DNA from: Kordiimonas laminariae
Lineage (GTDB): Bacteria; Pseudomonadota; Alphaproteobacteria; Sphingomonadales; Kordiimonadaceae
Assembly: GCF_023008165.1 (NCBI RefSeq)
Contig: NZ_JAKQZA010000006.1
Span: 1-64,000, forward strand
Direction of reading: 5' to 3'
DNA length: 64,000 bases
Position 1 is the stretch's first letter, and each line of letters starts with the position of its first letter. The notes under the pieces are model-generated. The model worked only from the letters and a program-made list of their open reading frames with translations. It was not told where the DNA came from and ran no database searches. A program made the position numbers and the translations under genes. Below are positions 1-64,000 of the stretch, in pieces.

Positions 1-86
1 TGGTGCGGGTGGAGGGACTTGAACCCCCACGTCCGAAGGACACCAGAACCTAAATCTGGCGCGTCTACCAATTTCGCCACACCCGC
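1..86 (-). tRNA. tRNA-Leu (anticodon UAG)
   Basis: Read on the reverse strand this is a complete class II tRNA. The acceptor arm GCGGGTG pairs with CACCCGC, there is a long variable arm (TGTCCTTCGGACG), a GGTTCAAGTCC T-arm and an encoded CCA at positions 1-3. The anticodon stem CCAGA/TCTGG encloses the loop TTTAGGT, giving anticodon UAG, which reads CUA/CUN leucine codons. The long variable arm is typical of leucine tRNA. The gene lies exactly at the left edge of the window, so its terminator is not visible. Confidence 0.95.
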
Positions 87-275
87 AAACCAAACAATGA
101 CCAATGCCTTCGGATGCATATAAACAGGTCATCTATGTAAGTAACAACAAACGTTGTCGTGCCGCGCTCGGCGGCTGTGAGGGGGCTTATAAGCAGCCCT
201 TCAAAAGAGCACAAGTATTTTTTTTAATTATTTCGTAAAAAAGCATAGCTCTTTTCTCGAAACCGCGGAAAACCT

Positions 276-1766
276 TTAAGGTAGCGCAGCGGATAAAAAT
301 TTGAGGAGGTCAGAAGCAATCATACCGCGCCCCGCTTTGTTAGCGGCCTCACCGTGAATCCATACGCCCGCCGCAGCTGCTTCGAAAGCCGGCATGCCCT
401 GAACTACAAGGCTGGCGATAATCCCCGAAAGTACATCTCCTGTCCCCCCCACAGAAAGATAAGCCGGCGCATTTGATGTAATGGCCACACGCCCATCTGG
501 CGCAGCAATAAGCGTTGAAACCCCTTTAAGAACAACAACTGCGTTAATTCGCTTAGATGCTGCCCTTACCGCCGCTATTCTATCTACCATAATATCCAGA
601 TCCGGGAACAACCGTGCAAATTCACCATCGTGAGGGGTCAACACCTTCTGACAATCATAATCTGCCAATATTTCTGCTCGCCCCTGCAAGCTGGTAAGCG
701 CATCTGCATCCAACACCATATGGCGTTCTTTTTCCCCCGCGTGTTGGATAAGCTCGATAGTCTTCTCACCCACACCTGCGCCGGGACCTAAAAGAACAGT
801 GGTTATTCTTGCGTCAGACATAACCCCAACAAAACCAAAAACAGAATCAAACCTACGCACCATTACATCTGTAAGCACACTTGCTTGAATTGAATAGGTC
901 TCAGATGGAGCAGCTAGAGTAACAAGTCCTGCCCCAGCCCTCAACGCACTAATGCTGGCAAGCCGGGAAGCCCCCAAAGTAGGCTCTCTACCGCCAAGTA
1001 CTAATAAATGACCACGGTCATATTTATGCGTTGCGGGCCCCATACACGGGTAACATGCGCTCCAAAGCCCCGGTTCGTTTGCAAAATGATTCGAATCGAT
1101 TGAGTCGTAAACAGCTTTTCCAATGCCGATATCAGCTACATGGACGTTATCAACACCACCGCATAAAAAACGGCCCGGTGCAATCATATGACCAGGTTTT
1201 TTACTTGAAAACGTTACAGTAGCATCCGCCGAGAAGCACAACCCAAACGGAATGCCATTTTCTGCATTCAACCCGCTTGGCACATCAATAGCAAACCGAA
1301 ATGCATCAACTGTATTTGCAGTTTCGATAACATCAACGACAGCACCTTCAAGTGGCCGATCTTGCCCTGTTCCGAATAATGCATCCACAATAACAGACGC
1401 TTTACTGCAATCTACGGAAGCCATTGAAATAGTTGGGCCTTCCCAACGCTTAAGGGCCACCGCAGCATCTCCCTTAAGATTAGTTTCAGCACACGAAAGA
1501 GCTACTTTTACCGGGTAGCCCCAATCATCTAGATGCCGCGCAATAACAAAACCATCGCCACCATTATTGCCTGGACCACACAAAATGAGTATCTCGCCAC
1601 CGGCCTCAATTGGGGTGCCAATATATTCTACTAGAATATCAGCGGCAGCTCTACCCGCCGCCTCCATCAGGGACCAACCACTGGTACCATTTTGGATAGC
1701 CCATTCATCAGCTTCTCGCGCTTCAGCTGGCGTTAATAAAATATGATCGTGTGGTGACTGTATCAC
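276..1766 (-). CDS. nnr: bifunctional NAD(P)HX epimerase/dehydratase
   Basis: Repairs damaged NADH and NADPH hydrates in the cytosol. The N-terminal YjeF_N domain (roughly residues 15-210) epimerises R- and S-NAD(P)HX; the C-terminal ribokinase-like domain (roughly 235-495) dehydrates S-NAD(P)HX using ADP or ATP. Visible motifs are GPGNNGGDGF, DALFGTG and IDVPSG in the first half, and LGPGAG, LDADAL, LTPHDGEF and GGTGDVLSG in the second. The longest frame begins with TTG at 1805, right inside the tRNA-His terminator. I prefer the GTG at 1766, which has a GGGGGA ribosome-binding site about 8 bases upstream, giving 496 residues. Both halves look intact, and the fused form is the usual bacterial arrangement. 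Confidence 0.93.
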   Translation of the reverse strand: MIQSPHDHILLTPAEAREADEWAIQNGTSGWSLMEAAGRAAADILVEYIGTPIEAGGEILILCGPGNNGGDGFVIARHLDDWGYPVKVALSCAETNLKGDAAVALKRWEGPTISMASVDCSKASVIVDALFGTGQDRPLEGAVVDVIETANTVDAFRFAIDVPSGLNAENGIPFGLCFSADATVTFSSKKPGHMIAPGRFLCGGVDNVHVADIGIGKAVYDSIDSNHFANEPGLWSACYPCMGPATHKYDRGHLLVLGGREPTLGASRLASISALRAGAGLVTLAAPSETYSIQASVLTDVMVRRFDSVFGFVGVMSDARITTVLLGPGAGVGEKTIELIQHAGEKERHMVLDADALTSLQGRAEILADYDCQKVLTPHDGEFARLFPDLDIMVDRIAAVRAASKRINAVVVLKGVSTLIAAPDGRVAITSNAPAYLSVGGTGDVLSGIIASLVVQGMPAFEAAAAGVWIHGEAANKAGRGMIASDLLKFLSAALP

Positions 1767-1805
1767 TGTATTTGTTCCCCCTTGGAATCGGGGGCAGTGT
1801 ACCAA

Positions 1806-1830
1806 AAGAAAAAAGCCCCGAAAGGGGCTT
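1806..1830 (-). terminator. intrinsic terminator of tRNA-His
   Basis: Seven-base-pair stem AAGCCCC/GGGGCTT with a four-base loop, followed on the reverse strand by a T-rich run. It sits about 20 bases after the tRNA-His CCA end and just before nnr, so it separates the two transcription units and argues against the upstream TTG start of nnr. Confidence 0.8.
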
Positions 1831-1850
1831 CTTAAAAAAAACTTTCAGAG

Positions 1851-1928
1851 TGGGGCGAGTAACCGGATTTGAACCGGCGGCCCCCAGAATCACAATCTGG
1901 TGCTCTAACCAACTGAGCTATACCCGCC
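1851..1928 (-). tRNA. tRNA-His (anticodon GUG)
   Basis: Reverse-strand tRNA with acceptor stem GCGGGTA/TACTCGC, D-arm TAGCTCAGTTGG, anticodon stem CCAGA/TCTGG around loop TTGTGAT (anticodon GUG), a GGTTCAAATCC T-arm and encoded CCA at 1851-1853. The discriminator base is C73 and the base before the acceptor stem is G, so the histidine-specific G-1:C73 pair is genome-encoded. This is the ancestral bacterial identity element, not the A73/no-G-1 form found in several derived alphaproteobacterial orders. Confidence 0.95.
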
Positions 1929-2071
1929 ACGTCTCTGAGAGTGGGCGCTTATGTATTCCCTACTCTCTTATTCGTCAAGCAAGAAATCACACCTTTTTTT
2001 ATATTTTTTCATTTTTAGCAGAAACCTTGCGTGAGTGAAAGATTACAGTTTTTTGCTCACCCCGTAATCAC

Positions 2072-2101
2072 ATGCACATTTTTTAGGCACTTAAATGCAC
2101 A
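2072..2101. promoter_or_regulatory. possible NtrC-type half-sites upstream of glnB
   Basis: Two copies of ATGCACA occur at 2072-2078 and 2095-2101, 23 bases (about two helical turns) apart, with a further GCAC at 2087. NtrC enhancer sites are built from TGCAC half-sites, and the repeats lie about 65-90 bases upstream of the sigma-54 promoter, a suitable distance. They are direct, not clearly inverted, so the assignment is inference. Confidence 0.35.
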
Positions 2102-2162
2102 AACTTTCATAATTCGTTATTAAAAAATCAGTGAAACAAGCCACATCTTATGCATATGATAG

Positions 2163-2552
<390 letters not shown>

Positions 2553-2598
2553 TTAACAAGCCCAAAGCTGTATGATAATTAATGTAAGGGAATAAAGC

Positions 2599-4023
2599 AT
2601 GTCTAAGTATAGTAATTTAAGTAACGAAGAGTTTCTCGCTCTTGTAAAAGAAACAAATGCAGAATGGGTTGATCTACGTTTTACCGATCCAAAAGGCAAA
2701 TGGCAGCACCTTACAATGGATGCTGACGTTGTTGACGAAGACATGCTTGAAGAAGGTGTAATGTTCGATGGTTCATCAATCGCTGGCTGGAAAGCTATCA
2801 ATGAATCCGACATGATCCTGAAACCAGATCTTTCAGCGGTAACACTTGATCCCTTCACAGCAGACGTAACAATCGTTGTATTCTGTGACATCGTAGAACC
2901 AGCAACGGGTCAAGGCTATGGTCGTGATCCACGCTCTACAGCAAAGCGAGCTGAAGAATACCTTAAGTTCACTGGTGTTGGTGACACAGCTTACTTTGGT
3001 TCTGAGCCAGAGTTCTTCGTATTTGATGATGTGAAATTCCGCGTTGGCTATAATGGTGCATCATACGAAATTGACGATGTAGAAGGCCCATATAATTCCG
3101 CTCGTTCATATGATGAAGGCAACTATGGCCACCGTCCACGCGCTAAAGGTGGTTATTTCCCTGTAGCTCCAGTTGATAGCTGTGTTGATCTCCGGGGTGA
3201 AATGGTGAAGGTCCTCAAAGAAATGGGCCTTCAAATGGATAAGCACCACCATGAAGTTGCCGCTTCTCAACACGAGCTTGGCATGATGTTCTCTACGCTC
3301 GTAGAAACTGCTGATAACGTTCAGATCTATAAGTACGGCGTTCACCAGGTTGCTCACACATACGGTAAAACAGCGACTTTCATGCCTAAGCCTGTAGCTG
3401 AAGATAATGGTTCAGGTATGCACGTTCACCAATCAATCTGGAAAGATGGTGATCCAACATTTGCGGGGGGTAGCTATGCTGATCTTTCCGAAACAGCCCT
3501 TTATTACATTGGCGGTATCATTAAGCACGCCAAAGCAATCAATGCTTTCACTAATCCAAGCACAAACAGCTACAAACGTTTGGTGCCGGGCTTTGAAGCA
3601 CCAGTGCTTCTAGCCTATTCTGCACGTAACCGTTCAGCTTCTTGCCGTATTCCTTACGGCTCCAGCCCGAAAGCAAAACGTGTTGAAGTTCGCTTCCCTG
3701 ATGCAACAGCGAACCCATATTATGCATTTGCAGCGATGATGATGGCTGGCCTAGACGGTATCCAGAACAAGATTCACCCAGGTGAAGCGATGGACAAAGA
3801 TCTGTATGCCCTTCCACCAGAAGAGCTTAAAGGCGTTCCAACAGTTGCAAGCTCGCTTGATGAAGCGTTAAACGCACTAGACGCTGACCGTGAGTTCCTT
3901 AAGAAAGGTGACGTGTTCACAGATGATCAGATCGACGCTTACATTGATCTGAAGCGTGAAGAAGTTGATCGCTTGAACCTCACTCCACATCCGGTAGAGT
4001 TTGATATGTACTACAGTGCATAA
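2599..4023 (+). CDS. glnA: glutamine synthetase, type I
   Basis: Forms glutamine from glutamate, ammonia and ATP; dodecameric and cytosolic. The 474-residue length is typical of bacterial GSI. The beta-grasp N-terminal domain (about 1-105) includes the [10 protein letters not shown] motif; the catalytic domain carries the GSEPEFF, HHHEVA, NGSGMH and RIPYG-type motifs. The sequence LYALPPEE near the C-terminus contains the tyrosine that GlnE adenylylates, so activity is probably regulated by covalent modification through GlnB. A GGGA ribosome-binding site precedes the ATG. It is the second gene of the glnB-glnA unit and ends at a strong terminator. Confidence 0.97.
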
Positions 4024-4043
4024 ACGATAAAAATTTCGCGATT

Positions 4044-4077
4044 AAGGCTCTGATTTCGATCAGGGCCTTATTTTTTT
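4044..4077 (+). terminator. intrinsic terminator after glnA
   Basis: Eleven-base arms AAGGCTCTGAT and ATCAGGGCCTT (one G-T wobble) close a TTCG tetraloop and are followed by eight to nine Ts. It lies 20 bases after the glnA stop. Confidence 0.9.
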
Positions 4078-4187
4078 ACATTCCGCTAACCATTTCTGGT
4101 GTTTACTTATTGCTATCAGAAAAATATAAGCTCGTTGTTTGGGGGAACGAGTAGTTAAGAGCTGTTCCTTGTTAAGGCATATAATTG

Positions 4188-4736
4188 ATGCAACTTGAGT
4201 ATAACGCAGATCAAAAAGCGCTTCAGCCAGAATTGGTCGCAGCCAATATCAACCCAGAAAGCTTTCTGGCGACAGACTATCTGAACCATTTCAATGAAAT
4301 TGTTATGCTTCTGGAGATGATTCCAGATATGCCAGATATTGTAGAAGAAGCAGCTGAATGGGAACCCAAAAGCTACCCTCAGCACTTTGAAGATAGCGGT
4401 TTTCAGGCCAAACAACTTGCTATAAAAGCATTCGAGATCGCCCCTACTCCAATTCGAAAAGCATTTGACCGGAACAAAACTGAACTGGATCAATTGCTCA
4501 GCTCTACAATTGCGGGCCTTATGTCTTTGAACGTAATAGAGCGTGGCTTAGCGCCTGCGGCAGCCGAACTTATCAGAACTCGCATTCAACAGGCCCAAGA
4601 CCTGCTATTGAAGCTTAATCAGGTGATTCACGGGAAACTTGATGAAGAAATCGAGTATGACGATACTATGCCAATTGAAGAGCATGATGCTGAAGAAGTT
4701 CAGTCACAGGCTGATATTGATAAGCTGTTCGATTAA
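4188..4736 (+). CDS. uncharacterised acidic helical protein with C-terminal SQADIDKLFD tail
   Basis: I do not recognise a named family; the protein looks like one conserved in alphaproteobacteria. Of 182 residues, the first 130 or so look helical and amphipathic (for example FNEIVMLLEMIPDMPDIVEE), then comes an acidic linker and the final segment SQADIDKLFD. That tail resembles the FliM N-terminal peptide (LSQxEIDALL type) that binds phosphorylated CheY, and similar short tails occur at the ends of some CheY-binding proteins. A role in response-regulator signalling is therefore possible but unproven. The ATG at 4188 is preferred over the TTG one codon earlier; an AAGG lies upstream. No signal peptide or membrane segment is seen. 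Confidence 0.7.
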   Translation: MQLEYNADQKALQPELVAANINPESFLATDYLNHFNEIVMLLEMIPDMPDIVEEAAEWEPKSYPQHFEDSGFQAKQLAIKAFEIAPTPIRKAFDRNKTELDQLLSSTIAGLMSLNVIERGLAPAAAELIRTRIQQAQDLLLKLNQVIHGKLDEEIEYDDTMPIEEHDAEEVQSQADIDKLFD

Positions 4737-4756
4737 TCAAACAGACAAGAACACTT

Positions 4757-4779
4757 AAAGGCTCTATTGCAGAGCCTTT
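4757..4779. terminator. stem-loop between convergent genes
   Basis: Perfect nine-base-pair stem AAAGGCTCT/AGAGCCTTT with loop ATTGC, 20 bases after the forward gene. It lacks a long T run on the forward strand and includes the stop codon region of the reverse gene at 4764, so it may act weakly in both directions. Confidence 0.5.
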
Positions 4780-5030
4780 ACAAAACCTTCTTTTTTTCGA
4801 AGTACGGAGAGAGACACAGTTTTTGTGAGCTCTGGGTAATCCTCTCTCGCTAAACTGATAAGCGGAAACTCACTCATGTCAACATCACTGATCCGCTTCA
4901 CCACCCATATAGAAACACCACCTTCTGTCTCAAGATAACGGTCACCAACCTCAATATCGAACACCGACTTTTCCTGAAGAGCTGTATCAAAAGCCCTGCG
5001 TATTAAGCTAGCTGGATGGAAACTATTCAT
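4764..5030 (-). CDS. small protein of unknown function
   Basis: An 88-residue protein of no family I recognise. It contains one compact alpha/beta-looking stretch (FDIEVGDRYLETEGGVSIWVV and after) and no cysteine pair, signal peptide or membrane span. The frame is open to an ATG at 5066, but the ATG at 5030 is preceded by GAAAGG at good spacing while the earlier one has no ribosome-binding site. It is convergent with the gene before it and divergent from parE, so it is probably monocistronic. Coding status rests on frame length and the ribosome-binding site only. Confidence 0.55.
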   Translation of the reverse strand: MNSFHPASLIRRAFDTALQEKSVFDIEVGDRYLETEGGVSIWVVKRISDVDMSEFPLISLAREDYPELTKTVSLSVLRKKEGFVKALQ

Positions 5031-5232
5031 GAATTGCCTTTCACGTTCGTTTTCTGCCCAACACATTAGCAGGAAAAGTGTTTAAATAAGGTTTACAGAA
5101 TGCTGCTAAACTTCAAATTAACAGGCAGCATACACCATATATATTACATTTATATATTAAAAACACAATATATAGACCTTCTTGACGTAACTGCCTAGCT
5201 AGTTTACCTCCTAGTTTAAGCATTAATTTTAG

Positions 5233-7218
<1,986 letters not shown>

Positions 7219-7221
7219 ACC

Positions 7222-7247
7222 AAAGGCAGCTATTCAGCTGCCTTTTT
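7222..7247 (+). terminator. intrinsic terminator after parE
   Basis: Nine-base-pair stem AAAGGCAGC/GCTGCCTTT with loop TATTCA followed by five Ts, starting three bases after the parE stop. The stem also encodes the last codons of the convergent HxlR gene. Confidence 0.85.
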
Positions 7248-7709
7248 CATTAGCATTTCTTTGGCAGCCGGTGAAAACCGCGAAGTTAATTCCTCTCTTG
7301 GAATAACGTCACCCTCAGTATTTCTGATGCCTTGATAAGGTATAGATATACCACTTCTTTTATCTAGCAGTTCAAGTGGCGGTCCACTTTCATGTGGCTC
7401 CCACTTGTCACCCCACTGCATCAATGCAACGAGCACAGGCTGCAGGTCCCAGCCCTTTTCTGTAAGAATATACTCACTGTACTTCGACCCATTCCTGTCC
7501 GGGATTTTTTTCATGATTCCAGCTTCCGTAAGGTCCTTCAGACGGGCAGATAAAATATTCTTAGCGATACCCAAACTTTCCTGAAACTCGCGAAATCGTG
7601 TTTGTCCGTAAAAAGCATTACGTACAATCATGAATGACCACCAGTGTCCCACATGATCAAGCGTTCTAGCTACAGAACACGGCATTTCTGAAAAGGACGT
7701 GCGTTTCAC
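7230..7709 (-). CDS. HxlR-family transcriptional regulator
   Basis: Winged-helix DNA-binding protein, probably a dimer and repressor of the divergent SDR/isomerase pair. The HxlR signature is clear: KRTSFSEMPCSVARTLDHVG near the start, a conserved cysteine, then RFREFQESLGIAKNILSARLKDL as the recognition region. The frame extends to an ATG at 7763, but the GTG at 7709 has GGAG six bases upstream and matches the usual start of the family, giving 159 residues. The cysteine at residue 10 sits where redox- or electrophile-sensing HxlR/YodB proteins have theirs; sensing here is inference. Confidence 0.87.
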   Translation of the reverse strand: MKRTSFSEMPCSVARTLDHVGHWWSFMIVRNAFYGQTRFREFQESLGIAKNILSARLKDLTEAGIMKKIPDRNGSKYSEYILTEKGWDLQPVLVALMQWGDKWEPHESGPPLELLDKRSGISIPYQGIRNTEGDVIPREELTSRFSPAAKEMLMKKAAE

Positions 7710-7771
7710 ACATTGCTCCACTATAACTGGTTGCATTATTAAACAAGAATCAGTACGATCCATTTAGTTTC

Positions 7772-7821
7772 ATTATAAAACCACACTGATCATACTTTGA
7801 TCCATTGGTTTTATCAATGTG
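7772..7821. promoter_or_regulatory. divergent promoter/operator region of the HxlR and SDR genes
   Basis: On the reverse strand there is a perfect TATAAT (7772-7777) suited to the HxlR gene. Next to it, CACACTGAT (7782-7790) and ATCAATGTG (7813-7821) form an inverted repeat with one mismatch, which would overlap the -35 region. Such a site between divergent genes is a plausible HxlR operator. The assignment is inference from position and symmetry. Confidence 0.4.
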
Positions 7822-7860
7822 TAGCTTCAAATGACGCTACGTTACGCTTGGGGAATTAAA

Positions 7861-8586
7861 ATGGTAGAAAAAGTTGCCTTAATTATAGGCGCCGGCGATG
7901 CAATCGGTAGCGCAATAGTGAGAAAGTTTGCCGCTAAAGGCTTAACCGTATGCGCAGCCCGTAGAAACGGCGACAAACTCACCCCACTTATTCAAGAATT
8001 AAATGAAGCTGGCATGAAAGCTCATGCCTTCAGCTGCGATGCTCGCAAGGAAGAAGAAATTACCAACCTCTTCCAACATATTGAAGAAAACATTGGCGAA
8101 CTGGACGCAGTTATCTTCAATGTAGGTGCCAATGTGCCGATGAGCATTCTTGCAACCGATAGCCGGAAATTCTTTAAGATATGGGAAATGGCATGTTTTG
8201 CTGGTTTCCTGAGCGGTAGAGAAGCCGCACGCTACATGACCAAGCGCAAACAAGGAACAATCATCTTTACTGGTGCAACCGCCAGCATGCGTGGTGCTGC
8301 GGGCTTTGCAGCATTCGCAAGCGCTAAGCACGGACTTAGAGCGCTTGCCCAAAGCATGGCACGCGAACTTGGCCCTCAGAACATACATGTAGCGCACGTA
8401 GTTATTGATGCCGCAGTAGATACAGAATGGATACAAGGCTTCTTGCCGGACTATGCCGATAAGAAAGCAAATGAAGGCATCGTCGAACCATCTGATTTAG
8501 CTAAGAATTATATCCACCTATATGAACAGCCGAAAAATGCCTGGACGTTTGAACTGGATGTTCGGCCCTATATGGAAAAATGGTAA
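7861..8586 (+). CDS. atypical short-chain dehydrogenase/reductase (Phe replaces catalytic Tyr)
   Basis: Rossmann-fold protein of 241 residues with the N-terminal nucleotide-binding sequence ALIIGAGDAIG and an SDR-like core (NVGAN, TGATAS). The catalytic YxxxK is changed to FASAK, so the tyrosine is missing while lysine remains. This fits the classical SDR subgroup with an altered glycine motif and Phe in place of Tyr (recalled as SDR_c10). It may bind NAD(P) without normal dehydrogenase chemistry. The ATG at 7861 has GGGGAA upstream and is preferred over 7831. It runs into the DsbA-fold gene 11 bases later and is divergent from the HxlR regulator. Confidence 0.85.
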   Translation: MVEKVALIIGAGDAIGSAIVRKFAAKGLTVCAARRNGDKLTPLIQELNEAGMKAHAFSCDARKEEEITNLFQHIEENIGELDAVIFNVGANVPMSILATDSRKFFKIWEMACFAGFLSGREAARYMTKRKQGTIIFTGATASMRGAAGFAAFASAKHGLRALAQSMARELGPQNIHVAHVVIDAAVDTEWIQGFLPDYADKKANEGIVEPSDLAKNYIHLYEQPKNAWTFELDVRPYMEKW

Positions 8587-8597
8587 GGGAATTTAAC

Positions 8598-9182
8598 ATG
8601 ACAGAACTTGATTTTTACTTTGATTTTGGTAGCCCAACAGCCTTTCTTGCATACAAGCGCCTTCAGCAGTTAAAAAAGCAGTACGACCTGAACATCACAT
8701 ATAAGCCCATGCTTTTGGGTGGCGTCTTTAAAGCTACAGGAAATAGTTCTCCAGCCTTTATCCCCGCTAAAGGTCAATATATGATGATGCATGACCTACC
8801 CCGTTTTCAGAAACGCTATGGTGTGAACTTTAATCACAACCCCAATTTTCCAATCAATACACTACCTTTGATGCGTGCAGCTCTGGCAGCAGAACAACTT
8901 GGCTGCTTTGATAGCTTTATTGAAGCAACGTTCAATGCCATGTGGATTGATGAAAAAAATATGGGAGATTTAGAGGTAATCAGCTCCGTCCTTTCAGAAG
9001 CTGGCCTTGATACCGCGGCCATTTTTGAAGCATCACAGTCACCTGATGTTAAATCAGGCCTGATCAAAGCAACAGAAGCAGCTGTTGAACGCGGAGTGTT
9101 TGGTGCTCCAACCATGTTTATTGGTGATGAAATGTTCTTCGGACAAGACCGCCTGGATTTTGTAGAAGATCAACTTAAATAG
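8598..9182 (+). CDS. DsbA-fold 2-hydroxychromene-2-carboxylate isomerase family protein
   Basis: Thioredoxin-fold protein of the HCCA isomerase/GST-kappa group, 194 residues. The N-terminal strand ends in DFYFDFGSPTAFLA, where Ser12 corresponds to the glutathione-activating serine, and the C-terminal GVFGAPTMFIGDEMFFGQDR is the family hallmark (cis-Pro loop, then GQDR). Known members isomerise ring-opened aromatics in naphthalene breakdown, but many homologues occur outside such pathways, so the substrate is unknown. The ATG at 8598 has an AGGGA site; a longer frame starts at 8580 within the SDR. The pairing suggests a small detoxification or redox unit under HxlR control. Confidence 0.88.
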   Translation: MTELDFYFDFGSPTAFLAYKRLQQLKKQYDLNITYKPMLLGGVFKATGNSSPAFIPAKGQYMMMHDLPRFQKRYGVNFNHNPNFPINTLPLMRAALAAEQLGCFDSFIEATFNAMWIDEKNMGDLEVISSVLSEAGLDTAAIFEASQSPDVKSGLIKATEAAVERGVFGAPTMFIGDEMFFGQDRLDFVEDQLK

Positions 9183-9192
9183 CGTTAATTAA

Positions 9193-9221
9193 GAATTACC
9201 GCTCTCTCTGAGTGGTAATTC
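9193..9221 (+). terminator. stem-loop after the isomerase gene
   Basis: Eleven-base arms GAATTACCGCT and AGTGGTAATTC (one G-T wobble) with a seven-base loop, ten bases after the stop codon. It has no T run, so termination would be weak or Rho-assisted; it could instead be an mRNA 3' end stabiliser. Confidence 0.4.
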
Positions 9222-9335
9222 GCACACCCTTTCCTTCTAAAACCTCACTTTTACCCCATATTTCGCACGAAATTGCTTTCATTGATTGACATTCGGATGC
9301 GGAAACCTATTCTGCCGCCAAACTGGTTTTGAGAA

Positions 9336-10583
9336 ATGGTAGATTACATGGGTTTTGATCTCTTAGGATTAAGTGAACCAACTTTAGCAGCGGTTTCAGA
9401 AGCGGGCTATGATAAGCCTACTCCTATTCAGGCGCAGGCTATTCCGCAATGCCTGATGGGCCGTGATGTTCTAGGGATCGCCCAAACAGGTACAGGTAAA
9501 ACTGCATCTTTCACTCTTCCAATGATTGATATCCTTACAGAAGGCCGCGCCCGCGCCCGTATGCCGCGCTCTCTCATTCTTGAACCTACCCGGGAATTAG
9601 CTGCTCAGGTAGCGGAGAGCTTTGAGAAATACGGTAAGAACCACAAACTATCCATGGCGCTTCTGATTGGCGGTGTAAACTTTGCTGATCAAGAAAAGGC
9701 ACTAGACCGCGGTGTAGATGTTCTTATCGCGACACCAGGGCGTCTGCTTGATCACTTTGAACGCGGTAAACTGCTTCTTAACGGTATTGATATTCTCGTA
9801 ATTGATGAAGCAGACCGTATGCTTGATATGGGCTTCATCCCTGACGTGGAAAAAATCTGCGAACGCATTACGAAGAAGCACCAAACACTGTTTTTCTCGG
9901 CCACAATGGCAAAGCCAATCCAGAAACTTACAGACCGTTTTCTTGATGATCCTAAAAAGATTGAAGTCGCTCGTGCATCTTCAACTGCCCAAACCATTGA
10001 GCAATCCGTTGTAACAGTACATTACCGCGAAAAACGTAAAGCACTCCGCAAGCTGCTTAAGGAAGAGAATATCACTAACGGTATTATCTTTTGTAACCGC
10101 AAGCGTGATGTGAAAGATGTATACGATTCACTGCACCGGCACGGCTTCAGCGTAGGTCAATTACATGGCGATATGGCACAAAGTGAGCGCCTGGAAGTTC
10201 TTCAAGGCTTTAAAGACAATAAAATTCAAACACTTGTAGCTTCTGATGTTGCGGCTCGCGGTCTTGATGTTGCCGATTTGAGCCACGTATTCAATTTTGA
10301 TGTGCCAAACCATGCTGAAGATTATGTACACCGTATTGGTCGTACGGGCCGTGCAGGTAAAAAAGGTAAAGCCATCACCTTCTCAACAGGCGGCAAGGAC
10401 GACACTCGGTACCTTAAGGCGATCGAAGACCTAACAGGAAAGAAAATTCCTGATGGCGGTAAGATTGATCTTACACCGCCAAAACCAAAGCTTGCCTCAG
10501 ATGATATGCCTAAAGAGCCATTTGTTGGCTTTGGCCCAGCTACTCCTGCCTTTTTCCATACTGAAATAGCTGCATCTAAATAA
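9336..10583 (+). CDS. DEAD-box ATP-dependent RNA helicase (RhlE-like)
   Basis: RNA-unwinding ATPase acting in ribosome assembly or mRNA decay. Core motifs appear in order: Q-motif (PTPIQ), AQTGTGKT, PTRELA, TPGR, DEAD as IDEADRMLDMGF, SAT, then RGLDV and HRIGRTGR in the second RecA domain. The compact 415-residue length with a short tail fits RhlE-type proteins more than CsdA or SrmB. An alternative ATG at 9348 (MGFDLLGLSEP) matches the usual family start and may be the real one; neither has a strong Shine-Dalgarno. A long hairpin separates it from the next gene. Confidence 0.93.
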   Translation: MVDYMGFDLLGLSEPTLAAVSEAGYDKPTPIQAQAIPQCLMGRDVLGIAQTGTGKTASFTLPMIDILTEGRARARMPRSLILEPTRELAAQVAESFEKYGKNHKLSMALLIGGVNFADQEKALDRGVDVLIATPGRLLDHFERGKLLLNGIDILVIDEADRMLDMGFIPDVEKICERITKKHQTLFFSATMAKPIQKLTDRFLDDPKKIEVARASSTAQTIEQSVVTVHYREKRKALRKLLKEENITNGIIFCNRKRDVKDVYDSLHRHGFSVGQLHGDMAQSERLEVLQGFKDNKIQTLVASDVAARGLDVADLSHVFNFDVPNHAEDYVHRIGRTGRAGKKGKAITFSTGGKDDTRYLKAIEDLTGKKIPDGGKIDLTPPKPKLASDDMPKEPFVGFGPATPAFFHTEIAASK

Positions 10584-10601
10584 CATTTAGCTTGCCCACA
10601 A

Positions 10602-10640
10602 AGCATGTTGTTCTAGTTCATCTTTTCAGAACGACATGCT
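10602..10640 (+). other. 13-bp stem-loop between helicase and enoyl-CoA hydratase genes
   Basis: Arms AGCATGTTGTTCT (10602-10614) and AGAACGACATGCT (10628-10640) pair along 13 positions with one G-T wobble around a 13-base loop. No T run follows; instead the ribosome-binding site of the next gene (GGGAGG) comes ten bases later. It could be a processing or stability element, or a weak terminator. Confidence 0.55.
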
Positions 10641-10660
10641 CAGGTGGGAGGAACAAGCAA

Positions 10661-11452
10661 ATGTCAAATTATGAAAATATCCTGTTTGATATCAGTGATG
10701 GCCTAGCAACTATCACATTAAATCGCCCTGACCGTTTGAATGCATTAAGCAACGGTATGAAAGCAGATATGCTTGATGCCGTCCGTAAAATCGCTCTCCC
10801 TGATAGCGGCGTACGCGCCCTTCTGATCACAGGGAATGGTCGAGGTTTCTGCGCAGGAGCAGATTTGGCAGAGGGAGGCCTCGGCGCAGGCACAGCAGAC
10901 CCTGGTGCCAACTTGATGGAAACCTACCATCCTCTTCTTCTGGAGCTCTCAGAACTTAATATACCTGTTGTTTCAGCTGTAAACGGTGTAGCCGCTGGCG
11001 CAGGTATGAGTATTGCTATTTCCGCAGATATCGTACTGGCCTCAACATCCGCATACTTCCTTCAAGCCTTTGTGAATATTGGCCTCATACCAGATGCTGG
11101 CAGCACATACATTCTTCCTCGTCTCATTGGTAACGCAAAAGCCAAAGCAATGATGATGCTTGGGGAGAAAGTCCCTGCTGAAACAGCACTTGAATGGGGT
11201 ATGATTTATGACGTTGTCGAAGATGAAAAACTAACTGACACAGCTTCCACTCTCGCTAGGAAACTGGCATCAGGCCCAACACAGGCTCTCAATGGGATTA
11301 AACAATTAATCAAAGGCAGCATGAACAATAGCTATGCAGAACAACTGCAAGCAGAAGCAATGACACAGCGCGGGGCTGGCAGAACAACAGACTGTGTTGA
11401 AGGTGTAACAGCCTTCCTTCAAAAACGCGAAGCGAACTTTACTGGCCGTTAA
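10661..11452 (+). CDS. enoyl-CoA hydratase/isomerase family protein (PaaG-like)
   Basis: Crotonase-fold CoA enzyme, 263 residues. The oxyanion-hole segments GRGFCAGADL and NGVAAGAGMS are present, followed by the FVNIGLIPDAGSTY stretch characteristic of the PaaG/2-(epoxy)phenylacetyl-CoA isomerase branch. The acidic residue at IPDAG stands in the usual catalytic region. The true substrate could be a ring-epoxide CoA, a cis/trans-enoyl-CoA or an ordinary fatty enoyl-CoA; no phenylacetate genes are nearby, so a general beta-oxidation role is as likely. ATG at 10661 has GGGAGG upstream and gives the normal length; a longer frame begins at 10592. Confidence 0.9.
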   Translation: MSNYENILFDISDGLATITLNRPDRLNALSNGMKADMLDAVRKIALPDSGVRALLITGNGRGFCAGADLAEGGLGAGTADPGANLMETYHPLLLELSELNIPVVSAVNGVAAGAGMSIAISADIVLASTSAYFLQAFVNIGLIPDAGSTYILPRLIGNAKAKAMMMLGEKVPAETALEWGMIYDVVEDEKLTDTASTLARKLASGPTQALNGIKQLIKGSMNNSYAEQLQAEAMTQRGAGRTTDCVEGVTAFLQKREANFTGR

Positions 11453-11487
11453 ATTGCCACTTTTCCTGTTGACTAAAGGTCAGCTAG

Positions 11488-12315
11488 GTGCGACTAGCGT
11501 TTAGAACATATAGGAAACAAACGGGCATTTTAGTGAATAATCCTCTCGCTACAGTAGGCAGTATCATCTTAGGGGCGCTAGCTGAACTTGGTCGGCTAGC
11601 CTCATTTGCAGGCAACAGCATCAGCCATATCGTGCGCCCCCCAATTTATTGGCGTCTTATTGCGCAGCAAATGTGGCTAATTGGGTATAACAGCCTGCCT
11701 GTTGTGGGCCTGACAGCCCTTTTCACAGGTGCTGCACTCGCACAGCAAATTTATGTAGGCGGTAGCAGATTTAATGCTGAATCTGTGGTACCCGGCGTTG
11801 TAGTGATCGCGATTGTACGAGAGCTTGGCCCTGTACTTGGTGGCTTAATGGTAGCTGGCCGAGTTTCAAGTGCAATGGCAGCTGAGCTCGGCACTATGCG
11901 TGTAACCGAGCAAATTGACGCTCTTGTCACCTTATCAACCGACCCGTTCAAATATCTAATTGCCCCGCGTCTTCTGGCAGCAGTTATTACACTGCCAATT
12001 CTTGTTCTTATCGCGAATATCATCGGTGTTCTCGGTGGTTACTTGATCGGTACAGAACGTTTAGATCTTAACGCCGCAACTTATATTACAGTAACGGTTG
12101 ATTTCCTTGAGCAAGCAGATGTCGTTTCTTCACTGGTAAAGGCTGCAGTTTTCGGATTCTTCATTGCACTAATGGGCAGCTATCACGGCTATAACAGCAG
12201 AGGCGGCGCCCAAGGCGTTGGTAAAGCAACCACTAATGCTGTAGTCTCTGCCTTTATTGCTATCCTTCTAGCTAACCTCATCATCACAGTAATTGTGTTC
12301 GGAGGTGCTGCATAA
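11488..12315 (+). CDS. mlaE: MlaE-family ABC transporter permease
   Basis: Inner-membrane permease of an Mla/TRG-type lipid transporter, 275 residues, with about five to six hydrophobic spans. The family signature RELGPVLGGLMVAGR followed by SSAMAAELGTMRVTEQIDAL is present. The start is a GTG with AAGGT upstream; an internal GTG at 11533 is less likely. It overlaps the ATPase gene by one base (TAATG). Unlike the E. coli mla operon, no mlaD, mlaC or mlaB is adjacent, so the periplasmic lipid-binding partner must be encoded elsewhere. The mlaE-mlaF-radA-cvpA-purF order recurs in alphaproteobacteria. Confidence 0.9.
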   Translation: MRLAFRTYRKQTGILVNNPLATVGSIILGALAELGRLASFAGNSISHIVRPPIYWRLIAQQMWLIGYNSLPVVGLTALFTGAALAQQIYVGGSRFNAESVVPGVVVIAIVRELGPVLGGLMVAGRVSSAMAAELGTMRVTEQIDALVTLSTDPFKYLIAPRLLAAVITLPILVLIANIIGVLGGYLIGTERLDLNAATYITVTVDFLEQADVVSSLVKAAVFGFFIALMGSYHGYNSRGGAQGVGKATTNAVVSAFIAILLANLIITVIVFGGAA

Positions 12316-13085
12316 TGTCTTCTATGATCAAACTAGAAAATGTGAAAAAGTCATTTGGAAACAAACACATCCTGCAAGGGGTAAACCTTGAGGTTCAGAA
12401 AGGTCAATCGCTTGTTATCATTGGTGGTTCAGGCACTGGTAAGTCAGTAACGCTTAAATGTGTGCTAGGCCTATTGCAGCCGGATAGTGGTGCCATTTAT
12501 GTAGACGGTAAAGAGGTAACCTCTGCCAGTAATAGCGAGCGAAAAAAAGCACTTCATAAATTTGGCATGCTTTTTCAGGGTGCTGCGCTCTTTGATAGTA
12601 TCAAAGTTTGGGAAAATGTGGCTTTCGGTCTTATCCAAGGCAAAGGTCTCAACAAAAAAGATGCTAAAGAAATCGCAATTGAGAAACTACGCCGTGTTGG
12701 CCTCTCCCCTGATGTAGGCGAACTATCGCCTGCAGAACTCTCAGGAGGCATGCAAAAACGTGTTGGTCTTGCCCGTGCTATTGCAACCGAGCCAGAGATC
12801 ATCTTTTTTGATGAACCGACGACTGGTCTAGATCCTATTATGGCCGATGTTATCAATGATTTGATTGTTGAATGCGTGAAAGATCTTGGTGCCACCACCA
12901 TGACTATTACCCATGATATGGCCAGTGCCCGCAAGATAGCAGACCGCATTGCAATGCTTTATAAAGGCGAGATCATCTGGGAAGGCAATAAAGACCAGAT
13001 CGATAATTCCGGCAATGCATATGTTCAACAATTCATTACAGGCAGTGCCCATGGCCCTATTGAAATGGAGCTTTTGAAACCATAA
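12315..13085 (+). CDS. mlaF: MlaF-family ABC transporter ATP-binding protein
   Basis: Cytosolic ATPase driving the MlaE permease, 256 residues. Walker A GGSGTGKSV, Q-loop in LFQGAALFDS, signature LSGGMQKRVGLARAI and Walker B IIFFDEPTTGLDP followed by the H-loop ITHD are all intact. The LFQxxALFDS sequence is typical of MlaF rather than other ABC ATPases. The start codon overlaps the mlaE stop and its own stop overlaps radA, each by one base, which implies tight translational coupling. Confidence 0.92.
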   Translation: MSSMIKLENVKKSFGNKHILQGVNLEVQKGQSLVIIGGSGTGKSVTLKCVLGLLQPDSGAIYVDGKEVTSASNSERKKALHKFGMLFQGAALFDSIKVWENVAFGLIQGKGLNKKDAKEIAIEKLRRVGLSPDVGELSPAELSGGMQKRVGLARAIATEPEIIFFDEPTTGLDPIMADVINDLIVECVKDLGATTMTITHDMASARKIADRIAMLYKGEIIWEGNKDQIDNSGNAYVQQFITGSAHGPIEMELLKP

Positions 13086-14455
13086 TGGCTAAAGTTCTTA
13101 AATCATACGTATGTGGCAGTTGTGGTGCAGCTTACCGAAAATGGCAAGGTAAGTGCGATGAATGCAATGAATGGAACACCATTGAAGAAGAGAAAGCTGC
13201 GGTTTCAGGCGCGCCTAAAGGCCTGAGCGGCAAAAAAGGCAGCCATGTAAATCTGGTTTCCCTTGACGAACCAATTGAAGAAGCCCCTCGCCTCCTTACA
13301 GGAATTAGCGAGCTTGATCGGGCCCTCGGCGGTGGCCTTGTGCCCGGGAGCGCCATTCTTATTGGTGGCGACCCAGGCATTGGTAAGTCTACCCTGCTTT
13401 TGCAGGCTATGGGAGAGCTAGCTAATAAAGGTGAGGACTGCATCTATATCTCTGGTGAGGAAGCAACTGCGCAAGTACAGATGCGCGCAAACCGCCTTGG
13501 CCTTAAAGGTGCGCCTCTCAAGTTGGGCTGTGAAACCAGCCTTAGGGATATCCTTACGACACTTGATGAAGGCAAGCCTCCCAAAGTAGTGGTAATCGAT
13601 TCTATCCAGACCCTTTTCGCAGACCATGTAGAATCAGCCCCTGGTACCGTAAGTCAGGTACGCGTTTGTGCTCACGAACTCATTAGTTTCGCAAAACGCC
13701 GTGGTACAGTTGTCTTAATCGTAGGTCACGTAACAAAAGACGGCCAGATTGCAGGGCCACGCGTACTTGAACATATGGTGGATACAGTTCTCTATTTTGA
13801 AGGTGATCGTGGCCACCAGTTCCGTATCCTTCGAGCAGTAAAGAACCGTTTTGGTGGCACCGATGAAATCGGCGTCTTTGAAATGACAGGCGGCGGCCTG
13901 AATGTGGTGACAAACCCATCAGCCCTATTCCTTGCTGATCATAATAGCCGTGAACCCGGCTCTGCAGTATTCGCAGGCATTGAGGGCTCACGCCCAGTTC
14001 TTGTGGAAATTCAGGCGCTCGTTGCTCGATCAAGCGCTGCCAATCCCCGCCGAGCGGTCGTCGGTTGGGACAGTGGTCGTTTGGCCATGGTTCTCGCTGT
14101 TCTTGATGCCCGCGCGGGCTTAGGCCTTGCAGGCTGCGATGTATATCTAAACGTAGCTGGAGGCCTAAAGGTTACAGAGCCTGCTGCAGACGCCGCCGTT
14201 GCTGCAGCACTTATCTCCAGCCTCTCACAAGTCGCACTTCCCGAAGAAACGGTAGTGTTTGGCGAAATCGCCCTATCAGGCGATATTCGCGCTGTTTCAC
14301 AAACAGAAGCGCGCCTCAAAGAATCAGCTAAACTAGGTTTTTCTCGTGCAATGTTGCCATCCAGCAAAAAAGCTGATGTAAACGCTATTCAACAACAAGG
14401 CATGGCCCGTGTGGGAGACTTGGTTGCACACTTCTTCCCTGAAGGTATAGAATAA
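13085..14455 (+). CDS. radA: DNA repair protein RadA
   Basis: RecA-like ATPase/helicase that helps branch migration in recombination and fork repair; 456 residues. It has the N-terminal zinc finger (CGSCGA at residues 9-14 and CDEC further on), Walker A GGDPGIGKST, the RadA-specific KNRFG motif, and a C-terminal Lon-protease-like domain (from about residue 290) without protease function. The start overlaps the mlaF stop; cvpA follows after 18 bases. Confidence 0.95.
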   Translation: MAKVLKSYVCGSCGAAYRKWQGKCDECNEWNTIEEEKAAVSGAPKGLSGKKGSHVNLVSLDEPIEEAPRLLTGISELDRALGGGLVPGSAILIGGDPGIGKSTLLLQAMGELANKGEDCIYISGEEATAQVQMRANRLGLKGAPLKLGCETSLRDILTTLDEGKPPKVVVIDSIQTLFADHVESAPGTVSQVRVCAHELISFAKRRGTVVLIVGHVTKDGQIAGPRVLEHMVDTVLYFEGDRGHQFRILRAVKNRFGGTDEIGVFEMTGGGLNVVTNPSALFLADHNSREPGSAVFAGIEGSRPVLVEIQALVARSSAANPRRAVVGWDSGRLAMVLAVLDARAGLGLAGCDVYLNVAGGLKVTEPAADAAVAAALISSLSQVALPEETVVFGEIALSGDIRAVSQTEARLKESAKLGFSRAMLPSSKKADVNAIQQQGMARVGDLVAHFFPEGIE

Positions 14456-14473
14456 GACGAACAGGAGCATATT

Positions 14474-15148
14474 ATGGAAGTTTCAAGCTTAACTGCTTTT
14501 GATGTCGGTGTTCTCGCGATTGTTGGCCTCTCTACAATTATGGCCTTTGGGCGCGGCTTTGCCACTGTTGCACTATCTTTTGCAGCATGGGCAGGAGCTC
14601 TACTTGCTACCATTTTTGGTACCCAACTTATTCTTCCCTATGCTTCGGAATATATCCAACCTAAGGAACTAGCCGATATTATCAGCTATGTTGGCGTTTT
14701 CTTTGTTAGCTTATTCGTTCTTAAGTTTTTAGGGAGCAGTATTGGTTCTGCGATCAAAGACAGCCCTGTTGGCTTCTTAGACCGTTCCCTTGGTGCACTT
14801 TTTGGGCTTCTTAGGGGTATGGTCATTGTTTCCATTCTCTATCTAGGTTTCATAAAAATCTTCCCAAATGAGGAGCAACCAGAATGGATGGAACAAGCTC
14901 GACTTAAACCTCTTGTGGCCTGGGGCGCTGAAATGCTTGAAGGTTATGCCGCCGAGGCGCTTGGAAAAGACCCTAAAAAAGTGGGTGAAGATTATTTGGA
15001 AGCTGCAAGCGATGCGGTGGAAAGCCAGTTCATTGAAGAGGCTCGCGAAAGGCTTGCCAAAGAATACAAAGACTTAGACCGGGAAAAGCTTGATGAGCTT
15101 CTCAAAGATGTTGTCGAAGAGAAGAAGAAAAAAGACGGCTCAACGTAA
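14474..15148 (+). CDS. cvpA: CvpA family inner-membrane protein
   Basis: 224 residues with about four membrane spans in the first 130 positions (FDVGVLAIVGLSTIMAFGRG, then further hydrophobic stretches) and a charged helical cytosolic tail ending EEKKKKDGST. CvpA was named for colicin V production and is linked to purF in many genomes, as here, but its biochemical role is unknown; links to envelope stress have been reported. Ribosome-binding site AGGAG precedes the ATG. The extended acidic/basic coiled tail after residue 150 is longer than in E. coli CvpA. Confidence 0.9.
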   Translation: MEVSSLTAFDVGVLAIVGLSTIMAFGRGFATVALSFAAWAGALLATIFGTQLILPYASEYIQPKELADIISYVGVFFVSLFVLKFLGSSIGSAIKDSPVGFLDRSLGALFGLLRGMVIVSILYLGFIKIFPNEEQPEWMEQARLKPLVAWGAEMLEGYAAEALGKDPKKVGEDYLEAASDAVESQFIEEARERLAKEYKDLDREKLDELLKDVVEEKKKKDGST

Positions 15149-15254
15149 TATTTCTGCAAAAGTGCAAAATTGCATCTAGTCATTTCAAGCATCAGCGGAT
15201 ATACGGTGCGGGCGGCAAAGAGCCGCGGGTGAAGGTAACTGCAGGACTAATTTC

Positions 15255-16733
15255 ATGGCGAATCAGCTCCCCCTTTCCACCAACCCGTTTGATGATGACA
15301 AGCTGCGGGAAGAATGCGGCGTCTTCGGCATCTACGGTACACCAGACGCTACGGCGCACTGTACTCTCGGGTTACACGCACTTCAACACCGAGGGCAGGA
15401 AGCTGCCGGCATTACCGCTTTGGATGGAGAAACTTTCCATACCAAGCGCGTTCTTGGTCATGTTGCTGATAATTTTACCAGTCAGGATGTGATCGATAGT
15501 TTACCGGGCAATGCCGCCATTGGTCACGTCCGTTATTCCACCACTGGTGATACAATTTTAAGAAACTGTCAGCCGCTCTTTGCAGAATTTGCATCGGGCG
15601 GTTTTGCTATTGCGCACAATGGCAACCTGACAAACGCGACGCATCTCCGTAAATCACTGGTGCAGCGCGGCTCCATTTTCCAGAGCACATCTGATACGGA
15701 AACAATCATTCACCTGATTGCGACCAGCAAGTTCAGAACTCTGATTGACCGTTTCGTGGATGCTATTGGCCAGATCGAGGGTGCTTACGCGCTTGTCAGT
15801 CTTACAAAAGAAGGTCTAATTGGTTTCCGTGATCCACTTGGCGTTCGTCCTCTTGTGCTTGGTAAACTCGATAACTCATACATCATGTGCTCAGAAACCT
15901 GCGCACTGGATATTATTGGTGCTGAATATGTACGCGATGTTGAACCAGGCGAGCTGATCATCATCACAGATGAAGGTCTATCAAGCCATAAACCATTTCC
16001 TGAAGAGAATGCTCGCCCTTGTATTTTTGAGCATGTTTATTTCTCTCGCCCGGATAGCCTGACTGACGGTATGAGCGTTTATGAAGCTCGTAAAAACATC
16101 GGTGCTGAACTAGCACGGGAATTCCCCGTTGATGCGGATATGGTTATACCTGTGCCGGACTCTGGTGTACCTGCTGCTATTGGATATGCGCAGGAAAGCT
16201 CTATCCCATTTGAACTTGGTATTATCCGTAACCATTATGTTGGCCGGACATTTATTGAACCAAGTGACCAGATCCGTCACCTCGGTGTAAAACTGAAGCT
16301 AAATGCCAATAGTAACCAGATCAAAGGCAAGAAAATTGTCTTGATTGATGATTCTATCGTGCGCGGTACAACATCGATGAAAATCGTAACCATGATGCGT
16401 GAAGCAGGCGCTGCTGAAGTACACATGCGTATTGCTTCTCCTCCAACAGCACATAGCTGCTTCTACGGCGTTGATACACCAGAACGGAAAAAGCTACTTG
16501 CCGCTCGTATGGATGTGGATGCGATGAAAGAGCACATTAAAGCTGATTCCCTTGCATTTGTGTCCATTGACGGGCTATATCGCGCAGTGAACCACAAAGA
16601 AGGCCGGAATAGCAAATGCCCGGCTTATTGTGATGCATGTTTTACAGGTGAGTATCCAACTTTCCTTACTGATCAAAACCAAAAAGATCAGGGTGAAGAT
16701 CAATTGGATATGATTGCCTCTACAGGATCGTAA
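15255..16733 (+). CDS. purF: amidophosphoribosyltransferase
   Basis: First committed enzyme of purine synthesis, making phosphoribosylamine from PRPP and glutamine. The N-terminal Ntn glutaminase has Cys21 after LREE, so a 20-residue propeptide must be removed. The PRT domain holds the PRPP loop VLIDDSIVRGTT. Cysteines at CIFEHVYFSRPDS and at CPAYCDACFTGEYP match the Fe-S ligands of the Bacillus-type enzyme, so this is the propeptide-containing, [4Fe-4S] form, which may be oxygen-sensitive. The ATG has AGGA upstream. An SDR gene starts three bases after the stop. Confidence 0.96.
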   Translation: MANQLPLSTNPFDDDKLREECGVFGIYGTPDATAHCTLGLHALQHRGQEAAGITALDGETFHTKRVLGHVADNFTSQDVIDSLPGNAAIGHVRYSTTGDTILRNCQPLFAEFASGGFAIAHNGNLTNATHLRKSLVQRGSIFQSTSDTETIIHLIATSKFRTLIDRFVDAIGQIEGAYALVSLTKEGLIGFRDPLGVRPLVLGKLDNSYIMCSETCALDIIGAEYVRDVEPGELIIITDEGLSSHKPFPEENARPCIFEHVYFSRPDSLTDGMSVYEARKNIGAELAREFPVDADMVIPVPDSGVPAAIGYAQESSIPFELGIIRNHYVGRTFIEPSDQIRHLGVKLKLNANSNQIKGKKIVLIDDSIVRGTTSMKIVTMMREAGAAEVHMRIASPPTAHSCFYGVDTPERKKLLAARMDVDAMKEHIKADSLAFVSIDGLYRAVNHKEGRNSKCPAYCDACFTGEYPTFLTDQNQKDQGEDQLDMIASTGS

Positions 16734-16736
16734 GGA

Positions 16737-17474
16737 ATGAGTAAAACTCTAGAAGGCCGCTTGGCACTTGTGACAGGCGCATCTCGCGGTATTGGTCGTG
16801 AAGTCGCTCTTGAACTCGCAAGACAAGGCGCTGATATCATCGCTATCGCTCGCAACCGCTCTCAAGGTGCCCTTGAAGAGTTGGATGATGAAATACAGGC
16901 ATTAGGCAGCAATTGTACTATTGCACCAATGGATATCCGTGATGGTGATGCGATTGACCGTTTAGGTGCCGCTATCTACGAGCGCTGGGGCAAATTGGAT
17001 ATTATGGTGGCTAATGCTGCTGTACTTGGCCCTATTTCCCCAATTGGCCATATCGGGGTAAAAGACTGGGCTGAACTTGTTGAAGTGAATATAACAAGTA
17101 ATTTCCGCCTTATTCGTTCGATGGATCTTCTCCTCAAGAAATCTGATGCAGGCCGTGCAATCTTCGTAACATCCGCTGCAGCTGGTAAACACCGTGCTTA
17201 CTGGGGTGGTTATGCAGCAACAAAAGCAGCTGTTGAAGAGCTTGCGCTGACATACGCAGCAGAATGCGGAATTACATCAATTCGTACGAATGTTATTGAC
17301 CCGGGGCCAATCCGTACACACATGCGCGCACTTGCCGTTCCTGGTGAAGATCCAAATACTCTGCCAACGCCAGATCAAATTGCGCCGCTCTTTGCTGAAT
17401 TGGCATCACCAGAATGCGATAAGAATGGCGAAGTAGTTAAATTCTATGATTGGGCGGGTATCAAACGCGCTTAA
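16737..17474 (+). CDS. SDR family oxidoreductase (YciK-like)
   Basis: Classical short-chain dehydrogenase, 245 residues. The cofactor motif TGASRGIG and NAAV are present, and the active-site YAATK and upstream TSAAA serine region are intact, so it should be catalytically competent, in contrast to the SDR at 7861. It follows purF with a three-base gap and a GTAAGGA site overlapping the purF stop, indicating coupling. This purF-SDR pairing is common in alphaproteobacteria, but the substrate is unknown. Confidence 0.9.
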   Translation: MSKTLEGRLALVTGASRGIGREVALELARQGADIIAIARNRSQGALEELDDEIQALGSNCTIAPMDIRDGDAIDRLGAAIYERWGKLDIMVANAAVLGPISPIGHIGVKDWAELVEVNITSNFRLIRSMDLLLKKSDAGRAIFVTSAAAGKHRAYWGGYAATKAAVEELALTYAAECGITSIRTNVIDPGPIRTHMRALAVPGEDPNTLPTPDQIAPLFAELASPECDKNGEVVKFYDWAGIKRA

Positions 17475-17495
17475 TTAAGAATGAGATAGAGTATA

Positions 17496-17523
17496 AAAGC
17501 CCGGCCAGTTAGCCGGGCTTTTT
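17496..17523. terminator. bidirectional terminator between the SDR and meaB
   Basis: Perfect ten-base-pair stem AAAGCCCGGC/GCCGGGCTTT with loop CAGTTA; Ts follow on the forward strand and a shorter T-rich stretch follows on the reverse strand. It closes the forward cvpA-purF-SDR unit and the reverse mutA-mutB-meaB unit. Confidence 0.88.
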
Positions 17524-18511
17524 ATTTGGAACTATATAGGGCTAGTAATTTTTCAGTAGCAGTCGACACTGTTGTTTTTCCGTCTTTCACTGCCGCTTCG
17601 ATACTTTCCCAGTTTCCTGCAACATCTTCAGATGCATAAAAGCTATCCAACAACCTGTCCTGGATTTGGCTTTTGAGCCAATAAAGTCTCTGTTGCTCAC
17701 GGCGTTGCTGCCTTTCACCAGATGCATCCATTAACTTCCGGTGCTTCTCGACCCGGGCCCATAGTTCCGGCACACCAGTACCAGTAAGGCCAGCACATGC
17801 AACAACAGGAGGGTGCCAAGTTGGACTTGCGTCTGTCATGATATGGAGCGCGGATTTATATTCCCGCATCGCTTGCTTGAGTTTCTGCTCAAAGATATCG
17901 GCTTTATTGACAGCTACCATATCCGCTAGTTCAAGGATGCCTTTTTTAATCCCCTGTAACTCGTCCCCTGCTCCCGGAAGCATAAGCACAAGGAAGAAAT
18001 CTACCATATCGGCAACCATGGTTTCCGATTGACCTGTACCAACAGTCTCCACCAGCACGGTATCATACCCAGCAGCCTCAAGGATCACCATCGTTTCGCG
18101 GGTTGCTCGAGCGACACCACCCAGCACACCAGCACTTGGACTTGGCCTGATAAAAGCATTTTCATCGGCAGAAAGAAGATCCATCCGAGTTTTATCACCA
18201 AGGATTGAACCTCCGGTTCGGGAGCTAGACGGATCTACCGCTAACACCGCTACCTTATGGCCTTCACCTGTGAGCCAACAGCCCAGGTTTTCAATAAAAG
18301 TAGACTTTCCAACCCCCGGCACGCCAGAAATACCAACCCTCTGCGCTTTACCCGCGAATGGAAGAAGTTTGTGTAAAAGCTCTTGTGCTTTTTCTTGATG
18401 CTTTGCGTTGCGGCTTTCAACAAGTGTAATCGCACGACCAATCATCGCGCGATCACCTGTTCTTACCGCTTCAAAAAGCGTCTCTACTGAAAGCTGGTTA
18501 ATAGAAACCAC
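17522..18511 (-). CDS. meaB: methylmalonyl-CoA mutase-associated GTPase
   Basis: G3E-type P-loop GTPase that gates B12 delivery to, and protects, methylmalonyl-CoA mutase. 329 residues with Walker A GVPGVGKST, DPSSSRTGGSILGDKTRM, ETVGTGQSE and the NKAD base-specificity motif, all typical of MeaB/ArgK. The start is a GTG with AGGA nine bases upstream. It lies 18 bases after mutB, completing a mutA-mutB-meaB operon, which supports the MeaB name over the old ArgK label. Confidence 0.95.
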   Translation of the reverse strand: MVSINQLSVETLFEAVRTGDRAMIGRAITLVESRNAKHQEKAQELLHKLLPFAGKAQRVGISGVPGVGKSTFIENLGCWLTGEGHKVAVLAVDPSSSRTGGSILGDKTRMDLLSADENAFIRPSPSAGVLGGVARATRETMVILEAAGYDTVLVETVGTGQSETMVADMVDFFLVLMLPGAGDELQGIKKGILELADMVAVNKADIFEQKLKQAMREYKSALHIMTDASPTWHPPVVACAGLTGTGVPELWARVEKHRKLMDASGERQQRREQQRLYWLKSQIQDRLLDSFYASEDVAGNWESIEAAVKDGKTTVSTATEKLLALYSSK

Positions 18512-18529
18512 GTAGCATTTTCCTATGCT

Positions 18530-20674
18530 TTATTCGCTATAACCAAGCTTATCACTAAGCTTACCAAGAAGTTCTTCTGCAGCTGCCGTAATAACGGTAC
18601 CTGGCGGGAAAATAGCTTCCGCGCCAGCTTCATAAAGCGCATCATAATCCTGCGGCGGGATAACGCCGCCTGCAATTACCATAATGTCTTCACGGCCAAG
18701 CTTTGCAAGCTCTGCTTTAAGTTCAGGCACAAGTGTTAGATGACCAGCCGCAAGGGATGAAGCACCAATCACGTGCACATCATTTTCAACGCCTTGACGT
18801 GCCACTTCAGCTGGTGTCTGGAACAGTGGTCCGATATCAACATCAAAACCGAGGTCCGCATAGCCAGAAGCAACTACCTTCTGGCCACGGTCATGACCAT
18901 CTTGCCCCATTTTCGCGATTAGAATACGTGGACGCCGACCATCATTTTCTTCAAATGCATCAACTAGCTCATGAACCCGCTTAACTGCTGGGTTATTCTT
19001 TCCAACTTCTGCTCTATATACACCTGTCACTGCTCTGATCTCCGCTTTATGACGACCATACACTTTTTCAAGCGCATCGGAAATCTCACCAACAGTTGCT
19101 TTTGCGCGCGCAGCATTAATTGCCAGCGCCATCAGGTTACCTTCACCGCTTTCAGCAGCATTGGAAAGCACATTCAAATGGCCATCAACTTCTGCCTGAT
19201 CACGTTCAGCACGAAGTTTCGCAAGCTTTTCAAGCTGTGCCGCACGTACGGCACTATTATCTACTTTGAGAACATCAATATCTTCGGTTTCATCAAGTTG
19301 GTATTTATTTACGCCAACCACTGTCTGGCGGCCACTATCAATACGCGCTTGGGTGCGGGCTGCTGCATCTTCAATACGGAGTTTCGGGATACCAGCTTCA
19401 ATAGCTTTCGCCATACCACCTTCAGCTTCAACTTCCTGAATGTGTGCCCACGCTTTTTCAGCCAGATCGGCCGTGAGTTTCTCGACGTAATAGCTACCTG
19501 CCCATGGGTCGATCACACGGTTCGTACCAGTTTCCTGTTGAATAAACAGCTGGGTATTCCGAGCAATACGCGCTGAGAAATCTGTCGGTAACGCCAGTGC
19601 TTCATCAAGAGCGTTCGTGTGCAAGCTTTGCGTATGCCCCTGAGACGCTGCTAAAGCTTCAATACATGTACGAGACACGTTATTGAACACGTCCTGTGCG
19701 GTTAGCGACCAACCTGAGGTCTGGCAGTGTGTACGCAAGGATAGAGACTTTGAATTCTTTGGATCAAACTGTTTCACAAGCTTCGCCCAAAGCATGCGCG
19801 CAGCGCGCATCTTGGCAACTTCCATGAAATAGTTCATGCCAATCGCCCAGAAGAAACTGAGCCGCGGAGCAAATGCATCAACATCAAGGCCAGCATTCAC
19901 ACCAGCCCGGATATATTCCACACCGTCCGCCAGTGTATAGGCAAGCTCAAGATCAGCTGTCGCGCCTGCTTCCTGCATGTGATAGCCGGAGATAGAGATA
20001 CTATTAAACTTCGGCATATGCTCCGATGTATAGGCAAAGATATCTGAGATAATGCGCATGGAAGGTGATGGCGGGTAAATATAGGTGTTCCGCACCATAA
20101 ACTCTTTCAGAATATCATTCTGAATAGTACCGCTCAGCTTTTCTGGGCTTACACCCTGCTCTTCCGCCGCTACTACATAGAGCGCAAGGATCGGCAGTAC
20201 AGCGCCGTTCATTGTCATGGATACTGACATCTGATCCAGCGGGATACCACTGAAAAGCGTGCGCATATCATAAATGCTATCAATCGCAACACCAGCCATA
20301 CCAACATCACCAGCCACACGGGGATGATCACTATCATAACCGCGGTGTGTCGCCAGATCGAATGCTACAGAAAGGCCTTTCTGACCGGCAGCCAGATTTC
20401 GGCGGTAAAACGCATTCGAATCTTCAGCGGTGGAAAAGCCAGCGTACTGTCGAATAGTCCAAGGACGTGTCACATACATCGTTGGGTATGGACCGCGCAG
20501 GAACGGGGCAACACCGGGACGAGTATCTAAAAAGTCAAGCTCGGCAATATCGTTTGCATCATACTGTTGTTTTACAGCGATACCTTCTGGTGTCGCCCAA
20601 GCTTCACCGGATACTGTTGATGCAGAAGCTTTTGGAGCAAAGCCAACGTTGGAGAAATCAGGAATACGGCTCAT
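18530..20674 (-). CDS. mutB: methylmalonyl-CoA mutase, large (catalytic) subunit
   Basis: Converts (R)-methylmalonyl-CoA to succinyl-CoA using adenosylcobalamin, linking propionate and branched-chain degradation to the TCA cycle. 714 residues: a TIM-barrel substrate domain, including the GPYPTMY and [11 protein letters not shown] motifs, then a C-terminal B12-binding Rossmann domain with DGHDRG (the DxHxxG base-off signature). Its start overlaps the end of mutA by four bases (ATGA), so translation is coupled. Confidence 0.96.
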
Positions 20675-22512
20675 GAATTTTCTCCCATCATATCATAGGC
20701 ATTTTGTAGTGTTTCGAGCACATTACAGCCCATAAAGATAAAGCTTTCAACACCCGCTGCTTTCAGCGCGTCACCGTTTACAGGCTTACCAGCTAAATAA
20801 ACATGTTTGGCGTTCTTCAGTGCCGCAGCAACAGCCTCCCCCATTACCTCATACTGACCATCGCTTGAACACAGAATAGCAAATTCAGCACCTGATTTTT
20901 CAAATGCCGTTTTAGCAGCTTCTGCTGTCGCGATATTTTCACTTTGAACAGCTTCAATACCGCCAGCTTCAAAGAAGTTTTTCGCAAATGTTGAACGTGC
21001 CGTGTAATCAGCCGGTGTGCCAAGATTTGCAACAAACACCTGCGGACGTTTGCCATTGGCCTGTAACATCATATCACTACGATCACGTAGCGCTTCAAAA
21101 TCCTCTGCAAGGCGGTGATTTGGTAACGGATCAGCTTCACATCTTGCTGGTTTCAAATCAGCCATTACTTCAGCGAAAGCTTCAACTTCCTCTATAGCGT
21201 CTTCATGAATGTGCGGGAATTCAGAAACACCTGTCACAGCGTCTTTACGCTTCGAAAGGTTTATACGGCGCTTTTCCCACGCAGTATTCAGTTCCTCTTT
21301 CAAATCACCACTGGCCAGCAGTGGCGTTACACCACCATTTGCTTCAAGGCTTTGGAAATACGTCCACGCCTTTGCGGAAAGGTCAGATGTAATAGTTTCA
21401 AAAGCATAAGCGCCAGCAGCAGGATCAGCGACTTTGGAAAGGTTACTTTCTTCCTGCAGAACAATTTGAATATTGCGGGCAATTCTGCGTGCGAAGCCGC
21501 TAGACATACCGATAAGCGCATCATGCGGCATAATACAAATGGTGTCAGCACCGCCAACAGCAGCAGCAAAACAAGCAGTGGTGCCGCGCAGCATATTCAC
21601 CCACGGATCCCGAACTGTCATCATACGGGCAGAACCAGCCGCAGTGATACTCATCTTGGTATCTTTAACACCGCAAGCTTCTAGAACCTGTTGCCAAAGA
21701 AGACGTGCTGCCCTGATCTTCGCCACAGTCATATAGACATCTGCATCAGCAGCTACAGTGAAATGAATATTTTTCGCAGCATCAGACAGTTCAAGGCCTG
21801 CTGTTTCCATGGAGCGCAAGTATGAAACCGCTGTAGATAGCATCAAGCCAATTTCTTGCGCCTCAGTAGCGCCAGCCATATGGTACGGAGTGCCGTCTGC
21901 CATAAAGGCCGCCACATGCTGATATTCAGCATACCCTTTAGCAACTTCAACGCCCGTGGCTAACGCTTCATCCATCGGCTGAAGCAAACGCCCTGTTTGT
22001 GCGAGGGTCCCAATCGGATCAATACCTAAACAGCCTTTTACTTCCTCAGCTTTGTAAGCTCGCTTTTTGAGAATTCCCAGGAACGCCTTAGATACAGTAG
22101 AATATTCCTCACCAGGCACGAGTGAGAAGCCAACCATATTGAGATAAACACCTTCCAAAGCATTACCTAATTCGGCTGGTGCAATCCCCGGTGTCGTGCC
22201 AGAAGCAATTTTAAGAGAAAGCGCACTAGCACCACGCTCTAGATCATCAAGAATAGCCTGATTGGTCTTTCCTGCATCTGGGTTTGAATGCGCAGCTAAT
22301 ATCTGCCAATCACCTCGTCGGCTCTCAGGCCGCGAGCCCTGCACCATCGTGTCTCTGGTATAAAGTGCATGGATATTAATATCGTCATACGACTTAGAGA
22401 TCATAGCGCGGTCGAAATCTCTACCCTTAAGGGTCTTTTCAACAAGCGCGCGCCATGCCTCATCTGAAGCTGGATCAAACTCTGAAGCGAGTTTTAAGCC
22501 TTCTTGTGTCAT
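20671..22512 (-). CDS. mutA: methylmalonyl-CoA mutase, small subunit
   Basis: Non-catalytic partner of MutB in the heterodimeric enzyme, 613 residues. The barrel domain is recognisable, but the cobalamin-binding DxHxxG of the C-terminal domain is replaced by NLGTPADY, as expected for the structural subunit. It is the first gene of the mutA-mutB-meaB set; an AGGA lies about ten bases before the ATG. Many alphaproteobacteria have a single-chain mutase, so the two-subunit form is worth noting. Confidence 0.93.
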
Positions 22513-22596
22513 GGGGCCCAGTCCTTTAGCAACTGACAGGTTATTGTCCTTATTGTTTTGCCGGGAACCTAGCCAAATATTTGCTGCGGTGCAATG

Positions 22597-23403
22597 TTAA
22601 ACGGACATCAACAATCTGACAGTGGCCAACACAAGAAACAATCCAAAGGCTATACTCAATAGTCTTTTTGGTATGGCATGAGCAACTTTAGCCCCAAATG
22701 GTGCACACACGACAGCAGCTATTGCTACTATGACAAGGGATGGAACATGAATAAAACCGACCATTCCAGATGGTAATCCTGCTACATTCAGTCCACCAAA
22801 CAGATATCCCAGACCACCAGAAACACTAATAACCAGCCCTATCAACGAAGCCGTTCCAACAGCCTTCTGGATAGGAATATTATAGAGTGTAAGATATGGT
22901 ACAGAGAAGCTGCCCCCACCAATTCCCATAACGGCCGAAAAGAAGCCAATGATCCCTGGATTCACGTAACGAAACGCACCGGAAGGTAAATCTTCACCCA
23001 GTTTGTATTTATCCAGTGGTAACAACATTTTGAGAGCAAGCAAAGCGGCTAGTCCTGCAAAAATATAAATAAGCTCTTCTGTTTTTAGTGTTTTCGCAAA
23101 AAAAGCACCTGCAACTGCACCAACAGCAATTGCCCACCACCAATCTCTAACGATGGGCCATTCCACACCACCTTTTTTATGATGTGCTCGCACGCTGGAC
23201 AGGTTAGTTGCTACAATAATAGCAAGCGATGTTGCGATAGACGCATGCATACGCCACTCAATAGGCACACCAATACTATCGAAAACGATAAAGAGAGCTG
23301 GAATGGTGACAATTCCACCACCAATCCCAAGCAACCCTGCTAAAAAGCCAGCAACCATCCCTGCCCCAACAAGTGGGAGCAAATGTTCTATCATTTCCAT
23401 CAT
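22597..23403 (-). CDS. TSUP/TauE-SafE family membrane permease
   Basis: 268-residue integral membrane protein with about eight hydrophobic spans and two copies of the family repeat, seen as GLLGIGGGIVTIPAL near the N-terminus and VMGIGGGSFSVPYL in the middle. Family members export or import small sulfur or organic anions such as sulfite, sulfoacetate or taurine-derived compounds; specificity cannot be told. It is four bases downstream of the Cys-rich protein gene and 84 bases upstream of mutA, so it may be cotranscribed with either. Confidence 0.88.
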   Translation of the reverse strand: MMEMIEHLLPLVGAGMVAGFLAGLLGIGGGIVTIPALFIVFDSIGVPIEWRMHASIATSLAIIVATNLSSVRAHHKKGGVEWPIVRDWWWAIAVGAVAGAFFAKTLKTEELIYIFAGLAALLALKMLLPLDKYKLGEDLPSGAFRYVNPGIIGFFSAVMGIGGGSFSVPYLTLYNIPIQKAVGTASLIGLVISVSGGLGYLFGGLNVAGLPSGMVGFIHVPSLVIVAIAAVVCAPFGAKVAHAIPKRLLSIAFGLFLVLATVRLLMSV

Positions 23404-23407
23404 GAAA

Positions 23408-23890
23408 CTACCCTTGAACGCCTAACTTCTTTTCAAAATATGCCAACTTTGATGGCGGTATTTCCCTACCCACTTCATCAACCAGAACCTTATCTTCCTT
23501 CAACTGAAGCCAAACAGGGATACCACCATTCCAAAACATCTGATAGCTGGCTTTCGCAAGATCGCTATAAAATGCCTCAGGAGTTTTATTGGTGTTGGCA
23601 ATCACATAACTTTTTTCAAAAGGATTCCAAGATTCCTCATCTTGCGCGAACCGAAACATCACACCCAGCTTATCTGGCCTGCATGCATCTGGCATTGCAT
23701 CAACCTCTAACCAGGAACATACATAATTTCTGCACCCACCGGGCCGCTTATGGTAACTATCGCACCCACCAGAAGCGCGTATATGCTTACACCTAGTTGC
23801 CGGTGGTTTCAGATAATTAGGGAATTCTACAGCAAGGATAATACAGCACTCAGAACATGATCCGCACGATTTGGTCACAGCGCACACCAC
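23408..23890 (-). CDS. cysteine-rich metal-binding protein (YkgJ-like)
   Basis: 160 residues, with nine of its cysteines in the first 60 positions: Cys3, CGSCSECC (9-16), Cys34 and Cys43, then GGCRNYVC (53-58). The CxxCxxCC opening and following CRxxxC resemble the YkgJ/Fe-S or zinc-chelating cluster family. The C-terminal part is ordinary globular sequence. The start is uncertain: GTG codons occur at 23890, 23887 and 23878 and none has a clear ribosome-binding site. It is four bases ahead of the TSUP permease, hinting at a joint metal or sulfur role. Confidence 0.7.
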   Translation of the reverse strand: MVCAVTKSCGSCSECCIILAVEFPNYLKPPATRCKHIRASGGCDSYHKRPGGCRNYVCSWLEVDAMPDACRPDKLGVMFRFAQDEESWNPFEKSYVIANTNKTPEAFYSDLAKASYQMFWNGGIPVWLQLKEDKVLVDEVGREIPPSKLAYFEKKLGVQG

Positions 23891-23942
23891 TTCTTAAAAT
23901 TTCACTCTAAATATTTAGAATTGAAGAAGTATTTGGTCAAAC

Positions 23943-23972
23943 AAAAACCGCTATAGCCAAGCCATAGCGGTT
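23943..23972 (-). terminator. intrinsic terminator of tRNA-Pro
   Basis: Nine-base-pair stem AACCGCTAT/ATAGCGGTT with a nine-base loop, followed on the reverse strand by a run of five Ts. It begins six bases after the CCA end of tRNA-Pro. Confidence 0.85.
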
Positions 23973-23977
23973 CTTAT

Positions 23978-24054
23978 TGGTCGGAGAGACAGGATTTGAA
24001 CCTGCGGCCCCTACACCCCCAGTGTAGTGCGCTACCAGACTGCGCTACTCCCCG
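23978..24054 (-). tRNA. tRNA-Pro (anticodon GGG)
   Basis: Reverse-strand tRNA with acceptor CGGGGAG/CTCTCCG (one G-T), discriminator A and encoded CCA. The C1:G72 end pair is typical of bacterial proline tRNA. Anticodon stem CTACA/TGTAG encloses loop CTGGGGG, giving anticodon GGG. T-arm GGTTCAAATCC is normal. Confidence 0.95.
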
Positions 24055-24135
24055 ATTTCAGAGTTACCTTCTGGATGCCGGCGAATATAACGAGCGACAT
24101 GGAAGTACGCAATATGGCAAATTAAAGTTTTTAAC

Positions 24136-25689
24136 TTATTCTCGTTCTACATGAAATTTGGCTTGATACGCTTCTCTGGCAGGTACTTTCTGCCTCAAAT
24201 AAGAATGTAGGTAACGATTAAGTGCCGCCAATAATCTATTTGCTGTGCCTTGCGAAACAAGATCAAGCAAGTACTCAACGGCACACACCATCTTCAATCG
24301 ATGAACGGAATAAATGTATTCACCATAATCCATATTGAAAAGGTCCGCTTTTTGTTGAGCCATAAATAGCTTCTGATCATCCACTTTCCATTTTTTAAAA
24401 GTGGTTTCAGTAAGAAAAGGTTTATTTCGACCTACAAAGCAAGCCATCTGCAAAAGCCCTGATCGCCAATATCTATTCTCAGCCGTTGCATGAACATAAA
24501 CTGCCCGAGCAAAGGTAATTGCATGGGTGAAATCAAGCCAACCAATGTTACGGGCTATAGGTTGTTCAATAGCATTTTGTAAATTTACATCAAAACGCAG
24601 CATGTTTTCTGCGGCAGCCAGCAAAAGCTGCTCCCAAAGCACTTCATTAGGTTGATTAGACTGAACAACAGCCCCCATAACCGCATTAACTGATAACCCT
24701 GAAAATGAAAATGCCTGCTCATTTTCTTGAGGCCAATCGCCATTGAGGAAGGAAATGAATTGTCTGAATTCTGGTAATAAATCTTCTCGCGCGGCACCAC
24801 ATAGATGGCGTACAAACTGAATAGCCAAACCACGCTCGACATCTTCACCAAGCTGTTCAATTAACCGTTCAGCATGAACAACATAGATAGCTGAATGACC
24901 GAATGCTGAGTAATGCTTAAATACCTGATCTAAGAAAACCGACTTTAGATCAGCAAATCTTAACCCTTCATCAAAAGCAGCCTCACATAAACTCACAGCC
25001 ATTTCAAAATTCATATCCGCAATTGCTTTGCGAAAAGTTTCTATGTCCCACTCAATTCCAAGGCCTGCTTTGGCAGGGCGGCTTTGTAAACCATCCCAAG
25101 AAAAATGCCCTGTGGCTTCAAGAAACGCTACCAGTCGAAGATCATCATCGTTTCCTGCCAAATCAATCCAGTCAGAAAGTCCAGCGTGTGCATGGCCAAA
25201 CCCTCGCTCAATCTTATCTTCGCTCCACCGGAGCGCTGAAACAGCGTAAGCTTCATATGGCTGCCCTGCTTTTGCACCGCGAGCGAGTGTACGGGCTAGT
25301 CTGCTATAATCATGATCATTCAAAGCATCTTCAAAGTCGGCCTCGAGTTTCTTGATCACTTCTTCTTTAGGAGGCGGTGTTACATCAAGCCAAAGTTCTC
25401 CATCACGAACTTCCAGCGGATATGTCTGAACAGGGTCCCGCCCCATAAGAGGCACACCATCTTTCAGATTAAAAGTCCAACCATGCCAGTTACAGGAAAG
25501 AATACATCCCTCTTTCAGCGAACCTTCCTTAAGGGGGTATCCCTCATGTGGGCACCGATTATCAACGGCATAAAGCCCGTCATCAGCAGCTATAATCAGA
25601 ATCTGCTTACCCCCTAATTTTACGACCACTCGATCTTCAACCAACAATTCTTCAAGACTGCCGAGATTTTCCCAAATGTTATTTGTCAC
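24136..25689 (-). CDS. Rieske [2Fe-2S] domain fused to an uncharacterised His-containing helical domain
   Basis: 517 residues. Positions 1-105 form a Rieske ferredoxin-like domain with ligands Cys46-x-His48 (CPHEG) and Cys66-x2-His69 (CNWHG). The remaining 400 residues are predicted helical and belong to no family I can name. They contain histidines grouped as GHAHAG (166-168), [11 protein letters not shown] (265 and 272) and [13 protein letters not shown] (389 and 400), which could hold a catalytic metal as in Rieske oxygenases, though no 2-His-1-carboxylate motif is obvious. The start is a GTG that overlaps the end of a 38-residue ORF. It is divergent from a SufR-like regulator. Confidence 0.8.
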
Positions 25690-25795
25690 GATTTCCCTCC
25701 TCTTCAGCCTGTGACGTGGCTATATCTGCGCGGTCACGATCAAGCCTTTCAGCGATAAGTTTAGCCCGTGCGATAAAGAGTATTTCCTGCCCCAT
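25679..25795 (-). CDS. 38-residue ORF translationally coupled to the Rieske gene
   Basis: ATG at 25795 is preceded by GGAGG at six bases, the best ribosome-binding site in this neighbourhood. The product begins MGQEILFIARAKLIAERLD, is highly charged and looks like one amphipathic helix. Its stop codon lies inside the Rieske coding sequence: the two frames overlap by 11 bases around GTGACAAATAA. It may be a real small protein or a leader ORF that feeds ribosomes to the GTG start. No homology is known to me. Confidence 0.55.
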   Translation of the reverse strand: MGQEILFIARAKLIAERLDRDRADIATSQAEEEGNRDK

Positions 25796-25806
25796 TTTCA
25801 GCCTCC

Positions 25807-25834
25807 ATTAATTAAACAAAAAACTTTAATTAAT
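25807..25834. promoter_or_regulatory. inverted repeat, candidate operator of the SufR-like regulator
   Basis: Perfect ten-base arms ATTAATTAAA and TTTAATTAAT separated by eight bases, in the 100-base gap between divergent genes. A related ACTTTAAATAAA segment follows near the regulator start. Position and symmetry suggest a dimeric regulator binds here and controls both directions. The arms are A/T-only, so chance symmetry is a real alternative. Confidence 0.45.
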
Positions 25835-25895
25835 AACTGTGGGTTCGGCTTGATTTTTTCAAGTAAAAACTTTAAATAAAATTCAGGAGATGGAA

Positions 25896-26516
25896 ATGAG
25901 TACACGCGAAACGATTTTGAAAGAGTTGAAAATCAAGGGAAAAGCGCGCGCTGACGAGCTATCAGAACCGCTGAATTTGACGGCGATGGCAGTCCGCCAA
26001 CACCTTTACCGACTGCAAGAAGAAGGCGCTGTTGAGTGTATCTCTGTTGCGTCTGGCAGAGGTAGGCCCGCGAAATATTGGCGCCTAACAGAGAAATCAA
26101 ACGTCTATTTCCAAGATGCACACAGGGATCTATCGCTTGATCTGATCTCTGGTATTCGCGATGTACTTGGGGGTGACGCCCTGCTCCAATTGTTAGATCA
26201 CCGATCAACAAAACAAGAAAAAACTTACAAGGAAGCAATGGCTGAAGCCGATGATCTATCGGAGAAATTAGTTGCCCTCGCGAAAGCGCGATCAAGTGAA
26301 GGATATATGGCTGATGTAACCACGGAAGACGGTGATTTGCTCTTCATTGAAAATCACTGCCCTATCTGTGAAGCAGCCAAGGCCTGCAGTGGTATATGTT
26401 CTCAGGAACTTCAGTTGTTTCAAAAACTTTTTGAAGATGAAGCTTTTGTCGAAAGATCAGAACACATAGTGGCAGGCGCAAGACGTTGCGCCTACAAAGT
26501 ATCCAAGAAAAACTAA
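25896..26516 (+). CDS. SufR-like winged-helix regulator with C-terminal cysteine cluster
   Basis: 206 residues. An N-terminal winged helix (about 1-65, [14 protein letters not shown] as recognition helix, [12 protein letters not shown] as wing) is followed by a sensor domain. Its cysteines at 155, 158, 164, 168 and 198 ([15 protein letters not shown] and RRCAY) match the layout of SufR and related Fe-S-binding DeoR/ArsR-like regulators. It may sense iron-sulfur status, oxygen or nitric oxide. GGAG six bases before the ATG at 25896 fixes the start; the ATG at 25890 lies too close to it. Its 3' end overlaps the convergent merR gene by four bases. Confidence 0.83.
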
Positions 26517-26986
26517 TCCAGTTTTGCTCTTAACGCCTTTAATTGACTTAACACTGCAGAAATTCGCTTATCATCAGACGAGCTTATTGGTTTAGCTTGT
26601 TGTTGCACGGGTTGTTTCATAGGTGCGGATGACACTTGTTCTTGCTTTTCAAGAATAGCATCTACAGTCAGTGGCTCATTCTCGCCTTTAGCTAAGGCGA
26701 TAGTTGCCTTAACACCCTGACTTTTAAATAATTTCTGAACACCGCGGATAGTATAACCGTCGACATGAAGCAGCTGCTTAATAGCAGTAATCAGCTCAAC
26801 ATCTTCCGGCCTATAATAACGTCGGTTCCCACCTCTTTTCAAAGGTTTGATTTGAGCGAACTTGCTTTCCCAAAACCGCAACACATGCTGCGGCAGATCT
26901 AAATATTCTGCAACTTCTGAAATTGTACGAAAGGCTTCACGCCCCTTGCCGCTTTTATCACGGCCCGTGGCAGAATCTTCAGCCAT
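26513..26986 (-). CDS. MerR family transcriptional regulator
   Basis: 157 residues. The N-terminal HTH (about 18-88) has the MerR pattern [19 protein letters not shown] and [12 protein letters not shown]; the rest is a short polar, glutamine-rich and coiled tail without metal-binding cysteines. This is the MerR-like protein routinely found downstream of ihfA in alphaproteobacteria; its target is not known. It is 18 bases after ihfA. Confidence 0.9.
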
Positions 26987-27004
26987 TATAGAAACTCCAA
27001 AACT

Positions 27005-27304
27005 CTATGAGTTATCTGAGTTAATTTGGTCTTTCATTACCTGACTTGGACGGAAAACCAATACCCGGCGTGGTTCAATAGGAACCTCTTCACCAGTTTT
27101 TGGGTTACGCCCTACACGGCCATTTTTAGAACGAACCAGAAAACTTCCAAAGGAGGAAATCTTCACATTATCGCCCTTAACCAAAGAGTCCGCAATTTCA
27201 TCCAAAATGCTCTCTACCAAGTCTGCAGATTCATTGCGGGAAAGCCCCACTTCTTCATATACAGATTCAGCTAAATCAGCTCTAGTTAGTGTCTGGTTTG
27301 ACAT
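27005..27304 (-). CDS. ihfA: integration host factor subunit alpha
   Basis: DNA-bending nucleoid protein of 99 residues that acts as a heterodimer with IhfB. The HU/IHF fold motifs ISSFGSF and the beta-arm sequence [13 protein letters not shown] with its proline are clear. The ATG at 27304 has GAGGG upstream and gives the standard length; a longer frame starts at 27322. IHF commonly assists sigma-54 promoters such as that of glnB. The fabH gene that usually lies just upstream is absent. Confidence 0.95.
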
Positions 27305-27487
27305 GGCACCCTCACCATTCAATGATTAAAGTTAAAAAAACTCCACACAAATGCTACCCAAAGGTTTGCATTCTGTCAATCTAACACTAGTAAATGCGCA
27401 AGCTTTTTAAAGGCTTATACAGGAATGCTGACCTTTCACTGCATATAATATAACTCAACTATAAACACACATTTAACAAAACCGATT

Positions 27488-28525
27488 TTATGGCTTTGTT
27501 TCTTCCTCTACGCCAATCTCATGTAAATCCTCACTGATTAAGCGGGTGAGATCATTTTGCGCCATATCAATCGCGGACGTTAAAGCTGATGCAAAACCTT
27601 GTGCATTCGCCCCACCGTGGCTTTTCATTACAAGACCATTCAACCCAAGGAACACACCACCATTATGATTATTGGGGTCTAAATGATCTTTAAGCGAACG
27701 TAAGCCATGTTTTGACAGTAAATAACCAAGCTTTGTAAGGAAAGATGACCGGAACGCCCGACCTAAAAGGTCAGTAACCAAACGAGCAGTACCTTCGGCG
27801 GTTTTAAGCGCCACGTTACCTGTGAAACCATCTGTCACAACGACGTCAACTTCACCGTTTGCAATATCATTACCTTCAACAAAACCCGTAAAAGTCATCG
27901 GTAGATGTGTACTTTCCTTGAGAACATCAGCTGCAGCTTTAATGCTATCTTTGCCTTTCAGATCTTCAACACCAACATTGAGAAGAGCAACCGATGGTTT
28001 GCTAAGCCCAAGCACGGTACGAACATAAGCAGCCCCCATAATTGCAAACTGCACAAGGTTATTTGAATCGCACTCAACGTTCGCGCCCAAATCAAGCATT
28101 ACACTTTCACCACGTAAAGTAGGAAGCGGAGAAATAAGTGCAGGACGATCAATACCAGGCATTGTACGTAGCATAAACTTGGCTAATGCCATCAACGCAC
28201 CAGTGTTACCAGCAGAAATACAAACATCGGCCTTTTCATCTTTCACAGCCTGAATAGCCAGCCCCATAGAAGATTTACGCCCTTTTCGAAGCGCTTGTGA
28301 AGGCTTCATATCTGAAGAAACAATCTCATGGGTATGTACAATTTCACTGGCCTTTTTCAGCTCAGGGTATTTTGAAAGGTGTGGCATAATCGCCTTTTCA
28401 TCACCAAACATCAAAAACTTGGTATTCGGATATAAAGTACGCGCTTTCGCGGCACCTTCAATCACCATATCAGGGGCATGGTCACCGCCCATTGCATCAA
28501 CAGCGATGGTAATAGTCTTAGCCAC
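27488..28525 (-). CDS. plsX: phosphate acyltransferase
   Basis: Makes acyl-phosphate from acyl-ACP, the first step of the PlsX/PlsY route to phospholipids. 345 residues beginning MAKTITIAVDAMGGD, with GADHAP-like GDHAP, CISAGNTGALMA, DLGANVEC and VTDGFTGNV motifs. Start is GTG with AGGA seven bases upstream. The usual order DUF177-plsX-fabH-ihfA is broken here because only about 180 non-coding bases lie between plsX and ihfA. Confidence 0.96.
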   Translation of the reverse strand: MAKTITIAVDAMGGDHAPDMVIEGAAKARTLYPNTKFLMFGDEKAIMPHLSKYPELKKASEIVHTHEIVSSDMKPSQALRKGRKSSMGLAIQAVKDEKADVCISAGNTGALMALAKFMLRTMPGIDRPALISPLPTLRGESVMLDLGANVECDSNNLVQFAIMGAAYVRTVLGLSKPSVALLNVGVEDLKGKDSIKAAADVLKESTHLPMTFTGFVEGNDIANGEVDVVVTDGFTGNVALKTAEGTARLVTDLLGRAFRSSFLTKLGYLLSKHGLRSLKDHLDPNNHNGGVFLGLNGLVMKSHGGANAQGFASALTSAIDMAQNDLTRLISEDLHEIGVEEETKP

Positions 28526-28638
28526 AAATAATCCTATCTTATGCGCAAAGTATGCACTTTTTGAGGTGAGCTACACCCCAATAACTTACAGCTCACACCG
28601 TTATATTTATACGAACAATAACGTTTTTATTTTTTTGT

Positions 28639-29187
28639 TCAAGATTGGTCCTTCAGCTTACCAAGGGCAGCAAAAGGGTTCGGCTTCTCCAGCTCAACTT
28701 CATTCACTGATACGTTCGCAGATGCAGATACATTCAATTCTACGCCTTCAGCACGTGGATATTGGTTCATGGAAATTGCCAGTGTCTGCGCAACAAGCTC
28801 ACCTACTTCAACAATATCACCTTCGAGTGCATCATAATCAGGGGCATCCACATCCAGATAAGCTTCATCTTCGTCCATACTGTTTGCCATTTCCGGACTA
28901 ACCAGAAGGAGAGAGAAGTTTTCAGATACTGTTTCAGCCACTGGCTTTAAGCTGATGGTACATGCCTGTTCCAGTTCTGCATCGATATGCCCCTCCAGCA
29001 AAACAGCATCCATATCAGCCTTGCTTTTAACGGTAACTTCAGCACTAAAAGCAGACAAAGACACAAGATTAAAGCGTTCAACAAGAATACTCTTTTCATC
29101 ATCAGTTGCTTCGATGGCATAGCTTTTCTCATTGCTATCAATTTCAGAAGCTTTAAGGGAAAGGGTCAGGTTATTTGTTTTTGTCAT
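28639..29187 (-). CDS. DUF177/YceD family protein
   Basis: 182 residues, beta-rich and acidic, of the YceD family that in other bacteria and plants is tied to 23S rRNA processing. The conserved features are a cysteine near the middle (LEQACTISLKPV, where two cysteines are often found) and the DYDALEGDIVEVGELVAQTLAISMNQYPR segment. It is nine bases downstream of the bc1 chaperone gene and upstream of plsX, the normal alphaproteobacterial neighbourhood. No rpmF gene follows. Confidence 0.87.
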   Translation of the reverse strand: MTKTNNLTLSLKASEIDSNEKSYAIEATDDEKSILVERFNLVSLSAFSAEVTVKSKADMDAVLLEGHIDAELEQACTISLKPVAETVSENFSLLLVSPEMANSMDEDEAYLDVDAPDYDALEGDIVEVGELVAQTLAISMNQYPRAEGVELNVSASANVSVNEVELEKPNPFAALGKLKDQS

Positions 29188-29196
29188 CGGGAGCCT

Positions 29197-29730
29197 TTAA
29201 ACAGTCGGATCAGGGAAATTAAAGCTACAAGTTTCAAAGCTTTCAACCACTGTATTCTTTAACGTTTCTACAGAACGTTGGATATAACTTACCATCAAAC
29301 GTACATCTTTATCCTGATTATCTCGGTATATGTTTGCCATTACCACTTGATCTAGTTGGCGTTCTTCGTCTTCATTTTCAAGAGCAGCCTTATAAGCAGC
29401 ACTACGACCAAGCCAAGCAGCACCTACCTTTTTCATCTCTTTGCCAACGCTCATATCGCCCACACCAAGCTCACGGAAGGAGCGATCCAGATCGCTTACC
29501 ATTGCCTCCTGAATAAAACGGCGAAACTCGATATAGCCCTCGCCTTCCTGCTCAAGCCTATGATCTACTAAAAAAAGATGTAATAGAATCATATCAAAAC
29601 GACCATCAATCGTATCTTCCACGCCATATCTTTCATAGAAAACAGCGTTTCTCGCCTGGCCAACAAGCTCACTATAAACTCGGTAAGCTTCAACTTTGAT
29701 CGCTTTTTTAGCAAAAAGACGTTTAAACAT
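29197..29730 (-). CDS. ubiquinol-cytochrome c chaperone (CBP3/UQCC1 family)
   Basis: 177 residues. The conserved core YERYGVEDTIDGRFDMILLHLFLVDHRLE and RSFRELGVGDMSVGKEMKK identifies the Ubiq_cyt_C_chap family, which in mitochondria assists cytochrome b assembly into complex III. In alphaproteobacteria it sits beside DUF177 and bamE, as here. Soluble, without a membrane segment. AAGG eight bases before the ATG. Divergent from bamE. Confidence 0.92.
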   Translation of the reverse strand: MFKRLFAKKAIKVEAYRVYSELVGQARNAVFYERYGVEDTIDGRFDMILLHLFLVDHRLEQEGEGYIEFRRFIQEAMVSDLDRSFRELGVGDMSVGKEMKKVGAAWLGRSAAYKAALENEDEERQLDQVVMANIYRDNQDKDVRLMVSYIQRSVETLKNTVVESFETCSFNFPDPTV

Positions 29731-29885
29731 GGCAATTACCTTTATCTTGCCGCATTTGATCTACAATTTTCAGGCGACAATGAAATTAATTGTGCTCGCT
29801 CTAACATGGAGCCTTGCGCAGCGCAATGGGAACAGCTAGTAAAAACACTAATATACCTAATGGGAAAAGTGTGGGATTTTGTTGA

Positions 29886-30389
29886 ATGACTAAAACAGCA
29901 CCGAGTTCGTTTAAAAAGCATGTTACGCTAGGCTTCTGCGTAGCGGCCAGTATTGCTGTTTCAGCGTGTGGTAATGCTCGCGAAAATCGTGGTTATTTTT
30001 TCGATAATGAATTAGCTGATGCTATTGCACCTGGCGTTGACAACCGCCAATCTGTGAATTCAACCCTTGGCTCACCAACTATCCCAGCTCTTTTTGATGA
30101 TAAAACTTGGTATTATGTCTCATCCCGCATGCGTGTTCGGCCAATTTTTTGGCCAGAAACAGTAGATCACCGAGTGCTGGCAATTACATTTAATGACCGC
30201 GGCGTCGTAGAAAATGTTAACAACTTCGACATGTCTGACACGCGCTCAATCAATCCTGCGCCAGGTAAAACACCTACTAAGGGCCGCCACCTAAGTTTCT
30301 TCCAACAATTGTTTGGAACTGTGGGCACATTCAGTGGGCAACAAGGTCCAAACGGTAACAACGGCAACCCTACCGGACCTAACGGTTAA
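29886..30389 (+). CDS. bamE: outer membrane protein assembly factor BamE (SmpA/OmlA)
   Basis: Lipoprotein of the BAM complex that inserts beta-barrel proteins. 167 residues: signal peptide to about residue 27, lipobox VSAC with Cys28, then the SmpA/OmlA domain (VDNRQSVNSTLGSPT, DKTWYYVSS, ITFNDRGVVENV). The C-terminus is unusually rich in Gly, Asn and Pro (GQQGPNGNNGNPTGPNG), a low-complexity tail beyond the domain. It is divergent from the bc1 chaperone gene and ends at a terminator. Confidence 0.93.
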   Translation: MTKTAPSSFKKHVTLGFCVAASIAVSACGNARENRGYFFDNELADAIAPGVDNRQSVNSTLGSPTIPALFDDKTWYYVSSRMRVRPIFWPETVDHRVLAITFNDRGVVENVNNFDMSDTRSINPAPGKTPTKGRHLSFFQQLFGTVGTFSGQQGPNGNNGNPTGPNG

Positions 30390-30408
30390 AATTAGAGATA
30401 TGAAATTA

Positions 30409-30438
30409 AAAGCCCCGAAGCATACACTTCGGGGCTTT
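30409..30438. terminator. bidirectional terminator between bamE and hppA
   Basis: Twelve-base-pair stem AAAGCCCCGAAG/CTTCGGGGCTTT with a six-base loop. It has T-rich sequence after it on both strands, 20 bases from each stop codon, so it can serve both convergent genes. Confidence 0.9.
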
Positions 30439-30458
30439 CTTCTTTTATGGCTATTTGA

Positions 30459-32543
30459 TCAGTGCGCTAACATCGCCAGTAATAAAAGCGCGACAATATT
30501 GGTAATCTTGATCATAGGATTTACAGCTGGCCCCGCGGTATCCTTATAAGGGTCACCAACAGTATCACCAGTTACTGCAGCCTTATGAGCTTCTGAACCT
30601 TTACCGCCATGATTACCATCTTCAATATACTTCTTGGCATTATCCCATGCACCGCCACCTGCGGTCATGGAAATAGCGACAAATAAACCACCCACGATCA
30701 CACCAACAAGCAAAGCGCCAAGAGCCGCAAAAGCAGCAGCTTGCCCGGCAACAGCATTAATCACAAAGTAAGTAGCGATAGGTGCAACAATCGGCAATAA
30801 GCTCGGCACGACCATTTCTTTAATCGCTGTTTTTGTTAGTAGATCAACAGATTTAGCATAATCGGGTTTGGAGGTACCTTCCATAATACCCGGATTTTCC
30901 GCAAACTGTGCCCTAACCTCTTCCACAACTTCACCGCCCGCGCGGCCAACTGCTGTCATACCCATAGCACCGAAGAGATATGGGAGCATGGCACCAATAA
31001 ATAGGCCGACGATAACAAATGGATTCGCTAGACTGAAATCAACGGACAAGTCACCGAAATACTCTTTCAAGTCGGCTGTATAGGCACCAAAGAGTACAAG
31101 GGCTGCTAAACCTGCAGAACCAATAGCGTAGCCTTTAGTTACCGCTTTTGTCGTGTTACCCACGGCATCCAGTGCATCGGTACGGTCTCGCACTTCGTCA
31201 TCAAGGCCAGCCATCTCTGCAATACCACCCGCATTATCTGTAACCGGACCATATGCATCAAGAGCAACCACCATCCCTGCAAGAGCGAGCATCGCAGTTG
31301 CAGCAAAACCAAGCCCAAGAACACCAGCAAGATTATAAGCAACAATAATACCTGCACAAATAACCAGTGTAGGCAACGCAGTTGATTCAAGCGAAATTGC
31401 AAGTCCCTGGATTACATTTGTACCGTGACCAGTTTCAGAAGATTTTGCGATAGACCTTACCGGCCTGAATTCTGTGCTTGTATAATATTCTGTAAGCCAG
31501 ATGATCACTCCCGTCACCGCAAGTCCGACAAGGCCACAATAGAAAAGCGTTCTTCCCGTAAAGGAGGTTTCACCTGCAGTGAACACACTGTTCATATCTC
31601 CAAGTGCCCATTGCATGGCAAACCACATCACCACAGCCGATAGAAGCGCCGTTACAATAAAACCTTTATACAAAGCCCCCATAATAGAGTTGTTACTTCC
31701 AAGCTTAACAAAGAAAGTACCAATGATAGAGGTAAGAATACAGCCGCCGCCAATAATTAACGGAAGTTGCATGATTTCCGCTGCACCTGTCTGCATAAAG
31801 AGTGCGGCAAGAACCATTGTAGCCCCTACCGTTACTACATAGGTCTCAAACAAGTCAGCTGCCATACCAGCACAATCACCAACGTTATCACCAACGTTAT
31901 CCGCAATAACTGCCGGGTTTCTTGGATCATCCTCTGGAATACCGGCCTCTACCTTACCTACAAGGTCTGCTCCAACATCTGCACCTTTCGTGAAAATACC
32001 TCCACCAAGGCGCGCAAAAATTGAAATAAGAGACGCCCCAAAGCCTAACGATACCAAGCTATCAATAACCAGGCGATCGGTGGGATTAATTCCCATTGGG
32101 CCGACCATTACATAGTAAAAACCTGCAACGGCCAAAAGCGCTAGCCCCGCAACTAACATTCCGGTAACGGCACCGGATTTAAAGGCAATAGTCAAACCTT
32201 CCTGCAATCCAGTACGGCTTGCTTCTGTCGTACGTACATTGGCACGTACAGAGATAATCATGCCTATGTAACCAGCAGCACCCGAAAGCACAGCGCCAAT
32301 TACAAAACCAAGTGCTGAAAGCTGACCAAGAGTTAAGAATAAAGCTGCCGTTACAATAACACCCACAACAGCAATAGTTCGATATTGTCTATTAAGATAA
32401 GCTTGCGCGCCTTCCTGGATAGCTTGCGCAATCTCTTGCATTTTTTCATTACCCGCACTAGCTGAAAGAATAGAGCTTCGGGTTACAACGCCGTACAACA
32501 CGGCCACCAGACCACACAGAATGGCAGCATACAAAACTTCCAT
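30459..32543 (-). CDS. hppA: H+-translocating membrane pyrophosphatase, K+-independent
   Basis: Couples pyrophosphate hydrolysis to proton pumping across the inner membrane. 694 residues with about 16 membrane spans. Signature segments are [39 protein letters not shown] and [16 protein letters not shown]. The sequence [10 protein letters not shown] has lysine where K+-dependent enzymes have alanine, indicating the K+-independent class. The ATG at 32543 has GGGGGAGG upstream and is clearly better than the TTG at 32573. It follows a long, structured leader. Confidence 0.96.
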
Positions 32544-32586
32544 AGGATATCCTCCCCCTATTAAACCCAACAAAGGAGCTCAGGGG

Positions 32587-32628
32587 CGGCGATACTCGTG
32601 AACAGTCCGCCCACGGACGGCGATACTC
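32587..32628 (-). repeat. repeat and hairpin in the hppA leader
   Basis: The 11-base sequence CGGCGATACTC (forward-strand reading) occurs at 32587-32597 and 32618-32628, 31 bases apart. Between them GTCCG/CGGAC (32605-32618) forms a perfect hairpin with a four-base loop. On the transcribed strand this lies 44-85 bases before the hppA start. It may be a regulatory leader or protein-binding site; it matches no riboswitch I know. Confidence 0.5.
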
Positions 32629-32730
32629 AAAATATCCGCCGAGCCCGTGTAAAACACATCATGCAAGGTGCATGTGTCTTGTAACCTTATGTGTGAAAAA
32701 GCTTTTTGACAAGCTTATCAATTCAGAAAC

Positions 32731-32756
32731 AAAAAAGGCGGCTCAAAAGAACCGCC
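32731..32756 (-). terminator. intrinsic terminator after the fliL-like gene
   Basis: Reverse-strand stem GGCGGTTC/GAGCCGCC (one G-T) with loop TTTT followed by six Ts, 25 bases after the stop. It ends the nrdR-rib-nusB-thiL-fliL unit and separates it from hppA. Confidence 0.88.
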
Positions 32757-32780
32757 CATAAAACCTGTATTTCAAGTATA

Positions 32781-33287
32781 CTAACGCCCCATTCGAACAC
32801 TCTTGATAATGGATACATTTTCTACAATATCAGCTCCCAATATCTCATCAGCTCTGCTTTTCAAAATCATAGCTGCTTTATCAAAATCGATATCAGAAGT
32901 AGATCCTTCAACCATCAGATCCGCCCGGCTCATAGCAGAAAGAAAAGCATGTTGAAGCTGCGTTTCCGCCCGCTTAACAGCAATCTGTTTTTCCTGTCCG
33001 TAAACTTGCAAGCGTACATCAACAAAGAAATTGCCAATGAACCGGCGGGAATTATTGCGCATCGAATAAATAGGCACAGTCAGTTTTTCGATATCAATCG
33101 GCAGAAGGTCACCTTTAGGCTTCATTTCTTCTACTTTTTCTTCCGATTCCGCGGAAGCATCTTCACCACCACTACCAGACATAAAGTAGCCAGCGCCGCC
33201 GCCAATACCAACCCCAAGCACCAGTCCCAAGATTAAAAGAATCTTGCCTGAGCCCCCACCTTCATCATCAACTGCATCTTCAGACAT
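32781..33287 (-). CDS. FliL family protein
   Basis: 168 residues: short cytosolic N-terminus, one glycine-rich membrane span (about 15-36, ILLILGLVLGVGIGGGAGYF), an acidic linker and a periplasmic FliL domain (about 60-168). FliL stabilises the flagellar stator at the basal body. Here it is the last gene of the rib-nusB-thiL unit with no flagellar gene in the window, so it may be a displaced flagellar gene or a FliL paralogue with another job. It starts nine bases after thiL. Confidence 0.82.
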   Translation of the reverse strand: MSEDAVDDEGGGSGKILLILGLVLGVGIGGGAGYFMSGSGGEDASAESEEKVEEMKPKGDLLPIDIEKLTVPIYSMRNNSRRFIGNFFVDVRLQVYGQEKQIAVKRAETQLQHAFLSAMSRADLMVEGSTSDIDFDKAAMILKSRADEILGADIVENVSIIKSVRMGR

Positions 33288-33296
33288 GAAAAATCC

Positions 33297-34262
33297 TCAA
33301 TTTCCACTAAAATGATTAAACCCTTGATGGCTAACTTGCACTTTTTTGCCATTAGTATCAATGATTTCCACACCTGAACCCTCTACCACTTTGCCAATTC
33401 GGGTGATTTTTACACCATTTTCCTGTGTTAACCGCGCGAGCTCATCCGCATCGCATTCAGAAGCTGTAAAAACAATTTGGTAATCATCCCCACCAGAATA
33501 GACAAGCTGAAGAAGTTCATCCTGTTCAATAGTTAACTCATTCACCGCTGTAGAATATGGAAGCAAATCCAACTGTAATGTCACCTTGGCACCAGATGCT
33601 TTTGCAATATGGCCAACGTCGGCTAACAAACCATCTGATACATCTGCAGCAGCCGAAGCTATACCACGAAGCGCTTGTCCCGTTAGATGCTGTGCCCTGG
33701 GTTTATAATAAGATGCTAAAGAGATATCCGGAGCTTTAATATTCCCCAATATCGCCTGAAGTGCAAAAGCGGCTTCTCCCAAATTACCGGTAACATAAAC
33801 ATTATCACCTGCCTTCGCTCCGTTCCTCCTGATCATTGTACCGTTTGGAACATACCCAATTGCAGTGATACTGATGGTAAGTGGTCCTGAGGTGCTGGTG
33901 CTATCGCCCCCCAACAACTGAAGGCCATAAACACGTTGTGCCTCACTTAAACCAGCAACAAATTTCTCCAGCCAGGGTTCTGCATCCAGTGTTTTAGGCA
34001 AACTTAAACCAAGCATATAGAAAGCTGGCTCTGCGCCTTTAGCTGCAAGGTCAGAAACATTTACGGAAACAGCTTTAAAAGCCAAAGAAATAGGATCATC
34101 ACCATTGAAGAAATGGGTCCCGGCAACCAAGACATCTTTGGTAAGAATTTGATCATGCCCTAAACGCATAGGCACGCAAGCAGCATCATCTAAAAGAGAA
34201 AGCCCCTCCGGCGCAGCCAAAGGAGCTAAATATTTCTCAATCAGGTTAAATTCATCAGGCAT
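33297..34262 (-). CDS. thiL: thiamine-monophosphate kinase
   Basis: Phosphorylates thiamine monophosphate to the active cofactor thiamine pyrophosphate. 321 residues with the PurM/ThiL fold: N-terminal FNLIEKYLAPLA, DDAA (the metal-binding segment after LL), NVSDLAAKGAEP and LLGGDST, then DVSDGLLADVGHI and SGGDDYQIVF. It begins 26 bases after nusB, in the standard nusB-thiL pair. Confidence 0.95.
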   Translation of the reverse strand: MPDEFNLIEKYLAPLAAPEGLSLLDDAACVPMRLGHDQILTKDVLVAGTHFFNGDDPISLAFKAVSVNVSDLAAKGAEPAFYMLGLSLPKTLDAEPWLEKFVAGLSEAQRVYGLQLLGGDSTSTSGPLTISITAIGYVPNGTMIRRNGAKAGDNVYVTGNLGEAAFALQAILGNIKAPDISLASYYKPRAQHLTGQALRGIASAAADVSDGLLADVGHIAKASGAKVTLQLDLLPYSTAVNELTIEQDELLQLVYSGGDDYQIVFTASECDADELARLTQENGVKITRIGKVVEGSGVEIIDTNGKKVQVSHQGFNHFSGN

Positions 34263-34288
34263 ATCTATATTTCCCGCCTGATTATACC

Positions 34289-34747
34289 TTATGCACGAGC
34301 ACTTTTCGCCATTTTATCAAGAACGCCATTCACAAAGGAAATCTCGGCTCTCTCATAAAACGCGTGGGCAACATCAATATATTCATTGATGATTACCTTT
34401 GTTGGCACGTCAGGACGCGCAGTAAGTTCATAAGCACCCGCACGGAAAATCGAACGAATAAGCGGCTCAAGGCGTTCAAGCGGCCAATCATCCGTAAGAC
34501 AGGGAATAATCACCTCATCCCACTCTTCTTTCCGCATCCATGCACCACGAGTGATATCAGCGAACAGCTTTTCATCAGCAGCAACATACTGATCACCCTC
34601 AATCTCTTGGCCAAGGCGGTGTTCAATATATTCTGTTGAAATCACTTGTGCATTTTTCTCGTCGCCCTGCTCCAACTGGAACAACGCCTGAACTGCACCA
34701 AGTCTTGCCGCACTGCGAGGGCCGCCGATTTTTGGCTTACCTGCCAT
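34289..34747 (-). CDS. nusB: transcription antitermination factor NusB
   Basis: RNA-binding helical protein that with NusE binds boxA and promotes rRNA antitermination. 152 residues, with the N-terminal basic SAARLGAVQALFQLEQGD and C-terminal VIINEYIDVAHAF plus FVNGVLDK motifs. GGAG six bases before the ATG at 34747 fixes the start; the longer frame to 34759 begins with TTG. It starts one base after the ribH stop. Confidence 0.95.
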   Translation of the reverse strand: MAGKPKIGGPRSAARLGAVQALFQLEQGDEKNAQVISTEYIEHRLGQEIEGDQYVAADEKLFADITRGAWMRKEEWDEVIIPCLTDDWPLERLEPLIRSIFRAGAYELTARPDVPTKVIINEYIDVAHAFYERAEISFVNGVLDKMAKSARA

Positions 34748-34748
34748 C

Positions 34749-35186
34749 TTAAACTCCAAACTCTTTCTTAAGTTCGATCATACGAATAGCTGCATTAGCT
34801 GCACCACCGCCTTTGTTCATTTCAGAACGTCTTGCACGGGCTCTCGCCTGATCCCAATCTTCAATTGTCAGAATACCGTTACCAATTGCAAGATTATGAT
34901 CAAGGCCAAGGTCCATAAGTCCGCGGGCACTTTCACCACATACATAATCATAGTGGGTCGTCTCACCGCGGATAACAGCACCCAATGCTACATAACCATC
35001 AAACTGCTTTTCGCTACCATCAGCCGCATATTTAATCGCCGCAGGGATTTCCAGCGCCCCCGGTACATCAATACGCTCATAGGTACCGCCCACTGCTTCA
35101 ATTGCTTCGATAGCGCCTGCTGCTAATTCGTCAGCAAGTTCTTCATAGAAGCGCGCCTCAACAATAAGTAGGTGCATTTTTGACAT
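34749..35186 (-). CDS. ribH: 6,7-dimethyl-8-ribityllumazine synthase
   Basis: Condenses the pyrimidine from RibD with dihydroxybutanone phosphate in riboflavin synthesis. 145 residues with the family motifs [25 protein letters not shown] (catalytic His) and the C-terminal [15 protein letters not shown]. Starts 29 bases after ribBX. Soluble oligomer (pentamer or capsid). Confidence 0.96.
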
Positions 35187-35215
35187 TGAATAAATCCTTT
35201 AAACTTTACTGAAGC

Positions 35216-36322
35216 TTATTCTACTTCAGGAATCTGGCGCTGTTCTACGATATCTAGACCGTATCCTTCAAGCCCTACTATGTTACTTGGTGTATTTGAA
35301 TAAAGCGCCATATGTTTAACACCCAAATCCCTAAGAATTTGTGCACCAATACCATAATCCTTTAAAGCACCTTCTTCCTTATCGCTTGAGCCTTCGCCGC
35401 TTATAATTTGCGACGGACGTTTTGCTGTAAGCCCTGGGAATACTACAACAACACCTTTACCTTCTTTTTCAATAGCTTGCATCGCACGCTCAAGCTGGCC
35501 TGTACGCGGATGATCCATACCCAGAAGGTCCTCAAACGGGTTAAGGCTATGCATACGAACAGGGATTGTTTCCTCTTCGTTGATATTTCCTAGCGTAAGT
35601 GCGACAGTTTCCCGGTGATTACCTGTTGATGTGTAAACAGACACACGCCAGTCTTTGCCGGATTGCCTACGGAAAGCAGAATCAGTCACTCGTTCTACCA
35701 GAACATCATTCTTGAGACGGTAGGCGATAAGATCACGAATAGTGGCTACCTTCAGGTCATGTTTTTTCGCAAACTCAACAAGGTCAGGCAAGCGTGCCAT
35801 GGTACCGTCTTCATTCATGATCTCACAAATCACTGCAGATGGATCAAGGCCGGCAAGGCGAGAAATATCAACAGATGCCTCTGTATGACCTGCGCGCACC
35901 AATACACCACCATCTTTCGCAACAAGCGGGAATACGTGCCCCGGTGTTGCTAAATCATATTTTGTAGCGTCAGCATCAATCGCTACCTCAATCGTGCGCG
36001 CACGGTCAGCAGCGGAAATACCAGTCGTTACGCCAGTTTTTGCTTCTATCGATGTAGTGAAAGCAGTTTCATGACGGCTCTGGTTATTTGTACTCATCAA
36101 GTTAAGGCCGAGTTTTTCCACGCGGGCTCTTGTGAGAGGCAAACAAATAAGGCCACGGCCGTATTTAGCCATGAAATTGATTTTATCAGCCGTCGCCATC
36201 TGTGCCGGGATAATCAAATCCCCTTCATTTTCCCTGTCTTCATCATCAACAAGGATATACATTTTACCATTTCTGGCATCTTCGATCACATCTTCGATTG
36301 GGGATAGAAATCTTTGCGGCAC
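35216..36322 (-). CDS. ribB: 3,4-dihydroxy-2-butanone 4-phosphate synthase with degenerate GTP cyclohydrolase II domain (RibBX type)
   Basis: 368 residues. The N-terminal DHBP synthase domain (1-205) is intact: [30 protein letters not shown] and HTEASVD. The C-terminal half aligns with GTP cyclohydrolase II, but the zinc site (C-x10-C-x-C after VHSE) is gone: the region reads [19 protein letters not shown] with no cysteine. The second domain should therefore be inactive, as reported for RibBX proteins. A separate ribA for the GTP step must exist outside the window. It is four bases after ribE. Confidence 0.92.
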
Positions 36323-36326
36323 GTTC

Positions 36327-36926
36327 TTAGCCTTTATCTTGCAGGCGAGCTACATAGCGCGCCAAAATATCAAATTCTACATTCACTTTATCGCCAACTT
36401 GCGCTTGGCGGAAATTTGTCACTTCCTGAGTATGCGGAATAACATTGATAGACACCTTTGTACTATCCTCAAGGTCTTCAACTTCATTCACTGTAAGAGA
36501 AACACCATTGATGGTAATGCTACCCTTCTTCGCAACATTATGACCAAACGCTTCAGGTACAAGAATCTGTAATAGAATCGATTCGTCTACTGATTCGAAG
36601 GTTACAATTTCACCCACACAGTCTACATGACCAGTTACTATATGACCGCCCAGTTCATCACCGACCTTAAGCGAACGTTCGAGGTTCACTTCAGTACCTT
36701 TTTCCCAAGCCCCAAGGTTTGTAACGCTTATGGTTTCTCGTGATACATCAGCAGAAAAGAAATTATCGCCTTTAGTTACAACGGTAAGACAAACGCCAGA
36801 GCAGGCTATAGATGCGCCAATATCAATACCCGAGGTGTCGTAAGATGTTGAAAGTTTAAGGCGTACATCACCCTCTCCTTCAACTGACTGTACTGTTCCA
36901 ACGTCTGTTACAATTCCTGTAAACAT
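36327..36926 (-). CDS. ribE: riboflavin synthase, alpha subunit
   Basis: Dismutates two 6,7-dimethyl-8-ribityllumazine molecules to riboflavin. 199 residues built from two lumazine-binding barrels: MFTGIV and CSGVCLTV in the first, GHIVTGHVDCVG and INGVSLTVNEV in the second. It lies nine bases after ribD and four before ribBX. Often named ribC in some species. Confidence 0.95.
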   Translation of the reverse strand: MFTGIVTDVGTVQSVEGEGDVRLKLSTSYDTSGIDIGASIACSGVCLTVVTKGDNFFSADVSRETISVTNLGAWEKGTEVNLERSLKVGDELGGHIVTGHVDCVGEIVTFESVDESILLQILVPEAFGHNVAKKGSITINGVSLTVNEVEDLEDSTKVSINVIPHTQEVTNFRQAQVGDKVNVEFDILARYVARLQDKG

Positions 36927-36935
36927 AGCTCTGGG

Positions 36936-38030
36936 TTACTCCGGCTTTTTATAAATTGTGAGCATATCATCACCAACGGATAATACTTTCTGGGCCTTTA
37001 AATGGGGTGAAGATGACAATTGGGCAAGGCCTAATTCACCAATTCCGTTTTTACTTTCTGCACCAAGTAATTTTCCAGCCTGAAAATGATACAAAGTATC
37101 GCACATATTGGCCTTCAAAAAGGAAGCATATACTTGGCCGCCACCTTCAATCAAAACCCGCCTCATACCAGCACCAGAAAGTGTATCTGATAGAGTTTTC
37201 ATATCACGGTTTACCAGCAATTCTATTATCTTGGCTCCTGCCTTCTCTAATTCAATCGCGTCTCTATTCGACTTACCACCTAAAATATAGAGATCTATTT
37301 TATTAGCTGATTGTACTAGCTTGGAGGAAACGGGCGTTTGATATTTGCTATCCAGAACAATACGCGCTGGGGACCTGTCTTCCAGCCCCTCTATTCGGCA
37401 ATCCAGCATTGGGTCATCAGCAAGAACTGTATTCACACCAACAAGGATACCATCATGCTGTGCTCGCAACATGTGACCATAACGTCGGGCCTCGGAACCA
37501 GTAATCCATTTACTTTCCCCGCTCGCCAACGCGATCTTGCCGTCTAGGCTTGTAGCTAGTTTTATTGAGAACTCTGGTCTGGCATCGGTATTGGAAAGGA
37601 AAAAACCCTTATTGAGTTCGAAGGCCTTTTCAGAGAATAACCCAACATCTACCTGAACACCCGCTTCATGAAGCATCTTCAGACCTGTGCCCGAAACACG
37701 TGCATCATTATCGTCAACCGCAGCGACAACGCGCATCACCCCCGCATTAATTAATGCTTCTGAACATGGTGGTGTTTTCCCGTAATGAGAACAAGGCTCC
37801 AAGGTGACGTATGCAGTGGAACCTTTTGCCTTAGTGCCTGCCTGCCGAAGAGCAACTACTTCAGCATGAGGGCGGCCTCCAAGCTGCGTGTTACCACGCC
37901 CTACAACAATTCCATCCCTTACTAAAATGCACCCAACCGAAGGATTGGGTGCAGTCTGTCCGAGGCCACGGCGTGCCAGCCCAAGTGCGGCACGCATCCA
38001 TTTTTTATCTTCCGGAGAAAAAGAAGCCAC
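36936..38030 (-). CDS. ribD: bifunctional riboflavin deaminase/reductase
   Basis: Two successive steps of riboflavin synthesis. 364 residues: the zinc deaminase domain (about 1-145) has HAEVVAL and PCSHYGKTPPC, and the reductase domain (about 150-364) has SLDGKIALASGESKWITGSEAR and the IEGGGQVYASFL motif. Its first base overlaps the nrdR stop, so the genes are coupled. Confidence 0.95.
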   Translation of the reverse strand: MASFSPEDKKWMRAALGLARRGLGQTAPNPSVGCILVRDGIVVGRGNTQLGGRPHAEVVALRQAGTKAKGSTAYVTLEPCSHYGKTPPCSEALINAGVMRVVAAVDDNDARVSGTGLKMLHEAGVQVDVGLFSEKAFELNKGFFLSNTDARPEFSIKLATSLDGKIALASGESKWITGSEARRYGHMLRAQHDGILVGVNTVLADDPMLDCRIEGLEDRSPARIVLDSKYQTPVSSKLVQSANKIDLYILGGKSNRDAIELEKAGAKIIELLVNRDMKTLSDTLSGAGMRRVLIEGGGQVYASFLKANMCDTLYHFQAGKLLGAESKNGIGELGLAQLSSSPHLKAQKVLSVGDDMLTIYKKPE

Positions 38031-38506
38031 TATTCGCCCTTCACTGCGTCCTCTTCATGATCTTCCATACCACCAAGGAATTTCTCAAAATCCTTCGCTT
38101 CGCGGAAGTTACGGTACACAGACGCATAACGCACATAAGCAACCTGATCTAGGTTCTGCAGGCCCTCCATTACAAGAGTGCCGATCTGATCAGATTCAAT
38201 TTCGCTTTCCCCCATTGATTCCAGTCGGCGCACAATACCATTAATCATGCGGTCTACCTGATCTGGGTCTACTGGTCGTTTCCTGAGGGCAATATCGAGA
38301 GAGCGCTCTAGCTTATCACGCTCAAAAGGAACTTTGCGGCCAGTTTTCTTAAGCACCGTTAGCTCACGTAATTGCACACGTTCAAATGTGGTAAAACGAG
38401 CACCGCAACCAGGGCAAAAACGGCGACGACGAATAGAAGATTTATCTTCCGTAGGTCGACTATCTTTTACCTGCGTATCTTCGTGTTGACAAAACGGACA
38501 GCGCAT
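38030..38506 (-). CDS. nrdR: transcriptional repressor NrdR
   Basis: ATP/dATP-sensing repressor of ribonucleotide reductase genes. 158 residues: a zinc ribbon MRCPFCQ and [13 protein letters not shown], then an ATP-cone domain ([16 protein letters not shown]). It opens the nrdR-ribD-ribE-ribBX-ribH-nusB-thiL-fliL unit, 69 bases after glyA. No nrd genes are in the window. Confidence 0.96.
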
Positions 38507-38533
38507 ACATTCCCCCTTGGTAAAGATGGTAGC

Positions 38534-38552
38534 AGCGCGAGTGTCTCGCGCT
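38534..38552. other. stem-loop in the glyA-nrdR spacer
   Basis: Perfect eight-base-pair GC-rich stem AGCGCGAG/CTCGCGCT with a three-base loop, extended by flanking GC/AT pairs, in the 69-base spacer. It has no T run on the transcribed strand; it could be an RNA processing or differential-stability element between glyA and nrdR. Confidence 0.5.
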
Positions 38553-38575
38553 ACTTTATTATTTTTGAAGCTAGC

Positions 38576-39868
38576 TTAGCCCAATTCTTCATAAATTGGG
38601 AACTGCTTGCAAAGATCTGCTACCTTTTCACGCACAGATGCTTCAGCAGCTTCATTATTCTCTGGGTTAGCCGCAAGACCATCTAGTACCTCAGTGATCA
38701 TGTCAGCGATCTGAACAAACTCTTTCACACCGAACCCACGTGTTGTGCCTGCTGGTGTACCAAGGCGAATACCAGATGTTACAAACGGCTTTTCTGGATC
38801 AAACGGTACACCGTTTTTGTTACACGTCATCAGTGAGCGTTCAAGTGCTTCATCCGCGGCTTTACCTGTTAGACCTTTCGGGCGCAAGTCAACGAGAACA
38901 ACGTGCGTGTCTGTGCCTTCCGACACGATATCAAAACCATTTTCCTTAAGGCGTGCTGCCAGAGCTTGCGCATTTTCAACAACTTGTGCAGCATATTCCT
39001 TAAATTCCGGGCGAAGCGCTTCACCGAATGCAACTGCCTTTGCAGCGATCACATGCATAAGCGGACCACCTTGCAAGCCAGGGAATACTGCTGAATTGAT
39101 CTTCTTAGAAATCGCTTCATCGTTGGTAAGGATCATACCACCACGTGGGCCACGAAGTGTTTTGTGTGTTGTTGTTGTAACAATATGTGCATGCTCAAGA
39201 GGGTTTGCGTGTACTTTACCAGCAACCAAGCCAGCAAAGTGCGCCATATCCACCATCAAAATAGCACCAACACTATCAGCAATTTCGCGGAAACGCTTAA
39301 AGTCAATTTCACGTGGATATGCTGAACCACCAGCAATAATAATAACTGGTTTATGCTCTTTTGCCATTTCTTCAACTTGATCATAGTCGATCAACGCATC
39401 TTCACGGCGTACACCATATTGGACAGCGTTATACCATTTACCAGAAAGTGCAGGAGCAGCACCGTGTGTAAGGTGGCCACCGGCATCAAGAGACATTCCC
39501 ATAATGGTATCACCCGGCTTGGTAAGCGCCAGCATCACTGCTCCATTTGCCTGCGCGCCAGAATGAGGCTGCACATTTACAAATTCTGCACCAAAGATCT
39601 CTTTCGCACGTTCAATAGCAAGACTTTCAGCAACATCGACATAATGACAGCCCTGATAATAACGACGATTTGGGTACCCTTCTGCGTATTTATTTGTGAG
39701 TACTGAGCCTTGAGCTTCAATTACTGCTCGGCTGACAATATTTTCAGATGCGATCAGTTCGATCTGATTTTGCTGGCGCTCAAGTTCACCGCTTACTGAA
39801 GCCATTAGTTCTGGATCAGACGCAGCTAGACTTGCAGAGAAAAAACCATCCTGAGTAAATTTAGACAT
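38576..39868 (-). CDS. glyA: serine hydroxymethyltransferase
   Basis: PLP enzyme interconverting serine and glycine and charging tetrahydrofolate with a one-carbon unit. 430 residues. Motifs include [20 protein letters not shown], the [10 protein letters not shown] block, and [13 protein letters not shown] with the PLP lysine. The ATG at 39868 has AAGG at good spacing and matches the family start [10 protein letters not shown]; a GTG at 39883 is less likely. Part of the rpiB-glyA-nrdR-rib order. Confidence 0.97.
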
Positions 39869-39885
39869 GGCAAATACCTTCACAT

Positions 39886-39926
39886 AAAAACTATCTAAAA
39901 ACCTATCCCATTATTTTAGATAGTTT
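39886..39926 (-). terminator. terminator or attenuator between rpiB and glyA
   Basis: Perfect 13-base-pair AT-rich stem AAACTATCTAAAA/TTTTAGATAGTTT with a 13-base loop and five Ts directly after it, ending 18 bases before the glyA start. It could terminate rpiB transcripts or limit read-through into glyA. Confidence 0.6.
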
Positions 39927-39953
39927 GTTGTCCCAAAAGTGATTATTAGTTTT

Positions 39954-40391
39954 TTAAGAAGAAAGTTTGTCTACTCTTCTTTGGTGACGTCCACCTTCAA
40001 AATCTGTTGCTAAAAACGCATCTACACAGTCATACGCTGTTTCAACACCAATCAACCTTGCGCCAAGAGAAATTACATTCGCATCATTGTGTTGGCGCGC
40101 GAGCTTTGCTGCCAGACCAGACTGTACAAGTGCTGCTCTCACAGCGGGGTTTCTGTTTGCAGCAATGGAAATCCCGATACCTGATCCGCAAACAAGTATC
40201 CCTTTATTTGCTTTACCTTCAGCAATAGCATCCCCCATAGCTTTGCCAAAGTCTGGATAATCAACGGATTCGAGACTATGTGCCCCTAAATCCAAAACTT
40301 CGTAACCTTGTTCAGAAAGATATGTTTTAAGCGCTTCTTTTAGCTCAAAACCTGCGTGATCAGATGCAAAGGCAATCGTTTTGTCTGCCAT
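39954..40391 (-). CDS. rpiB: ribose 5-phosphate isomerase B
   Basis: Interconverts ribose 5-phosphate and ribulose 5-phosphate. 145 residues of the RpiB/LacAB family: ASDHAGFELKE, DLGAH and VDYPDFG, CGSGIG with the catalytic cysteine, and NRNPAVRAAL. GGAGTAAG before the ATG at 40391 supports this start over the longer frame to 40433. Upstream of glyA, as often in alphaproteobacteria. Confidence 0.95.
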   Translation of the reverse strand: MADKTIAFASDHAGFELKEALKTYLSEQGYEVLDLGAHSLESVDYPDFGKAMGDAIAEGKANKGILVCGSGIGISIAANRNPAVRAALVQSGLAAKLARQHNDANVISLGARLIGVETAYDCVDAFLATDFEGGRHQRRVDKLSS

Positions 40392-40663
40392 CAGCTTACT
40401 CCAATTCAGGCACAAAAAGCTGCGCCTAGCCATTCATTTGCCGCTGAATATCATAGATATAGTCGCAACCCAAGAAAAGCTTCCAAAATCTAGTATTTAT
40501 TTGAATATTACTAAATTATTAAGTTTTCCTTCTTAATTACAGGGATAATTAACCATTTGTTAAGAATAAAAAGATCACATATCAACTATTAGGTGTTGTA
40601 ATTAGTAATGTTCTTCTGCAATAAGCATAGCTAGGCATAAGAATAAGTCGGAGCCATAATTTA

Positions 40664-41074
40664 ATGACTACTGAATCTGTTAATATTAATTCTTCAAACG
40701 AGCTGCTTGGACTTGCCGCAGAGATAGTAACTGCCTATGTAAGTAACAACACGGTAAATTCGTCTGAACTTCCTGATGTCATTAAAACGGTCTATAGCAC
40801 ACTCAGCACTCTAGGACCTGATCAAGTCAACATACACAGTCCTAAACCAGCTGTGCCTCTCAAGAAATCTTTCACCAACGAATATATTGTGTGCCTAGAA
40901 GACGGCAAGAAACTTAAAATGCTCAAACGCTATCTTCGTTCCCATTATGATATGTCACCGGAAGAGTATCGTGCAAAATGGGGCTTACCTGCAGACTATC
41001 CAATGGTAGCACCTGCATATGCAGCAAAAAGATCAGAGTTCGCGAAGAAAATTGGTCTAGGCAAGAAACGCTAA
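40664..41074 (+). CDS. MucR/Ros family transcriptional regulator with incomplete zinc finger
   Basis: 136-residue H-NS-like DNA-binding regulator of the Ros/MucR family, which silences AT-rich genes for exopolysaccharide, motility and virulence. The domain is clear in YIVCLEDGKKLKMLKRYLRSHYDMSPEEYRAKWGLP and in the C-terminal tail ending in IGLGKKR. The metal ligands are reduced: Cys77, Asp80 and His94 remain, but the first zinc histidine is Tyr90. It lies alone after an AT-rich upstream region of about 270 bases that may hold its own binding sites. The ATG has GGAG about eleven bases upstream. Confidence 0.9.
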   Translation: MTTESVNINSSNELLGLAAEIVTAYVSNNTVNSSELPDVIKTVYSTLSTLGPDQVNIHSPKPAVPLKKSFTNEYIVCLEDGKKLKMLKRYLRSHYDMSPEEYRAKWGLPADYPMVAPAYAAKRSEFAKKIGLGKKR

Positions 41075-41089
41075 AGTTGATTTAGAAAA

Positions 41090-41302
41090 TTAAATCACAA
41101 TACCCCGCTGTGCAGGCCCCACCTGTGCAGCGTCTTTTTTCATAACATACTTGAGCTTATCAATAGCTATCTTCTCAAGTTGCGCTCGAGGTGCTTTAGG
41201 ATCCCCAGCAATACTGACTTCTCGACCAGTACGTGCACAGACAGCAGACACCTTAAGCATGTTACCTATTCTAACAAACTCAACAATTATATCACCTGCC
41301 AT
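41090..41302 (-). CDS. small conserved alphaproteobacterial protein (DUF6898-like)
   Basis: 70 residues starting MAGDIIVEFVRIGN; a compact alpha/beta protein with CARTGREVSIAGDPKAPRAQL, which I recognise only as a small conserved protein near hemA or similar genes. Function unknown. The ATG at 41302 has GAG upstream; the longer frame to 41353 overlaps hemA and is rejected. It is 11 bases after the hemA stop and therefore probably in its operon. Convergent with mucR. Confidence 0.75.
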   Translation of the reverse strand: MAGDIIVEFVRIGNMLKVSAVCARTGREVSIAGDPKAPRAQLEKIAIDKLKYVMKKDAAQVGPAQRGIVI

Positions 41303-41313
41303 CAGAAGTCTCT

Positions 41314-42534
41314 TTAAATCGCAATCGCACGAGTAAGATGCAAACGCCCCCACACCTCCGTCAATGCTTCCACAAGAGCATCCATCGAAGAATCATCGTG
41401 AAGCGGGCCCGGGGTAAAGCGAAGGCGCTCTGTACCACGAGGAACGGTTGGGTAGTTAATTGGCTGAACGTAAATACCGTATTCATTCAACAGTAAGTCC
41501 GATGCCTCTTTACAAAGAACAGGATCACCAATGAACAAAGGCACAATATGGCTCACACTGTCCATAACCGGAAGGTTAGCATCAGCCATACGCTTTTTAA
41601 GCTCATTTGCACGAACTTTTTGTTCATCCCGTTCTATACTACTTCCCTTAAGGTGACGAATACTTGCTAACGCACCAGCAGCCAGTACTGGACTAAGAGC
41701 AGTTGTAAAGATAAAGCCTGATGCATAGCTGCGCACAACATCAACAAGAGCTTTGGAGGAAGCAATATAACCGCCCATTACACCGAAAGCTTTACCTAGC
41801 GTACCTTCAATAATAGTCAAACGGTGAGCAACTTTGTCACGCTCCGAAACACCACCACCACGAGTCCCATACATGCCAACCGCATGTACTTCATCTAGGT
41901 ATGTCATGGCACCGTATTTATCAGCCAAATCACAGATTGCTTCAATTGGTGCAATATCTCCATCCATCGAATAAACAGATTCAAAGGCAATAAGCTTTGG
42001 TGCGTTCGGATCAGCTGCTTTCAGCAGTTCCTCAAGATGCTCAAGGTCATTGTGGCGGAAGATATGCTTCTTGGCACCACTATTGCGAATACCCTGGATC
42101 ATAGAGGCGTGATTAAGTTCATCTGAAAACACAATACAGCCGGGAAGTAACTTCGCTACTGTTGAGAGTGTTGCTTCATTGGAAATATAACCTGAAGTAA
42201 ATAGAAGAGCTTGTTCTTTACCGTGTAAATCAGCAAGTTCTTCTTCAAGAAGAACGTGATAGTGGTTAGTACCTGAAATATTACGTGTACCACCTGCTCC
42301 TGCACCGGTTTCATCCAGCGCAGTATGCATCGCTTCAAGAACTTTTGGGTGTTGGCCCATTCCAAGATAGTCATTTGAACACCAGACAGTTATGGATTTA
42401 GCGTTATCCCCAGCGTCATGGCGAATAGCCCGTGGGAATTGACCTCTTTCACGCGAGATATCCGCAAAGACCCGATATCGGCCTTCATCGCGAATTGCAT
42501 CAATCGCATCAGCAAAGATCTTTTCATAATCCAT
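41314..42534 (-). CDS. hemA: 5-aminolevulinate synthase
   Basis: First step of tetrapyrrole synthesis by the C4 route, from glycine and succinyl-CoA, a hallmark of alphaproteobacteria. 406 residues, PLP-dependent alpha-oxoamine synthase with [47 protein letters not shown] and the PLP lysine in [14 protein letters not shown]. Its only upstream neighbour in the same direction is the MarR gene, and a candidate operator lies about 100 bases before the start. Confidence 0.97.
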
Positions 42535-42635
42535 AACGTTACCTGTCCACTAATTTCTTGCACTAATTTACAAGCGTGGCCTTCATAACGCAATGTTTAG
42601 CTTGGTGTCTATAGACGAAAATGTCGCACATAATC

Positions 42636-42650
42636 ATCGATTTAGTCGAT
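42636..42650. promoter_or_regulatory. candidate MarR-type site upstream of hemA
   Basis: ATCGA-N5-TCGAT inverted repeat about 100 bases upstream of hemA. A related repeat with the same core occurs upstream of the adjacent MarR-family gene, suggesting a shared regulator. Confidence 0.35.
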
Positions 42651-42674
42651 TTTTAGTGATAATAATTCGCACTA

Positions 42675-43154
42675 TTAAAGGCCAAAGTGAATTTTATCAG
42701 ACCAGAAGCGCTCAAGGTTACGCAAATTCTTACGTAGGCTCTTCAGCTCTTCATGATTAATCAAATCATCATGCATAAGTTCTTCAAGATGTTTCTGATA
42801 AAGTTCGTCCACCATTTTGCGGATATCATACCCTTGATCAGTTAATGAAATACGAACAGCTCTGCGGTCATAATCAGAACGTTCATGGCGTAAATACCCC
42901 ATTTCAACTAACTTCTTCAGGTTATAGGAAACATTTGAACCCTGATAATAACCTCTGGTTTTAAGCTCACCAGCCGTCATTTCATTTTCGCCAATGTTGT
43001 AAATCAACAGTGCCTGCACTGGGTTCAGGTCATTTTTGCCGATAGCTTCAAGATGGTTCTTAATTACATCGAGCAAGCGACGGTGAAGCCGCTCCACAAG
43101 AGAAAGAATGTCGAGGAACAAAAAACTGGGATCATTAAAGTCGTAACCGCTCAT
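42675..43154 (-). CDS. MarR family winged-helix regulator (LdtR-like)
   Basis: 159 residues starting MSGYDFNDPSFLFLDILSLV. The winged helix includes LNPVQALLIYNIG, GYYQGSNVSYNLKKLVEMGY and RSDYDRRAVRISLT, the pattern of LdtR, a regulator of cell-wall L,D-transpeptidase genes in rhizobia relatives. In alphaproteobacteria it is often beside hemB, as here. Start at 43154 has AGGCGAAG upstream; the longer frame begins with TTG. Its location between hemA and hemB makes heme genes possible targets too. Confidence 0.88.
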   Translation of the reverse strand: MSGYDFNDPSFLFLDILSLVERLHRRLLDVIKNHLEAIGKNDLNPVQALLIYNIGENEMTAGELKTRGYYQGSNVSYNLKKLVEMGYLRHERSDYDRRAVRISLTDQGYDIRKMVDELYQKHLEELMHDDLINHEELKSLRKNLRNLERFWSDKIHFGL

Positions 43155-43203
43155 CTTACTTCGCCTGATTTCTATATTAGGTGCTACTTTAGTCAATAAT
43201 TAA

Positions 43204-43218
43204 TCGATTTTTCATCGA
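43204..43218. promoter_or_regulatory. candidate autoregulatory site upstream of the MarR gene
   Basis: TCGAT-N5-ATCGA inverted repeat 50 bases upstream of the MarR start, in the region between it and hemB. Resembles the repeat at 42636 in core and spacing. Confidence 0.35.
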
Positions 43219-43369
43219 ATCTGTCGGAAGTACTTTCTTCCAAAAGTCCCTAACGCTTTGTTAATGATAAAATTCTACTTAATTTGTGCACAAATACACA
43301 TGCGACAATTGGGTCTATAATTGCGAGTGACACCGCTAAACCATTTCGATAAGGTGCCCTAAACAATAA

Positions 43370-44371
<1,002 letters not shown>

Positions 44372-44373
44372 AA

Positions 44374-44967
44374 TTATTGGCCAGTAGCAGTTTCTGTTGC
44401 TGGCTCTGTTTCTTCAACTGCTTCTTCAGGTGCAGGGAACTCCACCATCATATATTTGATGTTGATACGCGGGTCTCTAACATCCCAGCGGACACCAAAT
44501 TCTGTAGGATCATAATAAACAGGTAGTGTGCGTCCGGTATCCTTATTGCTGCGGCAAAACTCTCTTATTTTTTGCTGCGTCCCGGCATTCCATGCGCGGA
44601 AAGTTTGATCTTCCAAGGTAGTTTCATCAGTCCAGATATAATCTGTATATTCATTGCACTGTGCGCGAAGGCCAATCCACATTGGTTTTTCCCGCATCTC
44701 AGGAAACTCCAGCAGCAAGAAATAATGAACCGCGTTTGATTTGATGGTAGCTAGACGCCCTTCTCGCTCATTATCATGCAAATAACCACGTACCATACGT
44801 GATGCATGCTCCCATGTATGAGGAGGACGACCATGGAACTCGAAAATCTGGAAATAGCTACCAGTTGTTGGTTCAAGGTGCGCTTTACCTGTTGGCCGCG
44901 CTACAGCAATACCAGTCGCATCTTGAATAAGAAACGAGGACGCAAGCATTAATCCGGCAAACAACAT
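44374..44967 (-). CDS. exported protein with C-type-lectin-like fold
   Basis: 197 residues. The N-terminus looks like a signal peptide (MLFAGLMLASSFLI). The body has the C-type lectin pattern: EGRLATIKSNAVHYFLL, then MWIGL at 96-100 (the conserved WIGL), IWTDETTLEDQTFRAWN, and a second conserved cysteine in EFCRSN. Only Cys104 and Cys138 are present. The C-terminus is acidic and threonine/glutamate-rich. Ligand unknown; carbohydrate or protein binding in the periplasm or at the surface is plausible. GGAGA precedes the ATG. Its stop is two bases from that of convergent hemB. Confidence 0.75.
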   Translation of the reverse strand: MLFAGLMLASSFLIQDATGIAVARPTGKAHLEPTTGSYFQIFEFHGRPPHTWEHASRMVRGYLHDNEREGRLATIKSNAVHYFLLLEFPEMREKPMWIGLRAQCNEYTDYIWTDETTLEDQTFRAWNAGTQQKIREFCRSNKDTGRTLPVYYDPTEFGVRWDVRDPRINIKYMMVEFPAPEEAVEETEPATETATGQ

Positions 44968-45026
44968 AAAATTCTCCTTGAAAAGCTCACAGCAATTCTA
45001 GCGCAAAGGTTTGTAATTACAATAAA

Positions 45027-45764
45027 TTACCGTTTTTGCCCCTTTGCTAAGGCTTTCACAATACCACGCATAGTCTGAACCTCTTGTGAAGAGAACCCTG
45101 CGTTTTGTATTAAGTTTCGGATAGTACGGCGCTGGCTATCTCGGCGACCTTCACTTCGGAAATATCCCTTTTGCTCAAGCTCGCCTTCAATATGCTCCAT
45201 CAGGCCAACAATCTCACCTTTATCAGCCAACCCCTCTGGATGTGAAGGCTGGTGCTCTGGCGTTGCATCGCCACGTTGGAAAAACTCGTATGACACTAGA
45301 ATAACCGCCTGCGCGAGATTAAGGCTGCCATAATCAGGGTTTACCGGTGCTGTAAGAATAGTATCCGCAAGTGCTATATCATCATTGGTCATACCCGAAC
45401 GTTCCGGGCCGAAAAGAATAGCTGGCCGTTCACCACCGCTGATCATGCCGTGCATCTGTTTGGCCGCTTCAGCAGGTGTTACCACCGCTTTGGGCATCCC
45501 ACGTTCCCGCACCGTTGTCGCATACACATGCGTACAGTCAGCCACCGCTTCTTCAACAGTTTCAAAAACTTTTGCTTCGTCTATGACAACACCAGCGCCC
45601 GCAGCTGATGGGCCTGCATCCGGGTTTGGCCAGCCATCACGCGGAGCCACAAGGCGCAGGTCAGTAAGGCCAAAATTATACATAGCCCGCGCGGCCTTGC
45701 CGATATTTTCGCCAAGTTGTGGCCGCACGAGAATAATTGCAGGCTTAATTGCTTTATTTGACAT
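45027..45764 (-). CDS. trmJ: tRNA 2'-O-methyltransferase TrmJ (SPOUT family)
   Basis: Methylates the ribose at tRNA position 32. 245 residues with the SPOUT knot motifs VRPQLGENIGKAARAMYNFGL, FGPERSGMTNDDI and SLNLAQAVILVSYEFF, then the C-terminal extension of TrmJ. Starts two bases after cysS. Confidence 0.93.
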   Translation of the reverse strand: MSNKAIKPAIILVRPQLGENIGKAARAMYNFGLTDLRLVAPRDGWPNPDAGPSAAGAGVVIDEAKVFETVEEAVADCTHVYATTVRERGMPKAVVTPAEAAKQMHGMISGGERPAILFGPERSGMTNDDIALADTILTAPVNPDYGSLNLAQAVILVSYEFFQRGDATPEHQPSHPEGLADKGEIVGLMEHIEGELEQKGYFRSEGRRDSQRRTIRNLIQNAGFSSQEVQTMRGIVKALAKGQKR

Positions 45765-45766
45765 CT

Positions 45767-47101
45767 TTACTGCGCTTTAAACTTAATTTCGCCGCCAGCA
45801 GCGATTTCAATAACCAGTCCCTGCCCAGCAGCTTCATCACGAATACGGTCAGCCTCAGCGAAATCTTTTGCGGCCCGTGCTTCAGCATATTTTACTGAGT
45901 TTTCAGCAATCCAAGCATCGTGCTCTGCACTAAGTTCAGTTTTGAACCAATCTTCGGCTGATTGCATCAAAAGCCCGATAAACTGCGCACCCGCCAAAAG
46001 CTGATCAGCAGTTTCTTCTGATGCCAGTGCGTCAAGAGCTGCAATAGCTTTTGGTGTATTTAGATCATCTGAAAGCGCTTCAATCACCGTCGCTGGAACA
46101 GTTTCAGCCGCAGCAGCACCGGCAGTTATGCGGTACCAGCGGTCAAGCCTACGCTTCTGTTCTTTTGCATTACTGTTTGAGAAATCAACTGGTTGCCGAT
46201 AGTGCGCGGTTAAAAGCGACAAACGCATTGGCTCACCACCATGCTCCTCAAGAAGCTCACGGATTGTATAGAAGTTGCCTAAGGATTTAGACATTTTCAC
46301 ACCATCCACGGTCAGGTAACCATTGTGCATCCAGTATTTGACGAACTCTTTGCCGTGCGTACATTCACTTTGAGCAATCTCATTCTCATGGTGTGGGAAA
46401 ATAAGATCCTGTCCACCAGCATGAAGATCAATCGTTTCGCCCAGATGCTTTTCAATCATGCATGAACATTCGAGATGCCAGCCTGGACGACCTTTCCCCC
46501 ACGGGCTACCCCATCCCACTTGCTCTTCAGTTGACGGCTTCCAAAGAACAAAGTCTGCAGGGTCTTTCTTATACGGCGCTACTTCAACACGAGCACCAGC
46601 AACAAGTTCATCACGAGAATGCCCTGAAAGGCGGCCGTAGTTTTCCATGGATGTTACATCAAACATCACATGGCCTTCAGCCACATATGCATTCCCTTTA
46701 GCAATCAAATCCTGCATCATCTTAATCATCTGAGGCAGGTGTTCTGTGGCTTTTGGCTGAATATCAGGCTCTAGATTACCAAGAGACCTCATATCTTCCT
46801 GATAAATCTTGGTATAGCGGTTCGTAATGGTTTTGATGCTCACGCCTTCCTGCGCAGCACGATCCATGATCTTATCTTCAATATCAGTGATATTGCGCGC
46901 ATAAGTTACGTGCTCCGTGCCGTACACATGGCGCAGAAGCCGGTAAAAAATATCAAACACAGTATAAGGGCGCGCATTACCAATATGGGCATGGTCATAA
47001 ACCGTAGGACCACACACATACATACGTACGTTCTTAGGATCTATCGGCTCAAATTTTTCCTTACCGCGCGCTGCAGTATTATAAACATAAATGTCCGTCA
47101 C
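45767..47101 (-). CDS. cysS: cysteinyl-tRNA synthetase
   Basis: Class I synthetase of 444 residues. CGPTVYDHAHIGNAR includes the zinc cysteine and HIGN signature, HLECS and GGQDLIFPHHENE give further zinc ligands, and KMSKS completes the set. The start overlaps the gltX stop by four bases (ATGA), so the two are coupled. Confidence 0.97.
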   Translation of the reverse strand: MTDIYVYNTAARGKEKFEPIDPKNVRMYVCGPTVYDHAHIGNARPYTVFDIFYRLLRHVYGTEHVTYARNITDIEDKIMDRAAQEGVSIKTITNRYTKIYQEDMRSLGNLEPDIQPKATEHLPQMIKMMQDLIAKGNAYVAEGHVMFDVTSMENYGRLSGHSRDELVAGARVEVAPYKKDPADFVLWKPSTEEQVGWGSPWGKGRPGWHLECSCMIEKHLGETIDLHAGGQDLIFPHHENEIAQSECTHGKEFVKYWMHNGYLTVDGVKMSKSLGNFYTIRELLEEHGGEPMRLSLLTAHYRQPVDFSNSNAKEQKRRLDRWYRITAGAAAAETVPATVIEALSDDLNTPKAIAALDALASEETADQLLAGAQFIGLLMQSAEDWFKTELSAEHDAWIAENSVKYAEARAAKDFAEADRIRDEAAGQGLVIEIAAGGEIKFKAQ

Positions 47102-48429
47102 GCCGCATTACCTTCCAGACGTGCGATTACTTTATCACGGCCAATAAGCGGAAGAAGCATACCCATATCAGGACCATGGTTCTGACCTGTAAGTGCCTGA
47201 CGCAGCGGCATAAAGAGACCTCTGCCTTTCACACCTGTTTCCGTCTTAATCGCGTTTGTCCATTCCTTCCAAGTGTCAGCTGTAAGCTCGCCCTCAGGAA
47301 GCAGATCACGAGTTTTGGCAATGTGATCAGCATCTTCAATAACTGGCGTTACCGGGCCTGCAATAATGGCCTGCCATTCTTTGATATCAGATAGCTTGTT
47401 GATATTTGGCTTTACGGTTTCCCAGAAGGTTTCATCAACACCGTCAAGGCGACCTTCAACATCAGCAAAAGGTGTTGCATGCAAGATTTTTGCGTTCAGC
47501 ATTTCAAGCTCATCGCTATCTAGCTTTGATGTCGATTTACCAAATTTCCCAAAATCAAAACCATCTATAAGCGGCTTGATATCTGCGAAGGCTTCAATCG
47601 GCTCACTTGTACCCACGCGACCAATCAGTGACACAATAGACATTGCCTCAAGGCCAGCTTCATCACGGTACTCTTCAATAGACATAGCGCCGTGACGCTT
47701 CGAAAGACCTTCACCGCCCTTGCCCGTTAGAAGCGCGAAGTGAGCCATTTCTGGTGATTTACCTCCAACAGCTTCAAAAATCTGTATTTGAACTGCAGAG
47801 TTTGTCACATGGTCTTCACCACGCACAATATGCGTAATGCCGTAATCCACATCATCAATCACACTTGGAAGCGTGTAGAGGAAACTACCGTCTTCACGGA
47901 TAAGGATCGGGTCAGAAACCGCACCAAGGTCAATTGATACATCACCACGGATAAGGTCTGTCCATTCAGCACGCCCCGGCACATTAAGTTTAAAGCGCCA
48001 GTGTGGTCTGCGGCCTTCAGCTTCGTAAGCAGCTTTCTGTTCATCTGTAAGATCAAGTGCAGCACGATCGTATACTGGCGGCTTACCACGACCCATCTGA
48101 ATTTTACGCTTCATATCAAGCTCATCAGATGTTTCATAACATGGGTAAAGGCGGCCTTCAGCCTTCAGCTTCTCAACAACTTCATTGTAACGGTCAAAAC
48201 GTTCGCTCTGACGGAATGTTTCATCCCAATTAATACCAAGCCACTGAAGGTCAGCCTTAATAGCATCTTCGTTTTCCTTGGTAGAACGCGCTGTGTCCGT
48301 ATCGTCAATACGTAGCACATAGGTTCCACCCTGCTGGCATGAGAACAACCAGTTCACAAGAGCAGCGCGAATATTACCCAAATGGAGCTTACCAGTTGGA
48401 GATGGTGCAAAACGTACTTTAACAGTCAT
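47098..48429 (-). CDS. gltX: glutamyl-tRNA synthetase
   Basis: Class I synthetase of 443 residues. It carries RFAPSPTGKLHLGNIRAA (HIGH box), RIDDTD and LSKRHG (KMSKS-like). Alphaproteobacteria often have two gltX genes; this short form lacks the tetracysteine zinc pattern, and I cannot tell which role it has (discriminating or not). Paired with cysS by overlap. Confidence 0.95.
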   Translation of the reverse strand: MTVKVRFAPSPTGKLHLGNIRAALVNWLFSCQQGGTYVLRIDDTDTARSTKENEDAIKADLQWLGINWDETFRQSERFDRYNEVVEKLKAEGRLYPCYETSDELDMKRKIQMGRGKPPVYDRAALDLTDEQKAAYEAEGRRPHWRFKLNVPGRAEWTDLIRGDVSIDLGAVSDPILIREDGSFLYTLPSVIDDVDYGITHIVRGEDHVTNSAVQIQIFEAVGGKSPEMAHFALLTGKGGEGLSKRHGAMSIEEYRDEAGLEAMSIVSLIGRVGTSEPIEAFADIKPLIDGFDFGKFGKSTSKLDSDELEMLNAKILHATPFADVEGRLDGVDETFWETVKPNINKLSDIKEWQAIIAGPVTPVIEDADHIAKTRDLLPEGELTADTWKEWTNAIKTETGVKGRGLFMPLRQALTGQNHGPDMGMLLPLIGRDKVIARLEGNAA

Positions 48430-48460
48430 TCTTTTATCCTAGCCTAACGGCACACATATA

Positions 48461-50134
48461 TTAGTTGTTGTAGCGAGCGCTGCGGAACCCGTTCGTAATC
48501 GGGTAACGGCGATCTCGGCCATAATTCTTACGCGTAATTTTTACACCCGGAGGTGCTTGACGCCTTTTATACTCGGCGATGTACAGCAGGTGCTCGATCC
48601 TTGCAACCTCTGATGCATCGTGCCCACGCGCAATAACATCTGCAACGGACATTTCTTCATCGACAAGACACCTGAGCATATCGTCCAATTCTTCATAGGG
48701 AGGAAGGCTATCTTCATCCTTCTGGTCTTCCCTTAGTTCAGCTGTAGGTGGCTTAGTGATGATGTTTTCCGGAATAACTTCCCCGCCCGGGCCAAACGCT
48801 CCCACAGGAACATTTTCATTCCGCCAGCACGAAAGCGCGAATACATCCAGTTTATACACATCCTTGAGGGCGTTATAGCCACCGCACATATCACCGTAGA
48901 GCGTGGCATAACCAACAGACAACTCGGATTTATTGCCTGTTGTCAGTACCATCTTACCAAACTTGTTGGATACAGACATAAGAATAAGCCCACGCAGGCG
49001 TGACTGAATATTCTCTTCTGTTGTATCCGCTTCAGTACCAGCAAACACACCACCTAGCATGTTATCGAAGGCGTCAACGCCCTCTTTAATGGCGATAGTA
49101 TCGTAGATCGCACCTAGAGCCTGAGCGCATTTTTCAGCATCTCCAACACTTTCACCGGTTGTGTATTTAGACGGCATCATAATACAGTGCACTTTATCAG
49201 CGCCTAATGCATCAACCGCAACCGCAGCCGAAAGTGCACTATCAATGCCGCCAGACATACCAAGCACAACGCCAGGAAAGCGGTTTTTGTTAACATAGTC
49301 CCTCAGGCCCAACATCATCGCCTGATACATAGAAGCCATTCGGTCTGGGATTTCAGCTTGAAATTCTGTTTCACAGGTAAACTTACCATCTACTTTCTGC
49401 CAAACGGTATTCACCCCACCTTCGGCCCATGAAACCATCTGCACAGGCACACTACCATCTGCGGCGATCACATAACTTGCACCGTCAAAAACAAGCTCAT
49501 CCTGTCCGCAAATCTGGTTACAGAACACTAGCGGCAAACCTGTTTCTTTAACACGAGCAAGTGCATGCTCCTGACGTTCCGGATGTTTATCCAGCTCAAA
49601 AGGGCTGCATGTTGGCACAAGAAGGATTTCTGCTCCTCGCGCTTTCAACCCTTCAGCCACCGCAGTGAACCACATATCTTCGCAGATCATTACACCAAGT
49701 TTATGGCCTCTGAATTCCATCGGTGAAGGGATTGGCCCCTCTTCGAAAACCCGTTTTTCGTCAAACACACCGTAGTTTGGTAGCTCATGCTTGAAACGAA
49801 TTTCTTTGACCTCCCCACTTTCAAGTAAGAAAGATGCATTTCTAAGAGCTTCACCATCATGCCAAGGCGCGCCAACAATCAAGCCCGGTGCATTATCACC
49901 AGCTGTAATTTCAGCAAGACCTTCAATCGCATGCTTGGATGCGCGAGCAAAGAATGGCTTCAGCACCAAATCTTCAAGCGGATATCCCGTTACTGAAAGC
50001 TCTGGTGTAAGCACTAGGTCAGCGCCATCAGCCACTGCATTTGCATAAGCTTCAGCGATCTTTTCGCAATTTGCCTGAATAGCCCCAACCGTTTGGTTAA
50101 GCTGTGCAATATATATGGAAAGCGTATCTGTCAT
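48461..50134 (-). CDS. nadE: glutamine-dependent NAD+ synthase
   Basis: Last step of NAD+ synthesis, amidating nicotinate adenine dinucleotide. 557 residues: N-terminal nitrilase-type glutaminase (about 1-260; TPELSVTGYPLEDL, FKHELPNYGVFDE, ICEDMW with catalytic Cys), then the ATP pyrophosphatase domain with GMSGGIDSAL. Complements the NAD(P)HX repair gene at the left end of the window, though unlinked. Confidence 0.96.
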   Translation of the reverse strand: MTDTLSIYIAQLNQTVGAIQANCEKIAEAYANAVADGADLVLTPELSVTGYPLEDLVLKPFFARASKHAIEGLAEITAGDNAPGLIVGAPWHDGEALRNASFLLESGEVKEIRFKHELPNYGVFDEKRVFEEGPIPSPMEFRGHKLGVMICEDMWFTAVAEGLKARGAEILLVPTCSPFELDKHPERQEHALARVKETGLPLVFCNQICGQDELVFDGASYVIAADGSVPVQMVSWAEGGVNTVWQKVDGKFTCETEFQAEIPDRMASMYQAMMLGLRDYVNKNRFPGVVLGMSGGIDSALSAAVAVDALGADKVHCIMMPSKYTTGESVGDAEKCAQALGAIYDTIAIKEGVDAFDNMLGGVFAGTEADTTEENIQSRLRGLILMSVSNKFGKMVLTTGNKSELSVGYATLYGDMCGGYNALKDVYKLDVFALSCWRNENVPVGAFGPGGEVIPENIITKPPTAELREDQKDEDSLPPYEELDDMLRCLVDEEMSVADVIARGHDASEVARIEHLLYIAEYKRRQAPPGVKITRKNYGRDRRYPITNGFRSARYNN

Positions 50135-50175
50135 GCCTGCCTTTTACCGTGCTTCACGCGTGTGTACAAGTTAAA

Positions 50176-50212
50176 GAAAAAGGGCGAGAACCAATCTATC
50201 TGGCCTCGCCCT
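50176..50212 (-). terminator. intrinsic terminator after the DAHP synthase gene
   Basis: Eight-base-pair stem GGGCGAG-type (AGGGCGAG/CTCGCCCT) with a 16-base loop that has internal pairing, followed by TTTTTCTTT on the reverse strand, 24 bases after the stop. Confidence 0.85.
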
Positions 50213-50235
50213 CTTTAAAGAGATTTAGCTAAGAG

Positions 50236-51609
50236 TTAAGCAGCGTTTTCTGCTGCTAGCGCCTCTCTTTCCTCTTTAAGAGCTTCGGCAATCTGGAATG
50301 CAAGTTCAATTGATTGACTTGCATTCAGGCGCGGGTCGCAGTGAGTGTGGTAGCGAGATGAAAGCCCATCCTCTGTCACAGCGATCGCGCCGCCGGTACA
50401 CTCTGTTACATCACGGCCTGTAAGCTCCAGGTGGATACCGCCAGCATATGTGCCTTCGGCACGATGGCAGGCAAACACCTGCTTTACCTCTTTAAGCACA
50501 CGTTCGAACGGACGAGTTTTGTAGCCTGATGACGCTTTCACCGTGTTACCGTGCATCGGATCACACGACCAAACAACCTTGCGGCCCTCTTCTTTCACGC
50601 GGCGTAGTAGGCGCGGCAGGTATTCTTCCACTTTATCAGCACCAAAACGACTGATAAGCGTTAGGCGCCCAGCCTCATTATTCGGATTGAGGATATCAAT
50701 CAAACGAATAAGATCATCAGGATCCGTCGTTGGCCCCACCTTTGAAGCAATCGGGTTACCAATACCGCGCAAAAATTCAAGATGCGCGCCATCTGTCTGG
50801 CGTGTGCGGTCACCAACCCAAAGCATGTGAGCGGAGGTATCGTACCATTCGCCTGATGTAGAATCGACGCGCGTTAGAGCCTGTTCGTATCCAAGAAGTA
50901 ATGCCTCATGAGATGTGTAGAATTTAGTACCCTGAAGCTGACGAACATCGTTCGGGTTCACGCCACACGCTTCCATAAAGTTAAGTGCTTCGCCTATACG
51001 GTCAGCAAGCTCGGCATATTTAGCACCAGCACCACTTTCCGATACGAAATCGAGGTTCCAGCGGTGTACATCCATAAGGTTAGCGTAACCGCCTTGTGCA
51101 AACGCTCTAAGAAGATTCAGCGTCGCGGCAGACTGACTGTAAGCGCGCAGCATACGGCGTGGGTCTGGCACACGGGATTCTGCATCAAAATTAATACCAT
51201 TAATAATATCACCACGGTAGCTTGGTAGCTCTACACCATCGACAGTTTCAGTATCAGCGGAGCGTGGTTTCGCAAACTGACCAGCAAGACGGCCAACTTT
51301 TACAACAGGGCTACTTGCTGCATATGTAAGCACCACAGCCATCTGCAAAAGCACACGGAATGTGTCGCGGATATTATTCGGATGAAACTCGCGGAAACTC
51401 TCTGCACAATCGCCGCCTTGCAACAAAAATGCGCGGCCTTCAGCAACTTCACCAAGAGACGCTTTCAGATCACGTGCTTCACCAGCAAATACGAGCGGTG
51501 GATAGCTTGCAAGTTCTGTTTCTACTTCCTGCAATACTTTTTTATCTGGATAATCTGGCACCTGTATAATCGGGCGTGTTTTCCAGCTTTCAGGGCTCCA
51601 CTCACTCAT
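50236..51609 (-). CDS. class II 3-deoxy-7-phosphoheptulonate synthase
   Basis: First step of the shikimate pathway, of the plant/AroAII type. 457 residues starting [28 protein letters not shown] with the metal cysteine, [17 protein letters not shown]-like [14 protein letters not shown] and CDPMHGNT are present. The ATG at 51609 has AGAGG upstream; a GTG lies three bases earlier. Its own terminator separates it from nadE. Confidence 0.95.
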
Positions 51610-51826
51610 CACTTTGACCTCTATAAACTCTCAGGGGCTTGTATTATTATTTCAACATTGCATCATTTTTAGCAATTAAGTTGCAATGTTAAATCATGCA
51701 TTTCTAACAATAGCAAGCGCAAAAACTCTATTACTATAATCGATGTTTGGCCTTTATAACAAATGTCTATATTAAGTGGTCATAACATTTCTAACCTTTG
51801 TATTCAGAAGAGCTTGATACTTACAT

Positions 51827-52498
51827 ATGAAAGTATTTTCCGTTCAAAAAATCCTCTTTGACCTTGATGGCACACTGGTAGATACGGCTGCTGATTTGCA
51901 CGCTGCAACAAACCACGCGCTTAGGATAGCAAGCCGGCCAGATGTGCCTCTTTCTTCCGTTCGACATTTAGTTGGCTTTGGCTCACTCCGGCTTATCAAA
52001 GAAGGGCTAAAGCTCACTGGTGGCTCGGAAGGTATTGACAGCACGAATCTTCAAAAAGAGTTTTTAGATTTCTATACCGATAATATAGCCGTACATTCAG
52101 CCCCCTACCCCTATTGTGTGCAAACACTCACCGACCTTAAGGGAAAGGGCTTTGAATTAGCTGTCTGTACGAACAAACCAGAACGAATGGCTAAATCCTT
52201 ACTATCGGAATTGGATTTATTAAAATACTTTGGCGCTATTGTGGGCGGTGACAGTCTGCCATACAAAAAGCCCGATGCACGCCATTTGCAGGATACAGCG
52301 ACCCTTCTAACCGGCACTGGCCCCACTCTTATGGTTGGAGATGCATCACCTGATATATTAGGTGCCAAAGCAGCAAATATGCCCGTTGTTGCAGTAAGCT
52401 ATGGTTTTGCAGATACAGATATCAAAGCGCTCGAGCCAGATATGATTATTGAATCTCTGGCAATCTTACCGGATGTGGTTTCGCTCCAATCCGTTTAA
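51827..52498 (+). CDS. gph: phosphoglycolate phosphatase-like HAD hydrolase
   Basis: HAD-superfamily phosphatase of 223 residues. Motif I LFDLDGTLVDT with both catalytic aspartates, motif II VCTNK, motif III KKPD and motif IV VGDASPDILGAKAA are complete, with a small helical cap between. Phosphoglycolate is the likely substrate by family, but related HAD enzymes vary. The last 53 bases overlap the convergent nucleotidyltransferase gene, so the two C-termini share DNA. Confidence 0.87.
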   Translation: MKVFSVQKILFDLDGTLVDTAADLHAATNHALRIASRPDVPLSSVRHLVGFGSLRLIKEGLKLTGGSEGIDSTNLQKEFLDFYTDNIAVHSAPYPYCVQTLTDLKGKGFELAVCTNKPERMAKSLLSELDLLKYFGAIVGGDSLPYKKPDARHLQDTATLLTGTGPTLMVGDASPDILGAKAANMPVVAVSYGFADTDIKALEPDMIIESLAILPDVVSLQSV

Positions 52499-53492
52499 AG
52501 GCTTTCACAACTAGATGCGGTAATAGCTTGTATAGAGGCATCCGAAGCAGATGAGAACGCAGGTAAAGCATCGCTTTAGTGGATTTACGAGTTTGGTTGC
52601 CATTCAACCTATCGACAAACCAATCAAGAACAGTTTGAGACGGTACACCACCAAGTTCTTTCAAAAGAACATCTGCTCGCTCGCTATCCAGAACCTTAGC
52701 AAGAAGCCCGAATGCGTAAGCACACGGCTTTTCAGCACCGATCATCTTTATGCGCTCTACTAGCGCCAAACCCTCATCAGGATTTAGATCGTTCAATAAC
52801 AAATTAAGTTCAATCAAACTACGGACAGGCGTTTCGAATGTTCCATCAGCGAAAGCATGGATAGCTGAATGAATGATCAGGTCCTGCGGCGACAATACTT
52901 TTAGAAAACTACCCACCAGAGGCATAGCTGCCTCAAAAAAGGGCTTATTATTTATATTTAGTCTGGACGTTGGTGGAAGAAGGCGGTGGTGAACATCCAA
53001 AATTGTGAACCGAGCTGAATGCCTGAAAGGCGGCAATTCATGCATATGCTTGCGGTAATAATTCTGATCATACTCTTCAGCCGCACTTTCATCAAAATTC
53101 CAACCGGCAGCAAGCAGAATTTCTTCAGCCTCTTTAACATTCTGCTCCGGTACAAGAATATCAAGATCGCTTACTCGCCGACCTTTCGCAGCCTCCAGCC
53201 CCAAAGCGACATAAGCCCCACCTTTTAAAAGGATTGGCTGAATACCCGAACCAACAAAAGCCCGCTCAAGACGCTCCTTTTCATTATGAAGCATATGATG
53301 ATCATAAGCGGCGCGTGTTACGCCGTTTTCAAGGACCGACTGCATTTTTTCGCTAACCATATCGCCCGCAACCAAAGCAAGGCGGCCAAACACATGATTA
53401 ACATCCGCAAACTCAAGCAGCAGAGCGCGCTCAGTTACATTTTCAGGAATGGGTTCAAGGCCTGCTATAACACGTGTAAAATAACGGCTCAT
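52446..53492 (-). CDS. nucleotidyltransferase family protein (HPr-rel-A cassette)
   Basis: 348 residues. An N-terminal helical part (1-80) leads to the nucleotidyltransferase core: LLKGGAYVALGL with Lys90-Gly91, then RRVSDLDILVPE with Asp109 and Asp111 forming the metal-binding DxD, and a C-terminal helical region. This matches the PF14907-type nucleotidyltransferases found beside HprK-related kinases and in some phosphorylated lasso-peptide clusters. It would transfer a nucleotide or sugar-phosphate to a substrate, here not known. The start overlaps the kinase stop by four bases. Confidence 0.85.
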   Translation of the reverse strand: MSRYFTRVIAGLEPIPENVTERALLLEFADVNHVFGRLALVAGDMVSEKMQSVLENGVTRAAYDHHMLHNEKERLERAFVGSGIQPILLKGGAYVALGLEAAKGRRVSDLDILVPEQNVKEAEEILLAAGWNFDESAAEEYDQNYYRKHMHELPPFRHSARFTILDVHHRLLPPTSRLNINNKPFFEAAMPLVGSFLKVLSPQDLIIHSAIHAFADGTFETPVRSLIELNLLLNDLNPDEGLALVERIKMIGAEKPCAYAFGLLAKVLDSERADVLLKELGGVPSQTVLDWFVDRLNGNQTRKSTKAMLYLRSHLLRMPLYKLLPHLVVKAFKRIGAKPHPVRLPEIQ

Positions 53493-54418
53493 AACCCTGC
53501 CTCCCCAGCAAAGTCACGCACCATCTGCATACATTCCTCCGTATCACCATAAGTGATATCATAGGCTTCAGCGCCCACAACCATATCAGTAAGTGCTTTA
53601 TAGGCTGCTTCACCAAGTAGCTTGTAGTTAGTGGCGGATTCAATGAGCCGCATAATCGTTTCAGCTTTAGTAAGCTTTTTAGCACGCGGACTTATATTCT
53701 CTGCAAAGCTAGGAAACAGAATTAACTTAACAGGCGCAGGAACATTCGCTTGTTCAATATCAGAACGTCGGGCTCGTCTGTAAGCAATTTCACCTTTGGG
53801 GGTATTCATAATAGATTTAGAAACCCATTCGGCACCAACCATATCTCTGACAACAGAAATTGAATTCCCCTTAAGTGAGACAGGCCTTGGGTAGGGATTA
53901 ATTTCTGCTTTATCCAATGAAAGCAAACCAAACTCATCCGAAAACAAGCGGTAACCTTCCTGCATCAAGGCTGTTGTAAGTGTGCTTTTTCCGCTGCCCG
54001 ATGCACCAGAAATCAAAACACCGCCATTTTCATTGGCAACCGCACCAGCATGAAATGTTAAAAACCTACAACACTTCAGCGCAACAGAAAGATTCATCCC
54101 CATTTCTAAACTGAGTGGTGCCATTTTTTTGGGGAGTGGTACAGCAGGTACTTTAAATCCCGGATCAGGAATAACCTGTGGGCGCAAATACTTCCTGAAC
54201 ACATTCGGCGGTCTGACATTCAGAGCAATATCAGTTACTTCCTGCAACTCGAGGTTAGCAGGTACATCGCGGTACACATCAAAAAGAAAATCGACCAATT
54301 CAGGTGATTGCGAGGCGAGCCTAGCGGAGAATGCGCCGAGAATTAGTTCAAACTGCCCTTCCTTCAGAGAAGAAAACACATCAGCTCTATTTAAGTCGGA
54401 GATAAGCGTTTCAGGCAT
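53489..54418 (-). CDS. HPr-kinase-related protein (HprK-related kinase A)
   Basis: 309 residues. The kinase core lies at about 115-240: HAGAVANENGGVLISGASGSGKSTLT has His123 and Walker A (138-146), and LFSDEFGLL has Asp161-Glu162 in the position of the HPr kinase DD/DE catalytic pair. The K4-like NPYPRPVSLK follows. A separate N-terminal domain (1-100) is unlike HprK. No HPr, PTS or ntr genes are nearby, so the target is probably not HPr. It overlaps the PqqD-like gene by eight bases and the nucleotidyltransferase by four. Confidence 0.87.
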   Translation of the reverse strand: MPETLISDLNRADVFSSLKEGQFELILGAFSARLASQSPELVDFLFDVYRDVPANLELQEVTDIALNVRPPNVFRKYLRPQVIPDPGFKVPAVPLPKKMAPLSLEMGMNLSVALKCCRFLTFHAGAVANENGGVLISGASGSGKSTLTTALMQEGYRLFSDEFGLLSLDKAEINPYPRPVSLKGNSISVVRDMVGAEWVSKSIMNTPKGEIAYRRARRSDIEQANVPAPVKLILFPSFAENISPRAKKLTKAETIMRLIESATNYKLLGEAAYKALTDMVVGAEAYDITYGDTEECMQMVRDFAGEAGL

Positions 54419-54722
54419 TGCTATATTCTTTTGGCTTCAGTAATCCAACCTCATCTAATTGAACAACAGAGCTTTCAAATAACTCAGAGGGGCAATCTTC
54501 TGCATCCAGCTCAAGATCATTAAGAACTCGATCATATAAGTCCTTCATATTCCCTGGCTTATCAACTGCATTTTTGACAATAGACGCGGTAAGGAAATTG
54601 AGGAGATGCGTTGTTCCCGCAGATTTACAGAAAACAAAATATACATCCTCAAACTGCCGGATAACAAAATCATCAGCTTCCGCAATCCAAATTGTCTGGG
54701 AAGTATATGGGCCTACTGCCAT
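54411..54722 (-). CDS. PqqD family protein (RiPP-recognition fold)
   Basis: 103 residues with the PqqD/RRE layout: short beta strands (IWIAEADDFVIRQFEDVYFVFCKSAGTTHLLN), then helices with the conserved acid-rich and VVQLDEVGLLKP end. PqqD-like proteins bind the leader peptide of a ribosomally made precursor and present it to a modifying enzyme. The kinase overlaps it directly, and a 189-residue candidate substrate is encoded 38 bases upstream. GAG eight bases before the ATG is a weak ribosome-binding site. Recognised by layout and neighbours, not by strong motif. Confidence 0.8.
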   Translation of the reverse strand: MAVGPYTSQTIWIAEADDFVIRQFEDVYFVFCKSAGTTHLLNFLTASIVKNAVDKPGNMKDLYDRVLNDLELDAEDCPSELFESSVVQLDEVGLLKPKEYSNA

Positions 54723-54751
54723 TATAAAAACTCAAATTGTGGAGATAGGTT

Positions 54752-54776
54752 GAATTACCCCTAACCGAGGTAATTC
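54752..54776 (-). terminator. stem-loop between the candidate substrate gene and the PqqD-like gene
   Basis: Perfect eight-base-pair stem GAATTACC/GGTAATTC with a nine-base loop, overlapping the stop codon of the upstream gene. No T run follows. It could partly terminate transcription, so that the substrate mRNA exceeds that of the enzymes, or act as a processing site. Confidence 0.5.
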
Positions 54777-55330
54777 AAAATTGACACGATACAAGAAATA
54801 CCCGGCCAGCTGGAATTCGGGCTAAGATCTGCCTGTCTTGCCGAAAGTGCGACATACAAACTAGCTGCATCGGACCCTAAGTTCCAAGAACCGTTAACGT
54901 CTACATAATCACCGGGTGTAATCAATTGGTAAGCGTCAAGCGAGTATAGTTCATAACAACTACTTGAAGAATCGCCATCACCGTCGCCATCACCATCACC
55001 TGAACAGCTACCTGGTCTGAATTGACTTGGCGCGCTGCTAGAAGGGAAGGAAAAGTCGGCGTTGTCTTTAAAGTTGTTGATATCTTTACTTTTATACTTG
55101 CCTTTTTTCTTTTTAAGGTTGCCATTACCAACCCACGCAGCCCCGTCATCATCAACGAGAATACGAATACTTCCAGGCAATGTAATGACACATTGAAGCT
55201 GGGAAATGAGTGGACCACCTGAAGCGCCTGCTCCAAGTGTTAAAACCATAGGCATACCAGCAGCGCCCAATCGCAAAAGCTGCCGACGCTGATCTCTGAA
55301 CTTAGTTTTGCTATCTTCAGTACTACTCAT
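54761..55330 (-). CDS. exported protein with Tat-like leader and Gly-Asp/Ser tract, candidate substrate of the kinase cassette
   Basis: 189 residues of no family known to me. The N-terminus has a twin-arginine-like signal: QRRQLLRLGAAGMPMVLTLG (residues 14-33). Four cysteines at 47, 109, 125 and 180. The middle is basic (KKKKGKYKSKD) and then low-complexity: five Gly-Asp units at 111-120 followed by SSSSC. The C-terminal part is rich in Ser, Asp and Asn. Its position first in the same transcription unit as PqqD-like, kinase and nucleotidyltransferase genes suggests it is the modified substrate, with serines as acceptors; this is inference. It could alternatively be an unrelated exported protein. 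Confidence 0.7.
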   Translation of the reverse strand: MSSTEDSKTKFRDQRRQLLRLGAAGMPMVLTLGAGASGGPLISQLQCVITLPGSIRILVDDDGAAWVGNGNLKKKKGKYKSKDINNFKDNADFSFPSSSAPSQFRPGSCSGDGDGDGDGDSSSSCYELYSLDAYQLITPGDYVDVNGSWNLGSDAASLYVALSARQADLSPNSSWPGISCIVSILNYLG

Positions 55331-55594
55331 AAGACCTCAACATCTCCAGAACTGAATATTACTCACCCCAAACAATTTTATTAAACAATGTTTTATGCTT
55401 TAGGTAAAGCGTGATTTCACGTTTATTTACGCATATACGCATGTAAAAATTGCAATTTTACTACATTTTTTTTATCAGAGTTCAGTTTTCAGGGTGAAAG
55501 CTTCATAAAAACGCAATACATTTGTTTTTAAATCCGCGCAAATTTCATATCTTGGCGTTATCGCTAATCAGTATAAACTTAGGCAACATTAATC

Positions 55595-56869
55595 ATGTCC
55601 GAGTCCTTTAAAGAATATCAAAGTTTACTCACCGAACGCGCTATTATTATTGTTATCGCTATTACTTTGATATTTCTTTGGTCTGTGAACCAAATCAGCT
55701 TTATTGCTGTTGCTGTAACAACAAGCATTGCTGCTGGTCTTCTTGTTCAGCTCGAAATAAAGCGCCGTATGGAGACCCTTCGAAGTAAACGTGTCGCCGA
55801 AACTGAAAAACGAAAGAAAGCAAAGCAAGGCGCACAATCGCTAAGAGCAAACGCGCTCAATGGTGTGCCTTCAGCTATTTTACTCATTGATTCAAATCAC
55901 AAGATTATCTTTGCCAACAAAACGGCGAAGGAACTTCTTGGCGACGGCATCGTTGATAACGATGCATTCCTTTACCTGCGTCAATCCAACTTTGTAACAG
56001 CGCTTGATAAGGTGTTAACAGGTGGAAAAAAAGCAAACGATCTAATCCGCTACACGACAAGCCAAGACCGTAGTTTTGATGTTACTGTCGCTGCTGTTAC
56101 CAGTACCGAACCAGGCAAAGAAAAGCAGCGGCAAGCAATGGTTTTCTTCTACGAAGTTACAAGTTTGTTACGCACTGAACAAATGCGTGTCGATTTTGTT
56201 GCAAATGCTAGCCATGAACTACGTACTCCGCTCACATCCATTACCGGCTTTATCGAAACTCTGCTAGGGCCTGCAGCTGAAGATAAAACCGCACAAGATA
56301 GATTTCTTGGTATCATGCAGCGTGAAGCGGATAGGATGATCCGCCTTATTGATGACCTTTTATCACTTTCAAAAATTGAAATGTCACGGCATGTAAGCCC
56401 AGACAGCGATGTTGATCTCAGCAACATTCTGCAAACAACCGCCACGACACTCTCAAGGAAGGCTGCGAAACGAAACATAGAGTTTAATCTAGATATTTCA
56501 GAGAATTTACAAAATGTCAGAGCAGATGCTGACCAAATAACACAAGTATTGATGAATCTGGTTGGCAATGCAGCTAAATACGCCGATCAAGACACCCGAG
56601 TTCATATCTCGGCTTTTCCAACACCAAACAACCGCCACATGCAGGTTACTATAAGAGACGAAGGCCCTGGCATTTCCCCAGAACACCTGGGCCGGTTAAC
56701 TGAACGTTTTTACCGTGTAGATACAGCTCGTTCTCGAAAAATGGGTGGTACTGGCCTTGGGCTGGCAATTGTAAAACATATTCTTCTACGTCATTCATCT
56801 CAGCTGGATATTAAAAGCAAGATGGGTGAAGGCACCTCTTTTAGTTTCAAACTACCCATCGCTAAGTAA
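55595..56869 (+). CDS. phoR: phosphate regulon sensor histidine kinase
   Basis: Inner-membrane kinase that controls PhoB according to phosphate supply through PstSCAB and PhoU. 424 residues: two adjacent membrane spans (about 14-50), a charged linker, a PAS domain (about 85-190), a dimerisation helix with the phosphorylated histidine in ANASHELRTPLTSITGF, and an ATPase domain with NAAKYA, DEGPGI and GGTGLGLAI. Typical PhoR architecture. First gene of the forward regulon cluster, followed by the Pho-box region. Confidence 0.92.
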   Translation: MSESFKEYQSLLTERAIIIVIAITLIFLWSVNQISFIAVAVTTSIAAGLLVQLEIKRRMETLRSKRVAETEKRKKAKQGAQSLRANALNGVPSAILLIDSNHKIIFANKTAKELLGDGIVDNDAFLYLRQSNFVTALDKVLTGGKKANDLIRYTTSQDRSFDVTVAAVTSTEPGKEKQRQAMVFFYEVTSLLRTEQMRVDFVANASHELRTPLTSITGFIETLLGPAAEDKTAQDRFLGIMQREADRMIRLIDDLLSLSKIEMSRHVSPDSDVDLSNILQTTATTLSRKAAKRNIEFNLDISENLQNVRADADQITQVLMNLVGNAAKYADQDTRVHISAFPTPNNRHMQVTIRDEGPGISPEHLGRLTERFYRVDTARSRKMGGTGLGLAIVKHILLRHSSQLDIKSKMGEGTSFSFKLPIAK

Positions 56870-56885
56870 TACTTTAGAGTTTACA

Positions 56886-56940
56886 CTGTTATAAATTTGA
56901 AACAAATCTGTAATAATTACAGTCTTATTCCGTTCATTAA
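56886..56940 (+). promoter_or_regulatory. Pho box array upstream of pstS
   Basis: Five consecutive 11-base units, each a seven-base half-site plus an AT-rich four-base spacer: CTGTTAT-AAAT, TTGAAAC-AAAT, CTGTAAT-AATT, ACAGTCT-TATT and CCGTTCA-TTAA. Units 1 and 3 fit the PhoB CTGTCAT consensus best. Units 3 and 4 also read as a CTGTAAT/ATTACAG palindrome. Eleven-base spacing is the mark of tandem PhoB binding, and the array ends about 95 bases before the pstS start. Confidence 0.65.
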
Positions 56941-57033
56941 GATGTAACAGAGGCGCTGTATCCGTCTTTGAAACTTAATAGTATTCAAGATCGAAATACT
57001 AAAAACCCTAATAAAACCAAGGTAATTAGGATA

Positions 57034-58113
57034 ATGATGACGAATTTAAAACTTATGGCAGTTGCTTTAATAAGCACTGTAATATTGTCATCAGAAGCCT
57101 TGGCCCAATCACGCAATCAGATCCGTGTTGTTGGTTCCAGTACAGTTTTTCCTTTTTCCACAGCAGTTGCAGAGGAATTTGGTCGTACATCTTCTTATAA
57201 AACACCAATTGTTGAAGCCACAGGTACTGGTGGCGGTTTTAAACTTTTTTGCAATGGCATTGGTACCAAATACCCAGATATTACAAATGCGTCACGGGCT
57301 ATAAAACCAAGTGAGAGATCCCTATGCGCCGCACGCGGTGTAACAGAAGTTGCGGAACTAAAAATAGGATATGATGGCATCGTACTTGCTCAAAAAAAGC
57401 AAACGCCAGCCCTTTCAATCACTGTAAGAGAACTTTATCTAGCACTTGCATCGCGCATTCCTGCTGCCGGTTCTGACGGTAGAATAGAAGATCTTATAGA
57501 AAACCCATATGTTTTGTGGAGCGATATAAACCCCGCCCTACCAAAACGTAAAATTTCTGTTATGGGCCCTCCTCCGACGTCTGGTACAAGAGACGCCTTT
57601 AATGAACTTGCTATACAATCAGGCTGTAAAACATTCCCGGAAATGGCAGCTCTGGAAACTACAAACCCACACTTATTCCATGCCCATTGTCAAAGTATTC
57701 GGGAAGACGGTGTGTATATTGAAGCTGGCGAAAACGATAATTTAATCGTTCAAAAGCTTTTAACTGACAGTGATACAATCGGTATTTTTGGATACAGCTT
57801 TCTCGACCAAAATGCCGATATGGTTGATGCCGTTTCTATAGCAACCAATAATGGCCAGTATCTGGAGCCCACCTTTGAGTCTATCTCTACTGGCGAATAT
57901 CCAATTTCTCGTTCGCTTTATATATATATCAAAAAAGCTCACATAGGTATTATTCCCGGCATCAAAGACTTTATTGAGGAATTCACCAGTGACAGAGCGG
58001 CAGGCGAATTAGGGTATTTAGCAGAAAGAGGATTAGTACCTCTGCTCGACGAAGAACGAGACGCTGCCAGCGCCCAAGCGAAAAACCTTGTTTCGCTGGA
58101 GCTTCAGCCATGA
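57034..58113 (+). CDS. pstS: phosphate ABC transporter substrate-binding protein
   Basis: Periplasmic phosphate-binding protein. 359 residues: signal peptide (about 1-25, ending in LAQ) and then IRVVGSSTVFPFSTAVAEEF, the phosphate-binding GSSTVFP of the PstS/PtsS family, with TGTGGGFKLFC, ITNASRAIK and GTRDAF further on. The ATG at 57034 (or 57037) is preceded by AGGA; the longest frame starts with TTG at 56968. First gene of the pst operon, 46 bases before pstC. Confidence 0.93.
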   Translation: MMTNLKLMAVALISTVILSSEALAQSRNQIRVVGSSTVFPFSTAVAEEFGRTSSYKTPIVEATGTGGGFKLFCNGIGTKYPDITNASRAIKPSERSLCAARGVTEVAELKIGYDGIVLAQKKQTPALSITVRELYLALASRIPAAGSDGRIEDLIENPYVLWSDINPALPKRKISVMGPPPTSGTRDAFNELAIQSGCKTFPEMAALETTNPHLFHAHCQSIREDGVYIEAGENDNLIVQKLLTDSDTIGIFGYSFLDQNADMVDAVSIATNNGQYLEPTFESISTGEYPISRSLYIYIKKAHIGIIPGIKDFIEEFTSDRAAGELGYLAERGLVPLLDEERDAASAQAKNLVSLELQP

Positions 58114-58159
58114 TCCAAAATCACATAGCTACCTCAGGAACACACAAAGGAGTTGTTAA

Positions 58160-59539
58160 ATGACAACTTCTGCAGTGTTCGTTATTTCAGTAATCATTGC
58201 ACTTATTGCATTCACAAACGTAAGGCAACGAGCTCTTGTTTCTGTAGAGGGTGATCCATCACATCTGCATTCATTACCTCGTCACTATGGTTATTATGCG
58301 GCGACATGCGTGTTCCTGCCCGCCTTCTTTGTTTTTCTAGCTTGGCTGATCTTCGGAAAAAATGTTGTAGAGGGCCTTATTATCTCTGGCCTTCCGGAAG
58401 ATTTTTTCAATCAATACCAACAGCAAACTCAGCTTTTAATGAACCGTATCCGTTTAGTAGTAGAAAATGGGTCGGCAACAGAAACCAGTAGCGAAATTAT
58501 TGAAGCCGCTAATCAGTTTCATACTCTTTACACTAAAGGTATCTGGGCCACATTTATACTATCTGTCGCGGTAGGCTGCGCAGGCTGGTATTACGCACTT
58601 ACAAGAACAAAACCATCTTTTCGCGCCCGAAATATTTTTGAGCAATACCTTAGTATTGCTCTGATTATCAGCTCAGTTATCGCGATCATGGCAACACTGG
58701 GCATTGTTCTCTCTCTACTCTTCGAAAGCGTAAGGTTTTTCCAGGAAGTGCCAATTACAGACTTTCTTTTGGGTACTAAATGGAGTCCACAAACAGCCAT
58801 TAGAGCAGATCAAGTTGCATCCTCTGGTGCCTTTGGCGCATTACCTCTTTTTGCAGGTACCATCCTGATTACGGTTTTAGCAATGCTGGTTGCTGGGCCA
58901 ATTGGCCTATTTTCAGCTATATACCTTACGCAGTACGCTTCAGTGCGCACTCGTAAAATAGCCAAGCCTACGCTTGAGATATTGGCCGGCATTCCGACCG
59001 TAGTGTACGGCTTTTTTGCCGCTCTCACGATCTCTCCCCTCTTTCGGGAAATAGGAGAAGTTTTCGGTTTTGACATAGCAAGTGAAAGTGCACTTGTAGC
59101 TGGTTTTGTTATGGGCATTATGATTATCCCATTCGTATCATCACTTTCTGACGATGCTATCACTGCGGTCCCTATCAGTCTCAAGGAAGGTTCAATGGCA
59201 CTCGGTGCAACTCCTTCAGAAACTATTACAAAGGTCATATTGCCTGCCGCCCTTCCAGGGATCGCTGGTGCGTTTCTTTTAGCGGTTAGTCGAGCTATCG
59301 GTGAAACCATGATTGTAGTTATGGCCGCTGGTATGCAGCCTAATCTAACAGCCAACCCATTTGAAGCTGTCACGACAGTTACAGTGCAAATTGTAGCTAC
59401 CCTCACCGGCGACCAGGAATTCGATAGCACCAAAACTCTTTCTGCTTTTGCGCTTGGCCTGACACTGTTCGTGATGACAATGCTTTTAAACGTAGTTGCT
59501 CTCAGAATTGTACGAAAATACCGCGAGGTATATGAATAA
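58160..59539 (+). CDS. pstC: phosphate ABC transporter permease PstC
   Basis: 459 residues. It has an extra N-terminal membrane part (two spans and a periplasmic segment) before the BPD_transp_1 permease core; the EAA loop is seen in ALGATPSETITKVILPAALPGIAGAFL. This long form is normal for alphaproteobacterial PstC. AAAGGAG precedes the ATG. pstA begins two bases after the stop. Confidence 0.94.
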   Translation: MTTSAVFVISVIIALIAFTNVRQRALVSVEGDPSHLHSLPRHYGYYAATCVFLPAFFVFLAWLIFGKNVVEGLIISGLPEDFFNQYQQQTQLLMNRIRLVVENGSATETSSEIIEAANQFHTLYTKGIWATFILSVAVGCAGWYYALTRTKPSFRARNIFEQYLSIALIISSVIAIMATLGIVLSLLFESVRFFQEVPITDFLLGTKWSPQTAIRADQVASSGAFGALPLFAGTILITVLAMLVAGPIGLFSAIYLTQYASVRTRKIAKPTLEILAGIPTVVYGFFAALTISPLFREIGEVFGFDIASESALVAGFVMGIMIIPFVSSLSDDAITAVPISLKEGSMALGATPSETITKVILPAALPGIAGAFLLAVSRAIGETMIVVMAAGMQPNLTANPFEAVTTVTVQIVATLTGDQEFDSTKTLSAFALGLTLFVMTMLLNVVALRIVRKYREVYE

Positions 59540-59541
59540 CC

Positions 59542-60858
59542 ATGTCAGATGATTTGAATATAAAGCCAACAGATTGGCAATCTCCTGAGATGGTAAGGCA
59601 CACACAAATGCGGAACCGCCGGGAAAAACGTTTTAAACTCTTTGGTTTATCTGCTGTTATTCTAGCAGCTTCTTTCCTGTTTTTGCTCCTTGGCAAAATT
59701 ACACTCGACGCTGCACCGGGTTTCCTACAAACCTCCATTGAAGTTGATATCAATTTTGATAAAGCGGTCATTGGTGATCCAAGGCAGATGGGCAGAGATG
59801 CCTTTATTGAAAATGTACGGCGCACCAATATGCTGAGGCTGGTGCAAGCTTCTATGGATATCTATTTCTCCGAAGTAACTGACCGGCGCGATAGGCGTAG
59901 GCTACTCCGGCTCTTCAGTGCTGGCGCAAGAGATCAGTTGAGGAATATGCTACTCGCAGACCCAATGATTGCGGGTACATCAAAACGAGTTTCACTGCTG
60001 GCCTCTGATGATATTGATCAGGTTATCAAAGGGCATACCGATATAAGCCTTCCTGAGTTACAGCGAAAGGTGAAAAACAAAGAGCTCTCCTGGCTTCAAA
60101 AATTTGAAGACGACGACAGAGTCTCACTGCATTTTCATTCACTGTTTTTCACAAGCGGAGATTCACGTGACCCTGAGCTCTCAGGCATTTGGGGCGCCGC
60201 AGTTGGCTCAGCTCTCACTCTGTTTATAACGCTTATTATAGCGTTCCCTGTAGGTGTACTTTCCGCCATTTATCTGGAAGAGTTTGCGCCGAAAAATCGA
60301 TTTACCGACTTCATTGAAATCAACATCAACAACTTGGCGGCCGTTCCTTCTATCGTATTCGGCTTACTGGGTTTAGCTGTTTTTCTCGGCACGATGGGTT
60401 TACCACGCTCAGCCCCACTCGTTGGTGGTATGACACTAGCGCTAATGACACTACCAACAATTATTATTGCATCACGTGCATCGATCAAAGCGGTGCCACC
60501 TTCTATTCGCGATGCTGCAATGGGGTTAGGTGCATCGCCTATGCAGGTAGTTTTCCACCATGTGCTACCTCTTGCCTTTCCTGGCATTCTAACTGGCACA
60601 ATTATTGGCATGGCACAGGCCCTAGGGGAAACCGCACCGCTTTTGATGATTGGTATGGTAGCCTTTATTGTTGATATTCCCGCAAGTTTCACTGATGCAG
60701 CAACTGCCCTGCCTGTACAAATTTACCTCTGGGCTGATAGCCCCGAGCGCGCTTTTGTAGAAAAAACGTCAGCAGCCATATTAGTATTACTTACTTTCCT
60801 GATTGTTATGAACGCGTTAGCAATTTGGTTACGCCAGAAATTTGAGCAGGACTGGTAA
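59542..60858 (+). CDS. pstA: phosphate ABC transporter permease PstA
   Basis: 438 residues. After a cytosolic head (basic [12 protein letters not shown]) and one span comes a long periplasmic insert (about 60-210), then the permease core with EAA loop [26 protein letters not shown]. Longer than E. coli PstA, in common with other alphaproteobacteria. Translation is probably coupled with pstC and pstB (one-base gap). Confidence 0.93.
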
Positions 60859-60859
60859 G

Positions 60860-61660
60860 ATGCAGCAAAGCATGACAGAGTTTAAAAACATGACAGAACA
60901 AGCAGTCCCTAAAATGTCTGCCCGTGATATTCACGTTCGTTACGGTGACAACCATGCTGTTAAAGGTATTTCACTAGACTTGCACCTTAATGAAATCACT
61001 TCGCTGATCGGCCCTTCAGGATGCGGGAAATCAACATTTCTACGCTGTTTAAACCGGATGAATGACTCTGTCGCAGGCTGTAAGGTTACAGGGCAGATTC
61101 TACTCGATAATAAAAATATTTATGATCAAAACATCGATGTTGTTCAACTTCGCGCAAGAGTGGGAATGGTATTCCAAAAACCTAACCCGTTCCCTAAATC
61201 TATTTACGATAACGTAGCATATGGCCCACGTATTCACGGACTTGCCCACAACAGAACCGATCTTGATGAAATCGTAGAAACATCGCTTGAACGTGCAGGC
61301 TTGTGGCAAGAAGTGAAAGACCGCATGGATAGCCCAGGCACTGCTCTATCAGGTGGTCAGCAACAACGCTTGTGTATTGCGAGAGCCATTGCAGTGAACC
61401 CAGAAGTAATTTTGATGGATGAGCCATGTTCAGCGCTTGATCCAATTGCAACTGCTAAAGTTGAAACCCTGATGGATGAGCTAAAAAGCGAATATGCCAT
61501 TGTGATTGTTACTCACAGCATGCAGCAAGCTGCTCGAATTTCACAAAAAACAGCATTCTTCCATTTAGGTGAACTGGTAGAGCAAGGCGATACCACACAA
61601 ATATTTACGGCCCCACGAAACGAAAAAACCCGAGATTATATAACGGGACGTTTCGGTTAA
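60860..61660 (+). CDS. pstB: phosphate ABC transporter ATP-binding protein
   Basis: ATPase of the Pst phosphate importer, also part of PhoR signalling. 266 residues: GPSGCGKST (Walker A), Q-loop [10 protein letters not shown] typical of PstB, signature [15 protein letters not shown] and Walker [14 protein letters not shown]. The ATG at 60860 (AGGA upstream) is one base after the pstA stop; a TTG frame from 60842 is rejected. Confidence 0.96.
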
Positions 61661-61672
61661 AGGATACTGCAT

Positions 61673-62380
61673 ATGTCAGACCCACACATTCTCTCCGCAT
61701 ATGACGAAGAGCTAAAAGAATTAAGAAGTGTTGTCAGCCGAATGGGTGGTATGGCAATTGATCAGTTGTTGGCGGCAATGCAGGCTCTCCGCGAAGTGAA
61801 TACCGACGAAGCAGAGACAGTTCTGAAAAACGATCTGCTACTAGATAAACTGGAACTTCATGCAGAAAAGACAGCTATCGGTGTTTTTGCCCGACGTGCG
61901 CCCGTTGCAGATGATCTTCGTGAGGTCGTATCCTCGATCAAAATGACAACTATGATTGAGCGCATGGGGGATTATGCAAAAAACATCTCTCGAAGAACGC
62001 TTGATATAGCAGAATGTTCACCAGTGGTTATGCCACAAACGCTTGATAACATGGCGGATGTAGCACACCGTATGATTGAAGACATTATGGATGCATACGT
62101 GCATCGTAATGCCGATGTTGCCGTGGATGTATGGGAACGCGGCGAAACGCTCGATAATATGCACAATGCTGCATACAGGCAGATTTTGGCACGCATGATG
62201 GAAGTGCCAGACCATATCAATGCCTACACACATTATTTGATGATTGCAAAAAATCTGGAACGTATTGGCGACCAAGCCACAAGCATTGCTGAACAGATTT
62301 ACTACGCAATCACTGGAGAAATTCTAGAGGACATACGTCCAGTGGAAGAAGAACAACCTGCCACAGAAGCAGGCTTTTAA
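61673..62380 (+). CDS. phoU: phosphate signalling regulator PhoU
   Basis: 235 residues, two three-helix PhoU repeats: the first around MAIDQLLAAMQAL and the metal-binding segment with ERMGDYAKNISRR, the second ending in NLERIGDQATSIAEQI. PhoU links PstB to PhoR and keeps the regulon off when phosphate is ample. Twelve bases after pstB. Confidence 0.96.
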   Translation: MSDPHILSAYDEELKELRSVVSRMGGMAIDQLLAAMQALREVNTDEAETVLKNDLLLDKLELHAEKTAIGVFARRAPVADDLREVVSSIKMTTMIERMGDYAKNISRRTLDIAECSPVVMPQTLDNMADVAHRMIEDIMDAYVHRNADVAVDVWERGETLDNMHNAAYRQILARMMEVPDHINAYTHYLMIAKNLERIGDQATSIAEQIYYAITGEILEDIRPVEEEQPATEAGF

Positions 62381-62412
62381 CATCTACGACAGGGTTACTA
62401 AAGGAACTGGCT

Positions 62413-63102
62413 GTGAAGACACGAATTTTATTAGTTGAAGATGACGAAAACATCACTGAACTGGTGCGCTATAACCTAGAGCGTGCTGGCTATATTGTTG
62501 ATTGCGTAGCAGATGGTGAAGAAGGCTTGTACAAAGCCACTGAAGAAACACCAGATGTAATTCTACTGGATTGGATGCTGCCTAACCTTTCAGGTCTGGA
62601 GATTTGCCGCCAGTTGCGCCGTAATTCAACAACCGCAAACGTACCTATCATCATGCTAACGGCAAGAGCAGATGAACCTGATCGTATTCGCGGTCTGGAA
62701 ACAGGTGCCGATGACTATATGGTAAAACCATTCTCGCCAAAAGAGCTGGTCGTACGCATTCAGGCAGTTCTGCGCCGTGTTCGCCCTGCCCTTGCTGGTC
62801 ACGAATTACGGTTTGAAGATATTGCGCTTGATAATGTGTCACACCGTGTTACGCGCGGTGATAATGTTATTCACCTTGGTCCCACTGAGTACCGCCTACT
62901 TCGCCATTTTATGGAAAACCCAGGCCGTGTATTCTCGCGTGAACAGCTGCTTGATAGCGTTTGGGGCCGCGATGTGTATGTGGAGCCTAGAACGGTAGAC
63001 GTACATATTCGCCGACTTAGAAAAGCGGTAAACGAAGGTGGTGGTGAAGATTATATTCGCACCGTACGTTCAGCAGGTTATGCGCTTGACGCAAAAAAAT
63101 AG
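62413..63102 (+). CDS. phoB: phosphate regulon response regulator
   Basis: OmpR-type activator binding Pho boxes. 229 residues: receiver domain with ILLVEDDENITELV, phosphorylation site DWMLP and KPFSPKEL, then a winged-helix output domain with GPTEYRLLRHFM and RTVDVHIRRLRK. GTG start with AAGGA upstream. phoB lies at the end of the operon, separated from phoR by the pst genes. Confidence 0.96.
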   Translation: MKTRILLVEDDENITELVRYNLERAGYIVDCVADGEEGLYKATEETPDVILLDWMLPNLSGLEICRQLRRNSTTANVPIIMLTARADEPDRIRGLETGADDYMVKPFSPKELVVRIQAVLRRVRPALAGHELRFEDIALDNVSHRVTRGDNVIHLGPTEYRLLRHFMENPGRVFSREQLLDSVWGRDVYVEPRTVDVHIRRLRKAVNEGGGEDYIRTVRSAGYALDAKK

Positions 63103-63120
63103 GGCTAAACACTTAGCCCT
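63093..63120 (-). terminator. terminator of the asparagine synthetase gene
   Basis: Eight-base-pair stem AGGGCTAA/TTAGCCCT with a four-base loop, followed on the reverse strand by seven Ts. It overlaps both the last codons of phoB and the stop codon of the reverse gene. On the forward strand it has no T run, so termination of phoB transcripts would be weaker. Confidence 0.8.
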
Positions 63121-64000
63121 AAATGTCTTAATGATCGGTCCAGAGTTAAGAGAGACCAGAGCGTTGTATGATGGTCTCTCACCTCTGTGACATGTTCTTC
63201 AATCATTTCTTTGACACCGTTCATATCGATAAGACCGGTATCGGCAAGAGTCTCACTTTTTTCCAAATCCCTCAATTCAGGCAATAATTCATCCCTGAGC
63301 CAGTTTACTGCGGGTACCATGAAACCCTGTTTGCTTCGGTAAAGTGTTTCATTTGGCACAAAACCTTCTAGTGCCTTCTTAAATACGTGCTTCCCCTCAC
63401 CTTCAACAATTCTGGAAGCCGGGTTAATACGCATCGCATATTCGACAAATTTATGATCCAGAATTGGTACCCGCACTTCCAAAGAATGCGCCATACTCGC
63501 TCGGTCAACTTTTGTAAGGATATCACCGGGCAAATACGTTTTCAGGTCGATATATTGAATGGTGGAAAGCTCATCAGCTCCCTTAACCTCGTCAGCAATC
63601 TTAGTAAACAGGTCATGAGGATGGTACCCGGCAAGCTTCTTCTTCATTCTGTCCGTATGAAGACGGTAACGGTCGCGGTCAGGTGTTTTACTAACACTAT
63701 GACAATAGGCCTCAGCAGATGTTCGTGCTAATGCCTCGAATGTAGATTTAGCGCGAAGAAACTGCGGAGCTCTATCCATCTTTGGATAAAGAGTACCAAG
63801 AGGCTTAAAAATAAGCCTTCGAAGGCCAAGTGGTATATGGCCTCTAAGATTTTCTTCCAACATATGAAAACGGTGACGGCGATATCCGGCAAACAATTCA
63901 TCCCCACCATCACCAGATAACGCAACCTTCACTTTTTCCCTCGCCAAACCACACACTCTGTATGTAGGTAACGCCGATAGATCCGCAAAAGGTTCATCAT
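63105..64000 (-). CDS. asparagine synthase, C-terminal part (cut by window edge)
   Basis: Last 298 residues of a glutamine-hydrolysing asparagine synthetase; the gene continues beyond 64000. The synthetase domain has the ATP-binding pyrophosphate loop end ALSGDGGDELFAGYRRHRF, then YLPGDILTKVDRASMAHSLEVRVPILDH and GKHVFKKALEGFVP. Such AsnB-like proteins occur in asparagine synthesis and also in exopolysaccharide/PEP-CTERM loci; the missing N-terminus and left neighbours prevent a choice. The ATG-like internal start at 63956 is a GTG within the domain and not the true start. Confidence 0.88.
   Translation of the reverse strand, partial: DEPFADLSALPTYRVCGLAREKVKVALSGDGGDELFAGYRRHRFHMLEENLRGHIPLGLRRLIFKPLGTLYPKMDRAPQFLRAKSTFEALARTSAEAYCHSVSKTPDRDRYRLHTDRMKKKLAGYHPHDLFTKIADEVKGADELSTIQYIDLKTYLPGDILTKVDRASMAHSLEVRVPILDHKFVEYAMRINPASRIVEGEGKHVFKKALEGFVPNETLYRSKQGFMVPAVNWLRDELLPELRDLEKSETLADTGLIDMNGVKEMIEEHVTEVRDHHTTLWSLLTLDRSLRHLGLSV

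Follow-up and report, generated by a model that had tools for sequence, protein, structure and literature searches.

Two groups of modified peptides and one named set of genes come closest to the locus described here. In the lasso peptides paeninodin and pseudomycoidin, a HprK homologue phosphorylates the C-terminal Ser, and the pseudomycoidin nucleotidyltransferase is reported to attach one or two hexoses to the peptide once it is phosphorylated (PMC8498205). The linear polyphosphorylated peptides (LPPs), which their authors restrict to Bacillota, derive from precursors with a constant N-terminus and a variable C-terminus; their loci, often located beside polysaccharide loci, encode a discrete RRE, a HprK-like kinase that acts on one core serine and an NTP transferase (Popov et al. 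2026, PMC13381572). The same text gives the LPP leader motif as YxxPxVLxHQxIxFETxxS, together with a dedicated SpI-like peptidase and a MsbA-like exporter, and states that LppN, the comparable transferase, had no detectable activity in its host in a published test (PMC13381572). The third set, an enzyme trio that NCBI names HPr-rel-A, is uncharacterised, and our literature search returned no paper with the names HPr-rel-A, HprK-related kinase, PF14907, TIGR04352 or TIGR04353, or with exosortase and PqqD together. Such a trio lies in the 64,000-nucleotide stretch of Kordiimonas laminariae DNA analysed here (the window), where it is preceded by a fourth gene; what is new is that a substrate is proposed for it.

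Gene layout and enzymes of the cassette

The ORF check of the window confirmed four ORFs, all on the minus strand, where the first-pass annotation had placed them (Table 1). The last three genes overlap by 8 and 4 bases, in line with that annotation, and a 38-base gap follows the substrate gene. The arrangement is beyond chance, because homologous cassettes with identical gene order recur in Alpha-, Beta- and Gammaproteobacteria.

Table 1 Coordinates of the cassette genes, of elements of the candidate substrate and of the adjoining operon in the window.
Feature	Position	Strand	Basis or remark
Candidate substrate, 189 aa, Tat-like leader and core	54761..55330	-	ORF; slot homologue in relatives
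Leader, residues 15-37, RRQLLRLGAAGMPMVLTLGAGAS, with twin arginine, conserved Pro and hydrophobic stretch	55220..55288	-	RR and column conservation
(GD)5-SSSS-C, residues 111-125	54956..55000	-	Variable linker, unconserved among relatives
C-terminal motif S179-C180-I-V-S183, proposed phosphorylation site Ser183	54782..54796	-	Conserved motif
PqqD-like RRE protein, 103 aa	54411..54722	-	TIGR04353 match below cut-off; predicted RRE fold
HprK-related kinase A, 309 aa	53489..54418	-	TIGR04352; catalytic residues kept
Nucleotidyltransferase family protein (NTP_transf_5), 348 aa	52446..53492	-	PF14907; SDLD aspartates
Start of XrtA/PEP-CTERM exopolysaccharide operon, amidotransferase TIGR03108, continuing past the window end	63105..64000	-	852.6 bits, cut-off 816.9; outside the cassette

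The kinase scores 229.2 bits against TIGR04352 HprK_rel_A (cut-off 200), which bears out the first-pass assignment of the three enzymes to the HPr-rel-A cassette. Its P-loop, GASGSGKST at residues 138-146, and the acidic pair D161-E162 are those that the first-pass annotation had listed for a HPr-kinase-like enzyme. Equivalents of His123, Lys144, Asp161 and Glu162 occur in 125/125 non-redundant loci, and the two P-loop Gly residues are kept in 124/125 and 125/125. The His, the P-loop and the acidic pair are presumably the catalytic features of a HprK-like enzyme. With solved HprK structures the kinase profile matches around the P-loop only (E 2.9e-4). The DxD nucleotidyltransferase was likewise identified correctly; it scores 135.8 bits against PF14907 (cut-off 31.2), each of its SDLD aspartates is kept in 122/124 loci, and a PF14907 gene lies downstream on the kinase strand in 135 of the 136 kinase loci. 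A sequence comparison of this protein with solved structures gave no match at E 0.1.

Of the three family searches that the first-pass annotation had suggested, those for the kinase and the nucleotidyltransferase thus exceeded the cut-offs, whereas the PqqD-like protein reached 30.7 bits against a TIGR04353 cut-off of 35 (E 4.7e-7, positions 1-73 of 74), although its place in the cassette and its predicted fold agree with that family. The AlphaFold2 model of this protein (pLDDT 83) was compared with solved structures. The top Foldseek rows were TbiB1 and a lasso B1 protein with leader peptides, at a best E of 6.2e-3 and none below 1e-3, and VIA aligned TbiB1 with a Z score of 9.5 and an rmsd of 3.4 over 88 aligned positions. 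VIA ranks 1-16 were all RiPP enzymes or RRE proteins, with other winged-helix proteins reaching Z scores of up to 8.0. On the strength of the model, the 103-residue protein has an RRE (PqqD-like) fold, in agreement with its original assignment. Ten loci gave no PqqD profile match; in seven of these, a small ORF on the same strand stops immediately ahead of the kinase gene.

The upstream protein accompanies the kinase

In a sample of 398 genomes from the phylum, 61 have the kinase. The locus sample combined 56 kinase regions, hand-picked for spread from 103 strong-kinase genomes (40 + 6 + 57, a few of them cut by contig ends), with the best 80 of 584 relatives. Removal of kinases at least 90% identical left 125 of these 136 loci, and four further regions were added for extra substrate copies. 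The position directly upstream of the PqqD-like gene, termed the slot, holds a leader profile match in 129/136 kinase loci and in 118/125 non-redundant ones, figures that are partly circular because the profile itself derives from slot sequences. A looser first pattern found a leader in 104/136 loci, a few of them false, and 96 of these leaders served as the training set of the profile. When 22,464 ORFs were searched, only four outside the slot exceeded 10 bits, all of them tandem copies.

Among 59 relatives, the substrate profile matches 38/40 kinase-positive and 0/19 kinase-negative genomes, and one of the two kinase-positive genomes missed has a divergent copy. Seven of the 136 loci have no leader match in the slot: in one (L129) a leader can be recognized by eye, two (L182 and L204) sit close to the end of a contig, and the remaining four were searched genome-wide. 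Three of these four genomes carry the substrate elsewhere, with full leader and C-terminal motif; in Nitrosospira L199 the search found no substrate in the slot or elsewhere. Homologues of the 189-residue protein go with the three enzyme genes in many members of the Proteobacteria. The first-pass annotation had proposed an exported protein as partner of the cassette and had named, as the first half of its refutation, the absence of any such co-occurring protein; the counts by locus and by genome uphold the partner and go against that refutation.

Leader and core of the candidate substrate

No Pfam or NCBIfam family matched the 189-residue protein at E 1, none of ten distant relatives exceeded any Pfam or NCBIfam cut-off, and the upstream gene is labelled hypothetical protein in both annotated records examined (Sphingomonas parapaucimobilis and a Vibrio plasmid). 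A structural model (pLDDT 74) had its best PDB match at E 0.57, and no fold is assigned. The homologues, 77-272 residues from leader to end, combine a constant N-terminal leader with a variable core that differs by clade. RR is present in 118/118 non-redundant leaders, RRx[FL] in 109 and a Pro motif in 93; three residues before the Pro, one leader has Trp, none has Tyr and the window protein has Ala. The window leader reads RR...GAAGMPMVLTL and ends in an Ala-rich segment.

The leader is Tat-like, and its sequence suggests that the substrate is exported by Tat; the genome encodes TatC (PF00902, 228.6 bits). A strict Tat pattern of our own making fits only 7/118 leaders. Most failures stem from a charge in the first 14 places of the hydrophobic stretch (66/118) or from the residues around RR (40/118). 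Over all ORFs it gave 19 matches, nine of them in the slot. Since so few substrates pass, such a generic pattern is unusable as a control, and the result argues against a textbook Tat signal. A-x-A occurs in 79/118 leaders, and the window protein has AGAS. In view of these fractions, export may instead proceed by Sec.

In the window's order, [ST]CxxS is found near the core end in 37/37 non-redundant loci (the list being assembled by hand), and also in 3/3 unlinked copies. Across 24 distant relatives, residues R16, C47, C180 and S183 do not vary; for C180 and S183 this is partly built in because the selection pattern for type A contains CxxS, and the C47 invariance and the 37/37 count are free of that bias. 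In the 52 type A proteins measured, between 1 and 25 residues come after the conserved Ser. Some genomes hold several divergent substrate copies. Nine loci with tandem or distant copies were inspected, eight of which gave the leader pattern, in ten proteins; nine proteins fit the strict motif and the tenth reads SCIHSA. Core type tracks the kinase in a quick tree, where label A changes 4 times compared with 40.4 times in shuffles, and 9/118 cores fit none of the three defined core types. The (GD)5-SSSS-C stretch stressed by the first-pass annotation is present as described, but that emphasis is not supported: among relatives the stretch is a linker that varies in both length and composition, whereas the four residues named above are invariant. 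It was rejected as a modification target.

Genomic neighbourhood

The scan took in 20 neighbours, those at 48464-63099 of the window plus the 10 genes that come next, and these comprise metabolic, pho and XrtA genes. About 8 kb separate the substrate gene from the start of the XrtA/PEP-CTERM exopolysaccharide operon, whose amidotransferase gene is followed by genes for exosortase A, TIGR03087, FemAB, a deacetylase, an ATPase, a tyrosine autokinase, and chain-length and export proteins. The cassette is associated with this operon, which adjoins it in many relatives and families by neighbour gene counts with author-set score limits; the first-pass annotation had missed this link, as it had the division into a constant leader and clade-specific cores. 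TIGR03108 exceeds its cut-off in 30/40 cassette genomes versus 8/19 others, or 38/40 versus 8/19 if weaker or contig-cut matches of at least ~600 bits are counted. The gene lies within 20 kb of the kinase gene in 27 of the 31 cases where both are on one contig. In the sample of 398 genomes, 36 of the 61 with the kinase are without exosortase A over cut-off, including 21 whose completeness is 90% or more, and the annotated record of the Vibrio plasmid has no EPS genes near the locus.

In the window and many relatives the cassette is divergent from pho genes, and the pho genes adjoining it are themselves conserved by synteny. Against the Pho box consensus, the best site within the 264 bases that separate the substrate gene from phoR matched 9/14, which is background level, and no site in the window reached 12/14.

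Interpretation

The favoured reading, to which we assign a probability of about 0.65, is that the four genes form one leader-guided protein-modification and export unit. We infer five steps: docking, phosphorylation, decoration, export and a role in exopolysaccharide. The N-terminal leader would have two roles, that of a Tat-type signal and that of a dock for the PqqD-like RRE protein, which would present the precursor to the HprK-like kinase. The kinase would phosphorylate a conserved core serine, Ser183 of SCxxS in the window protein; where the core is of the type often found in Beta- and Gammaproteobacteria, the target is probably a Ser near the core start. The PF14907 nucleotidyltransferase would then extend the phosphate, most likely by a sugar, as reported for pseudomycoidin. 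The modified protein would exit via Tat and lose the leader by cleavage close to the Ala-rich end; once outside, a disulfide may join Cys47 to Cys180, and the product would work with the XrtA/PEP-CTERM exopolysaccharide system.

The decoration step allows a variant that we consider somewhat unlikely, in which the pairing is the same and the nucleotidyltransferase attaches AMP or UMP directly, or at a site other than phosphoserine, so that phosphorylation is no prerequisite. The nucleotidyltransferase family PF14907 is uncharacterised, its SDxD site is kept in 122/124 loci, and LppN had no detectable effect in its host (PMC13381572); against this, the pseudomycoidin nucleotidyltransferase, a possible counterpart, is reported to add hexoses to a phosphopeptide (PMC8498205). 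It also seems quite improbable that the kinase targets another cellular protein or takes part in carbon or phosphate signalling, the exported protein being merely co-transcribed and its export proof-read by the PqqD-like protein. The HprK-like nature of the kinase and the divergent pho genes would suit such a role, and some Tat leaders are known to be bound by chaperones of their own. However, HPr is not known to require an RRE; moreover, no Pho-box-like site of at least 12/14 occurs in the window, the substrate is absent from the 19 kinase-negative relatives, and the pairing holds where the genes are unlinked.

That last observation bears equally on whether the exported protein is an unrelated neighbour kept by conserved gene order, as synteny of the adjoining pho genes might suggest. 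This is scarcely credible, given that the pairing holds across classes with different flanks, survives unlinking in three of the four genomes searched, and fails to register in only 2/40 kinase-positive relatives, one of which has a divergent copy. A secreted antimicrobial or signalling RiPP, as opposed to an exopolysaccharide-associated protein, would account for the RRE, the leader and the variable core, all RiPP hallmarks, as well as for the several divergent copies in some genomes. We doubt it strongly: the proteins are large, many families have XrtA genes next to the cassette, and the annotated neighbours, which cover part of the loci, include no RiPP-type exporter or immunity gene.

The modification and export unit favoured above can be extended to a bolder and rather unlikely proposal: a proteobacterial RiPP-like class in which one leader is both RRE dock and Tat signal, and a phosphoserine, formed by the HprK-like kinase and decorated by the nucleotidyltransferase, is where the secreted protein is joined to XrtA/PEP-CTERM exopolysaccharide or nucleates it. 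If true, linking protein to polysaccharide through Ser-phosphate-sugar would give matrix assembly a new route. A named but uncharacterised cassette gains a candidate substrate, a leader and candidate residues, and with these at hand its chemistry becomes testable by co-expression.

Comparison with known systems

The HPr-rel-A system (TIGR04352/TIGR04353 and PF14907) names no substrate, and its three enzymes and their order are identical to those of the window; NCBI labels the identical trio in Sphingomonas parapaucimobilis. With the modified lasso peptides, the cassette shares a HprK homologue, a nucleotidyltransferase and an RRE protein, there called B1 (PMC8498205). Its product differs in being a linear protein whose conserved Ser is followed by further residues. 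A lasso cluster was rejected, as the first-pass annotation had also concluded, since the scan of 20 neighbours turned up no lasso macrolactam cyclase or B2 leader peptidase; an asparagine-synthase-like protein encoded at 63105, at 258 bits against a lasso cyclase cut-off of 525, is the XrtA amidotransferase. The XrtA/PEP-CTERM operon adjoins the cassette here and in many homologous loci, although the cassette lies outside the model-named XrtA gene set and XrtA genes (TIGR03108) occur in 8/19 cassette-free relatives.

Membership in the LPPs was rejected, because the leader does not fit their motif and no pair of SpI-like peptidase and MsbA-like exporter was found among the same 20 neighbours. 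In comparison with LPPs, the locus differs in its RR...PxVLTL leader with an Ala-rich end, its proteobacterial host and its protein-sized core, and resembles them in the constant leader and variable core, the discrete RRE, the HprK-like kinase, the NTP transferase and the polysaccharide neighbours. The HprK, RRE and nucleotidyltransferase logic of Bacillota RiPPs would thereby extend to protein-sized, apparently Tat-exported proteobacterial cores and be tied to a widespread exopolysaccharide system.

Gene organization and protein families

The four same-strand open reading frames proposed in the first-pass annotation were recovered on the minus strand at exactly the coordinates it gave. The assignment of an HprK-like kinase held, with 229.2 bits to the HprK-related kinase A model TIGR04352 (cut-off 200), as did that of a nucleotidyltransferase (PF14907, 135.8 bits, cut-off 31.2). 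The PqqD-like protein scores 30.7 bits against TIGR04353, under the cut-off of 35; despite this score it is, judged from its sequence, clearly related to that family. The enzyme trio is already known by name to NCBI. Family searches with the 189-residue protein, the candidate substrate, returned no match, and no description of it was found among the matches listed from open PMC papers. In both annotated records examined it is termed "hypothetical"; the Sphingomonas parapaucimobilis protein carries the leader and the type A signature described below, and that of Vibrio alfacsensis the leader and the type B signature.

Features of the window discussed in the text
Feature	Position	Orientation	Remarks
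Cassette, 5' to 3'	52446-55330	-	189-aa protein, 103-aa protein, 309-aa kinase, 348-aa nucleotidyltransferase
Shared 3' ends of nucleotidyltransferase gene and convergent HAD phosphatase gene	52446-52498		53 bases
phoR-pstSCAB-phoU-phoB (pho set)	55595-63102	divergent from cassette	phoR and pstS by sub-cut-off matches
XrtA/PEP-CTERM exopolysaccharide operon	from 63105, beyond pho set		amidotransferase first

The AlphaFold2 model of the PqqD-like protein (pLDDT 83) has its elements in the order of a RiPP recognition element (RRE). The top rows of a Foldseek search with this model are lasso-peptide B1 proteins with leader peptides, the best E value being 6.2e-3 and none below 1e-3. VIA-align superposed the model on TbiB1 with a Z score of 9.5 and an rmsd of 3.4 over 88 aligned residues; ranks 1-16 are RiPP enzymes or RRE proteins throughout, and other winged-helix proteins reach Z scores of up to 8.0. 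The HprK-like His, the P-loop Lys and the Asp-Glu pair of the kinase are kept in 125/125 non-redundant loci, and the SDxD aspartates of the nucleotidyltransferase in 122/124. Because these catalytic residues are kept, both enzymes look active. The match between the kinase profile and the sequences of solved HprK structures is limited to the surroundings of the P-loop.

Pairing of the candidate substrate with the cassette

The conservation of the cassette was followed in 136 kinase-anchored loci, 56 of them fetched and 80 taken as the best 80 of 584 relatives. Immediately upstream of the kinase, 126 of the 136 loci have a recognisable PqqD-like gene; 135 have a same-strand nucleotidyltransferase gene. 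A leader profile matched the slot, the gene position directly upstream of the PqqD-like gene, in 129/136 loci with a lowest score of 10.4 bits, a count that is partly circular because 96 of these loci served to train the profile. Outside the slot, 4 ORFs of 22,464 exceeded 10 bits, each a tandem copy of the substrate.

Co-occurrence was assessed independently of the leader profile with a profile built from 24 substrates and applied to 59 relatives. Of these genomes 40 have a strong kinase hit, and the profile matched 38 of them; it matched none of the 19 others. The P value of 1.5e-13 for this 2x2 test is too optimistic, because the genomes are related. The two kinase-positive misses (G033 and G058) belong to one genus, and the slot of G033 holds a divergent substrate with an RR leader and SCWTS near its end (locus L157). 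As a sharper check, four genomes that lack a substrate gene in the slot were searched in full. Three (G057, G586 and Sphingopyxis panaciterrulae, L206) encode, at another place in the genome, a copy that has both the full leader and the C-terminal motif; the search of the fourth, a Nitrosospira bin (L199), gave no copy. The expectation that a related exported-type protein accompanies homologous cassettes is thus borne out, both by co-occurrence and by the pairing kept in 3/4 of the genomes searched in full, and marks the fourth gene as a partner of the cassette. Gain or loss of kinase and substrate is repeated, as in G046 and G055, two congeneric genomes that differ jointly in the two genes.

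Relatives of the same genus and family (loci L119-L122, L004, L006, L009-L011, L013, L016 and L019) have additional, divergent copies of the substrate, either in tandem or at a distance from the cassette, which suggests that several substrates are handled by a single enzyme set.

Core types and probable export route of the substrate

Among 118 non-redundant substrates, the kinds of core follow the kinase tree. Type A (53/118) combines an N-terminal Cys with a C-terminal [ST]CxxS; type N (7/118) comes from Nitrosomonas and its kin and has an end near ISATAYTSL; type B (49/118), mostly from Beta- and Gammaproteobacteria, has CxxPSGxxSGNxS shortly after the leader and a C-x-G-x-SPGYW stretch; the other 9 cores fall outside these types. 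The equivalent of C47 is present in 53/53 type A proteins, although this Cys had no part in defining the type, and [ST]CxxS in 37/37 non-redundant loci from the order to which the window belongs, a set drawn up by taxonomy. In the 52 type A proteins measured, 1-25 residues lie beyond the Ser of this motif. The emphasis initially placed on (GD)5-SSSS-C was not sustained; the stretch belongs to a widely varying Asp-, Gly- and Ser-rich middle, the relatives ranging from 124 to 271 residues.

The leader contains RR in 118/118 substrates and RRx[FL] in 109. Next come a largely hydrophobic stretch in which Pro is frequent (43/53 in type A), T-L and an end rich in Ala, where A-x-A is present in 79/118. 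This design is close to that of a Tat signal, though not a textbook one, and TatC is present in the host genome. Only 7/118 leaders pass a strict Tat pattern of our own; the chief cause of failure is a charged residue inside the hydrophobic stretch (66/118). From the leader sequences, Tat would be the likeliest export route, with Sec as the alternative.

Genomic surroundings

Many loci of the order, as well as a plasmid of Sphingomonas parapaucimobilis, show a similar arrangement of pho set and cassette. The gap between the two yielded no site resembling a Pho box. In the XrtA operon, the amidotransferase gene is followed by those of exosortase A, a glycosyltransferase, a FemAB-like protein, a deacetylase, an ATPase, a tyrosine autokinase and chain-length and export proteins, and 9/10 scanned genes exceed NCBIfam cut-offs, the remaining one being unassigned. 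In the set of 59 relatives, TIGR03108, the amidotransferase model, exceeds its cut-off in 30/40 cassette genomes versus 8/19 others (P 0.02), and in 38/40 versus 8/19 when weaker or contig-cut matches (~600 bits and more) are included. Kinase and TIGR03108 lie less than 20 kb apart in 27/31 cassette genomes that have both on one contig, 24 of these 27 with over-cut-off matches. XrtA-system genes also stand beside distant cassettes (TIGR03087, TIGR03088, TIGR03108, TIGR03019, PrsT TIGR02917 and TIGR02915).

In a 398-genome sample of the phylum, the kinase occurs in 25/35 genomes with exosortase A over cut-off versus 36/363 without, assuming that both searches covered one identical draw. Of these 36 genomes, 21 are at least 90% complete and 6 have a sub-cut-off exosortase match; among 10 loci fetched from them, 9 adjoin XrtA-type amidotransferase or glycosyltransferase genes by score limits of our own. 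The link between cassette and XrtA system is strong, yet not obligatory.

Many type B cassettes have in their vicinity a gene for an HtrA-like serine protease (L129:5181-5963, L138:5713-6498 and others), with scores under the curated cut-offs, and the protease might process or police the cassette product. Vibrio alfacsensis plasmid pVa1 (L280) bears a type B cassette; the entries of its incomplete gene table include no PqqD-like gene in the cassette and no exopolysaccharide genes within 10 kb.

Proposed mechanism and comparison with known systems

Tat carries proteins matured in the cytoplasm, and therefore suits modification before export. The leader would double as the export signal, so that the substrate would be modified in the cytoplasm and exported afterwards; the general signal peptidase of the host may replace a dedicated one. 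On the simplest account, the order of events would be that of two published systems, one of them the linear polyphosphorylated peptides (LPPs) of Bacillota. These combine an RRE, an HprK-like kinase and an NTP transferase with precursors whose N-terminus is constant and whose C-terminus varies; the kinase places several phosphates on core Ser3, and LppN was without effect in the test host (PMC13381572). The authors of that study regard LPPs as confined to Bacillota; Proteobacteria, Pseudomonadota and twin-arginine were not found in its text by term search (PMC13381572). By analogy the cassette would work like the LPP systems, but it is distinguished from them by leader motif, peptidase and exporter.
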